Under the pieces are notes generated by a model. It was not told where the DNA came from, ran no database searches, and saw only the letters and a program-made list of their open reading frames with translations. Of a DNA stretch of 45,015 nt, positions 1 through 45,015 are shown in pieces. Each line of letters begins with the position of its first letter. Positions within the stretch are counted from its first letter, which is position 1. The DNA comes from Saprospiraceae bacterium (GTDB taxonomy: Bacteria; Bacteroidota; Bacteroidia; Chitinophagales; Saprospiraceae): assembly GCA_020846655.1 (NCBI GenBank), contig JADLDL010000010.1, forward strand, positions 1-45,015. The letters run 5' to 3'. The position numbers and the translations under genes are program-made.

Positions 1-64
1 CATTCATACGGCCCTGAAGGGCCTTGACCAGGGCGGCGTAAACGCCGCGCTACCAGGGACATTC
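1..64 (+). repeat. Two-palindrome intergenic repeat, copy 1
   Basis: First of three direct copies of a 64-bp unit that begins CATTCATACGGCCC and ends CAGGGACATTC. Each holds two short palindromes, GGCCCTGAAGGGCC and GCGGCGTAAACGCCGC, joined by TTGACCAGG. The layout resembles REP-type elements. No RAYT transposase is in the window, and the copy may be cut by the left edge. Confidence 0.8.
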
Positions 65-77
65 CCTCACATTGCCA

Positions 78-141
78 CATTCATACGGCCCTAAAGGGCC
101 TTGACCAGGGCGGCGTAAACGCCGCGCTACCAGGGACATTC
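78..141 (+). repeat. Two-palindrome intergenic repeat, copy 2
   Basis: Second direct copy of the unit at 1-64. The first palindrome reads GGCCCTAAAGGGCC, one base different from copies 1 and 3 and the same as the inverted copy near 34.6 kb. Confidence 0.8.
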
Positions 142-183
142 CCCCACATTGACCTCATTGTCCACATTCCATCACATTGACCT

Positions 184-247
184 CATTCATACGGCCCTGA
201 AGGGCCTTGACCAGGGCGGCGTAAACGCCGCGCTACCAGGGACATTC
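184..247 (+). repeat. Two-palindrome intergenic repeat, copy 3
   Basis: Third direct copy of the unit at 1-64. Spacing between copies is irregular and filled with short CACATTGACC-like stretches, so this is a cluster and not a strict tandem array. Confidence 0.8.
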
Positions 248-255
248 CCTCACAT

Positions 256-306
256 TGACCACATTAAATCACATTGGCCACATTCAATCACCTTGGCCAC
301 ATTCAA
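256..306 (+). repeat. Short tandem CACATTGGCCACATTCAAT repeat
   Basis: Imperfect tandem copies of CACATTGGCCACATTCAAT follow the third large repeat. The same short repeat, in reverse orientation, flanks the large-repeat copy at 34595-34647. The two repeats therefore travel together. Confidence 0.65.
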
Positions 307-308
307 TC

Positions 309-2522
309 TTACCACCAATAGTTCGCTTTCACCACCAGGGATCGGTTTTTGGGGCCCCAGAATTGCACGGCGTAGTTGTCGGTGTACACCAAAAACAGGT
401 CGCTCATCGGCCGGAACCGCCATTGGAGGCGGCTGTTCAGGTTGAAATTATCGGCCTGGGTGTTGTATTGGATGAAGGTCGTCCACCACAGGTTTTTGGC
501 AAAAAACACTTCCACGCGCGGCGTGAGGTTGAAAATGGGTACGTCGCAATAGGGCGCCGGGAACTCCAGGCGGTTGAATTCGGCGGCCAGGCGAATGTTG
601 ACCACCGGCTGAAACCGGTAACTCAACTCCAGGCGCGCCGAATATTGCCGGCCGGAATAAAAGCCGCCCGCACCCGCGCTGACCGACATTTTGAAGGCCT
701 GCCGGTAATCCGAATTCCATTCGGCATTGGCGCTGAGGTATTGGTAATGGCCGGCCGGTAATGCCGGGCACACCGAGATGGTGTGGTCGTCGAACTTGAA
801 CGACACCGGCACATGGGCCCAGTTGGGCGCCACCGACACTGAAAACTCGCTGGTGTTCCTGAAATTCCAGGTTACGCCGATATTGTTCGACGATTCATTG
901 AGGCTGCCGTCGGGGTTGATGACCTGAAACAACTCGGCGCCGATTTCGGTATAGTTCAGGCGCTGCGCCGTTTCCGGCGCAAAAAACCGGTATTTCATTT
1001 CATTGTACACAAAATTATATCCAATGCGCAGGGTGGTGTCGCGCTGGACGTCGTAGTTCTCGATGCGTTGTTCGAAGCCGGTTTCGGCGTAGTAGTTTTT
1101 GCCCATGGGCAGCAGGTCGAGCAGAAAACTGAAGCGCCGGCCGTCGTAGGCAAAACCGGCGTTGCCCCAGCCGTTTTGTTGGCGAATATCGGGCTTGAAG
1201 GAATGGTGGTAGGTGGCCCAGCCATTCCATTTGCCATCGGTGGAGGTAAACGAGCCCTCGACGCCGGCATTCCGGCTGAAGCGGCCGCGCTGCCATTCGC
1301 CGCCCTGAAATTCTTCGCGGTCAAAGAAATACCCGCCGATGGTGGAGCGCCCGAACACCCGGTGCCGGACGGCCATCGCAGTGTAGTTGCGCGCCGGATT
1401 GTCGTCCTTGGCGCGGGTTTGCATGTTCAGGATGCCGATGCGCGTGTCGCTGCCGAGGTTGCCGGTGAGGCGCAGGCCGCCCAGAATGGGCACGGGGGCG
1501 CCGTCGTCGTTCAGGCCGATGCGCCGGGAGAAAAAGGGCCGGACGGGTGGGATGCCGAAATTGGCGAACAAGTCGGCATTCTCCAGAAAAAAAGTGCGCT
1601 TTTCGGGCAGCATCACGTCGAAGCGGCTGAGGTTGACGGGCTGTTCGTCGATTTCAATTTGTGAAAAATCGGGGTTCAGGGTCACATCCAGGTTGAGGCC
1701 CGAGCCGATACCGATCTTGGCGTCGAGGCCGGCGCCGGGTTTCAGGTCCCAGCCGGTTTTTTCTTCGTAATTGTTGGCCAGCGCTGCCGTTGCGTAGGGG
1801 ATAAGGTTGATGTTGCCTTTCACGCGGCGGGGGGCTTCGGGCCAGTGCAGGGCGCCGGTCCAGCCCACGTCGGTGCCGTCAAACTGAAAGGGCACGCGCG
1901 CCCAGGTAGAGTAGAGGCCGTTGACGAGGTCGTTGCGGATAAAATTGACGCCCCAGATCGACTGCCCTTCTTTGAAGCGCAGGATGCGCAGCGGAATGGC
2001 GAACTCGGCGGTCCAGTGGTCGGAGAAGGTTTTGGTTTCTACGGACCAGGTGTTGTCCCAGTTGACGTCGATATCGTCGGCGCCGGGTGTCACCAGGCCT
2101 TCGGTTTGTACGCCGGCGGGCGATACGCCGAAGAAATAGCCGTTGTTGGCGGCGTTGGAGGGGTCGAGGATAAGGGCAAAGCCGTCGGAATCCCAGTAGC
2201 CGACGTCGCGTTTCAGGCTTTGGATTACGTATTTGCCGCTGTGTTGGCAGCGGACGGCGAGGTAGAGGTTTTTGTCGTCGCAGGCCACGCGCACCTCTGT
2301 TTGGGCGGGGGCGAGGCCACCGTCGCGGGGCCATTTGAGCCAGAAGGGGCTGCAGGGCGGGGCGGTTTGCCAGACGGGTTCCGAAAAGTCGCCGTCGAGT
2401 ACGATGGGCCCGGTACTGCGGACGAGGTCCAGGGAAAAACTATCCTGGTGGATTTGGCGGGTGGATTGGGCGGAGAGGCAAAGGGGGCAACAGAGCAACA
2501 ACAGGGCGTAGAGCAGGCGCAT
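309..2522 (-). CDS. DUF5916 / CBM9-like outer-membrane protein
   Basis: Predicted secreted outer-membrane protein of 737 residues. The start at 2522 was chosen because it opens directly on a signal peptide (MRLLYALLLLCCPLCLSAQ); the frame is open further upstream but that part has no plausible leader. Residues about 30-220 look like a family 9 carbohydrate-binding-like beta-sandwich (LDGDFSEPVW, DSDGFALILDP). The rest alternates aromatic and polar residues like a DUF5916 beta-barrel and ends in Tyr-Trp-Trp, as outer-membrane barrels often do. A second, divergent member lies at 6116-8569. The substrate is unknown. It is divergently arranged with the haem lipoprotein at 2695. Family placement is fairly secure; function is not. 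Confidence 0.85.
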   Translation of the reverse strand: MRLLYALLLLCCPLCLSAQSTRQIHQDSFSLDLVRSTGPIVLDGDFSEPVWQTAPPCSPFWLKWPRDGGLAPAQTEVRVACDDKNLYLAVRCQHSGKYVIQSLKRDVGYWDSDGFALILDPSNAANNGYFFGVSPAGVQTEGLVTPGADDIDVNWDNTWSVETKTFSDHWTAEFAIPLRILRFKEGQSIWGVNFIRNDLVNGLYSTWARVPFQFDGTDVGWTGALHWPEAPRRVKGNINLIPYATAALANNYEEKTGWDLKPGAGLDAKIGIGSGLNLDVTLNPDFSQIEIDEQPVNLSRFDVMLPEKRTFFLENADLFANFGIPPVRPFFSRRIGLNDDGAPVPILGGLRLTGNLGSDTRIGILNMQTRAKDDNPARNYTAMAVRHRVFGRSTIGGYFFDREEFQGGEWQRGRFSRNAGVEGSFTSTDGKWNGWATYHHSFKPDIRQQNGWGNAGFAYDGRRFSFLLDLLPMGKNYYAETGFEQRIENYDVQRDTTLRIGYNFVYNEMKYRFFAPETAQRLNYTEIGAELFQVINPDGSLNESSNNIGVTWNFRNTSEFSVSVAPNWAHVPVSFKFDDHTISVCPALPAGHYQYLSANAEWNSDYRQAFKMSVSAGAGGFYSGRQYSARLELSYRFQPVVNIRLAAEFNRLEFPAPYCDVPIFNLTPRVEVFFAKNLWWTTFIQYNTQADNFNLNSRLQWRFRPMSDLFLVYTDNYAVQFWGPKNRSLVVKANYWW

Positions 2523-2694
2523 AGGCGGGTTTTGTTTTCCGGAAAATGGCGAATGCGGTTCGAAGGGGGCGGAATTTTTGACAGGCAAAGGTCGAAACAG
2601 CCGCATTAAAATTTTAATTCCCAAGGCCTCGCTTTCTCGTGGAGAATTTTTTACCTTAGCGAACCAATTTTTTAACCAGTTCAACAATACCAAA

Positions 2695-4077
2695 ATGAAA
2701 ACTACACTCGCCACGGCGACGGCTATTGCCGTTGTGGTGTTGGCTTGCGGGCGTTTAGCCACCGTACCAGCACCCAGTTCCACTCCAAACTGTTTTTGTT
2801 TCAACCCAGCGGGCTCCTGCGACAGCCTCTGCTCTACCCTGCCCATCAACGTCAACATCAAGGTGACGACCGGGTATTTCTCTCACCTGGCGCCCGACGA
2901 CCAGGTGCCCTTCGATGTATTTTCCTGGCAAACCTTTGCTGCGCTCAACTGGCCCTCGGACACCAGCGGCAACCCGCTGCCCGGCCCCATCACGGCCAAT
3001 GCCACGGCGCCCAGGGTCTGGGAATATTACACCGACCCGGCCCAATTGTTTAGCAGCAATGCCAATGCACCGCTGCTGTTGCGCATGGAATCGGCCCAAA
3101 GCCGGGGGCAGAAATTCCTGTACATGGACGCCAAAATGCCCAATGCGTTTGACCCGCTCAACGAGTTCCTGGAATCCGACGGCTTCCCGCTCATCGACCG
3201 CAACCTCAATTTTGTGTTGTACGAAATCCGGGTCAACCCCGACGAGGCTACGTTTATCCAAAGCAACCACCTGAACACCAAACAGGGGATTTATAACTAT
3301 TACCAAAAGGAAAAATCCTTCAGTTTCCCGGCCAGCAAACTGCCCAACACCGCCGGCGCGATGGAAATCAAAGCCGCCTGGCGCCTGCTCGACAGCCTGA
3401 AAGGCGACCAGCCCAGCCGCTTTTACACCCGGCGCGCCACGGTATTTATTCCCGGCGAAAACACCGTGAGCGGCAACCCGCTGGTCATCGAAAACGCCCT
3501 GGTAGGCCTGGTGGGCATGCACGTGATCCGGCAAATTGCCCAGCCCGACGGCACCCTGCAATCGCAGCGGCTCATTTGGTCGAGTTTCGAACACGTCGAC
3601 AATTCGCCGCCCGTCAACAGCAACGGCGGCATGACGACCTGGTCGTTTTTCAACAACGATTGCACCGACTGTCCCATCAACATCGCGCCCCAGTTGCTGC
3701 CCGGTGACAACAAGCAGTACAAATGGGACACGGTGGCGCCCTACGCCGCCCGCTACGCCTACAACGGGCATTTTGGCAGCCAGGTGAAACAGTTGCTGCC
3801 CTCGGCGTTTGCCTGCACCGACTCGCTCAACCAGCAATGGCAGGCCAAATTACAAGGCAGTGTGTGGGCCAACTATCGGCTGGTGGGCACCCAGTGGTTT
3901 GTCAGCGGCGAGCAGGGCGCGGTGAATACGCCGGTGATTTTGGCCAAGACCGCCATCGAATCGTACATGCAGGGCACTTCGAGTTGTATCAGTTGCCACC
4001 AGCAATTTGCCAAGGTGATCGTGAACGGCGATACGATCGCCACGGATTTCAGTTTCCTGTTCGGCGCGGCGCAGTAG
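2695..4077 (+). CDS. Mono-haem cytochrome c-like lipoprotein
   Basis: Predicted 460-residue lipoprotein. The start at 2695 gives a short lipoprotein signal ending VVLAC, so Cys18 is the likely lipidated residue; the frame is open upstream but adds no signal. One haem c attachment motif, CISCH, lies at residues 431-435, about 25 residues from the C terminus. It has the form of a short cytochrome-like tail on a large extracytoplasmic body. The body (residues about 30-420) is rich in Asn, Pro and Trp and I do not recognise its fold. A role in periplasmic or outer-membrane electron transfer is inferred from the haem motif only. The stop runs straight into a short-repeat array. Confidence 0.75.
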   Translation: MKTTLATATAIAVVVLACGRLATVPAPSSTPNCFCFNPAGSCDSLCSTLPINVNIKVTTGYFSHLAPDDQVPFDVFSWQTFAALNWPSDTSGNPLPGPITANATAPRVWEYYTDPAQLFSSNANAPLLLRMESAQSRGQKFLYMDAKMPNAFDPLNEFLESDGFPLIDRNLNFVLYEIRVNPDEATFIQSNHLNTKQGIYNYYQKEKSFSFPASKLPNTAGAMEIKAAWRLLDSLKGDQPSRFYTRRATVFIPGENTVSGNPLVIENALVGLVGMHVIRQIAQPDGTLQSQRLIWSSFEHVDNSPPVNSNGGMTTWSFFNNDCTDCPINIAPQLLPGDNKQYKWDTVAPYAARYAYNGHFGSQVKQLLPSAFACTDSLNQQWQAKLQGSVWANYRLVGTQWFVSGEQGAVNTPVILAKTAIESYMQGTSSCISCHQQFAKVIVNGDTIATDFSFLFGAAQ

Positions 4078-4155
4078 CAGTTTGCAGTAGCAGTTTGCAG
4101 TGGGCAGTTTGCAGTAGCAGTGGGCAGTTTGCAGGAGCAGGAGGCAGGGGCAGGC
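4078..4155 (+). repeat. GCAGTTTGCAGT short-repeat array A
   Basis: Degenerate run of GCAGTTTGCAGT, GCAGTAGCAGT and GGGCAGT units filling the whole gap between the cytochrome-like stop and the GldM-like stop. It shares its units and orientation with array B (4740-4860) and is opposite to array C (4993-5085). Confidence 0.8.
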
Positions 4156-4863
4156 TTATTTGATCCGAAACATCAATTCTTGTGCGCTGTAGCGGCGCTG
4201 CAGCGCACAGGAATTGTAAATGATGTTGCGGAAAACATAGATATCTCCAGGTACGGCTTGGTTGATGAGATCCTGGGTGTCGCTGGTGAACCGGGCGCCC
4301 CGGTTGTGCCGCAGGATGGCGTCACCTTTTTTTGGAATCCGCCACACCTCGTAGGATACCACATTTGCACGAGCATCCAAATCACCGCAATTAAAGTACA
4401 TAATCAGGCCGGGGGCGGATTTTAGGGCGCCACGAGTCAGGCTGTGTTGCCGGTCTGGGCTTGTGACGTATGCCTCTGGTTCCGGCAAATCGCGCAAGCG
4501 ATACTGGTACTGCCCAACAGTGATGCCCTGCACCGTATCGCGGAGGATGAGGGTGGCGACATTCGTATCAAATTGACAAAAGGACCAAGTGTAATTCCCG
4601 GGGCTGTGTTTTTGGATGCGCCCCAGGGAAGGCACCAACAGCAGGTTCGAATCCTGAATATCTTCGACGGCTACGCGCAGGGGATTTTCGACAACCGCAT
4701 ACAACAAGTTCATTTTTCCCAATTCAATGGCCGCCTGCGCGGGTAGTAGCAATGGCAGTAGGAGTGGCAGTAGCAGGAGCAGTATGCAGGGGCAGTGGCA
4801 GTTTGCAGTGGCAGTTTGCAGAAGGTAGTGGCCGGAGGCAGAGGCAGTTTGCAGTTTTTTCAT
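4156..4863 (-). CDS. Orphan GldM C-terminal-domain-like secreted protein
   Basis: Predicted periplasmic protein of 235 residues. Residues 1-43 are a long leader with a Leu/Pro hydrophobic core (28-40) and a likely AQA cleavage site. From GKMNLLYAVVENPLRVAV (49-66) the sequence matches what I recall of the GldM/PorM periplasmic region (KMN-x-LY-x-x-x-x-NP), and the C terminus carries the last-domain pattern (RIPKKGDAI, RFTSDTQDLINQ, PGDIYVF, final MFRIK). True GldM is about 500 residues with an N-terminal membrane anchor; here only the distal domains remain behind a signal peptide. In the T9SS, GldM bridges the inner membrane to GldK/GldN, and a GldN-like gene diverges from this one. A role as an alternative T9SS partner is inferred. 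Confidence 0.7.
   Translation of the reverse strand: MKKLQTASASGHYLLQTATANCHCPCILLLLLPLLLPLLLPAQAAIELGKMNLLYAVVENPLRVAVEDIQDSNLLLVPSLGRIQKHSPGNYTWSFCQFDTNVATLILRDTVQGITVGQYQYRLRDLPEPEAYVTSPDRQHSLTRGALKSAPGLIMYFNCGDLDARANVVSYEVWRIPKKGDAILRHNRGARFTSDTQDLINQAVPGDIYVFRNIIYNSCALQRRYSAQELMFRIK
4740..4860 (+). repeat. GCAGTTTGCAGT short-repeat array B (coding)
   Basis: Same repeat family as array A, but here it lies inside the 5' end of the GldM-like gene and ends at its ATG. Read on the minus strand it encodes the leader (MKKLQTASAS... and the Leu-rich core). Confidence 0.8.
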
Positions 4864-4989
4864 GGTGGTAGTGCAGGCATATTGGTGATAAAAACGACAG
4901 CTGCCGGGCAAATGGTCTGTTCGGACACAACAACAATGGTACAACGCGGCTTTTCGTTATGAAAAAAACCGTTGCCGCCACCCACCATC

Positions 4990-6111
4990 ATGAGAAAACT
5001 GCAAACTGCCTCCTGCCCCTGCAAACTGCTCCTGCAAACTGCCTACTGCAAACTGCTCCTGCTACTGCTCCCCGCCCCTGCCACGGCCCAATACGAGGCC
5101 ATTTTGAACGACCCCGACGTGATTTGGGCGGCCGAAGTGACGCTGGATTTTGTGGTCGAGCCTGAATTTATCCCCATTGACAGCGGTGTATTTTATGAAC
5201 AATACAACCTCAGCGTGCCGCTCAAACTACAAAATGCCAATGCGGCAACGCCCGATGAAGAAGGCGTCCTGCTGGCCTCGAAACTGATGGCCTGGTGCCG
5301 CGATCCGGACCTACCCGCCTACGCCGCACCCGAAGACCCACTCCCGCTGGCCGACACGCTCCGGCAGGCGCGCCTGCGCGCTGTGAGCAGCGACAACGAT
5401 TCCATCACCGTGCTCGACCCTGTAACCCTCATGGCCCACAACAAGGCCATCGACAGTTACCTCGACCCCCGCTCGATCCACCTGGTGCGGGTACGGCAAT
5501 TGCTCTACTACCGGGAGAGTTCGGACGAGTTTGAGGTGTTTACCGCCGCACTGGCGCCGGTTTTTCAAAAACAATATCACTTCTGCTCCAACTGCGGGTA
5601 TTATTTCGCTCCCTTCTGGTTCAAAATGCCACCGTTTGCCAAACAAAAAAAGCAAAAACCGCCGCGGCTCGACGATCCCGGCATCTCCTGGGCCCGCCGG
5701 CTCACGACCCGCGAAAACCTGCCCGCCCTCGACAGCCTCCCGCCGATGAAAGATTTCAAACGGCCGGTCATGCAGCAATGGCTGAAGCGCCTGAAAACCG
5801 ACCCCAACTATGCTGTAGTGGACGACGATGGACAGCCCCTGTCGGGCCCGGAGCGCGAGAACTTGCTGGTCACCATCGATTCCGTGCCGACCTTCGACCC
5901 GGAGACCTACGAAGAAGTTATTCAGGTGGTCCGGGAGGAGCGCCTGGCCAAGGACCTGATGCAGATCAAACTGGTGCAGGACTGGTGGTACGACGACAAA
6001 CGCAGGCAACTGAGCGTGCGGCTCCACGCCTTTGGCCTTCTGGTCGACGTGACCGACGAGGAGGGTAATTTGCGCTACAAAAGGGTCTTGTGCTGGCGGC
6101 GGAAAGAGTAG
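4990..6111 (+). CDS. Orphan GldN-like secreted protein
   Basis: Predicted periplasmic protein of 373 residues. Start 4990 gives MRKLQTAS followed by a Leu-rich core (about 21-27) and an ATAQ cleavage site near residue 33; a start 18 bases upstream is also in frame. The C terminus (IKLVQDWWYDDKRRQLSVRL, then DEEGNLRYKRVLCW) matches the GldN/PorN ending as I know it (IKEDWFFDKxxSxMxVRI, then FW). Middle residues show CSNCGYYFAPFW, a possible Cys pair, and a helical KRxVMQQWLKRL stretch. GldN forms the periplasmic ring with lipoprotein GldK in T9SS. It diverges from the GldM-like gene with 126 bp between starts and ends five bases before the convergent DUF5916 stop. GldK and GldL partners are not in this window. 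Confidence 0.65.
   Translation: MRKLQTASCPCKLLLQTAYCKLLLLLLPAPATAQYEAILNDPDVIWAAEVTLDFVVEPEFIPIDSGVFYEQYNLSVPLKLQNANAATPDEEGVLLASKLMAWCRDPDLPAYAAPEDPLPLADTLRQARLRAVSSDNDSITVLDPVTLMAHNKAIDSYLDPRSIHLVRVRQLLYYRESSDEFEVFTAALAPVFQKQYHFCSNCGYYFAPFWFKMPPFAKQKKQKPPRLDDPGISWARRLTTRENLPALDSLPPMKDFKRPVMQQWLKRLKTDPNYAVVDDDGQPLSGPERENLLVTIDSVPTFDPETYEEVIQVVREERLAKDLMQIKLVQDWWYDDKRRQLSVRLHAFGLLVDVTDEEGNLRYKRVLCWRRKE
4993..5085 (-). repeat. GCAGTTTGCAGT short-repeat array C (coding, inverted)
   Basis: Reverse-complement copy of the repeat in arrays A and B. It begins directly after the ATG of the GldN-like gene and encodes its signal peptide. It shares an 18-base perfect match, AAAACTGCAAACTGCCTC, with the start of the opposite GldM-like gene. 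Confidence 0.8.
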
Positions 6112-6115
6112 AAAC

Positions 6116-8569
6116 TTACACCTTCCTATGCCGCAGCCGCGCGGCATCCAGCCAATAAATCAGTTTCAGGGTGAGAGAATTATCCTGCGGCGCCTGCATG
6201 GTTTTACGGAAATTGCGGAAATAGCCGTCCTGCCGGATATCATCGCCGGCAAACACCGCGTCTTTCCAGATCAGGTTCAGAAAACTGCCCGGCGCAAACT
6301 GCCAGGTATACACCAGGTCAATGTTGAACAGGTTGAAATTCTCGTCGGCGTTGCCCTGCCAGTCGGAGGCGCTGAAAGAGCCGTCGTCGTTCAGGTGCAG
6401 GTATTCCAGGTAATAGAGTTTGGACCAATAATGCCGGCCGCGGATGGTGGCGCTCATGCGGGGCGTGAAGAGGTATTCGGCGGATAAAATGTTGTCGAAC
6501 ACGGTGATGCGGCGTTTGCCGAAAATAATATCATCGGGGTTCGTGTAGTTGACGGCGCCGAAGTTGGTGTAGTCTTTCGAGAGGCTCCAACTGCCCGTCA
6601 GGCGCAGGTGTTTGCTGGCGATCCAGGTCGGCGTGACGGTGAGCCCCACAAAAGCATCCTTTGGAATGGGGCTTTCGCCAAAATTGAGTTCAAAACTGCA
6701 AAACAGCCGCTTGCGCACATCAGTGGTGAGCTGCGGAGAAACAAAAACAAAGGGCGCGTGGTGGAATTTTTTGCCCCAAACACGCGGCTCGAAATAGTCG
6801 TAGTACCAAAGCGGCTGGCTAAGGGCAAACAAGGCCAGGGTCAGTTGGTTTTTCAGGCGGGTTTCGCCGTAGGCCGACAACTCGAGGGCTTCCCAGCGCC
6901 GGGGAAAATTCAGGAAGGTGTTTTCGACGGCTACTTCCACAAAGGTGAACAGGCGCTGGCCCTTGGGTTGGTAATCGCCGTAGCTGACTTTGAGCACCTG
7001 GCTCAGGAAATTGTTGCGGCGGTTGAGGCCCAGGTCGCGCTGGTCGAAGCGGTCATCTGCCGCTGCAAACTGGACCAGCCCGCTCCAGGTGCCGCTCACT
7101 TTGCGCAGCGCTACATTGTAGAAATAGCCCGTTTCGCGCTGCTGGAGTTCAAACACCTGGCTCAGTCGGCCGGCGCCTTCAAACTCGTAGGTATTGGTTT
7201 TGTCGCGCAGGTTCCAGGTCAGGGCCGACACGTTGGCGTCGCGGGTGCTGCCGGCGCGCCATACGCTGGTGTTGGTAAAACCCAGCGCCGAGTTGTTGGG
7301 CAACAACTGGTCGATCACCAGCACGTTGTAATTGCTGAGCGGCGAGGTTTCCAGCGTTCGGGTTTCGCCGGTTTGGGTGTTTTTGATCACCGCACTGGTG
7401 GGCGCAGCCAGGGCATTCAGCACGCCGATTCCGAGTTTGGACTTGGTGCGGCCCGACAGTTTGGTGGCGTTGTACAGGGGCGTGACTGAGGGATTTTTTT
7501 CCAAAATTTCCTCGTCCAGCAGGCCATCTGCCGCTGCGAAAAAGCCCTCAGGGCGGCCGCCGATCCGCCGCGAGTAGAAAATATTGCCCTTGTTGAACAA
7601 CTCCGTGCCTTCCGTAAAAAACTGCCGCCGCTCTTCGTACTGCACCTCGAAGGGCGAGAGGTTGCGCACGGTGTTGTCGCTTTGGGCTTCGCCAAAATTG
7701 GGGATCAGGGTAGCATCCAGCGTAAAACTTTCGCTCAGGCCCCATTTCACATCCACCCCACCGCTCAGGGATTGGCTGTTGGCGTATTCCACCGGCGCAG
7801 TAGACACCGGCGAGCGCTGCACGGTGCCAGCCAGGTAGGGCGAAAAGGCCAGGCGGCTGGGCGGGTCAAGTTGTTGCAGGCCGTTGAGGTCGCCCCATTG
7901 GGGCAGGGAACCGCCGCCGTTGGGGTCCACGGGGCTCCAGGTGCTGAATTCGTTGGCGTACTGGATCTGACGGGCAAATTGCAAACCCCAGACCTGGTCG
8001 GGTTTGCCCGGGAAACGCAAGGCGCTGAAGGGGATGCGCATTTCAGCGCTCCAGCCGTCGGCCTGGATTTTGACGCGGGCGTCCCAGACGGCGTCCCAGG
8101 CGGCGTCAAAAATATTGGGCGGCGACATGCGCAGGTCGCGCTGCACGCCGGACGCCGTCACCTCGAAGCGGAAGGCATTTTGCCGGTCGTGATAGGTATC
8201 AAACCCGACGTGAAACTGGTCGGCGCTGCTTGAATTATCGCGGCGGCTGAGGTCTGTGCGGATCTTGGAGGCGTCGCGCATATACAGGTAGGCGCCCACG
8301 TACACGGCTTCGTCGGTGTACACGATGCGTACTTCCGTGCGTTCGGCTGCTGCCTGGCCAAAGGTGGGGGCGAAGGTGATAAAGTTGGTGGCGGCCGGAG
8401 CCGAGTGCCAACAGGCCTCGTCGAGGGCGCCGTCGATTTTGGGCGCCGTTTCGACGCGGATGGTGTGGAGCTGCGGGCGGTTGGTATCGGTAGTAGGGCC
8501 GGGCGATTGGGCGGTGGCCCGCCCGGGCAGGAGCAGCGCCAGCAAGGGCAACAGAAGTATTGTTTTCAT
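6116..8569 (-). CDS. DUF5916 / CBM9-like outer-membrane protein
   Basis: Predicted 817-residue secreted protein with a clear signal peptide (MKTILLLPLLALLLPGRATAQ). Residues about 35-230 form the CBM9-like module (PKIDGALDEACW, YVGAYLYMRD, DQFHVGFDTYHDRQNAFRF), and the remainder is the DUF5916 region typical of large beta-barrels (FTLDATLIPNFGEAQSD, QFFTEGTELF, YSRRIGG). It is a distant paralog of the protein at 309-2522, sharing the order of modules and the blocks NPDFSQ/NPNFGEAQ and FFxExxxLF. Ligand unknown; members of this family are often annotated next to hydrolases, but no hydrolase is adjacent here. The gene ends five bases from the convergent GldN-like stop. Confidence 0.87.
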   Translation of the reverse strand: MKTILLLPLLALLLPGRATAQSPGPTTDTNRPQLHTIRVETAPKIDGALDEACWHSAPAATNFITFAPTFGQAAAERTEVRIVYTDEAVYVGAYLYMRDASKIRTDLSRRDNSSSADQFHVGFDTYHDRQNAFRFEVTASGVQRDLRMSPPNIFDAAWDAVWDARVKIQADGWSAEMRIPFSALRFPGKPDQVWGLQFARQIQYANEFSTWSPVDPNGGGSLPQWGDLNGLQQLDPPSRLAFSPYLAGTVQRSPVSTAPVEYANSQSLSGGVDVKWGLSESFTLDATLIPNFGEAQSDNTVRNLSPFEVQYEERRQFFTEGTELFNKGNIFYSRRIGGRPEGFFAAADGLLDEEILEKNPSVTPLYNATKLSGRTKSKLGIGVLNALAAPTSAVIKNTQTGETRTLETSPLSNYNVLVIDQLLPNNSALGFTNTSVWRAGSTRDANVSALTWNLRDKTNTYEFEGAGRLSQVFELQQRETGYFYNVALRKVSGTWSGLVQFAAADDRFDQRDLGLNRRNNFLSQVLKVSYGDYQPKGQRLFTFVEVAVENTFLNFPRRWEALELSAYGETRLKNQLTLALFALSQPLWYYDYFEPRVWGKKFHHAPFVFVSPQLTTDVRKRLFCSFELNFGESPIPKDAFVGLTVTPTWIASKHLRLTGSWSLSKDYTNFGAVNYTNPDDIIFGKRRITVFDNILSAEYLFTPRMSATIRGRHYWSKLYYLEYLHLNDDGSFSASDWQGNADENFNLFNIDLVYTWQFAPGSFLNLIWKDAVFAGDDIRQDGYFRNFRKTMQAPQDNSLTLKLIYWLDAARLRHRKV

Positions 8570-8678
8570 AGCGACAGGCAGTAAATCCGTTGCAAATGAA
8601 GGCAGAGGCCTTGGGACCCGGACAAGAAATCTACCACAAGCAGGCTAGTGCTGGTTGAACAACCGTTTTTCGCCGGAA

Positions 8679-9362
8679 TCAGGGCAGCATCAGCCGGTAG
8701 GTATACTGCGGTTGTTGGCGGATGCCGAAATTCGGCGCCACCTGCAAGCCTTGTTGAATGGCCCAGAAGGTGGATTCCGGATTGAGTTCGAGATCATCTT
8801 TGAACAACAATTCGGTGCGCAGCGTCTTTTCGCCGGCGTATATTTCACAATAAATCCGCTGAGGAACGCCCTGTTCTTCCAGCCCGGGCCGCACCGTTTC
8901 GAAGGCAAAATAGCCGTTGGTATCGGTTTTGAGGTAGCCAAACAGGCGTGCGTGCTGGCGATTGCCTTCCGGACCGGGTATGTCGGCGCCGGCATCACCA
9001 AACCAGCCCTGGTAGTCGCGCTGGTACACGTACAGCAGCGCGTTGGCGGCAGGCTCGCCGTCGGGCTGGAGCAGGTAACCATCGATCCGAAGGAGGACAC
9101 CGGGTTCTGAATACGGGACCAGGCGGAGTTTGGCGGCTTTGGCATGCTGTCGGATCAGGCTCCGGAAGGAGTACAGGTGGTGGAGGGGCATCCAGTTGGT
9201 ATCGGTCAGGATACTACCGGTCCATTTTTCGCCTTTGCTGAGTTGGCGCTCCAGTTGGAGGAGTTGTTGGGTGGTATCGGGCGGGGTGGAGGCTTGGGCA
9301 CTGAAAGCCGCCAGGCAGAGCAGCAGGAGCAGGCTTGCGTGTTGTTTGATCGAATCAGTCAT
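8679..9362 (-). CDS. Secreted intradiol-dioxygenase-fold protein, probably non-catalytic
   Basis: Predicted 227-residue exported protein. Residues 1-25 are a signal peptide (core SLLLLLCLAAFSAQA). Residues about 90-225 fit the beta-sandwich of intradiol ring-cleavage dioxygenases: GYLLQPDGEPAANALLYVYQ, then FGYLKTDTNGYFAFETVRPG, then TELLFKDD. In catalytic family members a HIH iron-ligand pair follows the PGRP-like turn; here the equivalent segment reads PQRIYCEIYAGE with no histidine, and the first tyrosine ligand region reads QGWF. I infer loss of iron binding. It could instead be read as a carboxypeptidase-regulatory-like sandwich. It is monocistronic or the distal gene after the ATPase operon. 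Confidence 0.6.
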   Translation of the reverse strand: MTDSIKQHASLLLLLCLAAFSAQASTPPDTTQQLLQLERQLSKGEKWTGSILTDTNWMPLHHLYSFRSLIRQHAKAAKLRLVPYSEPGVLLRIDGYLLQPDGEPAANALLYVYQRDYQGWFGDAGADIPGPEGNRQHARLFGYLKTDTNGYFAFETVRPGLEEQGVPQRIYCEIYAGEKTLRTELLFKDDLELNPESTFWAIQQGLQVAPNFGIRQQPQYTYRLMLP

Positions 9363-9448
9363 ATGCCCTAAGACGAACAGTTGGAGAGAAAAGTTGTCTG
9401 TTGGCTACAAATTACCTGAAGCGCCGGCACTACAGGGCCGAAGGGTTT

Positions 9449-12268
9449 TTAGGTCGGCGTCAAGTTGATCAGGACGGAGTTTTGGGCAGGATTAATGATC
9501 ATGCGGTTTCGGCCACTCATGTTTTGTTTTTCCTTTTGAAACCGGATCATGCCGACGAGTTCACCCAGGCGTTTGGCATCGGGTAGTATGGGAGGGTTGC
9601 GTTTCAGGCCTTTTTTCGCGTCGGTAAACAGCGATTTTATTTCATCGCCGTTGAAGCCGCTGGTACTGTCGGCGATGACATCGATGAGTTCATTGGACAA
9701 GCCAATTTTGTATTTTTCTGCATACAGCGCCACGATGGCGCGCCGGGCGGTAGGGTCTGGGAGATCGATATGGATCGGTTTGAAGCGGCTGGGGCGGAGC
9801 AGGGCTTCGTCGATGATATCCAGGCGGTTGGTGGTGCCAATGACGAGCAGGGGGGTATCCGGGCGGAAGCCGTCCATTTCGGTAAGGATTTGGGCGACCA
9901 TGGAGTTGCCCACGCGGCTGCCGCCGTCTGGCCGGTTGGAGCGCTTGGTGGCCAGGGAGTCAAATTCATCAAAAACCAGCACGGAGGGGGCATGGCGCCG
10001 GGCTTCGGAGAAGATTTCGCGGAGTTTGCGTTCGCTTTCCCCCACGTACATATCCATGGTTTCCGGACCGGAAACGACCATGATATTGGCGTTGAGTCGG
10101 TTGGCTACAGCCTTGGCAAAGAGTGTTTTGCCGGTACCCGGTGGGCCGTAAAAAATAAATCCGCGCGGGATCAGGTCCTGAAGTGTTTCTTCTTCGTCTT
10201 CTTCAAAAACCATTTGACCCTGAATGAGTTGAATGGCTTCTTCCAATTCGCGTTTGACATCTTCATAGCCTCCGATTTGTCCAAAATCTACTTTGGGCAC
10301 CACGAAGTTGTTGGAGGCCGTGGCCTTGAAGGTCCGGATGGATTCTTTCAGGTCCTGCATCGAGATTTTTTTTCCTTTGGCGTATTCATTGATGGAATAC
10401 TGGATGCATTGGCGGACGCGGATGGGGTTCATGCCCGATACATTTCGATAGAGTTCTTCCGGGTCAAAATTATCGATACTGGCCTTTTGGCCGGGTGTTA
10501 CCAGTACATCCACCGTGAGCACTTCCTGCGCATCCACCATCGTGGTTTTGGGTATGCCGTTGATGATTTTCCGAAGGGAAAAGCGCGACTCGATAATCTC
10601 CGGCAGGTCGACCGACACGTCGGTGAACGCGAGGATCAGGCCGTCGTTTTTTCGATAGATCAGTTCGGTCAATTCCCGCGACTCCCCGCTCAGAAAGGCG
10701 CCGGTGCCGCCAGCCAGCAGATCGAGGTGGGGGATGACGAGTACTTCGTTTTCTTTGATGGATTGGATGATATTCTTCAGGTTGCGCAATTGCTCGAGGA
10801 TCAGCGAACTGCCGGCATTTCCCTGGTTGATATCGGAGGCTTCCAGCAATTTATACTTGAGTTGCGCTTTCTGGACGATGGTTTTCCATAAGGTATTGAC
10901 AATGAGTTTGTCGCATTTGATCAGGACCGACAGGCCCATCTTCAGTTCGGCGGCTACCTTTTCAATTGGTTCGCCGTAAATCAAGCGGATCGATTCTTCT
11001 TTGTCGAAGGCTTTGTGGTCGATGTTGTCGTAATGTTTGGGCTGGGGCTGGTGTTTTGGACTGCTGGGGACACTAGCGGGAGGCGTAGTGGCAACAAGGC
11101 TGTCGGGGTCTGCACTGGCTGTAGGATTGGCTTCTATTTTTTTGATGTCCAGTTTGGGGTATGTCGGGCCGGGATTATCCTTCGGCGCGGCAGGGATTGG
11201 TACGGGTTGTGCATGAAAAGAAGGTTGGACGAAATAGGGTTCCTGCAACAGCCGGATCAATTCCGTCATGAAATCTTTGTGCATCTGTTCGTGCTGAAAA
11301 TCGCCGGCAATCAACTCCCGAATGATGTACACAGCCCTCGGATACAGGTCGTGGTCAGTGGGATAGGCATACATCAGTTTGGCATGTGCCACAACAGCCA
11401 GGTTTTTGCTGAAGGCACTGATCGAAAGCCCCAGAAACATCAGGCAGAGGAACGCGGCGCCCACGATGATCAAAATATTCAGCCACCAGGCAAAATTTTT
11501 GATGTATAAAAAAATGATGCAGCCAGCGATGGCAGCCAGCATGATGAGCACCATTTGAATGTTTTTGTTCCTGATTTTTTTGCTCAGGCTTTCAAAAAAA
11601 GGCTTCAGGCTGGCCTGTACCTGGTCTTCATTGGATGTGGATTTGATGACAAAATCAAAGCTTGTTTGTTGTTGGATGACCAGCATCACCAGCAGGACGC
11701 CGATGTAGGTGTACACGAAGTAGGTGGGCCCTAAAAACCAGATATATAAAATCGGAATGGCATAGACCAGGAGCGCGCCAAAATAAACGCCGACCTTGTT
11801 GCCAATATCGTCGCCGGAAGAATAGTAAAAGGCATGTGCCAGGCAAAAAAGGCCAAAGCAGGCGATGAAAAAATGCCTGGAGTAGGATAAAAAGTAGTTG
11901 TAATCTTCTGTGTGGCCGATCCACTTGGCATAGGAAAATATACCAATATAGGTGATGGTGGCCAACAAGATGGTGGGGGCGATGAAGCGCCGGTACGAGC
12001 GGATGCTGCGCTCAAAAAAATCCGGGAAACTGTTGTTTTTTTGAGAGAGAAAAGAAGCGATCAGCCAGGGGCGCGAAAAAAAATAACCGGTCGTGAATAT
12101 CCCGGAGGAGAGTAGGGCGTAGTTGATCAGCCCCTGTGCATCGCTGTCCAGGGCTTGTTGCTGCACATACAACATGGCGGCATAGGCCGCGCCAAATACG
12201 ACAAAACCCAGCAGGAATAGTACAATGAGTTTCCTGGTTCTGCTATACAATGTGGCAACTTGATTCAT
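9449..12268 (-). CDS. Polytopic membrane protein with tandem AAA+ domains
   Basis: 939 residues from the ATG at 12268; the open frame extends upstream into the preceding gene but the N-terminal membrane segment begins here. Residues 1-295 hold about eight hydrophobic segments. A Pro-rich linker (350-425) follows, then a divergent AAA-like region (about 435-690) lacking a P-loop but keeping IKENEVLVIPHLDLL. A canonical AAA+ domain comes next: Walker A GPPGTGKT 708-715, Walker B VLVFDEFD 763-770, sensor Asn814, RPSRF arginines 825 and 828. The fold order recalls p97/Pex1-type double-ring ATPases with an inactive first ring. Last gene of the ubiquitin-like operon, 28 bases after the JAB stop. 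Inferred role: ATP-driven remodelling or extraction at the membrane of conjugated targets. Confidence 0.85.
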   Translation of the reverse strand: MNQVATLYSRTRKLIVLFLLGFVVFGAAYAAMLYVQQQALDSDAQGLINYALLSSGIFTTGYFFSRPWLIASFLSQKNNSFPDFFERSIRSYRRFIAPTILLATITYIGIFSYAKWIGHTEDYNYFLSYSRHFFIACFGLFCLAHAFYYSSGDDIGNKVGVYFGALLVYAIPILYIWFLGPTYFVYTYIGVLLVMLVIQQQTSFDFVIKSTSNEDQVQASLKPFFESLSKKIRNKNIQMVLIMLAAIAGCIIFLYIKNFAWWLNILIIVGAAFLCLMFLGLSISAFSKNLAVVAHAKLMYAYPTDHDLYPRAVYIIRELIAGDFQHEQMHKDFMTELIRLLQEPYFVQPSFHAQPVPIPAAPKDNPGPTYPKLDIKKIEANPTASADPDSLVATTPPASVPSSPKHQPQPKHYDNIDHKAFDKEESIRLIYGEPIEKVAAELKMGLSVLIKCDKLIVNTLWKTIVQKAQLKYKLLEASDINQGNAGSSLILEQLRNLKNIIQSIKENEVLVIPHLDLLAGGTGAFLSGESRELTELIYRKNDGLILAFTDVSVDLPEIIESRFSLRKIINGIPKTTMVDAQEVLTVDVLVTPGQKASIDNFDPEELYRNVSGMNPIRVRQCIQYSINEYAKGKKISMQDLKESIRTFKATASNNFVVPKVDFGQIGGYEDVKRELEEAIQLIQGQMVFEEDEEETLQDLIPRGFIFYGPPGTGKTLFAKAVANRLNANIMVVSGPETMDMYVGESERKLREIFSEARRHAPSVLVFDEFDSLATKRSNRPDGGSRVGNSMVAQILTEMDGFRPDTPLLVIGTTNRLDIIDEALLRPSRFKPIHIDLPDPTARRAIVALYAEKYKIGLSNELIDVIADSTSGFNGDEIKSLFTDAKKGLKRNPPILPDAKRLGELVGMIRFQKEKQNMSGRNRMIINPAQNSVLINLTPT

Positions 12269-12296
12269 AGGAGGTTCTGTTGTTTTCAAATAGACT

Positions 12297-13259
12297 TTAA
12301 ATAACCCAGTATTGCTGCTCGTACATATCGCGTTGCCCATCCGTCCGGACATAAAACCGGAGCAGGCGGCTGCCGTCGTTTTCAAAATTAATCAAGCCGG
12401 CTACCTGCCAAATATTTAAAAATGTAGTATTGTGCAGTTGAAGATCCACTCTCGACAGGCCAATATCCAAGGCATCCGCCGAGAACAGATGGGTATGATA
12501 CCAGCCCAGTATTTTCTCCTCCGGGCGTTGTTCCCGGATCAGTTTTTTCACTTGTGCAAAAGATTCGCCGGTAAAGTTGAGGTGAGAAAACGAAGCGCCG
12601 AAATGCTCGGCATTGATCGCATCCCGGATTTCAATGATAAACCCGTTTGGCCGGTTTTCATTGGCGTATACCATGCCAATAAAAAAACCTCCTTCTTCAT
12701 AATGGTTGGAAAACATGCGGGTTTTGACCAGATTCCGGTAGATATCCTGGTGGATCAGGATGCTGATCAGGGGTTCTTGCTCCGGGGCGGCGGCCATGAA
12801 GGCGCTCAGAGACCTTCGGGGATAATGGTCCTCTTCTAGCCGGGTTATTTTCAGGTTGTTCTGCCAACTGTTCGTTGTGTTCAGCGTAAACTCGCCCTCA
12901 ATGTTCGGCCGCCGCACCCGGGCGGCTTCTTTTTCCAGCGGATCCGGGTCGGTGCTGATGATAATCAGGCTGTCGTGGGGAATATAGTCGGCCGGTAACA
13001 GGTCGAGCAGGGGGTGGTTTTGTTTATACATTTCCTGGTTGTCGGCATTTAAAATCAACACCTCAAAACTGGAGTCCAGGCTCAGTTTGCTCCGCCGGCT
13101 TCTGAAAAAGGTTTTTTTATCGATCAACGACGTGAGCCGCACGGTCATCTCATCGAGCGGCAACTGAGTAAGCCGTTCAATGCCTTTTTTCAAGGCTTGC
13201 GCCAAAACCGAATCTTTCAGTTCCACTTTGAATGTATCGAGTCCGAAAAACATCTGCAT
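12297..13259 (-). CDS. JAB/JAMM (MPN) isopeptidase with N-terminal unknown domain
   Basis: 320-residue predicted zinc metalloprotease that would remove ubiquitin-like modifiers. The C-terminal half (about 160-310) carries the MPN/JAMM signature: Glu188 or Glu189 in EEGGFFIGMVY, then GWYHTHL with His255 and His257, then SRVD with Ser269 and Asp272. The H-x-H to Asp spacing is 14 residues, four more than the ten typical of Rpn11/CSN5, so a loop insertion is likely. Residues 1-135 are an unassigned alpha/beta region (SFEVLILNADN, DSLIIISTDPDP). The start may equally be Met3. It begins 19 bases after the E2-fusion stop and precedes the ATPase, consistent with one transcript. It pairs naturally with the E1 and E2 upstream. 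Confidence 0.85.
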   Translation of the reverse strand: MQMFFGLDTFKVELKDSVLAQALKKGIERLTQLPLDEMTVRLTSLIDKKTFFRSRRSKLSLDSSFEVLILNADNQEMYKQNHPLLDLLPADYIPHDSLIIISTDPDPLEKEAARVRRPNIEGEFTLNTTNSWQNNLKITRLEEDHYPRRSLSAFMAAAPEQEPLISILIHQDIYRNLVKTRMFSNHYEEGGFFIGMVYANENRPNGFIIEIRDAINAEHFGASFSHLNFTGESFAQVKKLIREQRPEEKILGWYHTHLFSADALDIGLSRVDLQLHNTTFLNIWQVAGLINFENDGSRLLRFYVRTDGQRDMYEQQYWVI

Positions 13260-13278
13260 AGGTTCAATTGATCAATGG

Positions 13279-14718
13279 CTAAACGACCCTGCTCATTTTC
13301 AGGTTGGGGAAATACAGCGTATTGAGGTAATCTTCATTTTCCTTTCGGGCGGCTTCCAAGCCCCCTCTTGCGGTGATAGCAGTTTGCCCTTCTACTGTTT
13401 TCACCCATCGCAGGGCATCCGGATTGAGGCCTTCCCGGATTTGGTAGTTCTGGTAGGAGGCAATGTCGATGAGCAATTGGCACAATTGTCCGAAGTCCAT
13501 ACCGGGGCGGTAGCGGTCGGCCAGTTCACCGAGGCATACCCCCCCGCCGAATCGTTCGCCATTGCGGATACGTTGTGGCTCTACATTGGGATGAAAAATA
13601 GGGGATACCCAAGTGACCTCCGGAGCGCGCAAGGGGAAATATTCCGATAGAAAAATATTGACTTCGTGCTCCTGAATAGGTATAGGCGGCATAGCAGCAT
13701 TGGGGGCCGGGGCCCAGCCGGGCGCCAAAAAGGAAAGGTAGTACTCGGTAGGGGCCTGCTGGCTGTTGGCTTTGACCTGAAAACCTGCATGGCTTTTGGC
13801 AAAGTTGAGGATTTGCACCCGCACCCGCGCCAATGCCTCCGCCCGGATAATCGGGTTGATGTTGGCGGCAGTGCTCTCCGGGCTCACCTGAAAACCTTCG
13901 CCTTCCCGCACCCCCATCTCATTCAGCGTGCGATCGGGGTTGGCCACCCGCTCGGTAGCGCCGTTGGCGCCTACGCGGTCGATGACGGCTTGGCGGGGCC
14001 GGTCGCGGGCGTCCCGGGGCCAGGTCTCCTGGTATTGTGCCATCATGGCGTTGGCGACGTCGCGCACCGGCGTAGAAGCCGGGATATTGGACAACATAAA
14101 CCGGGCATGGTCCGGGCCTTCGATAAAGATATTGTCCAGCAAGTAATCGCGCTGGCCCTCGCTACCCAGGATGACCTGTGTAGGCGGGTTCACCTGTGCC
14201 CGCAGGCGTTGGGCCAGGGCAGCGGCCTGGCGGGCATTTCCGTTCACCAGGTAAAAGGAAAAGATACCGTTGGAAATATAGTTCAGCATCACTTCCTGGC
14301 CGCCGGTGGTTTCTGCCGACAGGGTTTGCATCAGTTGGTTGAGCTCGTCCTGGCCGCCCGGCCAACCAATCACGACGAGGTTGGTGCCGGTTTCGGGCAG
14401 GGGCGGCGTGGCGGCTTGTGGCCGAAACTGGCTAAAAAACGCATTTTTGGGATAGCGGCGGATGGTGGCATCGATCAAAGGGCCGTAGTCGGGATCGATC
14501 ACACCCGCTTCGATATCGCGGCAGATGCTTCGCCAGAAATCAGCAGACTGGTTAAACCCTGGCAGGCGTTCGCGCGGATAGTTGATACTGTCCAAAATAG
14601 GCAAGGCTTCTTCCCGTGTGCTGAACAACCGGGCCAATTGATCAATGATCCCTTCGCGCTCCAGGTCACTATAAGACAAAGCGGAAGGCATCTGGTTTCT
14701 TTGATTTTCACGCTGCAT
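13279..14718 (-). CDS. EAD1 - unknown - ubiquitin-like - E2 (UBC) fusion protein
   Basis: 479 residues from the chosen ATG at 14718; starts at 14784 and 14691 are also possible. Residues 16-92 are an effector-associated domain 1 (LARLFSTREEALPILDSINY, ADFWRSICRDIEAG, IRRYPKN). Residues 112-195 are an unassigned alpha/beta module. Residues 196-280 look ubiquitin-like (HARFMLSNIPASTPVRDVANAM, then RTLNEMGVREGEGFQV), with no diglycine. Residues 291-440 are an E2 fold: FPLRAPEVTWVSPIFHPNV, catalytic Cys395 in GGGVCLG, then LLIDIA and LNPDALRWV. The HPN-to-Cys gap is longer than in eukaryotic E2s. It presumably accepts a modifier from the adjacent E1. EAD1 is shared with the TIR protein of the same operon, suggesting homotypic docking. 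Confidence 0.85.
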   Translation of the reverse strand: MQRENQRNQMPSALSYSDLEREGIIDQLARLFSTREEALPILDSINYPRERLPGFNQSADFWRSICRDIEAGVIDPDYGPLIDATIRRYPKNAFFSQFRPQAATPPLPETGTNLVVIGWPGGQDELNQLMQTLSAETTGGQEVMLNYISNGIFSFYLVNGNARQAAALAQRLRAQVNPPTQVILGSEGQRDYLLDNIFIEGPDHARFMLSNIPASTPVRDVANAMMAQYQETWPRDARDRPRQAVIDRVGANGATERVANPDRTLNEMGVREGEGFQVSPESTAANINPIIRAEALARVRVQILNFAKSHAGFQVKANSQQAPTEYYLSFLAPGWAPAPNAAMPPIPIQEHEVNIFLSEYFPLRAPEVTWVSPIFHPNVEPQRIRNGERFGGGVCLGELADRYRPGMDFGQLCQLLIDIASYQNYQIREGLNPDALRWVKTVEGQTAITARGGLEAARKENEDYLNTLYFPNLKMSRVV

Positions 14719-14802
14719 TTGAACAAGCCAATTAAAATGAAAAGGAAAATATCGCGGGTTTAGTGCATTTTTCAAGGTAAGCAACGCCGCTTGGGAGAAG
14801 CG

Positions 14803-15894
14803 TTAACGCCTGTGCGCTGTTGTATCGAACGGACCAGATAATGCAATCCACGTAAAGCCCTCCGCTGTTTCTACGCCCAGTATTTCCCGTTCCGGAATAC
14901 CAATCTCCAAAAGCCGTAAATGGCCTGGTATATCTTCCAGGTGTTGTGTGTGGGTGTATTGGACATCGCCGCCACACTCCGGACAAATATCGAATATCTT
15001 TTCTGCATTCCAAATTGCTTTTTTGTACGCACAAGCCGAGCAATACACAGTTTCCCAAACGGCATTCCACAGCCAGACACGGCTGTCAGGACTCAGTTCT
15101 GACAACAATTCCTGTATGGTATGCCGGTTAGAGACAGCAATCTGTTGTACGTTGCCTATGGGCATGTGTAGCGGACAATCCGGATTTCGGTGCACCGAAA
15201 CCAGGTCTGTAGCCCCTGTGATCGCATTGAACCGGAAGATACCTGCCGGGCAGGACAGCCGGAGCAAAAAACGGAGTGCAAAGGAGGTGCCCCAGGCGGC
15301 GGCTAAGGCGGTGGTATGTATAGCCGCTCCTACCGCTACTTCTTCTTCCGGCGCCCGGCAACTGGCCTGGGTATCGGCCTGCAGCCGGTCGGGAGGCAGG
15401 CTGCAAGCATAGCAGGCTGCTTCCGGATCGGTATACAAGCGGACTTCTCCTCCCCAGGGATGGGTACCAATATCCAGGTAAGGCGAGCGCACCAGGTTGC
15501 AGCGGCCGGTGACGTCGAGCCGGGCATTCAGGTTGTCGACGCAAGCGATCAACAAGGATGCCTCCTGTAACTCGGCCAAGCCCAGCACCCGGGCAAAATA
15601 CCCTTGCCGGGCATCGATCACGACGCTGGGGTTGAGCTCGATTAAGCGTTCGGCGGCCACCTCAACCTTGAACCGACCTACATCATTTTGCCGAAACAGG
15701 ATGCAGCGGCTCAGGTTGGAGTATGAAATGGTGTCAAAATCGCAGAGAACCAATTTGCCCACACCGGCCATCGCCAAACTACGGGCGACTTCATTCCCGA
15801 CTGCCCCCAGGCCGGCGATCACCACCGTTGCTGCCTGAAGAGTTGCCTGTTTCCAGCCTGGAATCAGGTCGTGCCGGCTATATCTATCGTCCAT
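14803..15894 (-). CDS. E1-like ubiquitin-activating enzyme (ThiF/MoeB family)
   Basis: 363 residues. Family role: adenylate the C terminus of a ubiquitin-like protein and hold it as a thioester. Visible elements: nucleotide motif GLGAVG 28-33, Asp52 and Asp54 in LCDFDTISYSNLSR with Asn60 and Arg63, Lys76, Asp120-Asn121, and Cys179 in SCRAPEEEVAVGAA at the MoeB/ThiF catalytic-cysteine position. CYAC 161-164 matches the MoeB zinc knuckle, and two further CxxC pairs (285/288, 304/307) form a C-terminal zinc ribbon absent from minimal ThiF. The start overlaps the upstream RING-like stop by 11 bases. Not fused to an E2, unlike the Cap2 protein of type II CBASS. Confidence 0.9.
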   Translation of the reverse strand: MDDRYSRHDLIPGWKQATLQAATVVIAGLGAVGNEVARSLAMAGVGKLVLCDFDTISYSNLSRCILFRQNDVGRFKVEVAAERLIELNPSVVIDARQGYFARVLGLAELQEASLLIACVDNLNARLDVTGRCNLVRSPYLDIGTHPWGGEVRLYTDPEAACYACSLPPDRLQADTQASCRAPEEEVAVGAAIHTTALAAAWGTSFALRFLLRLSCPAGIFRFNAITGATDLVSVHRNPDCPLHMPIGNVQQIAVSNRHTIQELLSELSPDSRVWLWNAVWETVYCSACAYKKAIWNAEKIFDICPECGGDVQYTHTQHLEDIPGHLRLLEIGIPEREILGVETAEGFTWIALSGPFDTTAHRR

Positions 15895-16456
15895 ATTTCA
15901 CCAGGGATGAAGTAGCCGGGCAATACAATTGGTCCTGGTTGGAATTCCATTCGCCCCAGCAATTCAGGCCTTTAAACGGGTCCCAATGGATCGATACAAA
16001 ACACTTGGGCGATTCCGGATGGCAAGGACAGAGCACTACAATATCGTTCTGGCGCAGGGTGTGGCCGCAAATGGCGCATTTGTGGCGTTTCAAGCCGGCC
16101 AAGGGCGGCGCCAGCAAGGTATGTCCTTCCCGTAGCACCTCAATGGGGATGTTGGCGGGCGGAGGATAGGTCGTGACAATACCCAGGTTAAACTCCAGGA
16201 TGTCTTCCGGGTTGAAGTTGGACTCGCCTTCCTGTTTGCCGCTGCACGCCAGCCGGGTGCTGTTGTGGTACACTTTGCCGTCGGTTTCAATAAAAACCGG
16301 GTCGCCATTGCGAAAACTGTGGTTACAACGCTCACATTCGGTATGCAACCAGGAAGAATCAAGACTCGTAATGGCGGCGCCGCCTTTTAAATAGGCCGAA
16401 TTGGAAGGGTCTTTCGCAGCGTTTAACCCTTCATCAAACAATGCTTTTTCATTCAT
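15884..16456 (-). CDS. Protein with two RING-like zinc fingers, candidate E3
   Basis: 190 residues with two similar treble-clef-type cysteine clusters. The first is Cys41-x2-Cys44, RNGDPVF, His64, Cys71. The second is Cys127-x2-Cys130, RQNDIVV, Cys143-x-Cys145-His146, Cys152, His157, Cys166, with Cys179 as a possible last ligand. The C-x2-C ... (G/N)D-x-V ... C/H layout is that of RING-like fingers, and the position between the TIR gene and the E1 suggests an E3 ligase or substrate adaptor. The spacing of the second cluster deviates from classical RING (C152-x4-H157). The start overlaps the TIR stop by four bases (ATGA), implying translational coupling. The zinc fingers are clear; the E3 role is inferred. 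Confidence 0.75.
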   Translation of the reverse strand: MNEKALFDEGLNAAKDPSNSAYLKGGAAITSLDSSWLHTECERCNHSFRNGDPVFIETDGKVYHNSTRLACSGKQEGESNFNPEDILEFNLGIVTTYPPPANIPIEVLREGHTLLAPPLAGLKRHKCAICGHTLRQNDIVVLCPCHPESPKCFVSIHWDPFKGLNCWGEWNSNQDQLYCPATSSLVKYGR

Positions 16457-17175
16457 AGGGATTGGATCGTGCGTTGAATGCTCTCGCGAAGGCGTTGGAA
16501 GGCATCCGCGTCGTCTGCTTGTTTAAACGTAATGTAATGAAATTGTTTAAACAAAGGCGGCAATTCGTGTTGCGCCGGGTTAAAGTCTGGCAGTACCACC
16601 GGCACCAGGCACTCTTTTTTTTGTGTATATAATTCCAGTGCCGCGTTAAACTGATAAATGCCCCAAGGAGCGATGCCCTTTCCTCCAATGAATATTGCCA
16701 CACTGGCACAATTGGACAGGGCCTGGCCAATTGCCTGGGCTAACGTTTGGCCCGGCGGAATGTCTCTCTTGACAAACCAGGGCCTGATACCGGCTTCCAC
16801 CAATTGTCCAACAATCCGACCGACAACATCCTGGTCCCAACTGTTGTACGAAATAAACACATCGAAGCGGTCTGTTGCCGGCGGCTGCGGCGGCACCCCT
16901 GCTGGGGCTACAGCTACTTTTTTACCCCTGTCTTGCAGAATTTTGTTGTATGGATACCGCTCCTGTGCTTTTTCAAGCAGCCGGCTCATGCCTGGGTCCA
17001 GAAGGCCACTGTCCAATTCCTGCTGGATATGCCGCCAGTACTCGAATGGGGTCATACCGCTAAAGGGCGGGCGAACTGTGCCTTTTTCTATCCCAATGGC
17101 ATCCAGCAAATGTGTAGCCGCCGCTTCTGTGGAGAAGAGTTTCGATATTTCTTTCAATACTACATTATCCGGCAT
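16453..17175 (-). CDS. EAD1-TIR protein
   Basis: 240 residues from the ATG at 17175, chosen because EAD1 homology begins at once; an in-frame start at 17277 would add 34 residues. Residues 1-80 are EAD1 (KLFSTEAAATHLLDAIGI, FEYWRHIQQELDSG, ERYPYN), like the N terminus of the E2 fusion. Residues 103-240 are a TIR domain: DVFISYNSWDQDVVGRI, GIRPWFVKRDIPPG, LSNCASVAIFIGG, APWGIYQFNAALEL. In TIR NADases a glutamate usually sits four residues after this Trp; here it is Gln175, so catalysis is doubtful. First gene of the six-gene operon. A GACATTTG box at 17233-17240 resembles a -7 element but has no clear -33 partner. Confidence 0.85.
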   Translation of the reverse strand: MPDNVVLKEISKLFSTEAAATHLLDAIGIEKGTVRPPFSGMTPFEYWRHIQQELDSGLLDPGMSRLLEKAQERYPYNKILQDRGKKVAVAPAGVPPQPPATDRFDVFISYNSWDQDVVGRIVGQLVEAGIRPWFVKRDIPPGQTLAQAIGQALSNCASVAIFIGGKGIAPWGIYQFNAALELYTQKKECLVPVVLPDFNPAQHELPPLFKQFHYITFKQADDADAFQRLRESIQRTIQSL

Positions 17176-17386
17176 ATACAGTAGGAGGGAAGTCGCCCAC
17201 AAGCAGCAGCAGGCCTTGACTTCTCTATTGAACAAATGTCGGATAAAAACTGATGTAATGGCCGGAATCGAGTTCAAAATTTAGGCGGCGGTTTGCATTT
17301 CAGGAACCATGCCAGCCCGGTTCTGCCGGCCAACTCTCTTTTATCGTTTGGTTCTCGCGTTTTACATTTTAACCTACGGCGGCACC

Positions 17387-17755
17387 CTACCCCGCCGAAT
17401 GCAGCGCCATCCGGTTCCCTTCTGTATCCACAAAAATAGCCATATACCCGTACTCCGGCGAAATCTGGGTCTTCGGCCGCAGCACCCGCCCGCCCGCCGG
17501 CTCCACCCGGTCCAGGATCATTTGGAGGTCCGGATTGCCGTTCAGGTAGATCAGCGGGCCCTGGGTTTCGCTGGGCTGGTAGGACTCGTGCCGGCACAGC
17601 GCGGCGCCTATGTCCGATTGCGGAAAAAGCCCCATCTGAAACCCGCCAAAATCCATCACCTGGATGTCGATGTCAAATAGGGTGTCGTAAAATTGTTTGG
17701 CGCGGGCCAGGTCAATGGCCGGAATTTCAAACCAGGTGGTCCAAGGCTGCATCAT
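17387..17755 (-). CDS. VOC-family (glyoxalase/bleomycin-resistance fold) protein
   Basis: 122 residues from the tandem ATGs at 17753-17755 and 17750-17752. A single vicinal-oxygen-chelate module: WTTWFEIPAIDLARAKQFYD (first beta-alpha unit), FGGFQMGLFP, then LDRVEPAGGRVLRPKTQI and YGYMAIFVDTEGNRMALHS. It resembles the PhnB/lyase-like VOC proteins common in Bacteroidota. Substrate unknown. It has its own strong promoter at 17814-17844 and so is probably separate from the ubiquitin-like operon that follows on the same strand, although no clear terminator lies between them. Slight extension to 17782 is possible but would pass the likely leader. Confidence 0.88.
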   Translation of the reverse strand: MMQPWTTWFEIPAIDLARAKQFYDTLFDIDIQVMDFGGFQMGLFPQSDIGAALCRHESYQPSETQGPLIYLNGNPDLQMILDRVEPAGGRVLRPKTQISPEYGYMAIFVDTEGNRMALHSAG

Positions 17756-17813
17756 AAGGTCGGTGGTGTAAGGCAAAATCAATACATCGGCCGACTGTTT
17801 TGCGGCCCGTCAG

Positions 17814-17844
17814 CAAATGTAAGCCACCACCTGAAAATAACAAA
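17814..17844 (-). promoter_or_regulatory. Bacteroidota-type promoter for the VOC gene
   Basis: On the minus strand this reads TTTG, 19 bases, TACATTTG, an exact match to the TTTG-N19-TAnnTTTG consensus of the Bacteroidota primary sigma factor. The predicted transcription start lies about 50 bases before the VOC start codon. Confidence 0.75.
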
Positions 17845-17970
17845 TTGTTTTAAGTAAAAAATATTTTGCCTTTTTTCAAACAGTACCCAGTCCACAACAG
17901 CCCGCCGGCGCTTGTCAAAAATGGGCACAACTGGCATGCCTGATCTGTCGGGCCGGGCTTTTCACAACAA

Positions 17971-18007
17971 CGCTCCCGGCCGCAGCAACACGCGCGGCCG
18001 GGAAGCG
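17971..18007 (-). terminator. Strong GC hairpin after the propeller-repeat gene
   Basis: CGCTCCCGGCCGC (17971-17983) pairs with GCGGCCGGGAAGCG (17994-18007), leaving one bulged base and a 10-base loop. It lies about 125 bases downstream of the minus-strand gene ending at 18130. There is no T run, so it is a terminator candidate only. The rest of the gene-free stretch 17845-18129 shows nothing else that I can name. Confidence 0.45.
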
Positions 18008-18129
18008 GATAATTGGATCGATTGGCGCAATGGCGCAGTTCCGAACGGCATACCGCTCGGGTCATTCATTTGGTTTTGTGCGATAAAAGCCGTGCGCGAC
18101 CGATCCGGTTGGTTTCAGAGGAGGTTTTT

Positions 18130-18948
18130 TCACAACTGGACGATCAGCGACCATCCGGCTGAAAAAGGATGCGTGGAGAGGTCCGAAAAATCGCGCATCG
18201 ATACCAGCACCCCGGCTCCGGAATGTTGGTTGTAGAACAAGAGATTGCTGTTGCCCACAAAGGTCAGCTGCGTCCAACCGCCCGAAAACGCATGCGTCCG
18301 GAGGGTGGCCATGTTTTGTGTGTTCGTCAGCGTGCCGGCACCCGATCCGGCATTGTAGAACAACACCCCCCGGTCGGTGTGGACCACGTGCGTCCAGCCG
18401 CCGGCAAACGCGTGGGTGCTGAGGGTGGCAAAATCGCGGTTGTTGGTCAGTACCCCGGCGCCACTGGCTGCGTTGTAAAACAACACCCGGCTGTACCAGC
18501 CCGTCAGGTGTGTCCAGCCAGGCGACAAGGGGTGGGTGCTGACGGTTACAATATTGTTGTCGGTGACGGTGCCGCCGCCGGCATTGGCATTGTAGAACAA
18601 CAAGCGATCGTAGTTCAGGCTCAGGATATGGGTCCAGCCGGCGGCCAGGTTGTACGTTTGCAGGGTGCCGAATTGCCGGTTGTCGGTGCGGACGGCGAGG
18701 CCGCTTTGGCTGTTGTAAAACAACACCTGCTCGGCTTCTTTGAGTTGAACAATATGCGTCCAACCGCCCGACAGCGGGTGGGTGGATACGGTGTTGAACT
18801 GCCGGCCGTCGGTCACCGTAGCGCCGGGCGCACCATAAAACAGGACAAAGGTCTCCGGCAAACTGCTGGGGTTGAAGGAATCGTCGCGTTGGGCCAGCAA
18901 AGGCAGCGACAGGAGCAGGAGTGCGGGCAGGAACAAATTGTTTTTCAT
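18130..18948 (-). CDS. Secreted six-repeat protein, predicted beta-propeller
   Basis: 272 residues with a signal peptide (MKNNLFLPALLLLSLPLLAQ). The rest is six consecutive repeats of about 40 residues, each built as LFYNaxSGAG, a T/N-rich turn, rDFxTLsTHxF, sxGWTHiv. Repeats 3 to 6 are nearly identical in key positions (LFYN, SGAG, STH, GWT). Six uniform beta-rich repeats with a conserved GWT suggest a closed propeller, perhaps a lectin of the tectonin or fungal-lectin type, but I cannot assign a named family. No T9SS sorting domain is evident, so it is probably periplasmic or exported by another route. It is followed by the hairpin at 17971-18007. Confidence 0.75.
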   Translation of the reverse strand: MKNNLFLPALLLLSLPLLAQRDDSFNPSSLPETFVLFYGAPGATVTDGRQFNTVSTHPLSGGWTHIVQLKEAEQVLFYNSQSGLAVRTDNRQFGTLQTYNLAAGWTHILSLNYDRLLFYNANAGGGTVTDNNIVTVSTHPLSPGWTHLTGWYSRVLFYNAASGAGVLTNNRDFATLSTHAFAGGWTHVVHTDRGVLFYNAGSGAGTLTNTQNMATLRTHAFSGGWTQLTFVGNSNLLFYNQHSGAGVLVSMRDFSDLSTHPFSAGWSLIVQL

Positions 18949-19023
18949 GGAGTACGAACGTTTAAAAATCCAGGGGGAAGCCTGAAAATTATTGAATGGT
19001 GTAGGTTAAGTGCATATTGGCCA

Positions 19024-20136
19024 TTATTGCTTCCAAAACGCCTTGCCCTCCAGTCGCTGGACATTTTCCGTTTTCAGAAAATACCAGCCTCCGGGCAGCC
19101 CTTCCAGCGGCAATTGCGCGCGCGCGCCGGCTACCTCGAACGAGCGCAGGAAGCGCCCCATGCTGTCCGACAAGCGCAGGTGCAGCGGAGCGCCCGTGCC
19201 ATTCTCTACGGTCAAATATTCACCGGCCGGGTTCGGTGCAATGCGGTATGATGACAGCGCCGGCTCGTGGCTACCGACGGCGGCACAGTTCATCCCGTCG
19301 CGGGAGTATTGGCAAACGGTTTGCCAGGCCAGGCGCTGCAAAACCGCCGCCACAGCAGGCGATGGGGCATCGTACGCGCCACCCGTTCCCAGATACAACT
19401 GATGCGGCAAACCCTCCGGCGACACACCGTGAATGACAGCGAACATCACGCAGGCGATAAAGTAGTTGCCTTTGTCATTCAAATGAATGTTGTCTACAAA
19501 AAAATCAAGGATGCTGGTTTCGCCCGCCGCCTTGCCGGCGGCGATGCTATCGTACAGCATCGCCAGGGCCTGCCCGGCCGGAACCAGAAAAATATCCTCG
19601 CCGGGGTGCGCTGCCAGCACCGAATCGGCAATCCCTTCCCAAAGCGGCAGATCGGTGCTGAGGCGCGTTCGCCAGGACAGATCGTCGTGATCGTCCCAAT
19701 CGCAGCCGGCGGGTGTGCCGGAGCCGGTGCAGTGCCAGGTTTCGTAGATGAAAAACTTTATGTTGGGGTTATCCTGGGCGGCGTAGCGGTAAAAACTATC
19801 CGCATAGGCATAGGTATTCGACCAGGTCAGGTGGTTGACCAGGGGGACCGCCTCGGTCAGAATAAAATGGCTGAACCCGCCCTGGACGAGCGTGGTATCC
19901 CAGATATCGCCCTGCGCGGAATAGGGGTTCGTCCATTGCCAGACCAGGTTGGCGCCGATACCGACCTGCACCCTGTAGTCGTACGCTTTGGCTGCTGCTT
20001 CGCTTAACCCCTTGACCATCGTGGGCATATCAAAATTGACCAGGCTGTGGCCGAGAAAATAGGCTTTGGCTTGGGCGTTTGCCGGCTGTGCCGCGCTGGC
20101 CAGGAGTATTGTCAGGAAAAGAATGGCGTGTTTCAT
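19024..20136 (-). CDS. SGNH/GDSL-like hydrolase with T9SS sorting domain
   Basis: 370 residues. Signal peptide 1-22 (AQPANAQ). The body resembles an SGNH-type hydrolase: GHSL with candidate nucleophile Ser31 close to the N terminus, and DNIHLND with Asp215 and His218 as the other catalytic residues. Residues about 295-370 form a type IX secretion C-terminal sorting domain (RIAPNPAGEYLTVEN, LPGGWYFLKTEN, ending in Lys-Gln), so the enzyme is likely displayed or released by T9SS. Substrate unknown; carbohydrate ester is one option. Its ATG overlaps the stop of the upstream DUF3108-like gene by one base (TAATG), showing translational coupling. Confidence 0.75.
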   Translation of the reverse strand: MKHAILFLTILLASAAQPANAQAKAYFLGHSLVNFDMPTMVKGLSEAAAKAYDYRVQVGIGANLVWQWTNPYSAQGDIWDTTLVQGGFSHFILTEAVPLVNHLTWSNTYAYADSFYRYAAQDNPNIKFFIYETWHCTGSGTPAGCDWDDHDDLSWRTRLSTDLPLWEGIADSVLAAHPGEDIFLVPAGQALAMLYDSIAAGKAAGETSILDFFVDNIHLNDKGNYFIACVMFAVIHGVSPEGLPHQLYLGTGGAYDAPSPAVAAVLQRLAWQTVCQYSRDGMNCAAVGSHEPALSSYRIAPNPAGEYLTVENGTGAPLHLRLSDSMGRFLRSFEVAGARAQLPLEGLPGGWYFLKTENVQRLEGKAFWKQ

Positions 20137-20846
20137 TAGGGTTTGATTTCGGTGATGAGTCCAGTGGTGTATAATTTATCCCGGCGGTAGTATTCCGATT
20201 TGATGGGGCCGAAACCCGGTACGTACCACTCAATGGCCGTGAACTCGAAGCGGATGGGAATCAGGACTTTCAGGTAGTTTTTGGATTCAAAATTGATTTT
20301 CCAGGCCTCGAAGGTGCCGGCCGGGGTCGTTATTTTTTCCTTGCCCACTACCTTCCGGTTCGTCATCGTCATGTCCATCGTACCGGTCAGGTCGACATTT
20401 TCTTTGGTGCTCAGGAATTTCACCCTAAACGCGCCATCGGGCAGGGCCAGGCCAGGGCTCAATACCGCCGGGTAGGCCAGGTTGGTGGCTTCCACGACTT
20501 CCATCTTCCAGTCCTCTTTTTTGAAGACATCCTTGGTGTCGCCGGATACGAAAGCATTGATATCGATGCTCATCAGCCCGTTTTCGCAGGTAGCCGAGTA
20601 GTTGACCGTGCTTTCCCGTTTGTCTTTTACAAAGTGTTCGCCGAAGAGTTCCGCGCGCACGACGCCGTTGTCGGTGCTTACTTTTTTGCTTTGAATAACG
20701 GTTCGGGTTTGCTCTTTTCCTTTGGCGTTGTAGCTGACCTGGGTGATGGCACTGCCTTGTTTGAACAAACCGAGCAGGACGCATTCCTGTGCCCGGAGCA
20801 GGGGCAGGCTGCATAAAAAAAGGAGAGCGAGGAGGGTGGATTTCAT
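20136..20846 (-). CDS. DUF3108/TapB-like periplasmic protein
   Basis: 236 residues from the ATG at 20846, which begins directly on a signal peptide (MKSTLLALLFLCSLPLLRAQ). The C-terminal half shows the beta-rich pattern of DUF3108/TapB-type proteins: KITTPAGTFEAWKINFE, then AIEWYVPGFGPIKSEYYRRD. Members of this group are secreted and uncharacterised. It shares a one-base stop/start overlap (TAATG) with the SGNH-like gene downstream and is likely co-transcribed with it. Function unknown. Confidence 0.75.
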   Translation of the reverse strand: MKSTLLALLFLCSLPLLRAQECVLLGLFKQGSAITQVSYNAKGKEQTRTVIQSKKVSTDNGVVRAELFGEHFVKDKRESTVNYSATCENGLMSIDINAFVSGDTKDVFKKEDWKMEVVEATNLAYPAVLSPGLALPDGAFRVKFLSTKENVDLTGTMDMTMTNRKVVGKEKITTPAGTFEAWKINFESKNYLKVLIPIRFEFTAIEWYVPGFGPIKSEYYRRDKLYTTGLITEIKP

Positions 20847-20909
20847 TTGGAACGTCTTTTTAAGGAAAAAATAGAGATGCCGGAATGGTAGGCCTGTTAC
20901 CATCAGCCC

Positions 20910-21719
20910 TCAATCCAGGCAGCCCACACAGCTTCGCACTTGTAGTGTCGCGCCTTCTGGAAGCGTAATGTGCAGTTGCCGGCCAGCATCAAAATGCTCT
21001 GCTGAAACGATTACGCCACGCGCATTCCAGGCCGTGGGTGTGCTCGTCGCATCGAGCCGTGAAAACTCAAACACACAAGCAGCCGAATCCAATTCGACCA
21101 ACGAAACCTGACCGTTTGTTACCTTGAACAAAAAAACTACCTGCTGCTGGACGCCGGGCAGGTCGACCACCCCATGGTAAAACCGACCACTTTGTACCGG
21201 CAAGAACCGGTTCACGGTTTCTACAACAGGGCTGACGGTTTCCCAGCCTGAACTAAAACTCTGGCAACCAAAACTCAAATAGTTGAGGAGCGTGTGGTAA
21301 GGGAGGATATCGATGGTGCCAATTGTCACCGAGTCGTATAAACCCAGAAAATCGAATTTGTCAAATTGTTCGGCATTAAACCGGTTGGGAAAATAGATGG
21401 GTGTCGACGCGTTCCAGTCTTTGGCTGTTTTCGACCGGGTCAGTAGCGTAAACTCCCAATCCGTATTCGGAAAATACAGTCCACTCACCAACCGTGAGTC
21501 GCCGGAAACTAAAGCCGTATCCGCTTTATAGTTTTTCCCGGCAGGTTTACGAACAAGGGCCGCCACCGTATTGCCTGGAATTTGTACCCGGAACCGAGCG
21601 GAAAAGGCTTGCACCGTATCCAACACAAAACTGGCTGGGCTACTAACTTCCGCCGCAGGCGTACACCGAAAAAACACGACCGCCAGCATCAAGGCGGCAA
21701 CAATCATTTGGTATTTCAT
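20910..21719 (-). CDS. Hypothetical lipoprotein
   Basis: 269 residues. The N terminus MKYQMIVAALMLAVVFFRC has a hydrophobic segment ending in Cys19, a possible though non-ideal lipobox (FFRC). The body is beta-rich with no motif I recognise (FRVQIPGNTVAALVRKP, HGVVDLPGVQQQVVFLFKV) and ends in SCVGCLD, a vicinal-type cysteine pair. It lies 63 bases upstream of the DUF3108-like gene on the same strand and may be the first gene of that operon. Function unknown. Confidence 0.6.
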   Translation of the reverse strand: MKYQMIVAALMLAVVFFRCTPAAEVSSPASFVLDTVQAFSARFRVQIPGNTVAALVRKPAGKNYKADTALVSGDSRLVSGLYFPNTDWEFTLLTRSKTAKDWNASTPIYFPNRFNAEQFDKFDFLGLYDSVTIGTIDILPYHTLLNYLSFGCQSFSSGWETVSPVVETVNRFLPVQSGRFYHGVVDLPGVQQQVVFLFKVTNGQVSLVELDSAACVFEFSRLDATSTPTAWNARGVIVSAEHFDAGRQLHITLPEGATLQVRSCVGCLD

Positions 21720-21856
21720 TTCTATGGGTTGTTTTCAATTCAATTTCGACACAAAGAAAAGCCCCCTGCCCGCCGCAAATCCATTACATTTTTCTTTCAT
21801 TTTTCCGGTTTTCCACGCACAAGCAGTTTATTTTTCCGCATCCAAATCTGAGATGT

Positions 21857-23296
21857 ATGCCCGACACCCTGCTCGCCGAACACTTGCAAATCCTTCTCCC
21901 GGAGGAACGTAGCCGTTTCGAAGCCTTTTTAAACTCCCCCTATTGCAATACCTTTTCCCACCCGGAACAGCAGCTCCGGCTGGTCCGGCATATTTTTCAA
22001 CAAATCAAATCCAAACCTACGGAAAAAAACACCGAAAACGCGCTGTTGCGGCAGCTCTTTGGCCCCGGCCCGGTGCCGGCCGGCAAACTGGACAAACTCA
22101 AAACCGCCACGCTCCAGGCCCTGAAACAATTCCTGGCCGATAACCAGCGCCGCCGCCAGGCCGACCCCGCCGACGAAGCCCTCTGGCTCGCCGCCTGCTA
22201 CCGCGAACGGGGCCTCCACCACCGCTTCGAACGCCTCGCCGGCAGCCTCCAAAAAGAACTGCGCCAACGCCCTTTTTCCGGCGAAGCCTGGGCCGACAGC
22301 AGCCTGCGCATCGAAGAAGAATGGATGCGTTTTTGGGCGCAGCACCCCAAAGCAGAAGGCGACATGAACCTCCCCGCCACCATCAGTGCCATCGATCAGG
22401 CCTGGCTCCTGCGCCGCCTGCTCTACCTGATGACCCTGTTGCACCTGCGCCATATCCGGCCGGGTACTGATACCCCTGCCCTCTACGATTGGTTTGAAAC
22501 CATGTTGCCGTATTTCGAGCGCGAATTCGCCGCTACCAACCCGGTGCTCCGGGCCTACCTGCTCTCTGTGCGGCTGGCTCTGGCCAAGGCGCCGGAAGAA
22601 GGCGATGCGGTATTGGAAAAACTCCTGGCCGTGCTGGAAAACATCCGCCCTGCCCTACCCGCCCAGCACCTCCACGCCCTCGAACAACACGCCCTCCACT
22701 ACTGCCACCGGCAAGCCTACCTGGGCCGCGATTTTGCCCAGCCGGTGTTCCGGATTTTTAAATCGCAGGCCGAAGACGGGCGGATCCTGAGCCAGGGGAA
22801 AATCAGCGCCGCTATTTTTACCAGCGCCGTAGTGGCCGGCCTCCGGGCCGGGCAAGACGCCTGGGTGGAGCATTTTATCGACCGGTTTCACCCCTTTCTG
22901 CTCGAACCGGACGCCCAAACCGATACGCACGCCATGTGCCAGGCGCGTTTGTATTTTCACCGCCGCCAATTTGAAAAGGCCTTCGACCTGCTGAACGGCT
23001 ACCACAGCAACACCTCGCTCAAAATTTTCACCCGCGCCTTCGAACTCCAGATTTTGTACGAAATGGACTCGCCCCTGTTCGATGCCCGCCTGGAAGCCTT
23101 TAAAATCCTGTTGTTCCGGGAAAAAGACATCGCCCCCGAAAAAAAAGAAACCTACAATCGGTTCATCAACATCCTGCTGCAATTGCGCACACCAGCCAAC
23201 CGCCACAGCCCGGCACGAAAAGCCAAACTGGCCGAAAAAGTGCGACAGGCCACCAGTATTGCCGAGCGCTACTGGCTGTTGGAAAAACTTTCCTGA
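21857..23296 (+). CDS. Large helical-repeat protein, paralog of 27239-28639
   Basis: 479 residues, almost all helical and rich in Leu, Arg, Glu and Ala, with no signal peptide, so cytoplasmic. The opening reads LQILLPEERSRFEAFLNSPYCN and the end SIAERYWLLEKL. The protein at 27239-28639 has the same plan (LLPKDLRTLRDFVRSPVFN at the start, EVAERSWLLQQM at the end), so they are paralogs. The middle (YFHRRQFEKAFDLLNGYHSN) looks TPR-like. I know no function for this family; a scaffold or regulatory role is only a guess. Confidence 0.75.
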   Translation: MPDTLLAEHLQILLPEERSRFEAFLNSPYCNTFSHPEQQLRLVRHIFQQIKSKPTEKNTENALLRQLFGPGPVPAGKLDKLKTATLQALKQFLADNQRRRQADPADEALWLAACYRERGLHHRFERLAGSLQKELRQRPFSGEAWADSSLRIEEEWMRFWAQHPKAEGDMNLPATISAIDQAWLLRRLLYLMTLLHLRHIRPGTDTPALYDWFETMLPYFEREFAATNPVLRAYLLSVRLALAKAPEEGDAVLEKLLAVLENIRPALPAQHLHALEQHALHYCHRQAYLGRDFAQPVFRIFKSQAEDGRILSQGKISAAIFTSAVVAGLRAGQDAWVEHFIDRFHPFLLEPDAQTDTHAMCQARLYFHRRQFEKAFDLLNGYHSNTSLKIFTRAFELQILYEMDSPLFDARLEAFKILLFREKDIAPEKKETYNRFINILLQLRTPANRHSPARKAKLAEKVRQATSIAERYWLLEKLS

Positions 23297-23374
23297 ATAA
23301 GATTTTTACGCGCTGCATGCTCCCAAAATTGAAGAATGTTGTACCCGCTGCGGCGGAACAAACGAAAACGAGAC

Positions 23375-23415
23375 TGCCGCATCAACAGGTTCAAGGTCCA
23401 ACTGCTAATGCGGCA
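23375..23415. terminator. Possible bidirectional hairpin between convergent genes
   Basis: TGCCGCAT (23375-23382) pairs with ATGCGGCA (23408-23415) across a 25-base loop, between the convergent stops at 23296 and 23446. The long loop and lack of a T run make this weak. Confidence 0.25.
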
Positions 23416-23445
23416 ATTTCGTCTGTAAAACCTCCCCCGGCCCAC

Positions 23446-26400
23446 CTACCACATCATTCTTCCCTGCCCCATCAGCCTGCCCTGCGCATCTTCCACCCGG
23501 AAAAAATACAAACCTGGCGCCAGGCCCTCCCGCTCAATGCGACACGACGCGCCGTTCAACTCCACTTGCCGCAACGTTCGCCCCAGGGCGTCGCTCAGCA
23601 GCAGCCGCTGCTGCCGGAAGGCCTGGCCATCGCTGCGCGACAGCAGTACAAAATCGCCGGCAGGCTGTGGTTGGGTTACGATTTCTGACGGTGCAGAAGA
23701 ATAGGGAACAGCCGGCTTGGCACTCACCGTGGGCGTCTGCCCGATGGTGTGCCAGGTTTGATTGGTGCGGACAGGCAGGTTAAAATCAAAATAAATGCTC
23801 GCCGAGTTGAAAATTTGCGCCCCCAACGGCAGCCCCGGTTTTTGGGCCACGCGGAAACTGACAAACCCATGCGAAGCGGCTTCGTTGGTGTTGCTATCGG
23901 GCAGAAAAATATTGTCGAACGCAAACCGAATCTCACCCGCCCCGTTCAGGCTCCAGGTGTAGGCATGTGAAGCCGGGCCGGGGCGCAAGGAGGCCGGATC
24001 GAGCCCGGCCGACAGGGTGTCGATCACCAGCACCGTGTAGGCCGTATCCGTGCCGGTATTCTGAAAACGGATGAGGTATTCCAGGTCCTGACCGGGCAGG
24101 ATGATATGATCGGCAGAATAGCCGATCGGAGACCCTTGTTTGTCGTTAGGGTCGTACGAATCGGTGTTTTCCAAACAATCCTGGTCCCAGGATGGCGTGA
24201 AGGGGTCTACCGGAAACTGGTTGATATAGCCCAGGCTGTTGTAGCCGCCGCAGCCTTCCGAAAAGGCGAGGGCCAGGGTTGAAAACGGATGGCCGGGCTC
24301 CTGCATCGATTCGATGCGCCAGGTATGGCCATTGGCCGGCAAATCGAGTTGAAAGGCTTCGTTGGGGGCGTATTGCCGGTTGCCGTTCATCAGCACCACA
24401 TCGTCTTCGATGATGATGTAGCCCAGCACTTGTGATAAGGCACCTCCGGTGTTTCGGAGTTCAAAATGCAAGGTAGAATCCTGGCAAGTTACCTCTGCGT
24501 TGATTTCAGCCCCCGACCAGTTGGGCACCGGCGTACACAAGGTATCGGGGTAGCCATGCGCCGTGATGCAATGCGTTTGCCCCAATACCGTGGAATCGCA
24601 GTCCACCTGTACCGTCAGGCTGAAATCGCCGCAATGCCCGGGGGCAACATCGCCTACCCAAAACCGAATTTGCCCGTTGCCCAGAAGGGTATGCGGCTGG
24701 TTTGAGCCCACAAAACTGAGATACGGATCTAGTTCCAGGCCTACCCAGGCACTGTCGGCCGGCTCGGTGCCCTGGTTGCAAAAGCCGACAAGCACGGCGT
24801 TGGGAAAACAGCGGCGGAGGCGCGGGATTGTGAGTTCGACGGTCAGCAGCGGGCAATCTGCCAGCGCCAGTGCGTCAAAATGGAGGCTGTCGACACTGTT
24901 CAGGCTGCCGAGTAAAACCGCTTGCGTACTGTCGCACAGGTTCCACCACAGGTCCTGCGGCGTCCGTACGGTTACGTCATATAAACCCGTATCCAGAAAC
25001 ATCTGGTACTGGCCGTTTTCATCCGTGAGGGTATACCAGGTGTCGGCGCCCTCGGCTTTCACGACCCAATTGTTTCCCACAGGCTGTTGGGCATCCGGGG
25101 TAGAGCAATCCATGTCCGCATCCACCCGTATCTGCCCACTCAGCAAGCTGCCCTCGGCCGTAGGGCTGCTGGTCCGGTAGAGCGCACCGATGTTGCCATA
25201 GCCGCCGTAGAACTGGCCTGTAGCATACAAGTGCATATTCTTGGAGACGGCAACGCCATAGGCAAATGTGGGTCCGCTGGAATTGCCAAACGGCAACTCC
25301 GGCAAGGGTAGCGATTGCCAGTGATAGCCTTGGTCGGCCGACATGCGAATCCTGTCAGTACCAGACACTTTGGTCAAAAACAGTTGCCCGGCAGCATTGC
25401 CCTCCAAACCCTGGCCCAGCAGGGTTGATGAAATCGACCAGTTTTGCCCTTGGTCCACCGAGCGGCTAAAGCGGCTGCCAAAAATCAGGGCACACAAATT
25501 GCCGTTGGGCAACACTACCAGGCTTTTGAACGGCAGCATGGTAGGCCGTTGCCAATGCAGCCCGCCATCTTCCGACCGAAACAACATGGTTGAATACGCA
25601 TAACTGCCATCGCCGTTGAAGCGCAAACTATCCATCAGCGCAAACAGCGCCCCCGAAGGATGCCGGCTCAGGCTCCGAATGTAGAAACTATCGGCCACCG
25701 GGGTCCAGTGCGCGCCGCCGTCGATAGACCGGGCAGTGCCCAGGCGGGTACGGGCAAAAACGGCGTGCGAAACAGAATCCATCAGCACCTGGCTGAAATC
25801 CGGAGCCAAGCCACCCGGCGGAGTCACGTCAATGGGGGGCTGATTCCAGGCTGTATGCCGGAAAACAGCGCCTTGTTTGGCGAGGTACAGCACCGACCCG
25901 GTGTCTGCCGCTACGGTACTGTAGTACGTTACGGCACTGGTATCCAGCAGGTTCCATTGCTGTCCGCCGTTCTCTGTGGCCCAGAGTCCGTTTTGGGTAA
26001 ATGACCACCAATGCTGTTCGTCCCAAATACAGAGCTGCCCCAAGGCCCGGTCTATGCCATAGCCGGAAAAACTCCAGGACAGGCCTCCGTCCTGCGAGCG
26101 CAACATTTCGCTGCCGATCAGGCTGCCATCCTGCAAGGTGCTGAACAGGGGAAAATGTCCGGCAAATTTTGCCGACACGCGGGTCCAGTGCAGTCCATCG
26201 TCCATGGACTTAAACAGGAATTTGGCGGTGGAGGCATAGATGGCCCCGTCCTGCGCCAGAGCGAAGGCGTACACATAATTGTCAATTTCAACCAAGGTAC
26301 TATCCAGCAGAACGGACTGACCGGGGTCGTTGACACTGACGCGCCGCCGCAGCCCTCCCAGGTTATCCGGCACCAGTAAAGCGCCCGAACTCGTAAAAAA

Positions 26401-27078
26401 TGGCAGGTCCAGCAGGTTGTTGTCCCACCACCATGTGCCGTTTTGACCGCCGTTGATGGAAAAAAAGAATGTGCCAAACCAGGAATAATCGGTCGACACG
26501 GTAAGCCGATCGTACGAATCGATGCTTACCAGCGTGTAATAATTCCCGCCCAAGCCCCACGCCTGCAGGTTCGTCCAGGTAGCGCCAGCAGAAGCGGAGC
26601 GCGACAGAAATTGGTAGTACCCGCCAGATGATGCCGACACAGAATCGCGCAGGGCCAGCCAGGTACCGTCCGACAATTCGCCCAGTGCATGGGTACGCGT
26701 GTTGGTTTCCAATGGCAGCCAGGTATTCCCGTTGTCCAGGGAGTAAAAGGTGTTGTACAAGTGCGCCAGGCTCGTTTCCGGGTCCAGTATACGTTCGGCA
26801 AACAAAGTGCCGGCACGACCGACCGATATTTTAACAAAGCCAGTATCCGGATCGCCCGAGGGTTGAAAAATCTGCTGCCAATGCACACCATTGTCGGTGG
26901 AGCAATACATGGTGTGGTCATAAAATTCGGCATACAACCAGCCGGCTGCGGTCTGGTACACACGGCTGGGGCTGCCGCCATCCGGCGCTTTCAAGCGTTC
27001 CCAGTACGATTGGGCTTGCAACAACGGCATACTCAGGCACCAAATCAGTATCAATTGTAACCCTCGGTTCATCATCAT
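23446..27078 (-). CDS. Giant T9SS-secreted BNR/sialidase-fold propeller protein
   Basis: About 1210 residues; three consecutive Met codons end at 27078, 27075 and 27072. Signal peptide MNRGLQLILIWCLSMPLLQAQ. Residues about 20-640 carry many BNR/Asp-box-like repeats of the photosystem II Ycf48 or sialidase-fold kind (S-x-D-x-G-x-x-W: STDNGVHWQQI, SLDNGNTWLPL, SQDGGLSWSF, SEDGGLHWQR, SADQGYHWQS). Then come a Cys-containing region and a DUF11-like module (DPNDKQGSP, LEYLIRFQNTGTDTAYTVLV). The last about 75 residues are a T9SS sorting domain (GDFVLLSRSDG, LAPGLYFFRVEDAQGRLMGQ). Probably a cell-surface adhesin-like protein rather than an enzyme. An ACAAATGTC stretch just upstream (GACATTTG on the minus strand) may be a -7 element. 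Confidence 0.88.
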   Translation of the reverse strand: MMMNRGLQLILIWCLSMPLLQAQSYWERLKAPDGGSPSRVYQTAAGWLYAEFYDHTMYCSTDNGVHWQQIFQPSGDPDTGFVKISVGRAGTLFAERILDPETSLAHLYNTFYSLDNGNTWLPLETNTRTHALGELSDGTWLALRDSVSASSGGYYQFLSRSASAGATWTNLQAWGLGGNYYTLVSIDSYDRLTVSTDYSWFGTFFFSINGGQNGTWWWDNNLLDLPFFTSSGALLVPDNLGGLRRRVSVNDPGQSVLLDSTLVEIDNYVYAFALAQDGAIYASTAKFLFKSMDDGLHWTRVSAKFAGHFPLFSTLQDGSLIGSEMLRSQDGGLSWSFSGYGIDRALGQLCIWDEQHWWSFTQNGLWATENGGQQWNLLDTSAVTYYSTVAADTGSVLYLAKQGAVFRHTAWNQPPIDVTPPGGLAPDFSQVLMDSVSHAVFARTRLGTARSIDGGAHWTPVADSFYIRSLSRHPSGALFALMDSLRFNGDGSYAYSTMLFRSEDGGLHWQRPTMLPFKSLVVLPNGNLCALIFGSRFSRSVDQGQNWSISSTLLGQGLEGNAAGQLFLTKVSGTDRIRMSADQGYHWQSLPLPELPFGNSSGPTFAYGVAVSKNMHLYATGQFYGGYGNIGALYRTSSPTAEGSLLSGQIRVDADMDCSTPDAQQPVGNNWVVKAEGADTWYTLTDENGQYQMFLDTGLYDVTVRTPQDLWWNLCDSTQAVLLGSLNSVDSLHFDALALADCPLLTVELTIPRLRRCFPNAVLVGFCNQGTEPADSAWVGLELDPYLSFVGSNQPHTLLGNGQIRFWVGDVAPGHCGDFSLTVQVDCDSTVLGQTHCITAHGYPDTLCTPVPNWSGAEINAEVTCQDSTLHFELRNTGGALSQVLGYIIIEDDVVLMNGNRQYAPNEAFQLDLPANGHTWRIESMQEPGHPFSTLALAFSEGCGGYNSLGYINQFPVDPFTPSWDQDCLENTDSYDPNDKQGSPIGYSADHIILPGQDLEYLIRFQNTGTDTAYTVLVIDTLSAGLDPASLRPGPASHAYTWSLNGAGEIRFAFDNIFLPDSNTNEAASHGFVSFRVAQKPGLPLGAQIFNSASIYFDFNLPVRTNQTWHTIGQTPTVSAKPAVPYSSAPSEIVTQPQPAGDFVLLSRSDGQAFRQQRLLLSDALGRTLRQVELNGASCRIEREGLAPGLYFFRVEDAQGRLMGQGRMMW

Positions 27079-27172
27079 GTAGTTGAATTTATTTCCCGAC
27101 AAATGTCAAGCCGGCCGGCCGTATCCTAAAATACAAATTTCAAGGTTTGCCGAAATTTATTTTTACTATTAT

Positions 27173-27203
27173 ATTGATAAACAACAATATAGTAATTTAT
27201 TTG
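27173..27203 (+). promoter_or_regulatory. Possible promoter for the helical protein at 27239
   Basis: ATTG (27173-27176), 19 bases, TTTATTTG (27196-27203). This is one mismatch in each box from TTTG-N19-TAnnTTTG and about 35 bases before the ATG. Confidence 0.4.
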
Positions 27204-27238
27204 CCGAAAATATTTCACATCCAGCCGGCTATAGTTTC

Positions 27239-28639
27239 ATGACCGACAGTTTATTGCTCCGTAGTTTTCGTCAATTGCTCCCCAAAGACCTGCGCACCCT
27301 GCGCGACTTCGTGCGTTCCCCGGTCTTCAACCGCCGCGAAGAGGTGAGCCGTTTGTTTGATTACTTGGCAACAACGATTGGCAAACCGGCTCCCGGGGCA
27401 TTCCAAGCCGAGCAATTGTTTGCCGCAGCCTTTCCCGGCCAAGCCTACGACAACCGCCTGTTGCGGCACACCATGTCGTACCTGCTGGCGGTGTTGCGGC
27501 AATACCTGGCCTGGGCCGAGTGGCAATCGGAAGCGGATGAAGAGCGGCGCTACCTCCTGCGCGCCTTGCGCCGCCGCAACCTGGAGACCCTGGCCGAAAA
27601 AGAATGGCAGCAAGCCGATTCGGACAGCCGCGCCGCGCCGCTGCGCGACGCACGGTATTATTTCAAACGATACCAGTTGCACGAAGAACAAATGGAGCGC
27701 ACGACCCGCCACGAGCGCTCGGGCGGCATCAACCTGCAAGCCCTGCCCGATGAACTGACGGTGTTTTATGTCGCCGAAATGCTGCGCCACGCTTGCGCAG
27801 CCTTGTCGCACCAGGCCATCGCCGGCCAGTCGTACCGTTTTGGCTTGTTGGATATGATCTTGAATGCTGTCGAACAAGAGTCCATGCTCCACGTGCCCGT
27901 TATTGCGGTATATTTTCATGCCTATAAAATGCTGCAATCGCCCGAGGCGCCGGAGCATTTTCAGCAATTGAAAACACTGCTTAGCCACCAGGAAAACACC
28001 TTCAACCGGCAAGAACTGCGGGGCCTGTATTTGCTGGCGATCAACGGGTGCATCCGGCGGATGAACGCCGGCCAGCGCGACTATATCCGGGAGGCTTTCG
28101 ACTTGTACCGCTTGGCCCTGGAGCGGGATTTCCTGACGGAAGACGGCTTTTTGTCCGGTTTTACCTACAAAAACATCATCCGGATCGGGGTCGCACTCGG
28201 CGAACACGCCTGGGCCTGGCAATTTCTGGAGCAATCCCGAACAGCACTGCAGCCCCGCGAGCGCGACAACCTGTACCGCTACAACCGCGCTTTCTTACAC
28301 TTTCAGCAGCAGGACTATGCCCGGGCTATGCCGTTGCTGCAACAAGTAGAACTGGAAGACCCGCTCAACAACCTCGACGCCCGGCGTATGTTGTTGCGCA
28401 GTTATTTCGAATTGGGCGAATGGCAAGCGCTGGACTCGCTGCTCCAGAGTTTTGCGGCGCACCTGCGCCGGCAAAAAAACCTGGGTTACCACCGCCAGAC
28501 CAACGAAAATCTGTTGTTTTTTACCAAAAAACTGCTGGACACCGATAGAAACGACCGGAAGGCTATGGCTGCCTTGCGCAGCGAACTGGAAGCAAGCACA
28601 GAGGTGGCCGAGCGGTCCTGGCTGCTCCAGCAAATGTGA
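27239..28639 (+). CDS. Large helical-repeat protein, paralog of 21857-23296
   Basis: 466 residues from the ATG at 27239; the frame is open to 27083 but the extra part is AT-rich promoter sequence. All-helical and cytoplasmic. The opening RQLLPKDLRTLRDFVRSPVFNRREEV and closing EVAERSWLLQQM match the family seen at 21857-23296. TPR-like segments are visible (LHFQQQDYARAMPLLQQVELEDP, RSYFELGEWQALDSLLQSF). Function unknown. It converges on the nucleotidyltransferase gene with a 44-base gap. Confidence 0.75.
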   Translation: MTDSLLLRSFRQLLPKDLRTLRDFVRSPVFNRREEVSRLFDYLATTIGKPAPGAFQAEQLFAAAFPGQAYDNRLLRHTMSYLLAVLRQYLAWAEWQSEADEERRYLLRALRRRNLETLAEKEWQQADSDSRAAPLRDARYYFKRYQLHEEQMERTTRHERSGGINLQALPDELTVFYVAEMLRHACAALSHQAIAGQSYRFGLLDMILNAVEQESMLHVPVIAVYFHAYKMLQSPEAPEHFQQLKTLLSHQENTFNRQELRGLYLLAINGCIRRMNAGQRDYIREAFDLYRLALERDFLTEDGFLSGFTYKNIIRIGVALGEHAWAWQFLEQSRTALQPRERDNLYRYNRAFLHFQQQDYARAMPLLQQVELEDPLNNLDARRMLLRSYFELGEWQALDSLLQSFAAHLRRQKNLGYHRQTNENLLFFTKKLLDTDRNDRKAMAALRSELEASTEVAERSWLLQQM

Positions 28640-28683
28640 ACTCCGATGCTTGTTGTTGGCAGGCCAATAGCCGGGGGAGGCAA

Positions 28684-29685
28684 TTATTCAAAGTCAATTT
28701 CGGTGTTGTCGCCGATGTTCAGGCTCAGGTTCATGCCCTTGATGGAGGCGTCGCTACCGATGACGGAATGTTTGAGCACGGCATCGTCCAGCGCGGCGAA
28801 ATTGCCGATAATGCTGTCTTTTACGATGGAATAATTGATGGTCACATTTTGGCCAATGGTCACGTGGGGGCCGATGATGCTGTTGGAGATCCGGCAATTG
28901 GCGCCGATGGAGACCGGATGGATGATGATGGTATTGTCAAAATTGGGCAGGCTGAACTCGTCGGTTGCGTAGCCTCTCTGGCTGAGCAACATGGCGTTGG
29001 TTTCGAGGAGGACTTCCTTGCGGCCGCAATCGAACCAGTTGTTGACCGGCAAGGCTTGAAAATGGGTGCCTTGTTCGAGCATGTATTGCAAGGCGTCGGT
29101 CAGTTGAATTTCACCCACGGTGCGCTGGTTGCTTTGCATCAGGTGTTCGACGGCCCGAATGAGTGCCCGCACTTCTTTTACCTTGTACAAGCCGACAATG
29201 GCCATGTTGGATTTGGGGATCCGGGGTTTTTCGATCAGGCGGGTGACGTTGCCTTGTTCATCGAATTCGGCCACGCCGAATTCGCGCGGGTCATTGACTT
29301 TCTTCACCCCGATGCAGGAATGCGGGCAGTTGAGCATTTGAGCCAGGTCGGCATCGAAAATGGTATCGCCGAAAGCGATAAAAATCTCGTCTTCGTCCTC
29401 GATGGCTTCGTGGGCGGTCCATACGGCGTGCCCGGAGCCTTCGCGGTGTTCCTGGTATACGAATTCGGTTTGGAGATGCGGGTAGCGGTGTTCGATAAAA
29501 TCGCGCACTTTTTCGCCGAGATAACCAATCACAAACACAAAGTCGGTCAGGCCGGCTTCTGCTAATTTGTCGATGATAAAACAGATGATGGGTTTGCCGG
29601 CTACCGGCATCAGCGGTTTAGGCTGTGTGTACGTATGGGGGCGAAGGCGGGTGCCGGCGCCCGCGACAGGGATAACAACTTTCAT
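28684..29685 (-). CDS. Sugar-1-phosphate nucleotidyltransferase with left-handed beta-helix tail
   Basis: 333 residues. N-terminal NTP-transferase fold with signature VAGAGTRLRPHTYTQPKPL (residues 6-24) and the sugar-binding lysine region EKPRIPKSNMAIVGLYKV. Residues about 235-330 are hexapeptide repeats (ISNSIIGPHVTIGQNVTI, SIIGNFAALDDAVLKHSVIG) of a left-handed beta-helix. It most likely makes dTDP- or UDP-glucose, or a related NDP-sugar, for envelope polysaccharide. Specificity between RmlA-like, UGP-like and GlmU-like enzymes cannot be settled by eye, and no sugar pathway genes are adjacent. Confidence 0.85.
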   Translation of the reverse strand: MKVVIPVAGAGTRLRPHTYTQPKPLMPVAGKPIICFIIDKLAEAGLTDFVFVIGYLGEKVRDFIEHRYPHLQTEFVYQEHREGSGHAVWTAHEAIEDEDEIFIAFGDTIFDADLAQMLNCPHSCIGVKKVNDPREFGVAEFDEQGNVTRLIEKPRIPKSNMAIVGLYKVKEVRALIRAVEHLMQSNQRTVGEIQLTDALQYMLEQGTHFQALPVNNWFDCGRKEVLLETNAMLLSQRGYATDEFSLPNFDNTIIIHPVSIGANCRISNSIIGPHVTIGQNVTINYSIVKDSIIGNFAALDDAVLKHSVIGSDASIKGMNLSLNIGDNTEIDFE

Positions 29686-29700
29686 AGTTCAACAAGTCCC

Positions 29701-29708
29701 CAAAGGTA
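29701..29708 (-). promoter_or_regulatory. -7 element before the nucleotidyltransferase
   Basis: TACCTTTG on the minus strand is an exact TAnnTTTG match, 15 bases before the start codon. No good -33 TTTG is found at 19-21 bases, so the promoter would be of -7-only type. Confidence 0.4.
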
Positions 29709-29738
29709 TAGAAATTTACCGTTGTGCGTACCCGGGGC

Positions 29739-30917
29739 TCAATCTGTCGTACCGTAAAGCAGGTCCTTTAGCCGTGATCCTTGTATTTCGGGCAGGTTGT
29801 AGGCATTGTTAAATTTTTCGAGTGTGGTTTCGATGTCGGTTTTGAGTTGTGAAAAAGTATCGGGGAGCGTCCCGGGGCAGGTCTGGCTGTCGTGGTAATT
29901 GGCTGTGATTTTGGCAAATTTTTTATAGTACTCACTTCCCTGGGCCACAAAAGCGCAGTATTTTTCAATAAAATGCACCACCCGGTCCACCGAAAACTGG
30001 AGGTTGACGCTGGTTTTTTGCCGGAACGCCGGGTCAGTGGCGGCGTTGGCGATGGCTTTGTCGACCTGTTGTTGGAGCAGGTTGTACAGGTGTTCCCAAT
30101 CGTCGTTGTCGCGGCAAAGTTGGAGCGGCATAGCATAAGTTACCTGCCGGCTGCATTCGGCAAAAAGGGTTTCACATTCTTTTTTCAAACTCAGGTTGGC
30201 GTCTCGCAGGTACTCGGTTTCATAATAAATCACGCCCAGGTCCTGGTGTACCCGGACGGTAAAATCGAGGATACAGGATATTTTCTCGAGCTGTGCCGGG
30301 CTGAGTTTGCCGTTGTTGCCGCTCAGGGCAAGCCCCACGATGGAAAAGGCTGCCGAGAGGTACGGGTTGCTGGATACGATATCGGGCATGGCAAAGCCGA
30401 ATTTTCGTTTCATGCGTTCGTCCAGCACCATTTTCATGTCCTCAAACTCCGGGTATTCGTGCGGGTTGCTGATCCGCATGATTTGCTGGCTGGTACGCAG
30501 GCTGGTAAAATGGTGGTCCATGCTCAGGATTTTTTCGTACAAAATTTTGAGCATTTCGATACTCTTCCGGTAGCGGAGGCGCAATAATTTGAGATCGGTT
30601 TCTTCACCCAGGCCGCGGATATGTTCCTCAATTTGTATTTTTTCCAACAACAAGGGATAACCGAGTTCCGGCTTCCGGGCATCGGCCTGCAACAGCGCGG
30701 CGTTGACCAGGAGCAGCCGGGAGCGCAAGGGCAGTAGCGCAGCGCGCTGTTCCTGTTTCAGGGTCTCGAACATTCCTTCAACTTCACGCAACCAGGCGCG
30801 CAGGTGTTGCGAGGAATCGCCGGGCAAGGTATGGGCCCGCAGGAAAAACGGCAGAAACAGGCAAACGCAGAGCTGTCCAATCCGTCGGGCACTGCTGGGA
30901 GGAGGTCTGAAAAGCAT
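29739..30917 (-). CDS. Hypothetical exported coiled-coil/helical protein
   Basis: 392 residues from the ATG at 30917, which precedes a hydrophobic leader (GQLCVCLFLPFFLRAH). The rest is long helices rich in charged residues (LRAWLREVEGMFETLKQEQRA, KISCILDFTVRVHQDLGVIYYETEYLRDANLSLKKECETLFAEC), suggesting a coiled-coil periplasmic protein. Related sequences are, to my memory, sometimes found near conjugative or T9SS genes in Bacteroidota, but no such context exists here. Function unknown. The gene stands 53 bases upstream of the nucleotidyltransferase. Confidence 0.65.
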   Translation of the reverse strand: MLFRPPPSSARRIGQLCVCLFLPFFLRAHTLPGDSSQHLRAWLREVEGMFETLKQEQRAALLPLRSRLLLVNAALLQADARKPELGYPLLLEKIQIEEHIRGLGEETDLKLLRLRYRKSIEMLKILYEKILSMDHHFTSLRTSQQIMRISNPHEYPEFEDMKMVLDERMKRKFGFAMPDIVSSNPYLSAAFSIVGLALSGNNGKLSPAQLEKISCILDFTVRVHQDLGVIYYETEYLRDANLSLKKECETLFAECSRQVTYAMPLQLCRDNDDWEHLYNLLQQQVDKAIANAATDPAFRQKTSVNLQFSVDRVVHFIEKYCAFVAQGSEYYKKFAKITANYHDSQTCPGTLPDTFSQLKTDIETTLEKFNNAYNLPEIQGSRLKDLLYGTTD

Positions 30918-31030
30918 AGGAGGGCCATCTGAAATGTTTACCAATAAAAAGGGCCGTTGCCGGGTGGGCAAGTGCTGCACACGAACCATCAGGCAGCGGC
31001 ATTTCGGGTAGGCAAACCGGCGTTGTCGGC

Positions 31031-31813
31031 TCAGGTGTTCCGGGCCTCGGGCGTATCGGGGATGGATACCTCCCGGAGCAGGTATATCCCGCTCAACAAG
31101 GGTACCAGTACCAGCACGTAGAGCAGGGAGAAGGTACTGCCGCCGGCATCGTCCGGGGCTGTGACGGACTCCGGTTTGGGTACGATTTGATGGATGCCAA
31201 AAACGAAATCAATCAGTCCGTGCAGGAGGCTCACGAGCAGCAGGTTGCCGGTGCGCAGGAGCAGGGCGCCGAAATACAGGCCAAGGCTGAAGGCGATGAG
31301 CACCTGTTTGAGAATATTCTCCAGGTTGTCCGGCTCCCGGAGCAGGTTTAAAAAGTGCAGGATAGCAAACAAGAACGCTGCCACGAATACCGCCCCTTTG
31401 GACCGGGTTTGCGCCAGCAAGTAGCCCTGTACAAAACCGCGCAAGGCAAATTCTTCGGCCAGGCCTACGCAGAGCATGGCCACCAGAAAGACCCACAACA
31501 GGGGCGTTTCGGCCGAGCGGATGGCATCCAGGTTGGCGGTCCCCAGCAGGGCGATGGCGCCTAAGGGATACAGCAGCAAATGAACATCCCGGACCGTTGC
31601 GGCGCCGAGTCCGGCCAAGCGGGTGAGCCGGTACCGGTAGATACACCCGAGCGAGAGGAGCACAACGGCGCTGTTGTGTACAATGGCGCCGGAATACTCG
31701 GCCAATGCCGGTTCCAGGCCGATCACATACTGGAGCAGGTTCTTTTTCACCAACACCATGGCGGCGAGAAAAATGAATACAGGGGACAGGGTTTTGATTG
31801 TCATACGGTGCAT
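31031..31813 (-). CDS. CPBP-family intramembrane metalloprotease
   Basis: 260 residues, about eight hydrophobic segments. The CPBP (CAAX protease/bacteriocin-processing, Abi) motifs are all present: EE-x3-R at Glu120-Glu121-Arg125 (GLAEEFALRGFVQG), F-x3-H ending at His153 (FAILHFLNL), and H-x3-D at His198-Asp202 (LLHGLIDFV). In the family these residues form the intramembrane active site. The substrate is unknown. Starts at 31813 or 31804 are both reasonable. It follows the Cys-rich gene on the same strand but a strong hairpin (31830-31863) separates them. Confidence 0.88.
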   Translation of the reverse strand: MHRMTIKTLSPVFIFLAAMVLVKKNLLQYVIGLEPALAEYSGAIVHNSAVVLLSLGCIYRYRLTRLAGLGAATVRDVHLLLYPLGAIALLGTANLDAIRSAETPLLWVFLVAMLCVGLAEEFALRGFVQGYLLAQTRSKGAVFVAAFLFAILHFLNLLREPDNLENILKQVLIAFSLGLYFGALLLRTGNLLLVSLLHGLIDFVFGIHQIVPKPESVTAPDDAGGSTFSLLYVLVLVPLLSGIYLLREVSIPDTPEARNT

Positions 31814-31829
31814 ACGACTGGTGTTGAGA

Positions 31830-31863
31830 GCACCATCCTCCCGGGCACAGGGGAGGATGGTGC
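31830..31863 (-). terminator. 13-bp perfect hairpin after the Cys-rich gene
   Basis: GCACCATCCTCCC (31830-31842) pairs perfectly with GGGAGGATGGTGC (31851-31863) around an 8-base loop, starting 16 bases after the stop of the minus-strand gene 31879-32457. There is no T run, but position and strength favour a terminator. Confidence 0.6.
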
Positions 31864-31878
31864 GATTCAGTTATTGTG

Positions 31879-32457
31879 TTACCAAGTAAATTCGACCGTC
31901 ACTTTGCAGTTGCGCACATCGAGGCACCAGGAACTCATGCCCCATTCGCAGGCATAGCAGGTACACTCGCCGGGGCAGGGGCATTGTTTGACATCGCACT
32001 CGATTTTGATGCTGCCGCCGAGACCCAGGCTACTGCCGTTTCCGCCCAGCAAGGTACCCAATTGGTCGGTATACAAGAAATTTTGCCCCACCACCACCTT
32101 GTTGTTGTTGGCAGAAAGGGTGTTGCCGACAGCGACAAAAGGCACACCCTCCGAATGCCGGTAGGCCTTGGTGGAGGTGTAGATCCCGTCGCCGGCTTTT
32201 TTATCAAAGTCTTTGCCGTTGTCGGCAAAAGCATCTTCCCGGAACCCGAACGTTTCGACCAGCCGGCTGGATTTGTTGAAATCAAATACGGCTATTTCCC
32301 GGACGTATTCCGTGTTGCTGATCGAACGGGTGCGCATATCCATTAGGGCCACGTTTTTGCCCCAATAACTCAGGTCAGACTGGGCAAATACGCCGGTAGA
32401 CAGGAACAGGATGCTCCACAATAAGAAATTCGGTTGAACCTGAAAAATCGTTCTCAT
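31879..32457 (-). CDS. Hypothetical secreted Cys-rich protein
   Basis: 192 residues from the ATG at 32457, which begins a signal peptide (LLWSILFLSTGVFAQ). The mature part has a YTSTKAYRHSEGVPFVAVG stretch and a C-terminal cysteine cluster (ECDVKQCPCPGECTCYACEW, then WCLDVRNC). Nine or more cysteines in about 40 residues suggest disulfides or a metal site. No family recognised. The frame is open upstream to 32550 but the leader fixes the start. Confidence 0.65.
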   Translation of the reverse strand: MRTIFQVQPNFLLWSILFLSTGVFAQSDLSYWGKNVALMDMRTRSISNTEYVREIAVFDFNKSSRLVETFGFREDAFADNGKDFDKKAGDGIYTSTKAYRHSEGVPFVAVGNTLSANNNKVVVGQNFLYTDQLGTLLGGNGSSLGLGGSIKIECDVKQCPCPGECTCYACEWGMSSWCLDVRNCKVTVEFTW

Positions 32458-33054
32458 GATCAAAAAATATGCTTTTTTGCCTACTCTAAGCGCTTTTCGG
32501 CTTCCGCGTCCGTACTCGTTTAAGGATTTTCCGGTTGTCTCCTGTTGCACCCGGCGGCCGGTGGCGCCTTAAGCGACCGGGATGCGTTTTTTTAGGCACG
32601 AGGGGTCCTGTACCATGCGCAGGGCATGGATCATCAATGGGCGTATGCTGGTGTGCGCGATAGGCCAGGCTCCTGCTAGCGCAGTTCCCGGAATGGGTAT
32701 TGCCTGTTGAAATGCCTGCTGTTGTGTTCCCGGAGCCTCCTGCTCCGACCGAATGGGCAAGAGGGTTGCCCACCACGGCCGAAGCCTGTTACCACTGAAC
32801 GTGCACCGCGCTCAGGGACCGTTTGGGTCGAAGGAGTAGTACCGAAGACCTGACCAGACAAATGTATCGGGCATTGCCGGAAGAAAAAGCGACAAGTAAC
32901 AGGGTTTTTGAAGAGGGAATTTTAAAAATTTCAGGATACATTGCCCTGACAATCAATACACTACTTCCAAATTTATGGTCGCAAGGGCATATGTTTATTT
33001 CCAAAAATCCCTGTACTTATGCACCCGGAGTGGAAATTGCTCAACATGTGAAAT
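32458..33054. other. Gene-free stretch of about 600 bases
   Basis: No convincing gene on either strand: the short open frames here have compositions unlike real Bacteroidota proteins and no recognisable motif. The left half is GC-rich with several GC hairpins (see 32547-32593); the right half, from about 32860, becomes AT-rich and probably holds the promoter of the gene at 33055. A decayed mobile element is possible but I cannot show it. Confidence 0.5.
32547..32593 (+). terminator. GC hairpin followed by seven T on the plus strand
   Basis: GCACCCGG (32547-32554) pairs with CCGGGATGC (32577-32585) with one bulge, an inner CGC/GCG stem sits between, and TTTTTTT follows at 32587-32593. It looks like an intrinsic terminator for plus-strand transcription, yet no plus-strand gene lies just upstream. 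Confidence 0.35.
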
Positions 33055-34560
33055 ATGATCAAAGAACTCAACGACCTGGTTCATTTTACCAAAACAAGCA
33101 TCTGGCGCGACGAAGAGCTCCTGCTGTTTTTCTCCAAACACGACGATGCCTTGCTCCAATTGTACCGTTCCCTTTGGCAACACGAGCTGCCAAGCGACGA
33201 GGCGGCGGCCCGCGCCCTGGGCGTCAGCCTGAGCACCTACAAAAAATGGGGGCGCCGCCTGCGCGGCTACTTGCGCGAAATGGCCGTCTTTTTCAATGAT
33301 GAAAAAGCAAAAGTGGATGCTACCACCAAAAACTACCTGGAAGGCACCCTGGAGACCGCTATCCTCGACCTGCTGATGGCCCGGGGCTACCGGCATGCCC
33401 CGGAGGCGATTGCCAAACGCCTGCTCCGCCGCAGTACCGAATACGACATGCCGGCTTTCGCTGTCAGCGCCCTGCGGCTGCTGAAGGAATCAGTGTCCGG
33501 CGCCGGCGGCCACCCCGGGCAATTTGAAGAATACAGCCGCCTCTATTGGCAATACCGCGACTATGCCGATATCGAAGAGCGCGCCGCCGACAGCCTCCGC
33601 TGGCTCCAACTCCCCCACTGGCGCGCCGCACCCCCGCGCCAGCCCTTGTCCGAGCAAATCCGGCAGCGGCTGTCGCGGCTCGAACCCTGGACGGGCCGCA
33701 CGCCTTCCGGGTCGTTTCACCAGGACTACTACCTGCTGAAAGGCCATTTCCTGCTCGAAATTCTCGATTACGAAGGCGCTTTGTTTTGTTACGACGAAGC
33801 CCTGGCCTGGTTTGAGGCCAAAACCTATCCGGTCAGTACCCAACTGGCCCTGTTTCACAGCGCCAAAATCATGGTCAACATTTTTTTGAAACAATACCCC
33901 GCCGGAGAAGCCGCTGCCCTGGCTGCCCTGGACCATGCGACCGATGGTTCCCGGCAATTTTTTGAAACCTATGAGTTGTATTTTTACCTGAGCATGCACA
34001 CCGCACATTACGAAGAAGCCCTGGAAATTTTCAAGACCGTGACGCTCCACAAGCGTTTCGGCAGCCTGCCCGAATCCCAGCGCGAAGCCTGGAAAGTGCT
34101 GGGCGCCTATCTGTTTCTGGTGTTCCGCTTGCAAGGCCGAGACGGGCTGCCCCGCGAACTGCCCGCCCCCAAAAGCGGTCGTTTTACCAATGAAACCCTT
34201 TCCTTTGTACCCGATAAGCGCGGCATGAACATCGCCGTCCTGATCGCGCATGCGCTGCTGCAATTGCTCGAATCCAAATGGGATGCCTTTCTGGAACGCA
34301 GCCAGTCGCTCGAACGCTACCGCCAACGGCACCTGCGCGCCGCTGGCGCCGAACGCTCCGGCCTGTTTATCCGGCTGCTGGCCTCCCTGCCCAAGGTGCA
34401 ATACAAAGCGCAGCCGTTCCTGCAAAAAGCCGCTCCCCGGCTCCGCCAACTCGACATCCTGCCCCGCCAACTGACCCGCCGCACCCAGGAACTGGAAGTG
34501 GTGCCCTACAACACCCTGGCCCATCTCCTCGCCGGCTACCTCCAGCGCCGGCCTTTTTAA
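33055..34560 (+). CDS. Hypothetical all-helical protein, about 500 residues
   Basis: 501 residues, no signal peptide, helical throughout. The N terminus reads MIKELNDLVHFTKTSIWRDEELLLFF and residues about 45-75 (DEAAARALGVSLSTYKKWGRRLRGYL) resemble a helix-turn-helix. The later part is TPR-like (YYLLKGHFLLEILDYEGALFCYDEALAWFEAK; YLSMHTAHYEEALEIFKTV). Similar in size and style to the two helical proteins at 21857 and 27239 but without their opening and closing signatures, so a separate family or a distant relative. Function unknown; an HTH-plus-TPR regulator is one reading. Confidence 0.7.
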   Translation: MIKELNDLVHFTKTSIWRDEELLLFFSKHDDALLQLYRSLWQHELPSDEAAARALGVSLSTYKKWGRRLRGYLREMAVFFNDEKAKVDATTKNYLEGTLETAILDLLMARGYRHAPEAIAKRLLRRSTEYDMPAFAVSALRLLKESVSGAGGHPGQFEEYSRLYWQYRDYADIEERAADSLRWLQLPHWRAAPPRQPLSEQIRQRLSRLEPWTGRTPSGSFHQDYYLLKGHFLLEILDYEGALFCYDEALAWFEAKTYPVSTQLALFHSAKIMVNIFLKQYPAGEAAALAALDHATDGSRQFFETYELYFYLSMHTAHYEEALEIFKTVTLHKRFGSLPESQREAWKVLGAYLFLVFRLQGRDGLPRELPAPKSGRFTNETLSFVPDKRGMNIAVLIAHALLQLLESKWDAFLERSQSLERYRQRHLRAAGAERSGLFIRLLASLPKVQYKAQPFLQKAAPRLRQLDILPRQLTRRTQELEVVPYNTLAHLLAGYLQRRPF

Positions 34561-34700
34561 TGTGGCCAATGTGATTGAATGTGGCCAATGTGCGGAATGC
34601 AGGTAGCGCGGCGTTTACGCCGCCCCGGTCAAGGCCCTTTAGGGCCGTTTTTTAATGTGGCCAATGTGGTTACATGTGGCCAATGTGCGGAATGCAGGGC
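34561..34700 (-). repeat. Short TGTGGCCAATGTG tandem repeats flanking the inverted copy
   Basis: TGTGGCCAATGTG-type units occur on both sides of the large repeat (34561-34594 and 34653-34693), each block ending in GCGGAATGCAGG. They are the reverse complement of the CACATTGGCCACA units at 256-306. Confidence 0.65.
34595..34647 (-). repeat. Two-palindrome intergenic repeat, copy 4 (inverted)
   Basis: Reverse-orientation copy of the unit at 1-64, keeping both palindromes (GCGGCGTTTACGCCGC and GGCCCTTTAGGGCC). The outer parts differ slightly (GCAGGTAGC in place of CCTGGTAGC). Confidence 0.8.
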
Positions 34701-34718
34701 GTATATTTTAAAAACAAA

Positions 34719-34753
34719 TTGTTTTTTATAACAAAATATTTGTTTTAAATTTG
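34719..34753 (+). promoter_or_regulatory. Possible parE promoter
   Basis: TAAATTTG (34746-34753) fits TAnnTTTG exactly. The nearest TTG (34719-34721) is 24 bases upstream, longer than the usual 19-20, in an AT-rich stretch. It would give a leader of about 125 bases. Confidence 0.4.
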
Positions 34754-34884
34754 CAGTCGTTCTGCCAACCTTTTTGTCAATCGACTAAAACTGCATTACT
34801 TTGGGCGCGAATCACCACAACACGAAGCACAAGAAGCCGGGCAAATCCCTTGCACCGGCCAACGACAAGTCAGCAAAACCAAAA

Positions 34885-36780
34885 ATGGCAGAGGTTAGAT
34901 ACACCGAAGACGAAATCAAATCACTCGACTGGCGCGAGCACATCCGCTTGCGGCCCGGTATGTACATCGGTAAATTGGGCGACGGCAGCAGCCCGGAAGA
35001 CGGGATTTATGTGCTGCTCAAAGAGGTGCTCGACAACTCCATCGACGAATATGCCATGGGCTATGGCAAGCATATCGACGTCACGATCAACGAAGCCGGC
35101 GTTACCATCCGCGACTTTGGCCGGGGCATTCCACTCGGCAAAGTGGTCGATGTGGTCAGCAAGATCAACACCGGCGCCAAGTACGATTCCAAGGCGTTCA
35201 AAAAATCCGTCGGTCTCAATGGCGTCGGTACCAAAGCCGTCAACGCCCTGTCCGAATATTTTAAGGTGACTGCCGTACGCGAAGGCCAGGCCAAATGGGC
35301 CGAATTCCAGTTTGGCAACCTCAAAAAGGAAAGCAAACTGGAGCCCACCAAAGAAGAAAACGGCACCCTGATTTTCTTCAAACCCGACAACGGGATGTTC
35401 CGCAATTTCCGCTGGGTCAATGAATTCGTCGAACAACAACTCTGGAATTACGCCTACCTGAATGCCGGCCTGAAAATCAATTTTAACGGCAAAACCTTCT
35501 TTTCCAAAAACGGCCTGCTCGACCTGCTGAACAAAAAAACCAACGCCGAGCACATCCGCTATCCGATTATCCACCTCCTGGGCGAAGACGTGGAAATCGC
35601 CCTGACCCACGGCGACCACTACGGCGAGCAGTACTATTCCTTCGTCAATGGCCAAAACACGACCCAGGGCGGCACCCACCTCAACGCCTTCCGCGAAGCC
35701 CTGGTCAAAACCATCCGCGACCACTTCAAGAAAAACTTCGACGCCAAGGATATCCGCGAAAGCGTCATTGCTGCCGTCAGCGTACGCGTGGAGGAGCCCG
35801 TGTTTGAGTCCCAGACCAAAACCCGGCTCGGTTCCGATAAAATAAGCCCGGAAGGCCAGAATATCCGCACCTGGATGTCGGATTTTCTGACCAAGGCACT
35901 CGACGATTTTTTGCATAAAAATCCAGAAGTCGCCAAGGAAATGCTCAAGCGCATCCAACAGTCGGAGCGCGAACGCAAGGAAATCGCCGACGTAAAAAAA
36001 CTGGCCAACCAACGCGCCAAAGCGGCCAATATCCACAACAAAAAACTGCGCGACTGCCGCTTCCACTTCAACGAAAAAGGCCCTGAAGAAGGCCGGATCA
36101 ACAGTACCGTCTTCATCACAGAAGGCGACTCGGCCAGCGGCTCGCTCACCAAAGCCCGCGATGTGGATTCGCAGGCCGTTTTCAGCCTGCGCGGCAAACC
36201 GCTCAACTGTTTTGGCCTCACCAAAAAAATCGTCTATCAAAACGAGGAGTTCAACCTGCTCCAGCACGCCCTCAACATCGAGGATTCATTGGACGACCTG
36301 CGCTACAACCGCGTCGTGATCGCTACCGACGCCGACGTCGACGGCATGCACATCCGCCTGCTGCTGCTCACGTTTTTCCTCCAGTTTTTCCCCGACCTGG
36401 TCCGCAACGGTCACCTGTATATTCTCGACACGCCCTTGTTCCGGGTGCGCGACAAACAACAGACTTTTTACTGCTACTCCGAGGCTGAAAAACAGGCGGC
36501 GATCAAAAAACTGCGCGGCAAACCCGAGATCACCCGGTTTAAGGGTTTGGGAGAAATTTCACCCAATGAATTCGGCGGCTTTATCGGGGCCGATATGCGC
36601 CTCGACCCCGTGATCCTGCCCGAAGACACCAACCTCGACCACGTGCTCGACTACTACATGGGGAAAAACACGCCAGAACGCCAGGAATTCATTATTGATA
36701 ACCTGCGCTTCGACCTGGACGTCATCGAAGAAGAAGCATTGCCCGAAACGGTAGCGGCCGAAGCCGAGGTGGCTGAGTAA
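34885..36780 (+). CDS. parE: DNA topoisomerase IV subunit B (type IIA topoisomerase ATPase subunit)
   Basis: 631 residues from the ATG at 34885, the first ATG in the frame. GHKL ATPase elements: EVLDNSIDE with Asn51 as Mg-ATP ligand, DFGRGIP, and [14 protein letters not shown]. Then the transducer domain and a TOPRIM domain with EGDSASG (Glu413) and [16 protein letters not shown] (Asp482 onward). Length and the short linker fit ParE, which relaxes and decatenates chromosomes with ParC. GyrB is the alternative, but it is usually longer in other respects and its motifs read slightly differently. parC is not adjacent in this window: the next gene is nadM-like and convergent. Confidence 0.9.
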
Positions 36781-36793
36781 GAGCGGCCGCAGT

Positions 36794-37684
36794 TTAGTGT
36801 TCTTCCTGCCAAAACTCTTCGAGCAACTCGAACAGGGGTTGGTGTTCGGCGACAAAATGGCTTTCGCGCAGTTTTTCGACGTCAAACCAGCGCAATTCCG
36901 AGATATCGTCGTTGGCTTCCGGTTCGCCATCGACCAGAATGCAGGCATACAGATGCGTAATGATCGTATCCATGGAGCCCAGGTAGCGCCAGTCGTCAAT
37001 ACGGGCGGAGCCGAGGTATGTCAATTCAGCGACTTCGATATCGCCGCATTCTTCGCCCAATTCGCGCAGTGCGGCCATTTCAAAACTATCGTCGGTCGGA
37101 TCCGTAAAACCGCCGGGAAGCCGGTATTTCGTTTCATTTTCTTTGCGGGCCAGCAGGATTTCGCGGTAGCCGGGCCTGAACACGGCAATATCGACGGTGG
37201 GATACACTGTGGGAAAGCGGCGCAGGGTGGCGTAAAGCACCCCAGCCCGGAAGTCGCGCGGGCGCGCGACGCCCTCCACCGTAATTTCATCGCCATAATC
37301 TTCCTCGGAGGCCTCCAGCGGTAGCACCGGGTATTGGCCGTGGTAGCGGTCTACAAAATCTTCCTGGCTGCCGTAGAGCGTCACTTTGCCATCGGGGCGG
37401 ATGGCAATAATCCGCCGGTCAAGTTCCTGGCTCCAGATACGGTCGTCGGGGAGGTCAGGCATATCGTAGAGGGCGATGTCGTCGCCGTATTTTTCAAAAA
37501 ACATTTGGCCCCGGAACTCCCAGTCAAGGGGGTTGCGGTCGCTGGGCGCTGGGTTGGTGCACAGAAATATGGCCGTATGCTGGTGGCGTTCGCGCACCGA
37601 CTCGATGAGTTTTTCATGCACAGGGCTAAGTTCGAATACCTGAAACCGCCCAATGATGATTCCAGTGCCTGAAGGATTAGACAT
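36794..37684 (-). CDS. NMN adenylyltransferase-like / Nudix fusion (NadM-Nudix type)
   Basis: 296 residues in two parts. Residues 9-160 are a nucleotidylyltransferase fold with IGRFQVFELSPVHEKLIES; His23 is in place, but the usual first His of H-x-G-H is replaced (Ser20-Pro-Val-His). Residues 161-296 are a Nudix hydrolase, box 191-216 (GGFTDPTDDSFEMAALRELG, EECGD), with Asp where the first Glu normally sits. Bifunctional NadM-Nudix proteins make NAD+ and hydrolyse ADP-ribose or similar. The changed H-x-G-H leaves adenylyltransferase activity uncertain. It converges on parE with a 13-base gap. Confidence 0.8.
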   Translation of the reverse strand: MSNPSGTGIIIGRFQVFELSPVHEKLIESVRERHQHTAIFLCTNPAPSDRNPLDWEFRGQMFFEKYGDDIALYDMPDLPDDRIWSQELDRRIIAIRPDGKVTLYGSQEDFVDRYHGQYPVLPLEASEEDYGDEITVEGVARPRDFRAGVLYATLRRFPTVYPTVDIAVFRPGYREILLARKENETKYRLPGGFTDPTDDSFEMAALRELGEECGDIEVAELTYLGSARIDDWRYLGSMDTIITHLYACILVDGEPEANDDISELRWFDVEKLRESHFVAEHQPLFELLEEFWQEEH

Positions 37685-37730
37685 AGTAGGTGATTATTTG
37701 CCGGCAAGGTAGGGAAATGTGCCTCAAATT

Positions 37731-37767
37731 AAAAAAGCCCCTTTCAGCGGTGGTGCTGAAAAAGGCC
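37731..37767 (-). terminator. Intrinsic terminator on the minus strand
   Basis: On the minus strand GGC..TTTCAGC (37767-37755) pairs with GCTGAAAGGGGC (37748-37737) and is followed by TTTTTT (37736-37731). It sits just upstream of nadM, so it ends a minus-strand transcript arriving from the gene-free stretch to the right, or attenuates nadM. Confidence 0.55.
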
Positions 37768-38056
37768 TAGGAGAGGTCGGGGTAATATTGGTCTATTGAA
37801 GAATAAAGTACAACAGGTTGAGGCTATGGTTGATCGGGCATTCAGGTGTCAGAATTAAAAACACGGGTTAAAATGATTTGGAGGCTTCTGACGGCTAAAT
37901 AAAAAAGACACGGATGGAATAAACACCTCAGTATGGTATTCTTGAATGTTGGGGCAAACACTGGAGTAAAGAGAATAAACCTTGATCGAGCATGATCATG
38001 GGACAAATCAACGGCAGAAAAGGTCGCCCGTCAAGCAAAAACCAACAAGTGTGTTG
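37768..38056. other. Gene-free stretch between nadM-like gene and sensor kinase
   Basis: No convincing protein gene. A 63-residue minus-strand frame (37928-38119) starts inside the inverted repeat and lacks support. Because the stretch ends in a minus-strand terminator it may encode a small RNA, but I see no named RNA family. Confidence 0.4.
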
Positions 38057-38120
38057 TTTGGATGTACAACTGTGCAAAACCACTTGCTTCACCTGCGTTT
38101 TGCACAGTTGTACATTCAAA
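38057..38120. repeat. 24-bp inverted repeat upstream of sensor kinase
   Basis: Left arm 38057-38080 and right arm 38097-38120 are reverse complements over 24 positions with one G-T mismatch, around a 16-base spacer. The core is TGTACAACTGTGCAAAAC. As RNA it makes a very stable hairpin (G-U at the one mismatch); as DNA it could be an operator. The half-site ACAGTTGTA comes close to the LytTR-type box [TA][AC][CA]GTTN[AG][TG]. Confidence 0.9.
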
Positions 38121-38181
38121 TGCCAGGGTTATGAAATTCGGGTTCGTTTTTACTGGGGAACTGCTACCTTTTCAGGACAAA

Positions 38182-41100
38182 ATGAATCGGATACGTTTAT
38201 ATGGGCTTCTGTTTTTGGCCGGATGGCGCTTGTTGCTACCCGCCCAAACACCTGCCTACATGCACTATACGGTACGCGACGGGCTCCCGGGCAACCTGGT
38301 GTATTGTGGCTTGCAGGATCAGCGCGGCTTGCTTTGGTTTGGGACCGACAAAGGGCTGGCTTGTTTCGACGGTACCCGATTTCATGTGTACGGCGTAGCC
38401 GATGGTTTGCCTGATCCGGAGGTGCTGGGTATTCAGGAGGATCGTAAGGGCCGGATCTGGTTGTCTTGTTTTCGAAAAAAGCCGTGTTATATCCTCAACG
38501 GACGCATTTTTACGGAAAAAAATGATAGCCTGCTGGCGCAAATTGATTTTGATACCGGCACCTATTTGATTTCGGAAAACGAAGAAGAGCAGGGGATTTG
38601 GTTCACCGAACTGAGCGAAAGGGCCTACTATTCGGAAGACCAAACCTTGCGCGCCTATTCATTCCCCAATGCGATCGTTTCGCTCCACCGCTTTGGCCCG
38701 GATCTGATTATCCTGGGCAAGTTTAATATCATGCGGTTGTTGCCCAATGGTCAGGTGGAGGAGATCTGCCGCTTGCCGGATTTGATCCAGGGTTTGTATT
38801 CGCGAAAACTACCCAGCATTGTGTACAATACGAACGGGAGGGCCGACACGGTCCAGACCGTTTGCTTTCAATCGGTAGCCGTTTCTGGCAACCGGATTTT
38901 GTACACCTACTGCAACCGGACCTTTCTGCTGGAATACAGCCAGGGGCAAATTCAGGTACTCGATATCCAAACCAACCTCAACGGGCCAATATCCGTTGAC
39001 CGGAGCGGCCGCTTCTGGATCTGTTCTCAGGTGGCCGGTGCGGTGTCGTTTGTGCAAGACAACCAAAACATCAGGTATCCAACCGCCTATTTGCCGGATA
39101 AAAAACTGCATTGGGTGTTCGAAGACAAACAGGGCACCCTTTGGTTTTGTACCACCAATGACGGAATTTATGCCCTGTATAAGCAGGCGCCGGTTATTTA
39201 CCAGGCGCAGGCACAAATGCAATCGCTCAACATTCGGTCCATCGCCCAATCGCCGGAGGGACAAATTTTAGCCGGCGACGACGCCGGATTTGTGCATGTG
39301 ATTGAAAACGGTAAGTATCTAAAATCGGTCACGACCGGCGCCATAGACGGGTATAATTTCGTCCGGCAAATTTTACCGGAAAACCAGCACCAATTCTGGG
39401 TGGTTTCGGACGATGGGTTTGGGTTGTACCAAGCCGACGGCCCCCTTCCTCCCGACTATTGGGTGACCAACAGTATGAAAGCCATTACCTTGCTGCGGGA
39501 TACCGTTTGGTACGCCAGTGCTTCGAATGTCGGCTATCTGGTGAAATCCAATTTGGAGCACCACAACGTAGAGGGGGTGCGCACAACCGCTATTTTTACC
39601 GACCATGAAAACATGATTTGGTTGGGCAAAGTGGATGGCTTATACTCCCGTCAGGATAATTTTACCTACAACTGGGGAGACCGTTTTCCGGCGTTAAAAA
39701 ACAGGATTATTGCCATCAAGCAGGCCCGGAAAAACGAATTATGGATCGTAACGCCGGAAAGTGGTTTGCTCAAAATCAGGGTAAAAGGAGGTAAGGTACT
39801 CAGCCTGGAGCACTTGAATGCCCAGTTGGCCAGCCCAATTATCAACATCCAGTCGCTGTATGTGGAGCCCAACAGCCGGGTTTGGATGGCCACCAACAAA
39901 GGGGTATACGGCCTGGATACCCTGGGCCAGGTGGTCCAGTACTCGACGTATGACGGCTTGGCGGATGACGATGTAAACGCTGTGTTCGTGTCGGGCGATA
40001 CGCTTTGGGCGGGCACCGTTTCGGGGCTTACCCGGATGGCCTTGAAAGTACCGAAACACCCGGGACAATTTAATACCCTGGTGGTAGCGCTCCATTATCA
40101 ACGATTCAGGGAGCATGTTGACCTGCGCCTGCTGGATTCCCTACCGCAGCACCGGAGCATTGTTTTGCCGCCGGATATTACCAACCTGGAGTTTGAATTG
40201 GCCGGGCTGGATTTTCTCAGCCGGGCCAACCTGCGTTTTGAGGTCGTGCAAACCGAATTGTTGCCGCCCTTTTGGGACTGGACCTTCAACAACCTCAGCC
40301 ATTGGGTGCTCAGCGGGTTCTCCGGGGCTTCGGATACCAGTTGGCACCAGTCGGCCTCTCTGAACCTGGGTACGTATTTGCCGCCGGGGAAATACCGTTT
40401 TCGGGTGACCGCCATCAATGCTACCGGGGCTAGAAGTCCGTTTCCGGATACCTGGACCCTGATCAAACAGCCATATTGGTACGAAACGGTTTGGCTTTAC
40501 CTGACGCTCTGGTGCCTCTTGGGCTATGGTTTCTGGCGGATGTATCGGGCGCGCATTGCGTATCGGGAGATCAATGCGGCGGCTTCTGTCCTGCAATTGC
40601 AGGCCTTGCAGGCACAAATGAACCCGCATTTTATCGGGAATGCCATCAATGCCATTCAGCAGTTCCTGCACCCTCCCGATCCGGAGCGCACCAGCGAGTA
40701 CATTGCCGTGTTCATGCGCTTGCTGCGGCGAACGATGCATTTTTCTGAAAAAACGTTTGTTGCGTTTGCCGAAGAACTCTCCTACAACCGGGAGTACCTT
40801 CAGTTGATTCACCTGCGGTTCGAAGACCGTTTTCAGTATACCATTACCGGGGCGGAACACATCCCGCCGGACACGCCGGTGCCCTCCATGATTTTGCAGC
40901 CTGTTTTGGAAAATGCCACCTTGCATGGTATTGCGCCGGAAGGCCAGTCGGTGTTGCATTTGGAATTCAAAGTGGAAGGGGATCATTTTCGGTGTGTGCT
41001 GACCGACAACGGTATCGGGCTGAAAGAAACCCAGCGCCAGAAACGCCTGGCCGGCATTGAGCGCGAATCGAAAGGCCTGCACATGCTGCAAAAGAAAATC

Positions 41101-41280
41101 AGCACCCTCAACCGGCTGTACGACCTGGATTTGAGCCTGGAGGTACAAGACCTGGCCGACTTGCAGTTGCCGCAGTCCGGCACCCGGGTAGTCCTGCGAT
41201 ATTGTTTGAGTAAAATATGGAAAGCAACAGAAAAACATCCCAGCCCACCGACACCGAACCCCTCGGTATTCGGGTTTTGA
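38182..41280 (+). CDS. LytS-type sensor histidine kinase with Reg_prop propeller
   Basis: 1032 residues from the ATG at 38182, chosen because it opens on a signal peptide (LYGLLFLAGWRLLLPAQ); the frame upstream runs into the inverted repeat. Periplasmic part: two-component-propeller repeats (YTVRDGLPGNLV, GLLWFGTDKGLACFDG, VFEDKQGTLWFCTTNDGIY), then a Y_Y_Y-like domain (about 665-765), one membrane helix (about 770-790), and a LytS-class kinase with QMNPHFIGNAINAI (His816 presumed phosphoacceptor) and an ATPase end (DNGIGL, GLHMLQKKI). It senses an unknown extracytoplasmic cue. The response regulator gene overlaps its last 64 bases. The second kinase at 42785 is a close paralog. Confidence 0.9.
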   Translation: MNRIRLYGLLFLAGWRLLLPAQTPAYMHYTVRDGLPGNLVYCGLQDQRGLLWFGTDKGLACFDGTRFHVYGVADGLPDPEVLGIQEDRKGRIWLSCFRKKPCYILNGRIFTEKNDSLLAQIDFDTGTYLISENEEEQGIWFTELSERAYYSEDQTLRAYSFPNAIVSLHRFGPDLIILGKFNIMRLLPNGQVEEICRLPDLIQGLYSRKLPSIVYNTNGRADTVQTVCFQSVAVSGNRILYTYCNRTFLLEYSQGQIQVLDIQTNLNGPISVDRSGRFWICSQVAGAVSFVQDNQNIRYPTAYLPDKKLHWVFEDKQGTLWFCTTNDGIYALYKQAPVIYQAQAQMQSLNIRSIAQSPEGQILAGDDAGFVHVIENGKYLKSVTTGAIDGYNFVRQILPENQHQFWVVSDDGFGLYQADGPLPPDYWVTNSMKAITLLRDTVWYASASNVGYLVKSNLEHHNVEGVRTTAIFTDHENMIWLGKVDGLYSRQDNFTYNWGDRFPALKNRIIAIKQARKNELWIVTPESGLLKIRVKGGKVLSLEHLNAQLASPIINIQSLYVEPNSRVWMATNKGVYGLDTLGQVVQYSTYDGLADDDVNAVFVSGDTLWAGTVSGLTRMALKVPKHPGQFNTLVVALHYQRFREHVDLRLLDSLPQHRSIVLPPDITNLEFELAGLDFLSRANLRFEVVQTELLPPFWDWTFNNLSHWVLSGFSGASDTSWHQSASLNLGTYLPPGKYRFRVTAINATGARSPFPDTWTLIKQPYWYETVWLYLTLWCLLGYGFWRMYRARIAYREINAAASVLQLQALQAQMNPHFIGNAINAIQQFLHPPDPERTSEYIAVFMRLLRRTMHFSEKTFVAFAEELSYNREYLQLIHLRFEDRFQYTITGAEHIPPDTPVPSMILQPVLENATLHGIAPEGQSVLHLEFKVEGDHFRCVLTDNGIGLKETQRQKRLAGIERESKGLHMLQKKISTLNRLYDLDLSLEVQDLADLQLPQSGTRVVLRYCLSKIWKATEKHPSPPTPNPSVFGF

Positions 41281-42035
41281 TTGTGGACGACGAAATCGGG
41301 GCGATCAACACCTTGCGGGGTATGCTTCGGCAATATTGTCCGGAAGTACTCATCAGCGGCACGGCGTCTTCGGTGCGCGAGGCGATCGCGGCGGCGGTGC
41401 AGTTGCGCCCCGACCTGGTGTTTCTCGACATCGAGATGCCGCCGGTGGGTAGTGGGTTTGACTTTTTGAAAAATTGTCCGGAAACGGGGTTTGGGGTCAT
41501 TTTCACGACGGCTTACCCGCAATACGCCATTCAGGCGATCAATGTGATTCAGCCTTGGGCGTATTTGGTGAAGCCCTACAGTGTTTCGGAATTGAAAGCG
41601 GCTGTGCAAACGGCCTACCAGAAACTGCGGCAGCAGCACTGGCATGCGGTGCAGGCGGCTGGGCAGCGGAGCATCATTGTGCCCGACAGCCGCAAGGGCA
41701 CCCAGGTATTGCGGGCGGAAGACATTGCGTTTTGCAAGGCCGACGGCAGTTTCACGCAACTCCATGTAGTCAAGCAACAAAAACTGGAGAAGATAACTTC
41801 TTCGCGCAACCTGGGCGAGTTTGAGACGGAGTTGCCGGAGTTGTTGTTTTGCCGGACGCACCATAGTTTTCTGGTGAACCTCCGGTATGTGGAGCGGTTT
41901 GAGCGCACGGGCCGCAACGGCATGATTCACTTGTCCTGTTCGCCGGTGCCGGTGGATGTGTCGGTGGCCAAGATGGATGTTTTTGTGTCGCGGCTGGAGG
42001 AGTTTTGTCAGTTGAGGGCGTTTGACGAGGGGTGA
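41217..42035 (+). CDS. LytTR-type response regulator
   Basis: 272 residues. Receiver domain 19-135 with IVDDE and the phospho-Asp in LVFLDIEMPPVGSGFDFL, then TTAYPQYAIQAINVIQPWAYLVKPY. C-terminal LytTR DNA-binding domain (EDIAFCKADGSFTQLHVV, LFCRTHHSFLVNLRYVERF). It overlaps the kinase gene by 64 bases, an unusually long overlap; the start may be later (a Met is not available until within the receiver, so 41217 is kept). LytTR proteins bind paired direct repeats. The stop is one base from the convergent stop of the paralogous regulator. Confidence 0.92.
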   Translation: MESNRKTSQPTDTEPLGIRVLIVDDEIGAINTLRGMLRQYCPEVLISGTASSVREAIAAAVQLRPDLVFLDIEMPPVGSGFDFLKNCPETGFGVIFTTAYPQYAIQAINVIQPWAYLVKPYSVSELKAAVQTAYQKLRQQHWHAVQAAGQRSIIVPDSRKGTQVLRAEDIAFCKADGSFTQLHVVKQQKLEKITSSRNLGEFETELPELLFCRTHHSFLVNLRYVERFERTGRNGMIHLSCSPVPVDVSVAKMDVFVSRLEEFCQLRAFDEG

Positions 42036-42036
42036 A

Positions 42037-42798
42037 TCAGGTGAGCGGGTATCCCTGCAGGAAATTATTGAAATGGGGCACGAAGGCTTCCATTTTGCTG
42101 CCGGAGATTTCCACGTGGGCGCCATTGGGCAGGTAGGCTGCGCCGGCACGGCCGTGGCGCTCGTACCGGAGGATATAGTTCATGTTGACGAGGTAGCTGT
42201 GGTGGGTGCGGCAGAACAGGGAGTCGGGCAGTTCATTTTCGATGTCTTTCAGGGTTTTGTAAACGGAGAGTTTTTCAATCTTGTCTTCGCGGTTCAGGTA
42301 GAAGGTGGTGCAGGGTCCGTCGGACTGGCAGTAGTAGATTTCGTTGAATTTGACGACGACATTGCCTTTGCGGTGGTCGGAAAGGATGATGCCTCGATTG
42401 CCGTATTGGGGGCTGGAGAGGAGGCGGTGGCGCATGCGGGTGGCGACATACATGGTATGCACCAGTTCTTTGGCGCGGTAGGGTTTTACCAGAAAGCCCC
42501 AGGGTTGCGCGTCGTTGATGGCTTGAATGGCGTAATGGGCATAAGCGGTGGTAAAAATGACACCGAAAGTCTCGTCTTCCACTTCCCGGAGAAAATCAAA
42601 GCCGCTGCCGGAGGGCGGCATTTCAATATCGAGGAATACGATATCGGGGTTGTATTGTTTTACCGCTTTTATGCCTTGTTCAATGTTGTTGGCGACGGCA
42701 TTGATAACAACAAAAGGGCACAATTCTTCCAGCATACCCCGGAGTGTATGGACGGCGCTTGTTTCATCATCCAGAATAATAGATCTAAGTCGTTTCAT
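42037..42798 (-). CDS. LytTR-type response regulator (paralog)
   Basis: 253 residues, the same two domains as the gene at 41217 with long shared blocks (IVFLDIEMPPSGSGFDFL, IFTTAYAHYAIQAINDAQPW, LFCRTHHSYLVNMNYI). Receiver phospho-Asp in FLDIEMPP. It starts inside the last 14 bases of the kinase gene upstream (42785), so is translationally coupled to it. Its TCA stop is separated from the TGA of the convergent regulator by a single base, leaving no room for a terminator. Confidence 0.92.
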   Translation of the reverse strand: MKRLRSIILDDETSAVHTLRGMLEELCPFVVINAVANNIEQGIKAVKQYNPDIVFLDIEMPPSGSGFDFLREVEDETFGVIFTTAYAHYAIQAINDAQPWGFLVKPYRAKELVHTMYVATRMRHRLLSSPQYGNRGIILSDHRKGNVVVKFNEIYYCQSDGPCTTFYLNREDKIEKLSVYKTLKDIENELPDSLFCRTHHSYLVNMNYILRYERHGRAGAAYLPNGAHVEISGSKMEAFVPHFNNFLQGYPLT

Positions 42799-45015
42799 TT
42801 AAATCTTTATTTAAAAGTGGCTGAATAGACATTTGTGTGATTTTATTGATTTTGGCTTGGCGGGCCTCAGAATTCATAGAATGGCCGATCAAAAAAGATA
42901 CCGTAACACGGGTACCGTTGAACACTTCTTTTTTATTGGACAAATCTTCAAAAGAAACAATCAAACCAAGTTCATACAATTCATTCAGGGTTGCTGCTTT
43001 TTTTTGCAAAAGTTCCATCCCTCTCGACTTGCGGGATCCGGAGGATATTTTATTTCTGACTGTGGCATCAATTCCTGGTCCATTATCGGAAATGCTGCAA
43101 TATAGTCGGTCGTTGATGATATAAAATGAAATTTGCACCCTTGAGACCCCACCTTTCACAACCCCATGAATGGTAGCATTTTCTAGTATTGGCTGTAAAA
43201 ACAGCGCTGGGAACGGCAGGCGGGATGGGATAGCGTCGTCACCAATAATTTCATAACAGAATTTATCGTCACCCAGGCGTTGTTTTGCCAATTCCATGTA
43301 ATCAATATTATAGCTAATTTCTTCTTCGAATGGGATAAACGATTGTTCTGAAAAATTGAGCGTGCGCCTGAGTAGGCGTGTAAAGGTAGCGGTATAGGTG
43401 GAAGAGCCTACGGGGTTAGGTGGGTAAAAAAAACGTTGCACGGCATTGACGGTATTTCCAATAAAATGAGGGTTTATTTGGGCTTGCAAGGCTACCAACC
43501 GGGATTGCGCTACGGCAATAGCCATTTCCCGCAATTTTACATTTGCCTGATAGAGTTTAAATATTGCATAGGCAATAGCAAACCAAATCAGCAGGCTTAT
43601 CCAGATGGTTTGATACCATTTGGGCGGTAGGATAAAAAAACAATTGTCGGGCAAACTGCGCTGTTGGCCATCAGACCCGATCGCGACGATTTGAATATGA
43701 TATCGGCCGGGAGTGAGGTTTACGCCGAAATCCAGGTAGTTTTTGAATATTTTTGTGACTTGTTTTTTTTCGACAAACTTGTTTAGCAGCCAATTAGTTA
43801 AATTCTCTTTGGTCCACCACTTAAACGGAAGTAGCGCTTCCATTGTTTCACACTCGAAATACGGGGTACCCTTTCGGCGGTAATCCAATCCGGCAAAGCT
43901 TATTTCGATCAGCGCTGCATTGGATGGCAAAACAATTTCATTTTTACCAGCCGGCAACGAGTCAAGCAGGTCAAAAGCAACAGTATTTTCATCGACCCGA
44001 TATCGAAGCATCGTGATATAGGCCGGAAAGCTGGTGATTGGGTAATTGGGTTTAAGTGCAAACAGTGAAACGCCGGCCGAGGTCGCAGCCCACAGCGAAT
44101 CATTCCGGACCACCAAAGACCGTACGTCATCATTAGCAAGGCCATCAAAATGATCTAAATGGCGCACGCTCCAATTTTGGGTGTTCAGGGCATGGATGCC
44201 GTTGTTGGTAGCGAGCCATATTGACTCTGGGTTTTCAATAAAAATAGATTGTATATTTCGGATGGGGCTTTGAAGGAGTTTATTTATAGTAATTGTTTTT
44301 TTTAAAATTCCTTTTTCCAACACCCCGCAAACCAGGCCCGAATCAGGCGTGGCGACCCACATCCTGTTTCTTTCATCAATTTTAATTGAAACAATCCTGG
44401 TTTTTAGGTTGGCAAAATCTTGCCCCCAATTATGTTTAAAAGAATCTGATGAACAATACAAACCTTCAATGCCTCCAGCCCATAAATTTCCGTCCTTATC
44501 TTTTGCCAAAGCGGTCACACGCTGAACAAACTGAAAAGAGGAAATCGTGTCACATGTCTTTGAGGAGGTCAAATATAATCGTGATGAAGTACCGCACCAC
44601 ACCTTTTCATCTTCCAAAACTATCGCTTTGGGTGCTGCACTTGTTGATCTTGTTTTTTTAAGGGAATTTTTGTTTTTTAAATAGAGGCCCTCATCTGTTG
44701 CAATCCAGGTCTTATCTTCACCTGAATCCAAAATATCTAAAATTCTGTTATAGCCATCTGTGGATTTTATCTTTCCCAACACCCGCACGCCTTTCTTAAT
44801 TTCACTAAAATTCCCTTCATCATCGCCGGCGTAAATTTGATCATTTTTCCCCAATGACACAGAGGTAACGCTATTGGAGGGCAGCCCACTGCGTTTATCC
44901 AGAATTGCCGGAGCACTTGCTGGCAAGCAATAAATGCCATCATCCATTGTACAAAACCAATAGTTGCCTTGCTTGTCTTCAAACATACTGGTTGTTTTTT
45001 TTCCTGGGAGGTAAA
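42785..45015 (-). CDS. LytS-type sensor histidine kinase, 5' end beyond window
   Basis: About 743 residues visible; the N terminus lies past the right edge and the frame is open to the last base. Reg_prop repeats, a Y_Y_Y-like domain, one membrane helix and a LytS-type kinase with QINPHFIGNTVNAVQRFF (presumed His phosphoacceptor) and DNGPGI. The visible start YLPGKKTTSMFEDKQGNYWFC aligns with YLPDKKLHWVFEDKQGTLWFC of the kinase at 38182, so these are paralogs. Partner regulator at 42037. Confidence 0.9.
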   Translation of the reverse strand, partial: YLPGKKTTSMFEDKQGNYWFCTMDDGIYCLPASAPAILDKRSGLPSNSVTSVSLGKNDQIYAGDDEGNFSEIKKGVRVLGKIKSTDGYNRILDILDSGEDKTWIATDEGLYLKNKNSLKKTRSTSAAPKAIVLEDEKVWCGTSSRLYLTSSKTCDTISSFQFVQRVTALAKDKDGNLWAGGIEGLYCSSDSFKHNWGQDFANLKTRIVSIKIDERNRMWVATPDSGLVCGVLEKGILKKTITINKLLQSPIRNIQSIFIENPESIWLATNNGIHALNTQNWSVRHLDHFDGLANDDVRSLVVRNDSLWAATSAGVSLFALKPNYPITSFPAYITMLRYRVDENTVAFDLLDSLPAGKNEIVLPSNAALIEISFAGLDYRRKGTPYFECETMEALLPFKWWTKENLTNWLLNKFVEKKQVTKIFKNYLDFGVNLTPGRYHIQIVAIGSDGQQRSLPDNCFFILPPKWYQTIWISLLIWFAIAYAIFKLYQANVKLREMAIAVAQSRLVALQAQINPHFIGNTVNAVQRFFYPPNPVGSSTYTATFTRLLRRTLNFSEQSFIPFEEEISYNIDYMELAKQRLGDDKFCYEIIGDDAIPSRLPFPALFLQPILENATIHGVVKGGVSRVQISFYIINDRLYCSISDNGPGIDATVRNKISSGSRKSRGMELLQKKAATLNELYELGLIVSFEDLSNKKEVFNGTRVTVSFLIGHSMNSEARQAKINKITQMSIQPLLNKDLNETT

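What the first reader, a model, noticed from the sequence alone, without database searches (positions are those of the whole stretch)
9449..17175. Six-gene operon joining EAD1-TIR, RING-like fingers, E1, EAD1-Ubl-E2, JAB and membrane AAA+
Sequence shows six minus-strand genes spaced or overlapped by -11 to +84 bases with hallmark motifs of every step of a ubiquitin-like pathway: E1 (GLGAVG, Cys179), E2 (HPNV, Cys395), two RING-like clusters, JAMM H-x-H...S-x-x-D, AAA+ Walker A/B. Known: bacterial E1/E2/JAB operons include CBASS Cap2/Cap3 and Bil/Bub-type systems, and EAD1 domains mark conflict systems. Inference: a defence or signalling system in which TIR and E2 proteins dock by EAD1, modify a target, and an ATPase at the membrane acts on the product. 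I do not know this exact combination as a characterised system.
Basis: partly seen in the sequence, partly recalled or inferred. Interest (0 to 1): 0.97.

Follow-up and report, generated by a model that had tools for sequence, protein, structure and literature searches.

The report
Bacterial ubiquitin-like operon with TIR effector
A six-gene bacterial operon encodes a complete ubiquitin-like tagging pathway plus a matching TIR effector and a membrane-anchored ATPase; it is a stripped-down relative of a predicted but, as far as found, experimentally untested bacterial conflict system.

Summary
I found 14 relatives in 13 actinobacterial genomes. Twelve of 14 keep RING, E1, EAD1-Ubl-E2 and JAB in the window's order; all 12 with the AAA+ gene in view have MoxR after it. 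Catalytic residues are kept in every row with letters. The window departs: no MoxR, vWA or fvmX gene recognised on its contig, a multi-pass membrane domain on the AAA+ protein, a TIR with Gln in the catalytic-Glu column (Glu in 8 of 8 others), and a host I infer to be Bacteroidota. No second copy turned up in three samples of its phylum. A standalone EAD1-Ubl elsewhere stops where the fused proteins read A-(G/A), marking the likely Ubl C-terminus: Gly in 10 of 15, Ala in 5 including the window. Most likely the Ubl carries EAD1 onto targets, EAD1-TIR clusters there, JAB processes, and the membrane AAA+ remodels. Enzyme identities are well supported except the RING fold; the mechanism is inferred. 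New variant of a known, untested kind.

The parts
16453..17175 (-). EAD1-TIR protein, 240 aa
   Evidence: Pfam EAD1 5.2e-7 (res. 7-85), TIR_2 8e-22 (106-229); best PDB sequence hits are the human adaptor TIRAP
16651..16653 (-). Codon (CAG, Gln175) in the alignment column of the TIR catalytic Glu
   Evidence: Glu in 8 of 8 other aligned TIRs; codon
15884..16456 (-). RING-like candidate E3, 190 aa: N-terminal C/C/H/C cluster plus C-terminal CxxC-x12-CxC-x6-C-x4-H-x8-C-x12-C
   Evidence: C-terminal ligands in 12 of 12 homologues; N-terminal C41, C44, H64 in 11 of 12 (one gap), C71 in 10 of 12; Prok-RING_1 only 0.011; homologous to L008
14803..15894 (-). E1 (ThiF-type adenylation domain, Cys179) with C-terminal zinc ribbon, 363 aa
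   Evidence: Pfam ThiF 3.1e-41; MoeB 2.9e-30 with a 2-row profile; Cys179 in 13 of 13
13279..14718 (-). EAD1-Ubl-E2 protein, 479 aa (470 aa if started at 14691)
   Evidence: EAD1 8.3e-9 and UQ_con 2e-5 (sub-threshold); PDB E2s 1.3e-5 with the 8-row profile; weak Ubl-fold matches; YukD in the L008 homologue (1.6e-5, just below cut-off)
13864..13866 (-). Ala276 codon (GCC): last residue of the predicted Ubl at the Ubl/E2 junction (Gly in 10 of 14 homologues, Ala in 4)
   Evidence: standalone Ubl of L064 stops here
12297..13259 (-). JAB/JAMM metalloprotease, 320 aa
   Evidence: Pfam JAB 1.9e-4 (just below cut-off), fvmJAB_N 0.055; JAMM residues in 13 of 13; archaeal Rpn11-like 6fjv E 0.0046 with the 5-row profile
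9449..12268 (-). AAA+ protein, 939 aa: N-terminal multi-pass membrane domain (7 hydrophobic peaks), AAA1 without Walker A, active CDC48/FtsH-type AAA2, no protease domain recognised
   Evidence: Pfam AAA 1e-42; CDC48 2.7e-57 and FtsH 3.7e-51, both below the curated cut-offs; hydropathy; AAA1 rows

Best explanation
The operon is a MoxR-less, membrane-anchored relative of the Ubl-type FtsH ternary conflict systems. Shown by sequence: E1, RING-like protein, EAD1-Ubl-E2, JAB, EAD1-effector, dead+live AAA+. Inferred mechanism: JAB (or processing in cis) exposes the Ubl C-terminus at the A-(G/A) junction; E1 adenylates it and passes it through Cys179 to E2 Cys386; the RING-like protein directs it to a target. 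Because EAD1 sits upstream of the Ubl, conjugation plants an EAD1 docking flag on the target, and EAD1-TIR gathers there by EAD1-EAD1 contact. The membrane AAA+ then unfolds, extracts or disassembles the tagged complex, taking over the remodelling role that MoxR(-vWA) shares elsewhere. Since the TIR has Gln in the catalytic-Glu column, its output is more likely scaffold/assembly than NAD cleavage.
For: Same predicted architecture in Kaur et al. 2020. RING-E1-Ubl-E2-JAB in one order in 12 of 14 actinobacterial loci, followed by AAA+ in all 11 of those 12 where it is in view, plus L061; in L062 and L065 an EAD1 gene lies between E1 and E2. Exactly two EAD1 matches in each of the two genomes searched, both in this operon. 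Enzyme residues conserved. Standalone EAD1-Ubl ending ATAG in L064. The EAD1 partner is CHAT in 9 loci and TIR in L065. Seven hydrophobic peaks before AAA1 in the window; none in 11 of 12 relatives and one in L113. TIR Gln at the catalytic column.
Against: No experiment; no known target; no close relative of the window version, so its recurrence is untested. The Ubl ends in Ala, not Gly, here, which may slow or prevent activation and deconjugation. AF2 models were poor for the E2 part and the RING protein. No defence genes recognised nearby. The genome holds five places over the bpMoxR cut-off, best on C121 (341 bits), so MoxR help in trans is possible; vWA was not searched genome-wide.
Confidence: 0.5

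Rival explanations
1. The Ubl is not released: EAD1-Ubl-E2 stays one polypeptide and the Ubl/E1/E2 part is an assembly scaffold or self-modifies, while JAB acts on something else.
For: Ubl and E2 fused in 13 of 14 actinobacterial loci and the window; junction Gly replaced by Ala in 5 of 15; L108-L111 with Ala keep full operons.
Against: E1 Cys, E2 Cys/HPN and JAMM are kept in every row with letters, which a scaffold would not need; only Gly or Ala occurs, preceded by Ala in 15 of 15; natural split at that place in L064.
Confidence: 0.2
2. A membrane protein quality-control pathway (ubiquitin/CDC48-like extraction) rather than a defence system.
For: AAA2 scores best with CDC48/PAN/FtsH models; membrane domain; TIR without the catalytic Glu; no defence or mobile gene recognised on the contig by Pfam.
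Against: An EAD1 protein with CHAT (9 loci) or TIR (1, plus a TIR fragment in L061) accompanies the core in the relatives, as in conflict systems; patchy distribution, with no match in the 8 genus-mates searched with the E2. PADLOC also gives IetA 2.6e-30 for AAA2, though CDC48 scores higher.
Confidence: 0.15
3. A degenerating copy: it lost MoxR, X1 and X2, the TIR lost its Glu and the Ubl its Gly.
For: Codons at both positions are one base from Glu and Gly codons; partner genes missing; long branch 1.16.
Against: All six frames are intact and the E1/E2/JAMM/Walker residues kept at 25-46% identity; Ala at the junction also occurs in four full systems; the AAA+ carries an extra membrane domain.
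Confidence: 0.12
4. A Bil, Bub or CBASS Cap2/Cap3 type system.
For: Shares E1, E2, Ubl and JAB; PADLOC E1-E2 and BilD models match the E1 adenylation domain.
Against: Those matches cover only part of the models; E1 is a single ThiF domain and not fused to the E2; E2 has HPN; no CD-NTase recognised; the closest relatives found are FtsH-ternary loci. No tree against Bil or Bub was made.
Confidence: 0.03

Closest known systems
FtsH ternary systems, complex (Ubl) variant, Kaur et al. 2020 eLife PMC7159879 (sections 21, 30, 31 read in full, other passages)
   Same: Separate JAB, E1 and RING genes, EAD1-Ubl-E2 fusion, EAD1-effector, AAA+ with dead first and live second domain; same gene order as the relatives found here, 25-46% identity
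   Different: No MoxR, vWA, fvmX1 or fvmX2 recognised in the operon; AAA+ carries a membrane domain; effector TIR with Gln, not caspase-like; inferred Bacteroidota host rather than the delta/actino/planctomycete hosts named there
TERNS3 systems with EAD1-Ubl and E2, Kaur et al. 2021 eLife PMC8195603 (section 6 read; passages)
   Same: E1 with Ubl and E2 components carrying EAD1; TIR is a common partner
   Different: Built on MoxR-vWA-TERNS3; no RING, JAB or FtsH-type AAA+ named for the Ubl set in that section. L064 here, with Ubl apart from E2, may belong to this kind
BilABCD (passages in PMC11354881)
   Same: Ubl, E1, E2 and JAB protease in one operon
   Different: BilD has two adenylation domains, BilB a CEHH motif; the passages name no RING, EAD1, TIR or AAA+ in the operon
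Bub operons (passages in PMC13373217; primary papers seen only in its reference list)
   Same: Bacterial ubiquitination-like operons of uncertain role
   Different: Gene content not compared here
CBASS Cap2/Cap3 (recalled)
   Same: E1, E2 and JAB activities
   Different: Cap2 fuses E1 and E2 and acts on a CD-NTase; none recognised here

Membership tests
FtsH ternary system, Ubl variant | EAD1-Ubl-E2 fusion protein | tested here: met
   Ubl: YukD match in L008, weak fold match
FtsH ternary system, Ubl variant | Separate E1 and JAB genes | tested here: met
FtsH ternary system, Ubl variant | Separate prokaryotic RING-type E3 | tested here: inconclusive
   Homologous and with eight C-terminal ligands in 12 of 12, but RING models sub-threshold, RNF24 0.47, AF2 poor
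FtsH ternary system, Ubl variant | EAD1-fused effector in the operon | tested here: met
   EAD1-TIR; elsewhere mostly EAD1-CHAT
FtsH ternary system, Ubl variant | AAA+ with inactive first and active second FtsH-type domain | tested here: met
FtsH ternary system, Ubl variant | MoxR-vWA pair in the system | tested here: not met
   Neither among the 23 other contig ORFs scanned. Elsewhere in the genome five places pass the bpMoxR cut-off; the best, on C121, lies in a beta-propeller system without EAD1. MoxR follows AAA+ in 12 of 12 relatives
FtsH ternary system, Ubl variant | fvmX1 and fvmX2 helical proteins | tested here: not met
   fvmX1: three matches below cut-off, best E 0.19; fvmX2: no match (the control genomes gave none either, but the model scores 261 bits in L008)
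TIR NADase | Catalytic Glu (role recalled) | tested here: not met
   Gln175; Glu in 8 of 8 other aligned TIRs
Bil | Two-domain E1 and CEHH E2 | tested here: not met
   Single ThiF domain, HPN E2; Bil features
CBASS with Cap2/Cap3 | CD-NTase and E1-E2 fusion | tested here: not met
   E1 and E2 are separate genes; no CD-NTase among ORFs scanned; definition recalled

The most novel reading that the evidence does not exclude
A membrane-embedded AAA+ has replaced the MoxR-vWA switch of an EAD1-Ubl conflict system, and a non-enzymatic TIR acts as an assembly scaffold. Some of these systems, this one included, use an Ala-ended Ubl, giving a lasting tag that JAB removes poorly.
Probability: 0.2. Interest if true: 0.8.

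Novelty: new variant of a known kind. Interest (0 to 1): 0.55.

Why it matters
It suggests that the Ubl-EAD1 part of the predicted FtsH ternary systems can stand without MoxR-vWA beside it, so six genes may suffice to test the whole idea. The standalone Ubl in a relative gives a concrete C-terminus, making Ubl release and conjugation directly testable. The membrane AAA+ would be an intriguing bacterial parallel to ubiquitin-dependent extraction by CDC48/p97.

Tried and rejected
Idea dropped: that the window alone had lost the Ubl Gly. The first 6 relatives all had Gly, but 8 more loci showed Ala in 4, so Ala is recurrent. Idea dropped: TIR as an unheard-of effector for this core; L065 carries EAD1-TIR and L061 a TIR fragment 93% identical to it, on whose ORF no EAD1 was seen.

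Searches that led nowhere: viral contigs with the E2 profile (13 stretches matched, none confirmed); plasmids with the window E2, plasmids and phages with the L008 E2: no match. The genome-contig scan gave one confirmed locus from 41 stretches; its method finds close relatives only, and later profile searches found more. Samples of the window's phylum, order and class (296, 298 and 395 genomes, partly the same ones) gave no second copy. Weak hits (G180; seven genomes) look like other E2s, some beside E1- or Ubl-like genes, judged by eye and not counted. Eleven of the 16 genomes matched only over EAD1 and were dropped from the locus count.

AF2 models (2-row alignments): E2 protein mean pLDDT 48.7, only EAD1 confident; RING protein 39.2. 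The Foldseek Ubl matches (two with E below 0.001; TM-score by query about 0.2) rest on a stretch with block pLDDT of about 41-66, so are weak support.

TIR alignment: 6 of the 7 plasmid hits were fetched (H26 was not), plus L065 and L043.

Neighbourhood: in 3 of 5 genus-mates fetched (G1340, G1332, G1323) the orthologue of 6116-8569 lies beside that of 28684-29685; in the other two (G1334, G1341) that neighbour was not seen. In the window they are 20 kb apart with order changed. The operon is thus in a variable stretch; no clean empty site was defined.

Faulty step: two of the query proteins (AAA+ of L061, TIR of L065) were out of frame with stops taken out, and the hydropathy of L061 was out of frame too. 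Searches (AAA+; both, and hydropathy of all 12) replace them; no count changed.

Not in print: I found no MoxR-less, membrane-AAA version and no experiment on this kind in searches (open-licence papers only). Kaur et al. mention a related Ubl system coupled to Pup conjugation, so a MoxR-less relative may already be known.
Full report
What is there. The window is one whole contig (C10, 45,015 bases) of a 6.4 Mb, 398-contig genome. No tool named the organism; I infer Bacteroidota from a Por_Secre_tail and GldM domains on the contig. Six minus-strand genes at 9449-17175 follow one another with gaps of -4, -11, +84, +19 and +28 bases. In order of transcription: EAD1-TIR, a 190-aa zinc protein, E1, EAD1-Ubl-E2, JAB, AAA+. 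Pfam supports EAD1 twice, TIR_2, ThiF and AAA above cut-off; E2 and JAB just below.

What it is related to. One scan of the genome-contig collection with the E2 protein gave a single confirmed relative, L008 in a Streptosporangiaceae MAG. Its operon reads EAD1-CHAT, RING-like, E1, EAD1-Ubl-E2, JAB, fvmX1, AAA+, bpMoxR, fvmX2, with fvmX7 further on. The fvmX names stand for FtsH ternary system domains. Those systems were described by Kaur et al. 2020 (PMC7159879; sections 21, 30 and 31 read, plus passages). Their complex variant has separate JAB, E1 and RING genes, an EAD1-Ubl-E2 protein, an EAD1-effector that is typically caspase-like, and an AAA+ with a dead and a live FtsH domain. The window has each of those parts, with TIR as the effector; the MoxR-vWA pair is what it lacks.

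Wider set. A profile of the two E2 proteins found Ubl-E2 in 5 of 394 genomes of L008's class (16 of 394 matched, 11 of them over EAD1 only), and an 8-row profile in 9 of 345 of its order, L008's genome being in both. That makes 14 loci in 13 genomes. RING, E1, Ubl-E2 and JAB run in that order in 12 of 14; in L062 and L065 an EAD1 gene stands between E1 and E2. The exceptions are L061, where RING and E1 were not seen, and L064, a dispersed set. Of the 13 loci other than L064, AAA+ follows JAB in 12, and the contig of L062 ends first; MoxR follows AAA+ in all 12. fvmX1 was seen between JAB and AAA+ in 11 of those 12 (not L063). The window's AAA+ has seven hydrophobic peaks before AAA1; 11 of 12 relatives have none and L113 has one. 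EAD1 partners, each confirmed by BLAST to the CHAT of L008 or by the TIR match: CHAT in 9 loci (L008, L107-L114; in L108-L111 about 4-5 kb from the RING gene), TIR in L065, an unassigned protein in L062, none seen in L063; L061 shows a TIR fragment.

Conservation. Over the homologues (window left out): E1 Cys179 and C161, C164, C240, H243 13 of 13; E2 HPN and Cys 13 of 14 rows, the other a gap; JAMM residues 13 of 13; the eight C-terminal ligands of the RING-like protein 12 of 12; Walker A Lys of AAA2 12 of 12, Walker B 11 of 12 with one gap; AAA1 shows no Walker A in any of the 13 rows. Identity of the window to the others: E2 28-36%, E1 38.5-43%, JAB 25-38%, AAA+ 36-46%. In a four-protein tree of 12 loci, window included, it sits on a long branch (1.16) between two actinobacterial groups, local support 1.0.

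Ubl C-terminus. In L064, on a 7.59 Mb contig, EAD1-Ubl is its own gene and ends EATAG-stop. At that place the fused proteins read A-G or A-A. Counting the window, Gly 10 of 15, Ala 5 of 15 (window, L108-L111), preceded by Ala in 15 of 15. I take this as the end of the Ubl, on one natural split. Whether an Ala end still works is open; I recall, from no call, that ubiquitin with Ala at its last residue can be conjugated but is hard to remove.

TIR. The best PDB sequence matches are the human adaptor TIRAP, which also shows Gln at the matching place. In alignments the catalytic-Glu column has Glu in 8 of 8 others and Gln in the window (the role of this Glu is recalled). Scaffold action is thus more likely than NAD cleavage.

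Departures from the known kind. Pfam recognised no MoxR, vWA or fvmX gene among the 23 other contig ORFs scanned. fvmX1 and fvmX2 are not found in the genome above cut-off (the fvmX2 control genomes were silent too, though the model scores 261 bits in L008). Five places in the genome pass the bpMoxR cut-off, the best on contig C121 among bpX0-bpX4 domains; no EAD1 lies there. Because a MoxR-vWA pair defines the ternary systems, I do not file this as a member, but as a MoxR-less relative that shares the Ubl-EAD1-FtsH part. Kaur et al. note that a subset of iSTAND systems carry TM segments and may act near the membrane, perhaps in relation to Gram-negative walls, a parallel to the membrane AAA+.

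How it may work. See Best explanation. Shown: parts, residues, gene order. Inferred: Ubl release, conjugation, EAD1-EAD1 docking (also Kaur's proposal), extraction by AAA+. Unknown: trigger and target.

Verdict. Real, coherent, and mostly anticipated by a published prediction; the reduced membrane version with Gln-TIR is new as far as my searches go. Interest 0.55.

Noticed in passing
window 9449-12268, residue 326 of the AAA+ protein: HEQMH (HExxH) between the membrane domain and AAA1; 55 of 5000 shuffles of the protein hold such a motif. Could be chance or a protease remnant.
   Followed up: partly
L027 (G000 contig C121), 8846-16489: A MoxR-vWA-beta-propeller type ternary system (bpX0-bpX4 domains, bpMoxR) in the same genome.
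   Followed up: partly
L064 14957-15922 and 8645-9337: EAD1-Ubl and E2 as separate genes, E1 beside the Ubl on the other strand, no RING/JAB/AAA+ hit in 20 kb; perhaps the TERNS3-type Ubl set.
   Followed up: partly
L066 1-4620 (Nostoc plasmid): MoxR, vWA and EAD1-containing genes in a row on a plasmid; the EAD1 protein matches the window TIR.
   Followed up: no
L029, L034; L031, L033, L035: Other clusters in genomes of the same order with small E2-like genes next to Ubl-like and, in two, E1-like genes, judged by eye.
   Followed up: no
L026 13995-17472 (Crinalium plasmid): ThiF E1, E2 and Mov34/JAB genes on a mobilizable plasmid.
   Followed up: no
window 8569-28684: In 3 of 5 genus-mates fetched the flanking genes 6116-8569 and 28684-29685 are direct neighbours; here 20 kb with the operon lies between them.
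   Followed up: partly
window 38062-44986: Two histidine kinases with Reg_prop repeats and a LytTR response regulator.
   Followed up: no
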